DNA of 20,116 nucleotides from a virus: IMG/VR virus record IMGVR_UViG_3300010354_000901, positions 1-20,116 of that record; one strand, written 5' to 3'. Positions 1-20,116 of this stretch are shown one piece after another; within the stretch, counting starts at the first letter, position 1; each line of letters opens with the position of its first letter. Under the pieces are notes generated by a model. The model saw only the letters and a list, made by a program, of their open reading frames with translations. It ran no database searches and was not told where the DNA came from. The translations under genes were made by a program, and so were the position numbers.

Positions 1-117
1 ACCGCCCGCCGCATCCTGGAGAACCTGGAGCACGATGACCTGATGGACGCCGACGACTATGATCGCCGCCGTGCCCTGCGGGACGGTTGGGGGACCGCAC
101 ACTGGGATGGGCGCTGA
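1..117 (+). CDS. C-terminal end of an unidentified GC-rich gene (partial)
   Basis: Reading frame 1 is open from the window edge to a TGA at 115-117 and gives 38 residues. The translation is rich in Asp, Arg and Glu and ends in GTAHWDGR. Codons are GC-rich (ACC, GCC, CGC, CTG), in keeping with the local composition. I do not recognise the family. The frame is preferred over the overlapping one that starts at 59 because the stop is followed directly by a promoter-like element (127-152) and a separate downstream start at 164. The true start lies outside the window, so length and function cannot be judged. Confidence 0.5.
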   Translation, partial: TARRILENLEHDDLMDADDYDRRRALRDGWGTAHWDGR

Positions 118-126
118 CCCCCCCGC

Positions 127-152
127 TACCGACTACAATTCTCTCAGTTCAC
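127..152 (+). promoter_or_regulatory. Promoter/leader element, copy 1
   Basis: The pattern TACC-N3-TA-N2-ATTC-N3-CAGTTCAC occurs here and again at 361-386, with every spacing identical (18 of 26 positions match). The segment TACAAT (134-139) resembles a sigma70 -10 box, which would put the transcript start at or near CAGTTCAC. The motif ends 11 nt before the ATG at 164. A -35 box is unclear: CTGACC at 114-119 is only 14 bp from the -10. Function is inferred from the repetition and the position. Confidence 0.5.
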
Positions 153-163
153 CACCCCCCATC

Positions 164-328
164 ATGCTGAACGGAACCATCGCCACCGCCTTTGACGACC
201 TGACCACCTTCCAACTGATGGAGTGGTTAGATGAGGGCAACCCCACCGCTAAGGAGCAGCGGGTCATCCTGAGGGAACTGGCATCCCGCCAGCAGCGCCT
301 GGAAGCAATCGCTGATCTGCTCTGGTGA
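164..328 (+). CDS. Small hypothetical protein, 54 aa
   Basis: This is a 54-residue acidic, probably helical protein containing the segments TTFQLMEWLDEGNP and QRVILRELASRQQRLEAIADLL. No membrane segment, cysteine pair or catalytic motif is visible, and I do not recognise the family. The start at 164 is chosen over an in-frame ATG at 59 for two reasons. The upstream 35 codons would overlap the end of the preceding gene and run through the promoter-like element at 127-152. The ATG at 164 also lies at the same distance (11 nt) from the CAGTTCAC motif as the next gene's ATG. There is no Shine-Dalgarno sequence. A GC-rich hairpin begins 7 nt after the stop. The gene appears to be a single transcription unit with its own promoter and hairpin. 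Confidence 0.55.
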   Translation: MLNGTIATAFDDLTTFQLMEWLDEGNPTAKEQRVILRELASRQQRLEAIADLLW

Positions 329-335
329 CCTCTAT

Positions 336-359
336 GGGGCGGGGTTGACCTCCCGCCCC
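336..359 (+). terminator. GC-rich hairpin after the 54-aa gene
   Basis: GGGGCGGG (336-343) pairs perfectly with CCCGCCCC (352-359) across an 8-nt loop. It starts 7 nt after the stop codon, but no T-run follows, so it may be a weak terminator or an mRNA 3'-end stabiliser. The loop contains TTGACC (345-350), which is also a good -35 box for the promoter at 368-373, so hairpin and promoter are interleaved. Confidence 0.5.
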
Positions 360-386
360 TTACCCTGTAGGATTCCACCAGTTCAC
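345..386 (+). promoter_or_regulatory. Sigma70-type promoter and leader element, copy 2
   Basis: TTGACC (345-350) and TAGGAT (368-373) are separated by exactly 17 bp, a canonical sigma70 layout. The region 361-386 repeats the pattern seen at 127-152 (TACC-N3-TA-N2-ATTC-N3-CAGTTCAC) with identical spacing. CAGTTCAC (379-386) ends 11 nt before the ATG at 398. The predicted transcript start falls in or beside CAGTTCAC, giving a leader of about 17 nt without a Shine-Dalgarno sequence. Confidence 0.55.
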
Positions 387-397
387 ACCCGAACCCG

Positions 398-784
398 ATG
401 CCTGCCACCTTCGAAACCCTGACCCACACTTGCGACCGCTGCGATGGTAAGGGTCGCCTTCCACACTACGCGCACGTTGCCAGCGGCGTTTGTTTCGCCT
501 GCCAGGGTTCTGGCACTCTGTCGCAACGTGTTCGGACTGATGGGACTGTGATGACCTCCTTGGAAGTGTTCAAACGTGATGGGCAGTTCGCTTACGCTTC
601 CCACCGCAAGACTATCCTCACTGACAACAAAGAATGGGGCAAATGTTTGCTCGCTTTAGAGTTAGATCATGAGGATGCGCGTCTCATGTGGCAGTTACTT
701 AAGGGTGAAAAAAACACACACCTAAGTGTTACTGAGATTCGCAGTGATGGTGGAGAAGATACAAAGATCTATCAGTCTTGGTAG
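398..784 (+). CDS. Double CxxCxGxG zinc-finger protein, 128 aa
   Basis: Two CxxCxGxG motifs lie near the N terminus: C12/C15 followed by G17 and G19, and C32/C35 followed by G37 and G39. This is the Zn-binding signature of DnaJ-type zinc fingers, so a structural zinc bound by four cysteines is likely. No J-domain HPD motif is present, so it is not a DnaJ chaperone. Stand-alone fingers of this type occur as small phage and bacterial proteins of unknown role. The remainder (about 50-128) has a mixed alpha/beta look and no recognised motif. G+C content falls along the gene, from clearly GC-rich at the 5' end to about 42-43% over the last 120 bases, so it lies in the transition toward the AT-rich part of the window. 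It has its own promoter element upstream and a hairpin 9 nt after the stop. Confidence 0.65.
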   Translation: MPATFETLTHTCDRCDGKGRLPHYAHVASGVCFACQGSGTLSQRVRTDGTVMTSLEVFKRDGQFAYASHRKTILTDNKEWGKCLLALELDHEDARLMWQLLKGEKNTHLSVTEIRSDGGEDTKIYQSW

Positions 785-1031
785 TTAGTTAGTGGGCGGC
801 AGTTAGGTATACTCTGCCGCCCCTATTCGTGCGTGTTTTGCAGTCCTTATGGGTCGGGGGGGCGCGCCGGGCGTGATCATGGGTTAAAATCGATGGGTCC
901 CAGTAACCTACAACGAGCCAGAATCGAGAAGTAAATATAAGACTCAAATAAAAAAATTTTTCCGGTCACACAAACATCAAAAAATAAAAATGCCTATATA
1001 AAAACGAAAAAAGAAATTAAACAATAATGAA
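785..1031. other. Gene-free segment holding the composition boundary
   Basis: No credible reading frame is present; the longest frame from the ATG at 849 ends after 12 codons. The segment holds the hairpin at 794-822, then a very GC-rich run (851-874) that contains the palindrome GGCGCGCC (861-868). From about 930 on the sequence is almost entirely A/T, including an A-run followed by a T-run (951-961). A TAAAAT (885-890) could be a -10 box, but I see no matching -35. The segment separates GC-rich genes from AT-rich phage genes. Confidence 0.6.
794..822 (+). terminator. GC-rich hairpin after the zinc-finger gene
   Basis: GGGCGGCAG (794-802) pairs perfectly with CTGCCGCCC (814-822) around an 11-nt loop. 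It begins 9 nt after the TAG at 782-784. Only a weak TTTT occurs further on (836-839), so it is either an imperfect intrinsic terminator or a 3'-end stabilising hairpin. Its placement matches that of the hairpin at 336-359. Confidence 0.55.
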
Positions 1032-1205
1032 ATGAAAAAAAATTCCGGAGAAAATATTCAATCACTACAAGTTGACCCAATTAATGGAGATTATTATATA
1101 ATCATTCCAGAGTGGATTGTAAATGAATTAGATTGGTACGAAGATAGTCAAATTAAACTTGTAACCGAAGGAAAAGAACTTGTACTTTCAGAAAAAAATG
1201 AGTGA
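1032..1205 (+). CDS. AbrB-like small protein, 57 aa
   Basis: This short gene reads from the ATG at 1032 to the TGA at 1203-1205. The core DPINGDYYIIIPEWIVNELD followed by WYEDSQIKL and a strand-like tail has the look of a swapped-hairpin SpoVT/AbrB-type domain: a short strand, a Pro, a helix ending in LxW, then two strands. Proteins with this 'EWIVNELDWYE' signature are, from memory, common small proteins in T4-like cyanophages. A DNA-binding role is inferred from the fold resemblance only. No clear Shine-Dalgarno sequence is visible. Its last 8 bases overlap the start of the next gene (ATGAGTGA), so the two are probably translationally coupled. Confidence 0.7.
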   Translation: MKKNSGENIQSLQVDPINGDYYIIIPEWIVNELDWYEDSQIKLVTEGKELVLSEKNE

Positions 1206-1389
1206 AAAAATTTATCACATATACTTGGACAACAAATGCTTATATCATTCATTAAATGAAGAGGAATTTAAATTAACTTGGAAAATGATCTCAGAGTTTC
1301 TTTCAATAACCGATGAAGAAAAACTAGAAGGTCTTTCATATGAGGAAGTTGCAATGTCTAAAGAAGTTATGCTGAATTCCTCCCATTGA
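1198..1389 (+). CDS. 'YHIY' family cyanophage mini-protein, 63 aa (copy 1)
   Basis: The start is set at MSEK (1198), which overlaps the previous stop as ATGAGTGA, rather than at an earlier in-frame ATG at 1180 inside the preceding gene. The N-terminal half, KIYHIYLDNKCLYHSLNEEE, followed by FKLTW, matches the layout of the 56-aa product at 2207 (YHIY, six to seven residues, then a basic/Tyr turn, LSEED). The two are divergent paralogues. The C-terminal half contains GLSYEEVA. Predicted structure is two strands followed by helices. Similar proteins are, from memory, frequent in T4-like cyanophages with no known function. The TGA stop lies inside the -35 box of the promoter at 1386-1414. Confidence 0.7.
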   Translation: MSEKIYHIYLDNKCLYHSLNEEEFKLTWKMISEFLSITDEEKLEGLSYEEVAMSKEVMLNSSH

Positions 1390-1414
1390 CAACTGACTAT
1401 ATACTTGGTATGAT
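1386..1414 (+). promoter_or_regulatory. Consensus sigma70 promoter upstream of the glycosyltransferase
   Basis: TTGACA (1386-1391), a 17-bp spacer and TATGAT (1409-1414) give a near-perfect host sigma70 promoter. The start would fall near 1421, about 17 nt before the ATG at 1438. The -35 box contains the stop codon of the upstream gene. In T4-like phages a strong host-type promoter usually means early transcription, so the gene downstream is probably expressed earlier than the wedge genes. Confidence 0.65.
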
Positions 1415-1437
1415 ACTGATGTAAAGTTTATTCAATT

Positions 1438-2202
1438 ATGGCTAAAGGATTTACTGTAAAAGCAAAATCGCCAATTTCTGGTTCCAGCACTAGCGAACCT
1501 GAATGGGATTATAACTTGGCAAAGGAGATGGTTAGAGGGAAGTCTGTAGTTTTTTGCTTACCCGGAAGAACTGTCTCATACAATTACTTAAAGAACTTTG
1601 TACAACTGTGCTTCGACTTGGTGCAGGCTGGCGCCAGCATCCAAATTTCGCAAGATTATTCATCAATGGTTAATTTTGCAAGATGTAAGTGCTTAGGTGC
1701 AAATGTTCTCAGAGGACCAGACCAAATTCCCTGGGACGGAAAACTGAATTATGATTGGCAACTATGGATTGATTCGGATATTATGTTTAATACCGATAAA
1801 TTCTGGCAATTGATTTTGATGGACAAAGATATCGCTGCAGGATGGTATTGCACCGAAGACGGGCAAACAACCTCAGTCGCCCATTGGTTAGAAGAAGATG
1901 ATTTCCGCAATAATGGCGGTGTGATGAATCACGAAACTTTGGAGAGTATTTCCAAGCGTCGTAAGCCATTCACAGTTGATTATACAGGATTTGGTTGGCT
2001 TCTCATTAAGAATGGAGTATTTGAACATCCAGAAATGAAGTATCCTTGGTTTGCTCCAAAGATGCAAGTTTTTGAATCTGGACAAGTACAAGATATGTGT
2101 GGAGAAGATGTGTCATTCTGTCTAGATGCAAAAGACGCTGGATTTGAAATTTGGTGTGACCCTCGTGTAAGAGTTGGTCACGAAAAGACAAGAGTTATTT
2201 GA
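1438..2202 (+). CDS. GT-A fold glycosyltransferase-like protein, 254 aa
   Basis: The protein has the outline of a family 2-like GT-A glycosyltransferase. It has an N-terminal strand that opens the nucleotide-binding fold (KSVVFCLPGRTVS, about 35-47). The metal-binding DxD appears as D112-S-D114 in WIDSDIMF. A GED at 222-224 lies in a position typical of the catalytic acidic region. A C-terminal WCDPRVRVGHEKT (239-251) includes the His common to this group. There is no signal peptide or membrane segment, so it should be cytosolic. The substrate is not readable from sequence; phage enzymes of this type can modify virion proteins, DNA or host surface sugars. A consensus sigma70 promoter sits just upstream, and the small gene at 2207 follows after 4 bp. 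Confidence 0.8.
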   Translation: MAKGFTVKAKSPISGSSTSEPEWDYNLAKEMVRGKSVVFCLPGRTVSYNYLKNFVQLCFDLVQAGASIQISQDYSSMVNFARCKCLGANVLRGPDQIPWDGKLNYDWQLWIDSDIMFNTDKFWQLILMDKDIAAGWYCTEDGQTTSVAHWLEEDDFRNNGGVMNHETLESISKRRKPFTVDYTGFGWLLIKNGVFEHPEMKYPWFAPKMQVFESGQVQDMCGEDVSFCLDAKDAGFEIWCDPRVRVGHEKTRVI

Positions 2203-2206
2203 ACTT

Positions 2207-2377
2207 ATGACAGTATCACACGAAAAATATCACATATACTGCAAAGGTCGCAGAATTTATTCCGATCTTTCAGAAGAGGATTATTTGAATGTGATGGAAG
2301 ATTTAGCGCAAGAGTATTATGAAAATGGAACTCCTGCACCTCATGAATTACAAACTGAAATTATACAAGGAGATTAA
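2207..2377 (+). CDS. 'YHIY' family cyanophage mini-protein, 56 aa (copy 2)
   Basis: The start is set at MTVSHEK (2207), 4 bp after the stop of the glycosyltransferase. An earlier in-frame ATG at 2174 lies inside that gene. The core EKYHIYCKGRRIYSDLSEED aligns with KIYHIYLDNKCLYHSLNEEE of the 63-aa protein at 1198, so this is a second member of the same small family. It is followed by a helix (YLNVMEDLAQEYYENG) and a short acidic tail. It has no cysteine pair, membrane segment or known catalytic motif. Function is unknown. The two copies flank the glycosyltransferase, which suggests duplication within the accessory block. Confidence 0.7.
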   Translation: MTVSHEKYHIYCKGRRIYSDLSEEDYLNVMEDLAQEYYENGTPAPHELQTEIIQGD

Positions 2378-2382
2378 GTCTT

Positions 2383-2538
2383 ATGGCAGTTAAAGCAAAA
2401 GGTGGATTGAACAAGCACAGTTCTTATGTACCAGGTCCTCCGAAGAAAACAAGACAAGGAGATGGTGATGGAACCAAATACGCTTCTACTTCTCGTAATA
2501 AAGCACGTAAAAAATATAGAGGACAAGGTAAAGGTTGA
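2383..2538 (+). CDS. Basic glycine-rich small protein, 51 aa
   Basis: This short gene reads from the ATG at 2383 to the TGA at 2536-2538. AAGGAG (2367-2372) lies 10 nt upstream as a Shine-Dalgarno sequence. The product is highly basic and low in hydrophobic residues: MAVKAKGGLNKHSSYVPGPP at the N terminus, and a Lys/Arg/Gly tail ending ARKKYRGQGKG. It is likely disordered and may bind nucleic acid, as many small basic peptides do. From memory, similar proteins occur in T4-like cyanophages. No function is known. Its stop overlaps the next start as TGATG, implying translational coupling to the 196-aa gene. Confidence 0.7.
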   Translation: MAVKAKGGLNKHSSYVPGPPKKTRQGDGDGTKYASTSRNKARKKYRGQGKG

Positions 2539-3128
2539 TGTATCACCTAGATGGTAATGATGAATGGAATAGTATTCATCCATCTGACCTCTGGGTTTAC
2601 AATAAACTTTTTTTAAGTCGGGTTTTGGGTTATACATGTGGTCCTTCAGGGACTACTGTTCCCAAATCCGACTTTTATATTGTTCGCCCATCATTCAATT
2701 TATTGGGTATGGGTCGATTAGCTCGTAAAGAATGGATAGAAAATCATACAGATCATATACATCCTGCAGAATTTTGGTGTGAAGTTTTTACAGGAGAACA
2801 TTTAAGTGTCGATTTTCATCATGAAGAGTCAGAATTAGTTGTTTTAGGGACTAGAGATAGTGATGATCCTTATTATAAGTGGAAAAAATGGGAAAAAATT
2901 GAAAAAAAAGTAGAATTTCCTGAAATTTTAAAAAATTTAAAGGGTAATTATGAATACATTAATTGTGAATTTATTGGTAATAAACTTATAGAAGTTCATT
3001 TCCGCCAAAATCCAGATTTTAGATACAATAATTCAGTAGCAATACCTGTCTGGGACAATGAAAAAATAGATAATATGACTTTTATTGAAGATATTGATTA
3101 TTGTAGAAAGGGTTTTTACGTCAGATAA
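2538..3128 (+). CDS. Conserved phage protein of unknown function, 196 aa
   Basis: The ATG at 2538 is chosen because it overlaps the stop of the preceding gene (TGATG). Recognisable stretches are HPSDLWVYNKLFLSRVLGYT (about 17-36), then VPKSDFYIVRPSFNLLGMGR (about 43-62), and FWCEVFTGEHLSVDFHHEE (about 80-98). The order 'IVRP...GMG...E.F.GEHLSVD' recalls phage proteins that I have seen described only as hypothetical. An ATP-grasp-like arrangement is conceivable, but no confident active site is visible. The second half is Lys/Glu-rich and less distinctive. There is no signal peptide or membrane segment. The gene stop lies inside the late promoter core (3124-3131) that precedes speD. Confidence 0.65.
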   Translation: MYHLDGNDEWNSIHPSDLWVYNKLFLSRVLGYTCGPSGTTVPKSDFYIVRPSFNLLGMGRLARKEWIENHTDHIHPAEFWCEVFTGEHLSVDFHHEESELVVLGTRDSDDPYYKWKKWEKIEKKVEFPEILKNLKGNYEYINCEFIGNKLIEVHFRQNPDFRYNNSVAIPVWDNEKIDNMTFIEDIDYCRKGFYVR

Positions 3129-3131
3129 ATA
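3124..3131 (+). promoter_or_regulatory. T4-like late promoter core upstream of speD
   Basis: GATAAATA matches the NATAAATA core of T4-like late promoters and includes the stop codon of the upstream gene. It ends 35 nt before the speD ATG at 3167. The surroundings are AT-rich, so chance occurrence is possible. Position in a gene junction, and the two further copies at 3815 and 18486 that also sit in gene junctions, support it. Confidence 0.45.
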
Positions 3132-3166
3132 TTTTTTTAAAATATTTTAAATTGGATAAATTTTCA

Positions 3167-3493
3167 ATGGGCAAACACCTTCTATTAGAGGTGTATGATG
3201 TAAACTTTAATCTCCTAAACGATAGTGTTGCCCTTCAAGCAGTGATGGAAAATGGAATTCATCGCGCAAAAATGACAATTTTAAATGTATATCAACACTG
3301 CTTTATTCCTCAAGGATGTACAATAGTAATCACTCTTGCTGAAAGTCATGTGTCTTGCCATACATGGCCTGAAAATGGATGTATTGCCGTCGATGTATAT
3401 ACTTGTGGTGAAGGAAATCCACGCTTAATCGCAATTGAAATTTTAAAATATTTAAATTCAGATAATTATAGTATTAGAGAATTATATCGTTAA
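3167..3493 (+). CDS. speD: S-adenosylmethionine decarboxylase proenzyme, 108 aa
   Basis: SpeD makes decarboxylated S-adenosylmethionine, the aminopropyl donor for spermidine synthesis, in the cytosol. This is the short bacterial/archaeal class that cleaves itself to form a pyruvoyl group. The core LAESHVSCHTWPENG and AVDVYTCGEG are clear. The cleavage site is E59-S60, with His65 and Cys80 as the other catalytic residues. These match Ser63, His68 and Cys83 of the Thermotoga enzyme with a constant offset of three. Length is a little short of cellular enzymes (about 120-130 aa) but typical for phage copies. The ATG at 3167 is preferred to a TTG at 3152. SpeD is a known auxiliary metabolic gene in cyanophages. 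All expected active-site residues are present, so it is probably functional. Confidence 0.9.
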   Translation: MGKHLLLEVYDVNFNLLNDSVALQAVMENGIHRAKMTILNVYQHCFIPQGCTIVITLAESHVSCHTWPENGCIAVDVYTCGEGNPRLIAIEILKYLNSDNYSIRELYR

Positions 3494-3501
3494 ATAGGAA
3501 T

Positions 3502-3521
3502 AGGGAGATAGCAACCTCCTT
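3502..3521 (+). other. Small stem with an anti-Shine-Dalgarno-like arm
   Basis: AGGGAG (3502-3507) can pair with CTCCTT (3516-3521) with one G-U pair around an 8-nt loop. The arm CTCCT (3516-3520) is also complementary to the AGGAG ribosome binding site at 3552-3556, so the leader has two competing pairings. This is a reading of the sequence only; stability was not calculated. Confidence 0.35.
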
Positions 3522-3531
3522 TCAAAAAAAG

Positions 3532-3555
3532 TTCTGTTTTGCACTCAAAACAGGA
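3532..3555 (+). promoter_or_regulatory. Hairpin that overlaps the ribosome binding site of the 83-aa gene
   Basis: CTGTTTTG (3534-3541) pairs perfectly with CAAAACAG (3546-3553) around the loop CACT. It can extend by a T-G and a T-A pair to 3532-3555. The 3' arm contains most of the Shine-Dalgarno AGGAG (3552-3556), which lies 5 nt before the ATG at 3562. The hairpin could hide the ribosome binding site, act as an mRNA end stabiliser after processing, or serve as a protein-binding translational operator as known for some T4 mRNAs. No T-run follows it, so a terminator is less likely. Confidence 0.5.
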
Positions 3556-3561
3556 GCTAAA

Positions 3562-3813
3562 ATGTCCAATTTACCGGTAGATAGAAATCAATCTTACATG
3601 TATCAAATGTGGGGTACTAAATCATTAGTAACTGATTATACTAGTTTAAAATCTGAAAATGTAACACTTCAGGAAATTATGCATGATGATATTGCAAAAA
3701 ATCATCATTATCTGAAAGAACAGTCAAAACTACATCAAAAAATTAGAAACCAAGATGATTATGATGATTGGGAGTATGGAACCGAACCCAATTATGGAGT
3801 TTCTTGGAAATAA
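3562..3813 (+). CDS. Hypothetical protein with a helical, coiled-coil-like centre, 83 aa
   Basis: The ATG at 3562 has a good Shine-Dalgarno (AGGAG, 5 nt spacing). The N terminus has MYQMWGTKSLVTDY. The middle (about 27-64) is predicted helical with Leu/Ile spacing, as in LKSENVTLQEIMHDDIAKNH, followed by YLKEQSKLHQKI, which looks like a short coiled coil. The tail is acidic and aromatic (DDYDDWEYGTEPNYG). It is a soluble small protein with no catalytic motif. It lies directly before the late promoter of gene 25, so it could be a structural accessory or chaperone. That is inference from position; I do not recognise a characterised homologue. Confidence 0.7.
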   Translation: MSNLPVDRNQSYMYQMWGTKSLVTDYTSLKSENVTLQEIMHDDIAKNHHYLKEQSKLHQKIRNQDDYDDWEYGTEPNYGVSWK

Positions 3814-3814
3814 T

Positions 3815-3822
3815 CATAAATA
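3815..3822 (+). promoter_or_regulatory. T4-like late promoter core upstream of gene 25
   Basis: CATAAATA fits the NATAAATA core reported for T4-like cyanophage late promoters. It lies just after the stop of the 83-aa gene and 24 nt before the ATG of gene 25, as expected for the first gene of the wedge operon. Confidence 0.6.
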
Positions 3823-3846
3823 ACTGAAGAAAAAAATCTTGTCCAA

Positions 3847-4257
3847 ATGGCGATTAATCCAATTACAAGGATATCCAGATCATTTAAAGATATTAGTTTA
3901 TCTTTTGAACCGCATCCAGTAACTAAGGATTTATCTATTCTAAAGAATGAAAGAGCTATTATAAGATCTGTTCGAAATATTGTAGAAACAATACCAACCG
4001 AAAGATTTTTTAATCCAGATTTTGGTTCAGATGTAAGATCAAGTTTATTTGGAATTGTTGATTTTGCAACAGTTTCAATTATAGAAGATCAAATTAAAAC
4101 TTGTATTGATCTTTACGAACCAAGAGTAGAAAATGTGAAAGTAATAGTAAATCCAGAAATAGATGATAATGCTTTAGAAGTTACTGTCATTTTTGACATC
4201 ATTGGGCAAGATTTTCCAACACAAGAATTTACTTTCATCTTAGAGGCAACGAGATAA
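3847..4257 (+). CDS. gp25: Baseplate wedge protein gp25 (gpW/gp25 family), 136 aa
   Basis: In T4, gp25 is a small wedge protein near the tail tube and sheath. Its fold resembles that of sheath-initiator and T6SS TssE proteins. The family signature is visible as a mid-protein IVETIPTERFFNPDFGSDVR (about 44-63) followed by the conserved LYEPRVENVKV (about 94-104), which contains the EPR turn. A final beta-rich stretch follows. Length matches T4 gp25 (132 aa) closely. A late promoter core lies 24 nt upstream. The next gene, gp6, begins 1 bp after the stop, so translation is probably coupled. This gene order is standard in T4-like cyanophages. Identification is firm. Confidence 0.93.
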   Translation: MAINPITRISRSFKDISLSFEPHPVTKDLSILKNERAIIRSVRNIVETIPTERFFNPDFGSDVRSSLFGIVDFATVSIIEDQIKTCIDLYEPRVENVKVIVNPEIDDNALEVTVIFDIIGQDFPTQEFTFILEATR

Positions 4258-4258
4258 A

Positions 4259-6157
4259 ATGCCTTTCACCAATTACGCTAATTTAGATTTCGACCAAATA
4301 AAAACTTCAATTAAAGATTATATTAGATCAAATTCTAATTTTACTGATTTTGATTTTGAAGGATCTAATTTATCTGTTTTAATTGATATTTTAGCATATA
4401 ACACTTATATTAATGCATTTAACTCTAACTTAGCTGTTAATGAAGTATTTTTAGATTCTGCTACAATTCGTGAGAATGTGGTATCTTTGGCAAGAAATAT
4501 TGGATATGTACCAAAATCTAGAAAATGTTCGACATCTGTTGTTTCTTTAAATGTAGAAACTAATAATGAAACTCCTACACTTTCATTGCAACCAGAATTA
4601 GTTTGTATAGGTTCAATAGATAATAGTTCATACATTTTTTCAATACCTGAAGAAATTACTAGAAATGTAGTAAATGGTGTTGCATCATTTGATAATATTA
4701 CGATATATCAAGGAAGATTATTAAAGATATCTTTTACCGTTAATAACTCTTTAGATCAAAGATTTATAATTCCAAATCCATATGTAGATACAAATACAAT
4801 TAGAGTTTATGTAAAAGGACCAAATGATATTGGATTAGGAAAAAAATATTCTTTAGTAGATAATATCATTAGTATAAATGGAGAATCTGAAATATTTTTA
4901 ATTCAGGAAGTAAAAGATGAAAAATATGAACTTTTATTTGGAGATGGTATTTTTGGCAAAAAACTTGAAAATAATTCAGTAATTACAATACATTATATTG
5001 TTACTGATGGTAAAGATGGAAATGGCGCATCTGATTTTTCTTTTGCGGGAACATTAAAAAATTCAAATGGTGCTTTAATTTCACCAACAAATGTATCGGT
5101 TAATACTAATCAATCTTCAAAAAATGGTTCAAATATTGAATCAATAGATTCTATTAAATATTTTGCACCAAGATTATATTCATCCCAATATAGGGCAGTT
5201 ACTTCTGAAGATTATGAGTCAATTATAAAGACTATAATATACCCAAATGCAGAAATAGTAAATGTAATAGGTGGAGAAGATTTAGAACCACCAGAATATG
5301 GATCAGTTACTATATCAATTAAACCAAAAGATGGTTTGTATATTTCGGATTTTGATAAGCAAAATGTATTATCCAAATTAAAAAAATATGCTATAACTGG
5401 AATTAATCAAAAAATAATAGATATTAAAGTTCTTTACATAGAATTAGATTCTTATGTTTATTACAATTCATTAAAATCTTCTGGACCTGAAACTTTAAAA
5501 ACTAAAATAGAAAATTCACTGATTACTTATGGAAATTCTTTGGATATAAACAAATTTGGTGGTAGATTTAAATATAGTAAATCACTTCAAATTATTGATA
5601 ATTCTGATGTTTCAATAACATCAAATATAACTAAAGTTATAATAAGAAGAAACTTAAATGTATTATTAAATCAATTTACTGAATATGAGTTATGTTATGG
5701 TAATAAATTTCATGTAAATTCATTGGGTGGTAATATAAAGTCTACAGGGTTTAAAATACCATCGGAAAGTGAATTTGTTTATTTTACAGATATTCCTAAT
5801 CAAGATAAGGTTACTGGAAATATAGCAGTTATAAAACTATCAGCAAACCCAGATTCTTTACCATCTACTATTATTAGTTCTGCAGGTACAGTAAATTATT
5901 CTACTGGTGAAATTAGATTAAATGCAATTAACATTGTTCAAACCGAATTGCCAAATAGTGTAATTGAAATACAAGCCTTTCCAGAGTCTAATGATGTGGT
6001 GGCACTTAAAGAACTTTATTTAAGTTTAGATATTTCAAAAAGTAAAATAAATATGATTAAAGATGTAATATCTTCTGGAGAAAATACTTCTGGTATTTTA
6101 TTCACTAGAGATTATTATCAATCAAGTTATTCTAATGGAAGTTTAATAAGAAAATAA
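4259..6157 (+). CDS. gp6: Baseplate wedge protein gp6 (baseplate J family), 632 aa
   Basis: T4 gp6 forms the ring that joins wedges round the baseplate hub and is part of the gp6-gp7 core. Here the N terminus has the strongly conserved block DILAYNTYINAFNSNLAVNE (about 42-61), then FLDSATIRENVVSLARNIGY (about 62-81). The middle has QYRAVTSEDYESIIKTIIYP (about 314-333), typical of baseplate J/gp6-like proteins, followed by EYGSVTISIKP. Length is close to T4 gp6 (660 aa). It lies 1 bp after gene 25, and the giant gene follows after another 1-bp gap, suggesting one tightly coupled operon. No truncation or frameshift is seen. Confidence 0.92.
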   Translation: MPFTNYANLDFDQIKTSIKDYIRSNSNFTDFDFEGSNLSVLIDILAYNTYINAFNSNLAVNEVFLDSATIRENVVSLARNIGYVPKSRKCSTSVVSLNVETNNETPTLSLQPELVCIGSIDNSSYIFSIPEEITRNVVNGVASFDNITIYQGRLLKISFTVNNSLDQRFIIPNPYVDTNTIRVYVKGPNDIGLGKKYSLVDNIISINGESEIFLIQEVKDEKYELLFGDGIFGKKLENNSVITIHYIVTDGKDGNGASDFSFAGTLKNSNGALISPTNVSVNTNQSSKNGSNIESIDSIKYFAPRLYSSQYRAVTSEDYESIIKTIIYPNAEIVNVIGGEDLEPPEYGSVTISIKPKDGLYISDFDKQNVLSKLKKYAITGINQKIIDIKVLYIELDSYVYYNSLKSSGPETLKTKIENSLITYGNSLDINKFGGRFKYSKSLQIIDNSDVSITSNITKVIIRRNLNVLLNQFTEYELCYGNKFHVNSLGGNIKSTGFKIPSESEFVYFTDIPNQDKVTGNIAVIKLSANPDSLPSTIISSAGTVNYSTGEIRLNAINIVQTELPNSVIEIQAFPESNDVVALKELYLSLDISKSKINMIKDVISSGENTSGILFTRDYYQSSYSNGSLIRK

Positions 6158-6158
6158 T

Positions 6159-9100
6159 ATGGTACATTCAAATTTTGAATCAAAAGTAAAAATTCAAGAA
6201 ATTATTAATAATCAAATTCCTGAATTTATTTTAGATGAAAATCCAAAATTTTCTGAATTTTTAAAACAGTACTATATTTCGCAGGAATATCAAGGTGGAA
6301 CGGTAGATATTGCAGAAAATATATCTGATTACATTAAACTAGACAATTTAACTCCAAGTGTAATTTCATATTCTCCATTTTTAACTCAGGGAATATCGGA
6401 ATATGATGATACAATATATGTAACTAGTACAAATGGATTTCCAAATTCATATGGATTGATTAAGATTGGTGATGAAATAATAACTTATACTGAAAGATTA
6501 GAAGACAGATTTATTGGATGCATTAGAGGTTTTAGTGGTATAGAATCTTATGAAAACAATTTAGTTTTTAGTTCATCACAAGCATCATCACATGTATCTA
6601 ATTCAAGTATTATCAATTTAAGTGTTTTATTCTTACAAAAATTTTATGAAAAATTAAAGAGAACATTTTTACCAGGATTAGAGAAAATTGATCTAATTGA
6701 GACTTTAAATGTAAATAATTTTATTAAAAATTCAAAATCATTCTATCAGGCAAAAGGAAGTAAAGAATCTTACAGAATTTTATTTAATGCTTTATATGGT
6801 ATTGAACCATCTGTAGTAGATCTTGAGTACTTTTTGTTTAAAACATCCGCATCAGTATATAAGAGAAGAAAAGAATTATTATTTGAAAATTTAACTCCAG
6901 ATAGAGATCCTTTATTATTATCTGGTCTCCAAATTACAAAAGAAACAAATTCGTCAGTATTTGGATCTGTATCTGAAGTTGAAATATTTACTAGAAATAA
7001 TAATATTTTTTACAAATTTTATATATTTTTGGGATATGATAATGCAAATGTGGAAAATAGCGGAGAATTTAAAATTACTCCATCATCAAAAGTTGTAGAA
7101 AGAATATTATCTACAGATCATAGTAATGTTCTAACTGTTGATTCTACTGTAGGATTTGAAAACTCCGGATCAATATATTGCAATGGATTAGAAATTTTTT
7201 ATACAGATAAAAGTGTTAACCAATTTTTTGGATGCTATACGAAAAATAGCACTTATATCAATGCAGATATAGAAAAAAAATCTACTGTTCATTCAAATGA
7301 CACTTATTATGGATATGAAAGTGGAGATAAAGATAAAAAAATATCTCTTAGACTTTTGGGAATAGTAAATGACATTAAAATAGAAAATGATTTAAATTAT
7401 GTATTTTCTGAAGGTGATAAAATTTATACTAAGTCATTAGGAAAATCAATTCAAAATCCACAATCAAATAAATCTAAGTATGAAATTTTTGCAAATAGTT
7501 TAATTTATAATACGTCTTCAAGATATGAATTAAGTGCATTTTTTGTAAATTCTAACTTAGCATTTGCACTTAATAAAATAGATAAATCATCTTTAAAAGT
7601 AGGTGATTATGTTGAATTTTTAGAAAGAAATACTGAAATAGTAGAAGATTCTTTAAGTAATGTTTTAGTTACGTCGATAGATGAATCTACGGGTCAAATT
7701 GAATTTGATTCAAATTTAAACACATTAAATTCTCTCAAAGAATATGACATTAGAAGAAAAGTTAGAACTTCTTCTAGTTCAATAGTTCCTTTAAAATATA
7801 GTAACATTACAAGTGATGTAACTAATTGCTATTTTGAAGATTTAGAAAACTTTTATATTGCATCAAATTCTTTACCTTCATACCAAATAACTAAAAATAT
7901 ATTTTCATATAATGCTTTATCACTAGTAAATTATGATACTACAGAGGAAAAATATAAATCTGTAAAATTTAATGAAATAGTATCATTTTTAAGTGGTGAT
8001 AGAGTATATTATTCTTATAGTAACTCTCCAATATCTGGTTTAAGTGAAGGTGAATATTATATAACAGTTTCTTCTGATAAAACTGAGATTAATTTATATT
8101 TGACAAAATCTTTTATTTCCATTGATAAATTCATTTATCTTGGATCAATTCCTAGTGGAACACACACATTTACTTTGTTATCACATAAAACAAAAGATAA
8201 CAATATACACCCACAAAAAATATTAAAGAAAATAGAATTAAATCCAGATCAATTCTATTCAGAAAAAGATCCAGTAGGAACTGAAACTATAGGAATATTG
8301 TCTAATGGTGTTGAAATTCATAGCTACAAATCAACAGACAAAATAAATTATGGTCCTTTAGAATCAGTATCAGTAATAAATTCTGGTGAAAATTATGATG
8401 TTATTAATCCACCAGGTTTAGAATTTTCTTATGGAACTGCCAAAATACAACCAGTTGTTCAAGGATCAATACAAAAAATATATGTAGATCCTCAAGAATT
8501 TAATATAGAAAAACCAATAAATTTAAAAATTTCTGGTGGAAATGGAAAAAATGCAGTATTATCCCCAGTAACTAAATTAAAAAATAGAGAAGTATTTTTT
8601 GATGCCAGAATACTGGAAGAAAATGGAGGATTGAGTATAACCTCCGAAACCATTACATTCTTAACACCACATAATTTTGTAAATGGTCAAAAAATAATCT
8701 ATGATGTTAATAATATTAATAATCCCAAAATAGGTATTGGTACTTTCCAAGGATCAAATAATGATACTAATAGATATTTGGGTAATAATTCTGTATTTTA
8801 TGCAGAAGTAATTAACGATAAGACTATAAAAATATATCAATCTTATAATGACTATTCTGCAGGAATAAACACTGTTGGTTTTACGACAGTAGGAAATTAT
8901 GGAATTCATAAATTTAAAACTGAATCTAAAAAAGTTTTAGATTCAATAAAAATTATCAATGGTGGTGAAGGATTTACAAATAGAAAATTAATTGTTAATC
9001 CATCTGGAATATCAACCTTCAATAATACCATCAATTTCCCAAATCACGGATTTTCTACAGGTGAATTAGTAATTTATGATTATCAAACTTCTACAATAAG

Positions 9101-12100
9101 TGGATTATCCACATCAAATCAATATTATGTTTTAAAAGTCAATGATGATTCTTTTAGAGTATGTAATGCAGGAATTGCTGGTACAGATAATACAAATTAC
9201 TTGAGAGGAAATTATGTAAAGTTTTCATCTACTGGTACAGGATATCAGTATTTTAATTATCCAAAAATAACAGTAGATGTTTCTTATATTTTATCTGATG
9301 GACAAACAATTAAAACAATTAATGCTACTCCAGTAGTTAGAGGATCAATAATTCAAACTTATCTATATGAAAAAGGATCAAATTATGGTTCCGATATAAT
9401 AAATTTAGAAAAAACTCCAGATGTAAAAATTTTACAAGGAAATTTTGCTCAATTAAATCCCGTAATTTCTAATGGAAAAATAGTAAATGTTTTCATTTCA
9501 TATTATGGATCTGATTATTATTCAACTCCAGATATAATTGTAGAAAGTAAAAGTGGAGTAGGTGCAATTTTAAGAGCTAAAATAGAGAATCAAAAACTAT
9601 CCTCTGTGGTTATTATTGATGGTGGATATGGATATGATCCAGATGATACTGCAATTAAAGTAGTATCATCTGGTAAAAATGCTGTATTTTTACCACAAAT
9701 AAGATCTCTTACACTGAACAATTGTTACAAATATGGTATACAATATCAAAATTATAGAGATCCATCGTATGAAATTTTTAGAAAAACTAAATCCAATAAT
9801 TTACAGTATACCGTATCTGGTTATTCAGATTTATTGAAAAATTTATTTAATGAAAATTCAAATACACATTCACCAATCATAGGATGGGCGTATGATGGAT
9901 TGCCAATCTATGGACCTTTTGGATACTCAGATCCAAGTGATACAAAATCTCAAATTAAATTAATTAAGTCTGGTTATTCTATTTCAACAAACGTAGAAAA
10001 TAGAGTTGATACTACAAAATTCCCTCTTGGTTATTTTGTTGACGATTATGAATTTACTAATTCAGGAGATTTAGATGAATATAATGGTCGTTTTTGTAAA
10101 ACCCCAGAATATCCAAATGGGGCATATGTTTACTTTGCTACTGCCGTTTTAAATCCAGAAAATAAGTATGTTGGATCATTCCCATACTTTATAGGAAAAA
10201 ATTATAGGTGTAAACTAATAAAAACAAATACTGACGCATCTTTCAATCAAGACTTTAATTTTTCAGAGTCTAATTTAATTAGAAACACTTTTCCATATAA
10301 ATCTGGAGAACTTAATGCATCTAATGACTTTATTCCAAATTATTTAAACCAAATTTCAGAAGTTAAAAGTATATCATCTGGAAAAATAGAAAAAGTTACA
10401 GTAATAGATGGCGGAGACAATTATAAAGTTGGCGATTTATTGTATTTTGATAATGAAAATACTTTTGGATACGGTTTAGATTGTAAAGTTGGATCAATAA
10501 AAGGTAAAAAAATCAATACTATTCAATCAAATATTAAAATATATGAAAATTCAAAATTCTACACATCTTCTAAAAATGAGTTTTATGTAAGATTTTATCC
10601 AAATTATGAAATTAAAAATAACTCTTATATCAATATATCTGGGTTAACTTCATCATTTGCAAATTTAAATGGAACATACAGATCTTTAGTAAATGAATTT
10701 AGTACCAAATTATTAGAAAATATTCCATATGGCAACACTGGAATAGTTACGGATATATATTTGCAAGATTTTCCGAACAGAGTTTCTATTGGAAGTTCTA
10801 TTAAAATTTATGGATCATCTTATAATCAATATTTCAAAGTATTGAATTATTTCAATGATTTGAATGTTTTAAGAGTAAAAAGAACTTCATCAGCTGGATT
10901 AAGTACTTCAAATTCTTTAGTAGAATTCTTACCAGATGTATTAACATTTAAAGGAAATGTCTTAGATCAAACTGACGCTGAAAATATAGTTAAATATTTT
11001 AATCCAACAAAAAGTATTGGTGTTGGTACTTTTTCAGGGTCATATACAAATAAATCTTTTTACATTGGAAAAAGTTTATTTGATGCTTCTATTCCAACTC
11101 AAAGTATATACTTACCTAGTCACACATTTAATACTGGTCAAAAAATAATTTTTAAGAGACCATCAGGTCTTAGTGGTATTCAAGTTGTAAAAAATCCTGG
11201 AGAATCGCCATTTTTCTTATTGGGTGGCGCAGAAACTGAAACTATTTTATATGCAATAAACAAATCTAAAGATTATATTGGAATAGCAACTTCTAGAGAA
11301 GCTTCTTTATCAACAAATGGATTATATTTTTCCTCTCAAATTAATGTAGGTACTGATTCTGAAGAATATTCATTTGAAACATCTTTTAATGAAATTAATT
11401 GCAATGTTACTAACATTACAAGTACTGTTTCAATATCTACGTATCATAATTTATCATTAGAAGATGGTGTCACACTCAATGTTATCCCATCAAAAAATGT
11501 TGGTATTGGTACAACTTTTGTTAATTTAAAATATATTGATAATATAAAATCAATATCGACAAATTTAATTAAATTTAATCCAAGTTCAGTTAGTTTGCAA
11601 AACAATAGATTAAATTTAATTAATCATAATTTAAACACTGGAGATAAGGTATATTATATTTCAACTTCAATAATTGGTGGATTAAGCACCGGATCTTACT
11701 ATACCTATAAAGTTGATTTAAATAATATAAGTCTTTGTGAAACTTATATAGATTCTATATCAAATCCACCAAAATTTGTTAAATTTACATCTGTTGGTAT
11801 AGGTACTCAAGAGTTAAATTTAATACAATCCAGAATTAACGTAACTAAAAACAATAATTTAGTTTTTAATTTATCGGATTCTTCTTTATCTGGATATAAT
11901 TTTAGAATCTATGCAGACAAAAAACTTACAAAAGAAATAGTTTCAGTTGCTTCGACAGACAAGTTTTCAATTATAGGAGTTGGAACTGTAGGTGTAAGTA
12001 CTAATGCATCTTTAACTTTACAATATTCTAATGATTATCCAGATGTTCTTTATTATACTCTTGAAAAAAACAATAACTTAGTAGACTTAAAGGATGAAAT

Positions 12101-15100
12101 ATTAAATAGTTCTGAAATAGTATTTAATGATAGCATTTATTCAGGATCCTACAATATTTTTAATGTTACAGATACTACATTTGATATTAATTTGAAAAAA
12201 ATTCCGGAGGATTCTTCATATAATTATTCAGAATGCTATGATTTGAATTATTCAACAACATCATTGAGTGCTTCTGGACCAGTAAATGAAATTAAAATTA
12301 TTAATTCTGGAAATGAATATAAAGATCTTCCAAATTATATGGGATCAAATTCAAAAAATGGATCAGGATTATATGCAATTCCAGAATCTAACCAAGTTGG
12401 TAAAATAAAAGAAATAGAAATAAAAAATACTGGTTTTGAGTATCCTAGTGACATTACTCTTTCACCAGCAATTAATGCATCAAAGATTGCCAGAATTAAT
12501 GAATCTAATACTATATTAAAAGTTAATGTTATTGATGGTGGTAAAAACTACCCTTCTGCACCAAATTTAATTGTAATTGATTCAGAAAGTCGTGAAAAAA
12601 TAGACAGAGGTTTCCTAAAAGCCAATATGTCTAGTGGTGGATTAGGAAATTCAAATATTCAAACAGTTTCTATTGAATCTCCAGTAAATGGTCTCCCATC
12701 AGTTCCAGTAACAATAAAATCTGTCAATAATTCAAATGGTATTTTAATTGATAGAATTGATTCATCGCAAGCTGGAATAATTACTTGCCTATTAAAAACA
12801 CCGATTTTAGGGTTTACTACAGATCCATTTGTTGTAGGGGATGAAGTATTCTTAGAAAATATTGAAAATGTTTCAAATACAGGTAGAGGATTTAATTCTG
12901 AAAACCATGGTTATGAATTTTTTAAAGTAATTAAATATACTTCAGCATCAAATCCAGGAAAAATTGAAATTCAAATACCAGAGTTATATGGAAATCCTGG
13001 AGTTGCTTTAACTTTCCAAATTAATACAAATGCAACAATAGTTAAAAAATCTAATTATCCAGTATTTAAAGTAGAACAAGATTACAGTACTTTCTTAATT
13101 GGGGAAAATATTTCAATTGTAACTAATAACAATGTACTAGAGACTGATTTAATTGTAGAAAAATCTAATAAAAACTATTTAAAATTATTTGGAAATTATG
13201 AATTAAAAGAAAACAATATTATAAAAGGATCTATTAGTGGGTATTTGGCAACTATTTCAGATTTAAAATACTCTGATGGATTTTTTACCATAGGGTCTGA
13301 AAATATTGTATCTATGGATTGGGAGGATGAAACTGGAAAACTTAGTAATGATTTACAATTCATACCGGATAATGATTATTACCAAAATCTTTCATATACG
13401 ATAAAAAGTGAGAAGACTTGGGATGAAATATCCCCGATTGTAAATTCTATGGTTCACCCTATAGGTACGAAGAATTTTGTAGATGTGCAAATTTCTTCGT
13501 CAACATCAGGTATAGTTTCTACTGGGATAGTTTCAAGTTCTAGTTTTGATTCAATTCAATCATTTATATCAAAATCTAGAGTTGATACTATTAAGAATTT
13601 GGATTTTGTTACAGATTATGATGTAAATTCAAATACTTCAAGAATTGTAAAATTTAAAAATTTAAAGTTAACTGATTATTTCGAATCCAGAACAAATAGA
13701 GTTCTTCAAGTAGATGATATAAGTAAAGAATTTTCTAGTACAGATGATAATGATCAAAGATTAGATAAAATTATTTTAGCGTTACCGAAAGATCAAACTT
13801 ATGGAAGATTTTTGATTCAAATAAAATCTTCTAATAAAAATTTATTAGAAGATAATATAAATCAAATACAATTTACTGAAATAATATCTTTAAAAGATAA
13901 TGATGATGCATATTTTATTGAAAAGAATACTGTATCAAATGTATATGGTGTGGGACCAGATTTAAATGTATTTGGACAAAAAATTGCGGACGTAACACCG
14001 ATAGTCGATGAAGTTAAAAATTATTATTTCATATTCACACCGGAAAATCCATATGACATAGATTATGAAATAAAAATTTTTAGTAGCAAATTTTCAACTT
14101 CATTAAAGTCAGATTCTACTTTAGATATTGGATCATCCTCATCTTTCAATAATGTAGAAACAGTTAGTTCAAATCAAAATAAAGATATATTATCAATAAA
14201 TTCTTCATCATACAGATCTTTCATATCTCAAATTCATATATTAAATAAGTCTACTCTTGAAATGAATTATGTTGAGGTTTACGGAATCTATGATGGGAAA
14301 AATATTTACTACAGTGATTATTACTTCGATGGTGTAAGGAATGATAATTTTAGTTATGGATTTATAGGAACTGTTGGAGTATCAACTTCAAATAATTTAA
14401 TCAAAATAAATTATTTTAATAATTTAAATAACGATGTTGTAGTTAGATCAAAAACTATATGTTTTAATGAATCGACTTCAGGTATAGGAACTTATAGATT
14501 CAAATCAACTAGACAAAATGATACCAGTGAAAGAACGGTAATATTAGATTCGGGTACAAAAACTGTTTCTTCTTCATCATCTATTTTCTCTTATGATCCA
14601 CTACTATTCTCTAGTGTAAAATCAATAGTTAAAGTTAGTATAGGTAGTACTATTTCTTTACACCAATTAATGACGATTCATGATGGAGTTAATTCTTTAA
14701 TCGTTGAATATCCATTACTTTCAATTGGAAATAATTCTGGAATAGGAACTTTTAATTCGTCACTAACTCAAAGTAATTTAAGTGTTTTATTTACTCCATT
14801 TGCAGAATATACTGGTTCTAATATTTCAATAAAATATTACAATGAGGTATTCTACTCATTCTTAGATGAAGTTAATACTCCTCTACCTTTATCAATAAGT
14901 CCATTATATGAAAATTTAAATATTGCAAAATATTTTGGATTAAATTCTAAAGAAAGAAATAGATTAAATTTTGATCTAAAGTATAAAGATATTTCAATTT
15001 TTGCTAAATCTTTTGATCCATACGATCAAAATGTATTAGATCCTAGTACTGGCATTTTTACAATTAATAATCACTTTTTCAGTACAGGTGAAAATTTAAT

Positions 15101-18100
15101 TTATAAACCAAAATCAACTTTTATTGGTCTTGGTCAAAGTGCTATGGGAATACCAAATAATTCAATAACCGATGTTGGTATTTCTACAAATAAATTACCT
15201 TCTAGTGTTTATGCGATAAAATTAAATAATAATCAATTTAAATTAGCACTAACACAAACTAATGCTAATTCAGGTGTTGGTATTACTTTTACTAATCTTG
15301 GTGAAGGAAATTCTCACACACTAGAAATGTATAAAAAGAATGTAAAATCATTAATTACAATTAATAATTTAGCTCAATATCCAATATCTTATAGTGGAAT
15401 AGCACATTCACTTTCTGGTAATGATGGATTAGTTGGATATGCTAATACATTCTTTACTTTAAGTGGAATTAGTTCAATAAAACCGACAGATTTATTAAAA
15501 ATTGATAATGAATTTATGAAAGTTCTGAACGTTGGAATAGGAACTAGTAATAAAGGCCCAATATTATTCTTTACTGGAGATAAAAATATTGTTGAAGTTG
15601 AAAGAGGGTTTGTTGGAACCTCTGCAACATCACATCTAGATAATTCTAGGGTAGAAGTTTATAGAGGATCTTATAATATATTTGAAAATCAAATATATTT
15701 CACACATCCACCAAGAGGAAATATATTTGATTTAGTAGATAATGATGAAAGAAATTTACCAAGATCAAGAGCATCATTTAGTGGTAGAGTATTTTTAAGA
15801 AAAAATTACTCAAGTAATGTTATTTTTGATGACATATCTTCACAGTTTACGGGAATCGCTCAAACATTCACTTTAAAAAATCAAGGAATAAGCACAGTAG
15901 GATTAGGAACTACATCAGGAAATGGAATACTTTTTATTAATGGAATTTATCAAACTCCTCTCACTCAAAATATAACTAACTATAACTTTGAGATTATTGA
16001 GAATAAATCTATTGGTATTAGTAGTATAGTATTTACAGGAATAAGAGACAATCTTGATCAACTTACGATATCAAGTTCAGACATAAATCAAAACCAACTT
16101 CCTAGAGGAGGTATTATTGTTTCTTTAGGTTCAACTGCTGGACTCGGTTATGCTCCTCTGGTCGGTGCGAAAGTTAAGGGAGTAGTAAATGGTAGTGGAT
16201 CAATCATAAACATCGTTAGTGCCGCTTCTACTGGCAACTCAGTACCATTTAGCACGGTCTCCTATAATAATTTAACTGGAGTTTTGGATGTATTCACATC
16301 ATATACCGAAAACTTAACTGGAGTAAACCAAGTTAAACTTGTTGGATTAGCTTTTACTTGTCCCTCAAGTTCTGGAATAGTTTCATACTTCCCAAGTCAT
16401 AGTAATTCATTAAATATTATTGGAATAGGAACGACTTCTTTCTCAGTTCAGGTTGGAAAGAGTACATTACCACATTCATACATTGGATATGGAACAATTT
16501 ACACTTGGTATGAAGACTTAAATCCAGGATCAGGATATAGAAATCCAGTTTCAGTGGCAATAACTGAAGTAGGTCATACAGGTTCTGCAGCAACGATAAG
16601 TGCAGTTGTTGGTGCTGGGGGAACATTATCTTTTAACATAATTGGTGGTGGAAGTGGATACGTAAATCCAACTATTTCAATTTCACCACCCAGTTATCAA
16701 AATCTTCCTGTTATTGGAGAATCTAGACTTGGTATTGGTTTAACAACTCAAACTGGAATTGGATTATTGATGAACGTGGAGGTTGGTCCAAGTCCAAATA
16801 ATGTTGGTATAGGAACTACTTTATTTGAAGTTTCTTCATTCAAAATTACAAGACCTGGATACAATTTTAGAAGAGGTGATATATTTAAACCTATAGGATT
16901 AGTTACTGCAAAAGGATTATCAAGTCCAATTAATGAGTTTAAACTCGTAGTCTTAGAAACTTACAATGATAATTTTTCATCTTGGCAGTTTGGTGAAATG
17001 AATTTAATGGATTCAATTAAAAAATTCCAAAATGGATCTAGATTATCATATCCACTTTATTATGATGGAGAATTATTAAGCTTCCAAAATAACGTAGATG
17101 ATCCAGACTCTCAATCTATAGACTTTGATTCATTGTTGGTAATCTTTATAAATGGAGTTCTTCAAGAACCTAAAATTTCTTATGAATTTAATGGAGGTTC
17201 TCTTGTAAGATTTTTAACACCTCCAAAAGAAAATGATGATGTTGATATTTATTTTTACGTTGGAACTAGAGATGAAGATTCTAATCAAGTAAACGTTAAT
17301 CCATTGCTTCAAGTTGGTGATACTGTGGAAATTTACAGTAATAATTCAAATTTACAAAATACAATAACACAAAATTCAAGAACTGTTTTTGACTTTTTAT
17401 CATCAGATTTAATGGAGACAAACCTATATTCAGAACAAGGTATTGATGAAGAAAATTTAAAACCATTATACTGGACCAAGCAAAAAGAAGATATAATAGT
17501 TTTTGATACTATTCATTCAAAATCTAGAGATTCTTTAGAACCACAAGTTTATCCTACTGCAAGAGTAATAAAGAGTTTTTCTAATTATGATAACGAAATT
17601 TTTGTGGATAATGCCCAATTCTTTAATTATGAAGAAGAACTTCCAACTAAAAAAATTAATTTGTTAATAATACCATCTAAAGAATCTATAGAAGTTGGTA
17701 TAGTAACTGCAATTGTATCTTCTTCTGGAACAATACAGTCACTTTCTATAGTAGATCCTGGATTTGGATATACTAATTCTAATGCAAGTATTAAAGTATC
17801 TAATCCATACTATGGCATAACTTCTGGTATAGGATCTACAGCAACAGCACAATTAGTCATTTCTAATGGATCTATAACTGCAGCATCTATAGTAAATTCT
17901 GGATTTGGTTATACAAATAAATATCCACCTCAAGTTATTGTTGAGCATCCAAGAATTGAATATGAAGAAGTTTCTGATGCAAATGTTGTTTCTGGATTTG
18001 ATGGTGTAATTGTTGGCATAGGAACAACAAGTGGTGTTGGAACAAATATGGCATTGACATTTAAATTATTTACTTCAAATGAAAATTATTCTGATTTATT

Positions 18101-18485
18101 AGTTGGTTATCCAATTTATATCTTTGACACCAAAGTTGGAACAGGATTAACAACAATAGATAATTCCGAAAATAAAACTGTAGGTATATCTACAGTATTT
18201 TTAGATAACATATACCATGTCCATTATATTGATACATTGACCGGAATAATAACATGCAATATTTCAAATCAAACAAACATTATCGGAATTGGTACAACTG
18301 GTACAATATCTAAACCAGTAGGTAAGTTTTCATGGGGCAAAATAAGTGGATTTTCAAGATCTAACCCAATTTCAATTGGAATAAGTAATTATACTGTTTC
18401 TGGTCTATCTACTTATCCGATAGTTCAAAGAAGAGGATATGGATTGCGGAATAATGGTGCTATTAAAAAAGATCTATCAACATAA
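6159..18485 (+). CDS. Giant virion structural protein in the gene 7 position, 4108 aa, YHYH-like domain
   Basis: This single uninterrupted gene fills over 60% of the window. It sits between gp6 and gp8, the slot of T4 gene 7 (1032 aa), so a wedge role joined to an extended fibre or tail-pin-like structure is inferred. The first roughly 240 residues look like a conserved anchor (PEFILDENPKFSEFLKQYYI, later FLQKFYEKLKRTFLPG). The module ending CIRGFSG (C121) has relatives near C359 and R3149. About 1190-1355 is a YHYH-type domain with HSPIIGWAYDGLPIYGPFGY at 1237-1256. Repeats fill much of the rest: (D/N)(G/S)GxxY units (for example 741, 934, 1154, 1417, 2126, 3496, 3866, 3913), 'H-x-F/L-x-(T/N)-G' units (H838, H963, H1655, H1823, H2972) and many GIGT turns. 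It is beta-rich with no membrane segment. It ends 26 bp before gene 8. Confidence 0.85.
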   Translation: MVHSNFESKVKIQEIINNQIPEFILDENPKFSEFLKQYYISQEYQGGTVDIAENISDYIKLDNLTPSVISYSPFLTQGISEYDDTIYVTSTNGFPNSYGLIKIGDEIITYTERLEDRFIGCIRGFSGIESYENNLVFSSSQASSHVSNSSIINLSVLFLQKFYEKLKRTFLPGLEKIDLIETLNVNNFIKNSKSFYQAKGSKESYRILFNALYGIEPSVVDLEYFLFKTSASVYKRRKELLFENLTPDRDPLLLSGLQITKETNSSVFGSVSEVEIFTRNNNIFYKFYIFLGYDNANVENSGEFKITPSSKVVERILSTDHSNVLTVDSTVGFENSGSIYCNGLEIFYTDKSVNQFFGCYTKNSTYINADIEKKSTVHSNDTYYGYESGDKDKKISLRLLGIVNDIKIENDLNYVFSEGDKIYTKSLGKSIQNPQSNKSKYEIFANSLIYNTSSRYELSAFFVNSNLAFALNKIDKSSLKVGDYVEFLERNTEIVEDSLSNVLVTSIDESTGQIEFDSNLNTLNSLKEYDIRRKVRTSSSSIVPLKYSNITSDVTNCYFEDLENFYIASNSLPSYQITKNIFSYNALSLVNYDTTEEKYKSVKFNEIVSFLSGDRVYYSYSNSPISGLSEGEYYITVSSDKTEINLYLTKSFISIDKFIYLGSIPSGTHTFTLLSHKTKDNNIHPQKILKKIELNPDQFYSEKDPVGTETIGILSNGVEIHSYKSTDKINYGPLESVSVINSGENYDVINPPGLEFSYGTAKIQPVVQGSIQKIYVDPQEFNIEKPINLKISGGNGKNAVLSPVTKLKNREVFFDARILEENGGLSITSETITFLTPHNFVNGQKIIYDVNNINNPKIGIGTFQGSNNDTNRYLGNNSVFYAEVINDKTIKIYQSYNDYSAGINTVGFTTVGNYGIHKFKTESKKVLDSIKIINGGEGFTNRKLIVNPSGISTFNNTINFPNHGFSTGELVIYDYQTSTISGLSTSNQYYVLKVNDDSFRVCNAGIAGTDNTNYLRGNYVKFSSTGTGYQYFNYPKITVDVSYILSDGQTIKTINATPVVRGSIIQTYLYEKGSNYGSDIINLEKTPDVKILQGNFAQLNPVISNGKIVNVFISYYGSDYYSTPDIIVESKSGVGAILRAKIENQKLSSVVIIDGGYGYDPDDTAIKVVSSGKNAVFLPQIRSLTLNNCYKYGIQYQNYRDPSYEIFRKTKSNNLQYTVSGYSDLLKNLFNENSNTHSPIIGWAYDGLPIYGPFGYSDPSDTKSQIKLIKSGYSISTNVENRVDTTKFPLGYFVDDYEFTNSGDLDEYNGRFCKTPEYPNGAYVYFATAVLNPENKYVGSFPYFIGKNYRCKLIKTNTDASFNQDFNFSESNLIRNTFPYKSGELNASNDFIPNYLNQISEVKSISSGKIEKVTVIDGGDNYKVGDLLYFDNENTFGYGLDCKVGSIKGKKINTIQSNIKIYENSKFYTSSKNEFYVRFYPNYEIKNNSYINISGLTSSFANLNGTYRSLVNEFSTKLLENIPYGNTGIVTDIYLQDFPNRVSIGSSIKIYGSSYNQYFKVLNYFNDLNVLRVKRTSSAGLSTSNSLVEFLPDVLTFKGNVLDQTDAENIVKYFNPTKSIGVGTFSGSYTNKSFYIGKSLFDASIPTQSIYLPSHTFNTGQKIIFKRPSGLSGIQVVKNPGESPFFLLGGAETETILYAINKSKDYIGIATSREASLSTNGLYFSSQINVGTDSEEYSFETSFNEINCNVTNITSTVSISTYHNLSLEDGVTLNVIPSKNVGIGTTFVNLKYIDNIKSISTNLIKFNPSSVSLQNNRLNLINHNLNTGDKVYYISTSIIGGLSTGSYYTYKVDLNNISLCETYIDSISNPPKFVKFTSVGIGTQELNLIQSRINVTKNNNLVFNLSDSSLSGYNFRIYADKKLTKEIVSVASTDKFSIIGVGTVGVSTNASLTLQYSNDYPDVLYYTLEKNNNLVDLKDEILNSSEIVFNDSIYSGSYNIFNVTDTTFDINLKKIPEDSSYNYSECYDLNYSTTSLSASGPVNEIKIINSGNEYKDLPNYMGSNSKNGSGLYAIPESNQVGKIKEIEIKNTGFEYPSDITLSPAINASKIARINESNTILKVNVIDGGKNYPSAPNLIVIDSESREKIDRGFLKANMSSGGLGNSNIQTVSIESPVNGLPSVPVTIKSVNNSNGILIDRIDSSQAGIITCLLKTPILGFTTDPFVVGDEVFLENIENVSNTGRGFNSENHGYEFFKVIKYTSASNPGKIEIQIPELYGNPGVALTFQINTNATIVKKSNYPVFKVEQDYSTFLIGENISIVTNNNVLETDLIVEKSNKNYLKLFGNYELKENNIIKGSISGYLATISDLKYSDGFFTIGSENIVSMDWEDETGKLSNDLQFIPDNDYYQNLSYTIKSEKTWDEISPIVNSMVHPIGTKNFVDVQISSSTSGIVSTGIVSSSSFDSIQSFISKSRVDTIKNLDFVTDYDVNSNTSRIVKFKNLKLTDYFESRTNRVLQVDDISKEFSSTDDNDQRLDKIILALPKDQTYGRFLIQIKSSNKNLLEDNINQIQFTEIISLKDNDDAYFIEKNTVSNVYGVGPDLNVFGQKIADVTPIVDEVKNYYFIFTPENPYDIDYEIKIFSSKFSTSLKSDSTLDIGSSSSFNNVETVSSNQNKDILSINSSSYRSFISQIHILNKSTLEMNYVEVYGIYDGKNIYYSDYYFDGVRNDNFSYGFIGTVGVSTSNNLIKINYFNNLNNDVVVRSKTICFNESTSGIGTYRFKSTRQNDTSERTVILDSGTKTVSSSSSIFSYDPLLFSSVKSIVKVSIGSTISLHQLMTIHDGVNSLIVEYPLLSIGNNSGIGTFNSSLTQSNLSVLFTPFAEYTGSNISIKYYNEVFYSFLDEVNTPLPLSISPLYENLNIAKYFGLNSKERNRLNFDLKYKDISIFAKSFDPYDQNVLDPSTGIFTINNHFFSTGENLIYKPKSTFIGLGQSAMGIPNNSITDVGISTNKLPSSVYAIKLNNNQFKLALTQTNANSGVGITFTNLGEGNSHTLEMYKKNVKSLITINNLAQYPISYSGIAHSLSGNDGLVGYANTFFTLSGISSIKPTDLLKIDNEFMKVLNVGIGTSNKGPILFFTGDKNIVEVERGFVGTSATSHLDNSRVEVYRGSYNIFENQIYFTHPPRGNIFDLVDNDERNLPRSRASFSGRVFLRKNYSSNVIFDDISSQFTGIAQTFTLKNQGISTVGLGTTSGNGILFINGIYQTPLTQNITNYNFEIIENKSIGISSIVFTGIRDNLDQLTISSSDINQNQLPRGGIIVSLGSTAGLGYAPLVGAKVKGVVNGSGSIINIVSAASTGNSVPFSTVSYNNLTGVLDVFTSYTENLTGVNQVKLVGLAFTCPSSSGIVSYFPSHSNSLNIIGIGTTSFSVQVGKSTLPHSYIGYGTIYTWYEDLNPGSGYRNPVSVAITEVGHTGSAATISAVVGAGGTLSFNIIGGGSGYVNPTISISPPSYQNLPVIGESRLGIGLTTQTGIGLLMNVEVGPSPNNVGIGTTLFEVSSFKITRPGYNFRRGDIFKPIGLVTAKGLSSPINEFKLVVLETYNDNFSSWQFGEMNLMDSIKKFQNGSRLSYPLYYDGELLSFQNNVDDPDSQSIDFDSLLVIFINGVLQEPKISYEFNGGSLVRFLTPPKENDDVDIYFYVGTRDEDSNQVNVNPLLQVGDTVEIYSNNSNLQNTITQNSRTVFDFLSSDLMETNLYSEQGIDEENLKPLYWTKQKEDIIVFDTIHSKSRDSLEPQVYPTARVIKSFSNYDNEIFVDNAQFFNYEEELPTKKINLLIIPSKESIEVGIVTAIVSSSGTIQSLSIVDPGFGYTNSNASIKVSNPYYGITSGIGSTATAQLVISNGSITAASIVNSGFGYTNKYPPQVIVEHPRIEYEEVSDANVVSGFDGVIVGIGTTSGVGTNMALTFKLFTSNENYSDLLVGYPIYIFDTKVGTGLTTIDNSENKTVGISTVFLDNIYHVHYIDTLTGIITCNISNQTNIIGIGTTGTISKPVGKFSWGKISGFSRSNPISIGISNYTVSGLSTYPIVQRRGYGLRNNGAIKKDLST
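8379..17912 (+). repeat. Family of (D/N)(G/S)GxxY beta repeats in the giant protein
   Basis: At least twelve short units of the form hydrophobic-x-hydrophobic-(I/V)-(D/N)-(G/S/P)-G-x-x-(Y/F), usually followed by a Pro some residues later, are spread over the protein. Clear ones start at residues 741, 934, 1154, 1417, 2049, 2090, 2126, 3455, 3496, 3866 and 3913, with a divergent one near 1073. Two or three often sit 30-50 residues apart, suggesting tandem beta modules. The same unit occurs in gp8 at 275-280. Confidence 0.6.
9726..10224 (+). other. YHYH-like domain within the giant protein
   Basis: Residues about 1190-1355 resemble YHYH domains found in secreted and phage structural proteins. 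The core HSPIIGWAYDGLPIYGPFGY (1237-1256) is very close to the usual family signature. The later DLDEYNGRF and EYPNGAYVYFAT follow in the expected order. The eponymous Tyr-His-Tyr-His is replaced by Tyr-Val-Tyr-Phe, so any metal-binding role of those histidines is probably lost. Boundaries are approximate. Confidence 0.7.
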
Positions 18486-18493
18486 TATAAATA
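18486..18493 (+). promoter_or_regulatory. T4-like late promoter core upstream of gene 8
   Basis: A perfect TATAAATA begins on the base after the giant gene's TAA stop and ends 18 nt before the gene 8 ATG at 18512. This is the exact T4 late consensus, placed in the only real gap (26 bp) of the wedge operon, so gene 8 can be transcribed independently of the 12-kb gene before it. Confidence 0.65.
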
Positions 18494-18511
18494 ATAAAAA
18501 AACATCTTAAC

Positions 18512-20095
18512 ATGCCGGCTTTTGTTACAGATCAATTTAGAATTTTAAATACTAATAATTTTGTCAATTCTATAGATACTGGAACTGATAATTACTACGT
18601 ATTTGTTGGTTTAACAAATCCTTCTTCTCCAGGATTTGGTAGAAATGTAAATTGGGATAGACCTGATATAGTAGACGCTAATCTTGCAACTTTACCAAAT
18701 CCAACTGATAATTATGATTATATTCCACATTATGGCGATACAATGATATTTGGGAAAAAAATTACTTCCCAAAGTATTAAAAGATGTGTAAGAAAAATTG
18801 AATGGTCACAGGGTATAAAATATGACATGTATAGGCACGATTATAGTGTCACAAACCCATCTGCAATTACAAATAGATCAAGATTATATGATTCGAACTA
18901 TTATGTAATTAATAGTCAATATCAAGTTTATGTATGCATATCTAACGGTTCCAGTGGAATTAATACATTAGGAAATCAATCTCAAGATGAACCTCTTTTC
19001 ACAGATTTGGAACCTTCAAAAGCTGGAACTAGTGGAGATGAATATATTTGGAAATATCTGTTTACTGTTTCCCCAACAGACATAATTAAATTTGATTCTA
19101 CTGAATATATACCATTACCAAATAATTGGGATTCTTCTTCTTTATCTCAAATAAAGTCAGTCAGAGAAAACGGAAATTCGGACATTAACAATAATCAAAT
19201 TAAATTTGTTTATATTGATAGTCCTGGAGGTAGTTATTCTAGTGGTGAAGTAAATATTTTAGGAGATGGTAGTGGAGCAAGAGTTTTTGTTGAGGCAAAT
19301 GAAGATGGTCAAATAGTAAAAACCACAGTAACTTCTGGTGGAAGTGGTTATACTTATGGTATAGTTGATCTTGGACCTCTACAAACCAGTGATACTATTC
19401 CATTTCCAGCAAAACTTATACCCATTATACCACCATCGAAAGGTCATGGATATGACATTTATAGGGAGTTAGGAGCAGATAAAGTTTTAATATACACTAG
19501 ATTTGACGATTCATCAAAAGATTTTCCAATTGATACTAAATTTGCGGAAATAGGAATATTAAAAAATCCAAAAAAATATTCTTCTGAAGAATATTTCACT
19601 TCAGATAGATTTTCTGCTTTAAGTTCATTAAAAGTTAACATAAGTGGTTCAATTCTTCCTACTATTGGAGAAAAAATAGAACAAACCTTATCCAATGGAC
19701 AAAAAGCTTTTGGATACGTATCATCATATGATAAAGATACTCAGGTTTTGAAATATTTTAAAGATAGGTCTTTATATTATAATTCTTCCACTTATGATCA
19801 AACTGATTATGTTGGAATTTCTTCATTGGGAAAATCTACTAATGTTTTTAGTTCTTCTGGTGGTCCTATTGTAGGAAAAACTAGTGGATTCACATGTTCT
19901 ATAAATTCTTCCTTTAATAGTTCTACAGTAACAGTTCAAAATAAAGTAATTAATTTAGATGTTGTCTTTACTGGAGGCATGGCTAATCCAGAAATAAATA
20001 AAACATCTGGAGATATTATCTATATTGATAATAGACCTTTAGTACAGAGAAACTCTAGACAAAAAGAAGATATTAAAATTATTCTAGAATTTTAA
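18512..20095 (+). CDS. gp8: Baseplate wedge protein gp8, extended form, 527 aa
   Basis: T4 gp8 is a dimeric wedge protein that binds gp7 and gp6. The N terminus here (VTDQFRILNTNNFVNSI, then YYVFVGLTNP) matches the T4 layout 'VTSKFRTEKMLNFYNSI ... FITFGRSEPW'. YRHDYS (about 107-112) followed by YYVINSQYQVYVCISN, and DEYIWKYLFTVSPTDIIKF, are also family-typical. The C terminus IYIDNRPLVQRNSRQKEDIK and the last few residues match T4 'IYMENRPP...TEEINILFTF'. T4 gp8 is 334 aa, so about 190 residues are extra. They lie mainly between about 225 and 480 and include SPGGSY (237-242) and SGGSGY (275-280), repeat units like those of the giant neighbour. A TATAAATA promoter precedes it. Confidence 0.9.
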   Translation: MPAFVTDQFRILNTNNFVNSIDTGTDNYYVFVGLTNPSSPGFGRNVNWDRPDIVDANLATLPNPTDNYDYIPHYGDTMIFGKKITSQSIKRCVRKIEWSQGIKYDMYRHDYSVTNPSAITNRSRLYDSNYYVINSQYQVYVCISNGSSGINTLGNQSQDEPLFTDLEPSKAGTSGDEYIWKYLFTVSPTDIIKFDSTEYIPLPNNWDSSSLSQIKSVRENGNSDINNNQIKFVYIDSPGGSYSSGEVNILGDGSGARVFVEANEDGQIVKTTVTSGGSGYTYGIVDLGPLQTSDTIPFPAKLIPIIPPSKGHGYDIYRELGADKVLIYTRFDDSSKDFPIDTKFAEIGILKNPKKYSSEEYFTSDRFSALSSLKVNISGSILPTIGEKIEQTLSNGQKAFGYVSSYDKDTQVLKYFKDRSLYYNSSTYDQTDYVGISSLGKSTNVFSSSGGPIVGKTSGFTCSINSSFNSSTVTVQNKVINLDVVFTGGMANPEINKTSGDIIYIDNRPLVQRNSRQKEDIKIILEF

Positions 20096-20098
20096 AAA

Positions 20099-20116
20099 AT
20101 GGCACAAAAAACTAAT
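20099..20116 (+). CDS. Start of the next late gene (partial)
   Basis: An ATG at 20099, 3 bp after the gp8 stop, opens MAQKTN before the window ends. The tight spacing continues the operon pattern seen upstream. In T4 the next genes encode gp9 and gp10, and cyanophages have various fibre or wedge proteins here. Six residues cannot identify it. Confidence 0.5.

Follow-up and report, generated by a model that had tools for sequence, protein, structure and literature searches.

A sharp composition step in a T4-like cyanophage genome as the probable boundary between a GC-rich array of small gene cassettes and the late operon

The virus record IMGVR_UViG_3300010354_000901 of IMG/VR (20,116 bp), analysed here over its whole length and called the window, changes abruptly from GC-rich to AT-rich DNA close to its left end. 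The virus is a T4-like cyanophage (Kyanoviridae), as seen from the gp25-gp6-gp7 gene order and from its close cyanophage relatives. The composition step is a real feature of this cyanobacterial virus and very unlikely to be a chimera. It probably represents the boundary of two functional modules within one phage genome, a cassette array on the left and a late operon on the right, and the available evidence makes it likely that the GC-rich island is a hotspot of mobile gene cassettes abutting the late operon.

Results

The composition step and its surroundings in the window

In 60-bp bins, the GC content was 57-63% at 361-540, 52% at 541 and 47, 43 and 42% at 601-780, then 52 and 63% at 781-900 and 30 and 25% from 901. 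Since GC-rich sequence returned at 785-900 after the dip to 42-47%, the change is not a smooth slope. The fitted changepoint (Table 1) gave a log-likelihood gain of 66 as compared to a maximum of 8.3 in 300 shuffles, and an abrupt change was thus found where the initial annotation had put it. By blocks, GC amounted to 57% at 1-784, 57% at 785-921, 22% at 922-1031, 29% at 1032-1437 and 28% at 1438-20116. The course described earlier, 23-35% beyond about 930, held for the step itself, but 34-44% was regained at about 1400-2800 before the values settled near 25-30%. The segment 785-1031, which had been called gene-free, contains no credible gene; its sole ORF of at least 50 aa is a TTG-start frame on the minus strand (789-947).

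From 1032 onwards the genes are phrog_661, phrog_2626, phrog_1574, S-adenosylmethionine decarboxylase (SAMdc), gp25, gp6 and a gp7-like gene. The best isolate match of the window, the freshwater Synechococcus phage S-SRM01 from a Singapore reservoir, has annotated genes in the same order, with a DNA-binding-domain protein at the place of phrog_661. Homologues of phrog_661 were present in 81 of the 103 sequences searched. Close packing of the right-hand genes, also claimed at the outset, was borne out by the gp25-gp6-gp7-like junctions at 4257/4259 and 6157/6159. The stretch 6159-18485 is a single 4,108-aa ORF at the place where related cyanophages have the baseplate wedge initiator gene.

On the left-hand side, the window itself holds two complete cassettes only, and the ORF at 1-117, for which no PHROGs or Pfam match was found, probably is the preceding cassette. 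The element at 118-163 lacks a clear -35 box or hairpin (the fold of 95-130 was no better than that of its shuffles), and stretches resembling it occur in five other loci (L015, L016, L026, L035, L070). Gene 164-328 has a GC3 of 78%. The full element at 336-385 continues after its stem with a 17-bp spacer, a predicted -10 box TAGGAT (368-373) and the 5'UTR motif CAGTTCA (379-385); its hairpin folds with -19.9 kcal/mol (z -3.1), the element model matched at 337, and a promoter scan matched 345-373, weak alone with 2 matches in 1-1100 against 0.9 in shuffles. The separate promoters and hairpins that had been attributed to the left-hand genes can accordingly be recognised as predicted -10/UTR elements of their own, one of which is a full hairpin element (336-385); for understanding the step, this was the most important of the initial remarks.

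Gene 398-784 matched the Anti-TRAP and DnaJ zinc families, both below the Pfam cut-off. Relatives were found in S-CBS4 (41%) and in the locus L075, whereas the IMG/VR search gave one relative, L003, over residues 8-39 only. By thirds, GC along this gene falls from 61 over 51 to 42%, while the L075 relative is flat (48/47/46%) and the identity of the two by sixths is irregular. The gradient may reflect recombination within the gene or a mutational gradient.

Table 1. Features of the window around the composition step and to its right; promoter boxes and terminator-like hairpins are predictions
Feature	Position	Strand	Basis
ORF 3' end, 38 codons visible, start outside the window	1-117	+	open frame to TGA at 115-117
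Short-form intergenic element	118-163	+	-10-like TACAAT 134-139; 5'UTR motif CAGTTCA 145-151
Cassette gene, 54 aa, family 'cluster 3'	164-328	+	13 other members, 45-89% identity
Full composite element	336-385	+	stem 336-344, loop TTGACC 345-350 (-35 box), stem 351-359
Last cassette gene, 128 aa, N-terminal CxxCxGxG zinc-ribbon-like motif	398-784	+	Pfam sub-threshold matches
Hairpin closing the array (GGGCGGCAG...CTGCCGCCC)	790-825	+	-22.1 kcal/mol, z -4.6
GC-rich variable stretch containing GGCGCGCC (861-868)	826-883	+	sequence
Conserved boundary box TTAAAATCGATGGGTCCCAGTAACCTACAA	884-913	+	recurrence in relatives
Statistical composition changepoint	921		maximum-likelihood fit over bases 1-3000
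AT-rich leader upstream of the right-hand operon	922-1031	+	22% GC
phrog_661 homologue, 57 aa, first gene of the AT-rich side	1032-1205	+	E 1.7e-8
phrog_1574 glycosyltransferase-like gene, anchor for the locus search	1438-2202	+	E 1.1e-122
gp25, gp6 and giant gp7-like baseplate wedge genes (late structural module)	3847-18485	+	Pfam GPW_gp25; S-SRM01 synteny

Recurrence of the junction in relatives

Loci for comparison were the best 80 of 599 IMG/VR stretches matching phrog_1574, a biased sample, and further contigs were gathered by one exact 23-mer, which again makes for a biased sample. GC upstream exceeded GC just before the anchor by at least 5 points in 50 of 51 loci and by at least 10 points in 42 of 51, the 51 being those with at least 1,500 bp upstream (50 IMG/VR loci from the best 80 of 599, and S-SRM01), some of them close kin. 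The only one without a composition step was L077. Since the step is common to 50 of 51 relatives, it does not stem from a one-off event. The GC content upstream rose with the number of cassettes (rho 0.79; the 34 loci used extend upstream by 2,450 bp or more, and the window and S-SRM01 were left out).

Two explanations offered in the initial annotation were a chimeric assembly and a genome end. A fusion of two unrelated genomes near 785-930 during assembly would account for the extreme change inside about 60 bp, and a search of positions 1-1000 as DNA against phage records (a search of 1-785 had been recommended) gave no match in 50,697 of them. The presence of the same junction in related phages, which had been named as confirming a real step, speaks against a fusion: eight loci align to the window unbroken over 890-1040 (L036, L004, L075, L030, L012, L055, L053 and L020; L053 and L055 are identical over the junction). 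Furthermore, L075 carries a relative of the zinc-ribbon-like gene, the boundary and the right-hand module, all in order, gene 164-328 adjoins the same module in L017, L071 and L021, the isolate S-PM2 has the same layout, and S-SRM01 shows a weaker step. Chimeric assembly is, in the face of these data, exceedingly improbable. A genome end is not supported either, the site being internal in two long contigs, G001 (211 kb) and G002 (205 kb), each with 38% GC overall. Their 1-kb windows above 55% GC are confined to one interval (78.2-81.9 kb in G001; 141.7-146.1 kb in G002, in window orientation), which lies directly upstream of the phrog_661-phrog_1574-gp25-gp6-gp7 module.

Anatomy of the cassettes

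The islands of L071, L017, G002 and G010 consist of small same-strand ORFs, most of them with a short control element, and the median cassette protein is 63 aa long. In its fullest form the element runs from a stop codon over a GC-rich hairpin with TTGAC (the putative -35 box) in its loop, 17 nt, TAGAAT and a fixed 5'UTR to the ATG. The 3' arm of the hairpin sits within the 17-bp spacer, the -10 boxes are TAGAAT/TACAAT-like, and the 5'UTR comes in few fixed types (CAGTTCAAACGA, CAACCGCAACG, CCAGAGCAAACCGC). A shorter form comprises TACAAT/TATACT and UTR only, with spacers between genes down to about 33 nt. The promoters and terminators of these elements are predicted from sequence. A T run is missing from the hairpins, none of which was reported by the terminator scan; an Rfam search of the window and 6 relatives gave only one tRNA match each in L117 and L124 above gathering score.

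A perfect hairpin of at least 6 bp was found upstream of 102 of 223 non-redundant cassettes as compared to 19 in shuffles, and TTGAC upstream of 64 of the 223 (two of the 225 lay too close to the contig start to be counted). By spacer length, 6 of 30 short-spacer and 50 of 76 long-spacer cassettes had a hairpin. The stem arms covary: over 61 distinct arm pairs, among them some chance matches, the mean stem was 5.9 against 4.1 (sd 0.22) when arms were re-dealt, and none of 2000 re-dealings reached it. A profile built on 40 full elements gave 120 matches at E<=0.1 and 0 in locally shuffled sequence, in a set from which whole-contig duplicates had been left out and near-duplicate contigs had not. 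All 4 profile matches of G001 lie inside the island. G002 has no match at E<=0.1, its cassettes being mostly of the short TACAAT type.

A rule combining UTR motif, -10 box and ORF detected 271 cassettes, whereas shuffled sequence gave 8 and the opposite strand 3; these counts are descriptive, because the rule was drawn from the same sequences and strands were picked by its count, which biases the opposite-strand control low. Rule matches lay inside the island in 11 of 12 cases in G002 and 6 of 11 in G001, where the other 5 were outside; in the window the rule matched twice, each time left of 785.

In five loci (L071, L120, L133, L144, L145) the 3' end of one gene (..GTGCCCCTGGAGGGTTGA) is itself the left hairpin arm, with the stop apparently within TTGAC. 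Four different right arms occur with this GTGCCCCTGGAGGGTTGA arm, a pattern that strand exchange at the -35 box could produce.

The end of the array

The hairpin that closes the array is terminator-like, but has no T run and was not called by the terminator scan; positions 788-821 have counterparts, equally placed, in S-SRM01 and other loci. Within the boundary, the stretch that follows is the part that varies, and an exact 20-mer from around GGCGCGCC had no match in IMG/VR. A hairpin at GGCGCGCC was considered and rejected, the surrounding stretch folding no better than its shuffles (z +0.68).

The boundary box next to it has the core ATGGGTCCC..TAA.CTAYAAA. It was present in 33 of the 80 IMG/VR loci (best 80 of 599), never with two copies per locus, and some of the 47 loci without it may end short of the box upstream. 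G001 and G002 have one copy each, at the GC step, whereas G006 has none. The strict pattern was absent from all 23 isolate segments, S-PM2 having looser GGGTCCC copies only. Since the search pattern fixes GGGTCC and CTAYAA, the conservation found in the alignment of 30 distinct copies is that of the flanking TAAAA..C.AT only; an independent count found GGGTCCC in 28 of the 73 boundary regions, where shuffles gave 1.35. No conserved RNA fold was supported across the aligned copies and the box is therefore most simply a DNA site. As a guess, it could be a late promoter or operator.

Exchange of single genes

Clustering of 270 cassette proteins (one of the 271 cassettes, with an ORF above 1,200 nt, was left out; 59 contigs were kept as non-redundant) yielded 84 clusters, 45 of them single. 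Neighbours within the array change. In 14 adjacencies, family 0 (in G001 at 81400-81576) had 11 different kinds of gene on its left; family 3, to which gene 164-328 of the window belongs, had 6 different kinds on its right in 7 adjacencies, over 9 non-redundant contigs including the window. As a control, gp25 was directly followed by gp6 in 108 of the 109 sequences with both, the exception being S-CRM01 (443 nt apart). Judged by neighbour change against this control, the elements stand at the junctions of shuffled genes. Among 92 pairs of cassette genes of equal length and at least 85% identity, ungapped similarity reached no further than 40 nt upstream of the start in 84 pairs and no further than 40 nt past the stop in 87, counts that are overstated because ungapped extension also halts at small indels.

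The transfer of a GC-rich cassette, which had been the first explanation put forward for the step, holds in so far as the cassettes appear individually mobile; the one-off recent event it implied is at odds with the step in 50 of 51 loci.

Cassette order is nevertheless non-random. Where a cassette lay no further than 900 bp from phrog_661 (33 contigs), family 2 supplied the final one in 10 contigs, family 8 in 7 and family 0 in 6, the remaining 10 ending in other families. Families 2 and 8 were always the last detected cassette (17 of 17 placed contigs). They are small proteins, several with a TRLP motif. With the last families fixed in this way, exchange by homologous recombination fits better than insertion at the boundary end.

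These observations bear on an integron-like arrangement, in which the hairpins would be sites recognised by a recombinase through their structure and cassettes would be inserted at one end. In favour of such a system are cassettes of one ORF each in a common direction, palindromic sites whose stems covary, an end box that never occurs twice per locus (IMG/VR loci, best 80 of 599) and a GC content that increases towards the box end (rho -0.41 with distance, n=180). We nevertheless regard it as very improbable. Tyrosine integrase and resolvase were found in none of four records (G001, G002, S-PM2, S-SRM01), whereas an integrase was found in 14 of 14 control genomes; each rule cassette is preceded by a promoter-like box and UTR; a hairpin of at least 6 bp is missing before 121 of 223 cassettes; and the cassettes at the fixed end (families 2 and 8) are the most position-bound, opposite to what insertion there would produce.

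Base composition and origin of the cassettes

GC3 averaged 74% in cassette genes (180 of the 225 non-redundant ones, from contigs with three or more) and 9-13% in gp25, gp6 and gp7 of the window. Cassette GC was 63% within 600 bp of the boundary and 57% beyond 2.4 kb. A segment recently acquired from the host or from a GC-rich phage, its composition still unadapted, would show such a contrast in GC3, and the relative of the zinc-ribbon gene at 41% in S-CBS4, a phage of Synechococcus CB0101, points in the same direction; single genes may indeed be recent arrivals. For the island as a whole, this origin is quite unlikely: the step is at the same place in 50 of 51 relatives, 9 of 10 large cassette families have no Pfam match and 5 of 10 no PHROGs match at E<=0.01, and the 19-base element core, searched as an exact 19-mer, has one match, without element context, in one genome each of 84,980 prokaryote species, about the chance estimate. 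With the core only at chance level in prokaryote genomes, the cassettes look phage-borne. The one Pfam match among the families was DUF7249, and the 5 of 10 with a PHROGs match matched families of unassigned function (ten of the eleven largest were searched, family 8 being left out). Taken together, the cassettes probably circulate within cyanophages.

Alternatively, the GC content of the island could follow the host, its early genes being tuned to host codon usage. Strong islands were seen in Synechococcus phages only, and P-TIM68, a phage of Prochlorococcus MIT9515, has 24-33% GC from -12 to about -2.5 kb of gp6. However, phages of WH7803 range from 46% (S-SKS1) to 60% (S-PM2), and the remaining genome does not follow the host. 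Synechococcus CB0101 is a GC-rich host, yet its phages S-CREM1 and S-SZBM1 peak at 48-49% per kb; since these two have no strong island, host GC alone does not set the island. Over the 23 isolates, tracking of host GC found no support, and we consider it an unlikely explanation. The high GC of the cassettes may be kept by codon selection, a GC-rich source or a bias linked to recombination.

The island in isolates

Among the 23 isolates checked, a strong island was absent from most: 500-bp bins above 55% GC occurred in S-PM2, S-RIM32, S-T4 and DSL-LC03 only, Syn1 reached 52%, and the rest were weaker or flat. In S-SRM01 the upstream region has 31-51% GC in 300-bp bins. At the place of the island (88-93.5 kb) this phage carries a minus-strand HNH endonuclease gene.

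In S-PM2, the region 21.5-25.0 kb has 50-60% GC per 500 bp in a genome of 37%, and gp25 follows at 26.9 kb. An example of its elements is a GGGAGCAGG-TTGACG-CCTGCTCCC hairpin followed by a 17-nt spacer, TATACT and CAGTTCAAACGA (fold z -4.5). The cassette rule gave seven cassettes in this array, two of which are exactly annotated genes (24347-24547, 24617-24802), and pieces of 21.5-25.0 kb have DNA relatives in 134 phage records, S-PM2 records included. At 21830-24299, the RefSeq gene table omits cassette ORFs with clear elements, among them 21830-22027, 22097-22264, 23503-23718 and 23789-24058, and minus-strand or overlapping ORFs are annotated instead over part of this region.

A spontaneous deletion in S-PM2, the 'ORFanage' at 5,799-15,339, has been described in a report whose accessible text leaves the mechanism open (PMC4503421). 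A route via promoter-early-stem-loop-type (PeSL) elements was judged unlikely there, one promoter and two stem-loops having been identified (PMC4503421), and a 2-3-fold rise in coverage just downstream of the ORFanage was read as terminal redundancy (Puxty 2015, PMC4503421). If the rise past 15.3 kb overlaps the island at 21.5-25 kb, GC bias in sequencing would be another possible cause.

Discussion

Several known systems share features with the array, and we compare them here as far as the accessible parts of the cited accounts go. The PeSL elements of T4-type phages, for which Arbiol 2010 is said to be the defining paper, are the closest in kind. A PeSL combines an intergenic stem-loop with an early (host sigma-70) promoter, to which a part of our cassettes (hairpin in 102 of 223, TTGAC in 64) would correspond at the level of sequence; both kinds occur as many similar copies in a region of gene shuffling with small genes of unassigned function (PMC4503421). 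In contrast to PeSL, the fullest form here has the -35 box as its hairpin loop, the repeat includes the 5'UTR and the stem-loop is often missing; moreover, most copies are clustered upstream of the baseplate module in a single GC-rich island, about 20 GC points above the genome. Going by its sequence elements, the array would work in a manner comparable to the PeSL cassettes of T4-type phages.

The ORFanage of S-PM2 shares the side of the genome, upstream of gp25, with the array, and in both cases relatives of the ORFans are enriched in freshwater and their order is rarely kept (PMC4503421, PMC2984593). Unlike that segment (5,799-15,339), the dense GC-rich array lies at 21.5-25 kb, about 6 kb further on. 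The SAS/ESAS repeats of cluster K mycobacteriophages also immediately precede the starts of numerous small genes that are unrelated to one another, and some copies have an added inverted repeat; they differ in being 13 bp long and linked to translation starts, and the available part of the account describes neither a -35/-10 architecture nor a composition island (PMC3203893). In halovirus HF2, intergenic repeats of 58 and 29 bp were shown to carry promoters, but this virus is archaeal and the positions of its repeats are conserved within the genus instead of being shuffled (PMC8707807). The hyperplastic region between g15 and g18 of cyanomyoviruses likewise has variable gene content at a fixed place in the structural region; it is at another site and holds genes with predicted metabolic functions, not tiny ORFans, and no cassette elements are described in the accessible text (PMC2984593). 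An earlier account of an array such as the present one was not found in a literature search that covered few subscription papers.

The cassettes are probably early genes, judging by the promoter-like boxes. Host RNA polymerase carrying the main sigma factor would transcribe the genes one by one early in infection, and the hairpin, where present, would limit read-through from the preceding gene. The shared elements could serve as islands of homology at which genes are swapped singly between co-infecting phages via phage recombination; we infer this route because neighbours change and similarity ends near gene edges. The array would close at the hairpin and, in many relatives, at the single-copy box, after which the AT-rich late operon (phrog_661, phrog_1574, SAMdc, gp25, gp6, gp7) follows, presumably under late control.

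A more far-reaching version of this scheme would see the array as an exchange rack. Its hairpin-promoters would be control elements and, at the same time, junctions recognised by their structure or used for strand exchange, the single-copy box would fix one end, genes against the host would be traded singly in partly conserved order, and GC would be kept high by selection or by biased repair at the hotspot. As a whole, this combination is distinctly improbable.

In conclusion, the reading that we prefer, a boundary between a cassette array and the late operon, accounts for a step in GC that might otherwise have been set aside as chimeric. The gain and loss of the many small genes of unassigned function in T4-like cyanophages is a question that was raised for S-PM2 (PMC4503421). 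The array, present in S-PM2 and in relatives out of many metagenomes, is at a fixed site and can be found by sequence, and it is largely unannotated even in S-PM2. The cassette model predicts one start site per gene, early timing and exchange of one gene at a time. All in all, the island may help to explain gene swapping among cyanobacterial viruses.

Follow-up and report, generated by a model that had tools for sequence, protein, structure and literature searches.

The locus and its reading frame

Which protein fills the position of baseplate gene 7 in T4-like cyanophages? Few marine viruses are as abundant as cyanophages and pelagiphages. In the window (the whole stretch of DNA analysed here, a complete virus record of 20,116 bases), this position is taken by one unbroken ATG-to-stop open reading frame (ORF) of 4108 aa on the + strand, hereafter the giant. 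Zaragoza-Solas et al. (2020; PMC7029224) reported gp7 to be absent and, since it had gone undetected, proposed VrlC as its substitute. GenBank labels for the family of the giant are uneven (gp7, baseplate wedge initiator, structural protein, large exoprotein or hypothetical), and given these names and the 2020 claim of an absent gp7 we therefore tested homology using profiles. The genes concerned are:

3847-4257, + strand: gp25, sheath initiator/wedge protein (phrog_261, 7e-50; PF04965, 2e-14)
4259-6157, + strand: gp6, baseplate wedge protein (phrog_219, 9e-196; PF21379, 2e-18)
6159-18485, + strand: giant gp7 homologue, 4108 aa (phrog_2885 'baseplate wedge subunit', E=0)
18512-20095, + strand: gp8, with one R2 module (phrog_438, 1e-150)

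The order gp25-gp6-giant-gp8, assigned by PHROG and Pfam, is the same in relatives. A first-pass annotation of the window had described a 4108-residue gene between gp6 and gp8, four times longer than that of T4 gp7 (1032 aa), and was correct in both respects: the ORF is single and intact, and PHROG and Pfam confirm its neighbours. A read-through artefact is ruled out since the long frame is kept in relatives, eight metagenomic ones having closed ORFs of 3874-4194 aa and ~30 more a frame open for >3600 aa, up to the end of the stored DNA. Identity to relatives is fairly even from end to end, and the GC content of the gene is 11.5% at the third codon position versus 35% at positions 1 and 2.

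The giant matches phrog_2885 over its full length (E=0, 3410 bits, best stretch 6-3381, profile length 4179), and hence is a new member of an already known family. A search with residues 1-1000 gave 462 phage records, every one carrying Synechococcus, Prochlorococcus, cyanophage or marine virus in its name, and a degenerate scan of viral contigs yielded at least 593 confirmed relatives. Its size is ordinary for cyanophages (Kyanoviridae), since the same slot holds proteins of 874-7124 aa in Kyanoviridae (lengths in relatives taken from annotated coordinates) and the 5195-aa P-SSM2 copy (PSSM2_111) is already annotated as gp7. Slot proteins range from Pelagibacter phage Mosig (874 aa), S-H34 (1942), S-PM2 (3048) and S-WAM2 (3446) through S-CAM9 (3884), S-SRM01 (3895), S-SCSM1 (4120) and ACG-2014f (4225) to S-T4 (4749), P-SSM2 (5195), ACG-2014b (6422), ACG-2014d (6817) and P-SSM7 (7124). 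Searches of the giant by megablast against phages, by phmmer (whole protein) against the PDB and against NCBIfam gave no match; the single-sequence methods, phmmer and megablast, thus missed a gp7 relationship that profiles detected.

Upstream of the baseplate genes, positions 1-900 of the window have a GC content of ~60%, compared to ~26% in the baseplate genes. This end might be chimeric, but the ORF at 59-328 has copies of 52-78% identity in contigs of related cyanophages (L053, L039, L055), while that at 398-784 is without copies in such contigs; the GC-rich end may be a region that varies or one joined on in assembly. A 254-aa ORF at 1438-2202 is ~90% identical in relatives, a conservation close to that of gp25, occurs in 58 fetched loci and has no Pfam match. 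The gene speD (S-adenosylmethionine decarboxylase; 3152-3493) lies just upstream of gp25, and is also found in the freshwater phage S-SRM01 and in 43 fetched loci.

The gp7 core

Our analyses indicate that the giant is very probably the orthologue of T4 gp7 in a T4-like cyanophage, with the core in two pieces (core A and core B) and with an insert and an extension made of beta modules. Its main parts are:

6159-7055, + strand: core A, residues 1-299, counterpart of the helices that in T4 and XM1 join two gp6 chains in the (gp6)2-gp7 core bundle (hhalign, PDB profile search)
6711-6824, + strand: residues 185-222, segment closest to T4 gp7 724-758 (FYxxKGxxxSyrxLFxxLYg; profile comparisons)
6855-7367, + strand: residues 233-403, domain-V-like fold (T4 gp7 763-851), holding R3 copy 2 at 302-364 (VIA)
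7368-13175, + strand: insert between core A and core B, residues 404-2339 (gap comparison with relatives)
13176-13772, + strand: core B, residues 2340-2538 (YYQxxSYxIKS...VNxxxHPxGTKNF; HMM matches)
13773-18482, + strand: C-terminal extension, residues 2539-4108 (profile comparisons)

An N-terminal profile of 15 relatives, compared using hhalign with seven T4-type gp7s, scored 62 (P 4.6e-7). The match spans residues 1-300 of the giant and 643-813 of T4 gp7, with residues 185-289 pairing with T4 724-813. Thirty column-shuffled gp7 alignments scored no higher than 22.3 and reversed gp7 15.5, and hhalign comparison of the core A profile with T4 gp5, gp6, gp8, gp9, gp10, gp11 and gp53 gave scores of at most 17.9. 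In a PDB-wide search with the N-terminal profile, T4 gp7 (E 2e-4) and a Klebsiella-phage gp7 (4e-4) came ahead of the next entry (0.047), and T4-type gp7 is the only credible sequence match of the giant in the PDB. The compact gp7 of Sinorhizobium phage phiM12 (1007 aa) bridges the two, since it aligns contiguously with T4 gp7 ~643-839 and also with residues 3-48 and 159-290 of the giant.

The T4 gp7 family, phrog_964, matches the S-SCSM1 giant (1e-10), phiM12 gp7 (4e-9, over 639-832) and the giant frame in P-SSM2, P-SSM7, ACG-2014f and ACG-2014d, and no other protein in these six genomes. Core A (in full or as its helical part) and core B moreover mark one and the same ORF, that in the gp7 slot, in 13/13 complete related phage genomes, where the remaining core A matches are copies of only the small R3 beta module and the sole second core B match, in Mosig, is weak and partial. 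As both cores fall in one gene per genome, we conclude that there is no other gp7 in these 13 genomes, on which the test was made since the genome of the window itself is a 20-kb fragment. The first-pass annotation had allowed for an N-terminus unrelated to gp7 and a separate gp7 elsewhere; what we found is core A homology and a single locus.

Predicted structure is consistent with the sequence comparison. In a model of residues 1-1050 (71 sequences, mean pLDDT 79.9), VIA matched residues 233-403 to gp7 763-842 in 5hx2 (Z 7.4, 2.5 A, 80 aligned), 235-410 to gp7 765-851 in 5iv5 (Z 7.9) and 179-404 to gp7 713-844 in 9f4a (Z 7.7). These scores are middling, and Z <8 alone means little; the match counts because in all three gp7 structures it is colinear with the core A sequence alignment. 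The N-terminal core helices have pLDDT of 46-65, which might be expected because the core bundle needs gp6. The gp7 identity of the giant is therefore backed by sequence and partly by fold.

Core B first surfaced when the full-length profile was compared with phiM12 and Mosig. Its HMM (residues 2340-2540) matches Mosig 571-671 (1e-12), phiM12 929-986 (3e-10), S-H34 1807-1899 (2e-11), S-PM2 1810-1902 and P-SSM7 3396-3572, and these matches are strong evidence that core B is common to compact gp7s. In T4 gp7 the best match is at 866-888, IKSNLPSSRWKSDVIRFVHPVGF against IKSEKTWDEISPIVNSMVHPIGT, with an hhalign score of 39.3 compared to at most 26.0 in 40 shuffles. Since the core B profile found nothing credible in the PDB, it is this hhalign match that links core B to T4, and because it is short (23 residues) we propose with moderate confidence that T4 866-888 is the core B counterpart.

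The giant is hence a gp7 core with a ~1900-residue insert in its interior, and repeated beta modules make up the ~1570-residue extension behind it. An N-terminal anchor, as the first-pass annotation had it, exists in the form of core A, but with a second core piece at 2340-2540 the core is not confined to the N-terminus, and roughly half of the bulk sits within it. Core A and core B are ~15-50 aa apart in T4, ~300 in Mosig, ~780 in phiM12, ~1570 in S-H34, ~2040 in the giant and ~2640 in P-SSM7; after core B there follow 21 residues in phiM12, 43 in S-H34, 203 in Mosig, 1146 in S-PM2, 1570 in the giant, ~2590 in P-SSM2 and 3550 in P-SSM7. P-SSM7 (L034) and ACG-2014d (L120) have a further insertion of ~500 residues, rich in R2 modules, within core A, between the first helices and the KG-motif helix. 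With the family, one can thus test from sequence how a baseplate protein expands from <900 to >7000 residues with its seat retained, and the split core gives structural biologists an expectation of which residues sit at the sheath trigger and which lie peripherally.

Among relatives, P-SSM2 gp7 (phrog_2885) is a homologue over the whole length, in the common order gp25-gp6-X-gp8-VrlC: both proteins have core A, the YHYH domain, core B and D1/D2, with ~42% identity over residues 1-1000 and ~1000 extra residues in P-SSM2 near 3400-3490. T4 gp7 (1032 aa; 5iv5, 5hx2) occupies the same slot, and its core helices (643-760), domain V (763-851, with a probable counterpart in the giant) and motif 866-888 follow one another as in the giant, but it has ~640 residues ahead of the core and none of the insert, whereas the cyanophage giant begins at the core, with ~1900 residues added in its interior and ~1570 behind it. 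The compact gp7s of phiM12 and Mosig carry core A N-terminally and core B further along, with strong E-values, an insert of ~300-780 aa, a tail of 21-203 aa and no YHYH domain. The suggestion that the giant is a fused gp7 and fibre therefore holds for gp7, by profiles and slot, but not as T4 gp7 plus fibre, because only a ~250-residue core is common to both and the outer domains of T4 gp7 (residues 1-640) have no sequence match anywhere in the giant in profile comparisons, which divergence could also bring about. We also considered fusion with T4 gp10, gp9, gp11, gp8, gp5 or gp53, and rejected it as no profile similarity was found.

Repeated modules of the insert and extension

Profile-profile self-comparison of the giant yielded 28 distinct repeat pairs with P <1e-4 (best P 2e-16) in at least three families, and no pair <1e-4 against reversed targets (best P 5e-4). 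R1 (~80-90 aa) and R2 (~65 aa, with a GGxGY turn) have seven matches each and R3 (~60 aa) has two; with the D1/D2 pair, they uphold the earlier description of a protein full of beta repeats with modules grown by duplication. The modules and landmarks located are:

6354-6542, + strand: R3 beta module 1, residues 66-128, between core helices (self-comparison, model)
7986-8228, + strand: R1 copy, residues 610-690 (self-comparison)
8640-8873, + strand: R1 copy, residues 828-905 (self-comparison)
9021-9263, + strand: R1 copy, residues 955-1035 (best pair, P 2e-16, with 1802-1895)
9837-10151, + strand: YHYH domain, residues 1227-1331 (PF14240, 8e-27)
11121-11366, + strand: R1 copy, residues 1655-1736 (self-comparison)
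11610-11858, + strand: R1 copy, residues 1818-1900 (self-comparison)
14130-14483, + strand: beta-sandwich D1, residues 2658-2775 (fold of T4 gp9 C-terminal domain and tailspike C-domains)
14511-14873, + strand: beta-sandwich D2, residues 2785-2905, duplicate of D1 (self-comparison, P 9e-7)
15036-15311, + strand: R1 copy, residues 2960-3051 (self-comparison)
16215-16613, + strand: indel hotspot, residues 3353-3485 (comparison with relatives)
17694-17933, + strand: R2 module 'GGxGY', residues 3846-3925 (self-comparison)

R modules were not found in T4-type gp7s or phiM12, and the compact gp7s (phiM12, Mosig) have almost none. Protein length and module count correlate (Spearman 0.76), a value that is descriptive only since the sequences are related. 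R2 also occurs once in the gp8 of the window (residues 219-282, iE 2e-5) and in VrlC (residues 1846-1911; L003:33291-40586). Because they are found in the giant, gp8 and VrlC, modules appear to move between baseplate proteins, and the spread of R2 suggests such exchange. In the YHYH domain, the namesake motif reads YVYF in the giant and YAYF in most relatives; among 80 relatives the first histidine occurs in 0/80 and the second in 4/80, so that, judging from these sequences, the histidines have been lost across the family. Residues 451-537 (window 7509-7769) have the beta-barrel fold type of EF-Tu domain 2, Uba1 and tail tubes (Z 9.6 to 9n71).

In a second model (residues 2330-3529, 41 sequences, mean pLDDT 63.7), confident at ~2530-3070 and below pLDDT 50 in core B, D1 resembles the C-terminal domain of T4 gp9 (1qex, residues 169-287; VIA Z 13.4, 2.7 A, 114 aligned) and also tailspike C-domains (Z 8.9-10.1; ~10 to 6e1r and 6c72), which D2 matches at Z 7.3 and 6.3 (VIA). 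Foldseek gave no match below E 1e-3 for either model, many rows being common beta folds. As sequence profiles give no support for D1 or D2 against gp9, which in T4 is a separate trimeric protein, we take the likeness of D1 to gp9 as a resemblance of fold only.

An appendage role of the extension is nonetheless plausible, and one form of it, in which residues 2539-4108 are a covalently attached adhesin or fibre-docking arm that touches the host surface and replaces separate gp9, gp10, gp11 or gp12, is a possibility that we regard as rather less likely than its opposite. The part of gp9 that D1 resembles is the one that binds the long tail fibres (PMC3004832), but gp9 is a trimer and gp7 a monomer (PMC3004832), and the gp9 reading lacks sequence support. 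The extension can be swapped between lineages, being almost missing after core B in S-H34 and phiM12 and largely non-homologous in S-PM2, S-WAM2 and P-SSM7. A T4-type gp9/gp10 N-terminus was not found in S-SRM01, S-T4 and ACG-2014f, the sole gp10-family match in P-SSM2 is weak, partial and at a distant locus, and none of the cyanophages examined yielded a full-length T4-type gp10; P-SSM7, ACG-2014d, S-SCSM1 and Mosig have a separate protein whose N-terminus is of gp9/gp10 type. Against replacement in cis stands S-CAM9, which has lost the stretch matching window residues 2527-2774 and has neither D1 nor a gp9/gp10-type N-terminus.

Host contact is suggested by the 3048-aa S-PM2 protein (matched here by length and position), which is mutated in coevolution with the host (PMC9910659). 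A hypervariable tip, however, is not seen in the extension: most of it is 66-80% identical to the nearest relatives, and fairly evenly so apart from the indels at ~3353-3485 (large insertions in P-SSM2, S-T4 and L010; a deletion in the S-SRM01 group and S-CAM9), and the stretch least conserved among close relatives, ~1351-1800, lies outside it. The YHYH domain, moreover, is without its namesake histidines. The receptor-binding arms of the first-pass annotation thus keep appendage-type folds on their side but not hypervariability, and a direct adhesive role of the giant stays tentative.

Proposed place in the baseplate and alternatives

Each T4 virion has six copies of gp7, which is monomeric. 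The protein contacts gp9 through one domain, and gp9 in turn holds the long tail fibre with its C-terminal domain; on triggering, the A domain of gp7 moves outwards (PMC3004832). Transposed to the giant, this would mean six giants per virion, with core A and core B docking onto gp6, gp25, gp53 and gp8 to keep the gp7 seat in the wedge. The inserted and appended modules would make up the outer baseplate, where they could do the structural work of the N-terminal domains of T4 gp7 and of gp9, gp10 and gp11, connect the wedge to fibres or spikes and relay the contraction trigger. XM1 gp17, a minimal gp7 orthologue of 242 aa, makes the core bundle with its N-terminal helix-turn-helix and holds tail spikes with flexible stretches at 80-106 and 201-242 (PMC10457771). 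It is without beta modules and was compared with the giant from the paper alone, not by sequence (PMC10457771); by analogy, we infer that the sites of expansion in the giant, R3 between the core helices and the stretch behind the core, may correspond to these spike-holding stretches. Duplication and exchange of small beta modules would account for the bulk, at sites that serve for tail-spike anchoring in the simplest phages.

A bolder version, to which we give somewhat less credence than to the adhesive role, is that gp7 took over peripheral jobs of T4, with D1/D2 docking fibres in cis, the extension anchoring or being the adhesion apparatus and a ~450-kDa chain running from core to host contact. 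Processing of the primary product, by proteolysis or by splitting of the frame, to free core and extension separately is unlikely: the S-SKS1 record (L035:20001-32384, RefSeq) has the giant region broken over several frames, partly unannotated, and in L074 the frame closes earlier, at 2787 aa, but the frame is intact in nearly all relatives. The break in S-SKS1 is due either to sequencing frameshifts or to a truly split gene.

That VrlC replaces gp7 and the giant is merely an accessory structural protein, as would follow from the published proposal (PMC7029224), which rests on gp7 not being detected, is disfavoured and highly improbable: VrlC does lie after gp8 in every genome examined, but it has no similarity to T4 gp7 (best P 0.41), which the giant does match, and in cyanophage genomes phrog_964, where it matches at all, matches only the giant. 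With no profile similarity to gp7, VrlC was rejected as gp7. Our result argues against that idea and locates the gp7 reported missing from cyanophages and pelagiphages; in the literature searched we found no mention of the split gp7 core or of this conflict with the VrlC proposal.

Returning to the giant as gp7, relatives are found in virions. The 4120-aa S-SCSM1 relative is annotated 'virion protein' in its record, and virion proteins of this phage were identified by mass spectrometry (PMC9602691). For S-CREM2, ORF122 in the gp7 slot, 1937 aa by coordinates, is covered by 91 unique peptides (PMC10665884); its cluster relative S-H34 was the one used in our gp7 tests. Both findings would also be compatible with processing of the chain. 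The large translation and assembly cost that the earlier annotation foresaw is not apparent: six copies of ~450 kDa per chain (at 110 Da per residue) would amount to ~2.7 MDa per virion, which is modest when set against the ~9.8 MDa of the T4 sheath (138 x 71.2 kDa; PMC3004832).
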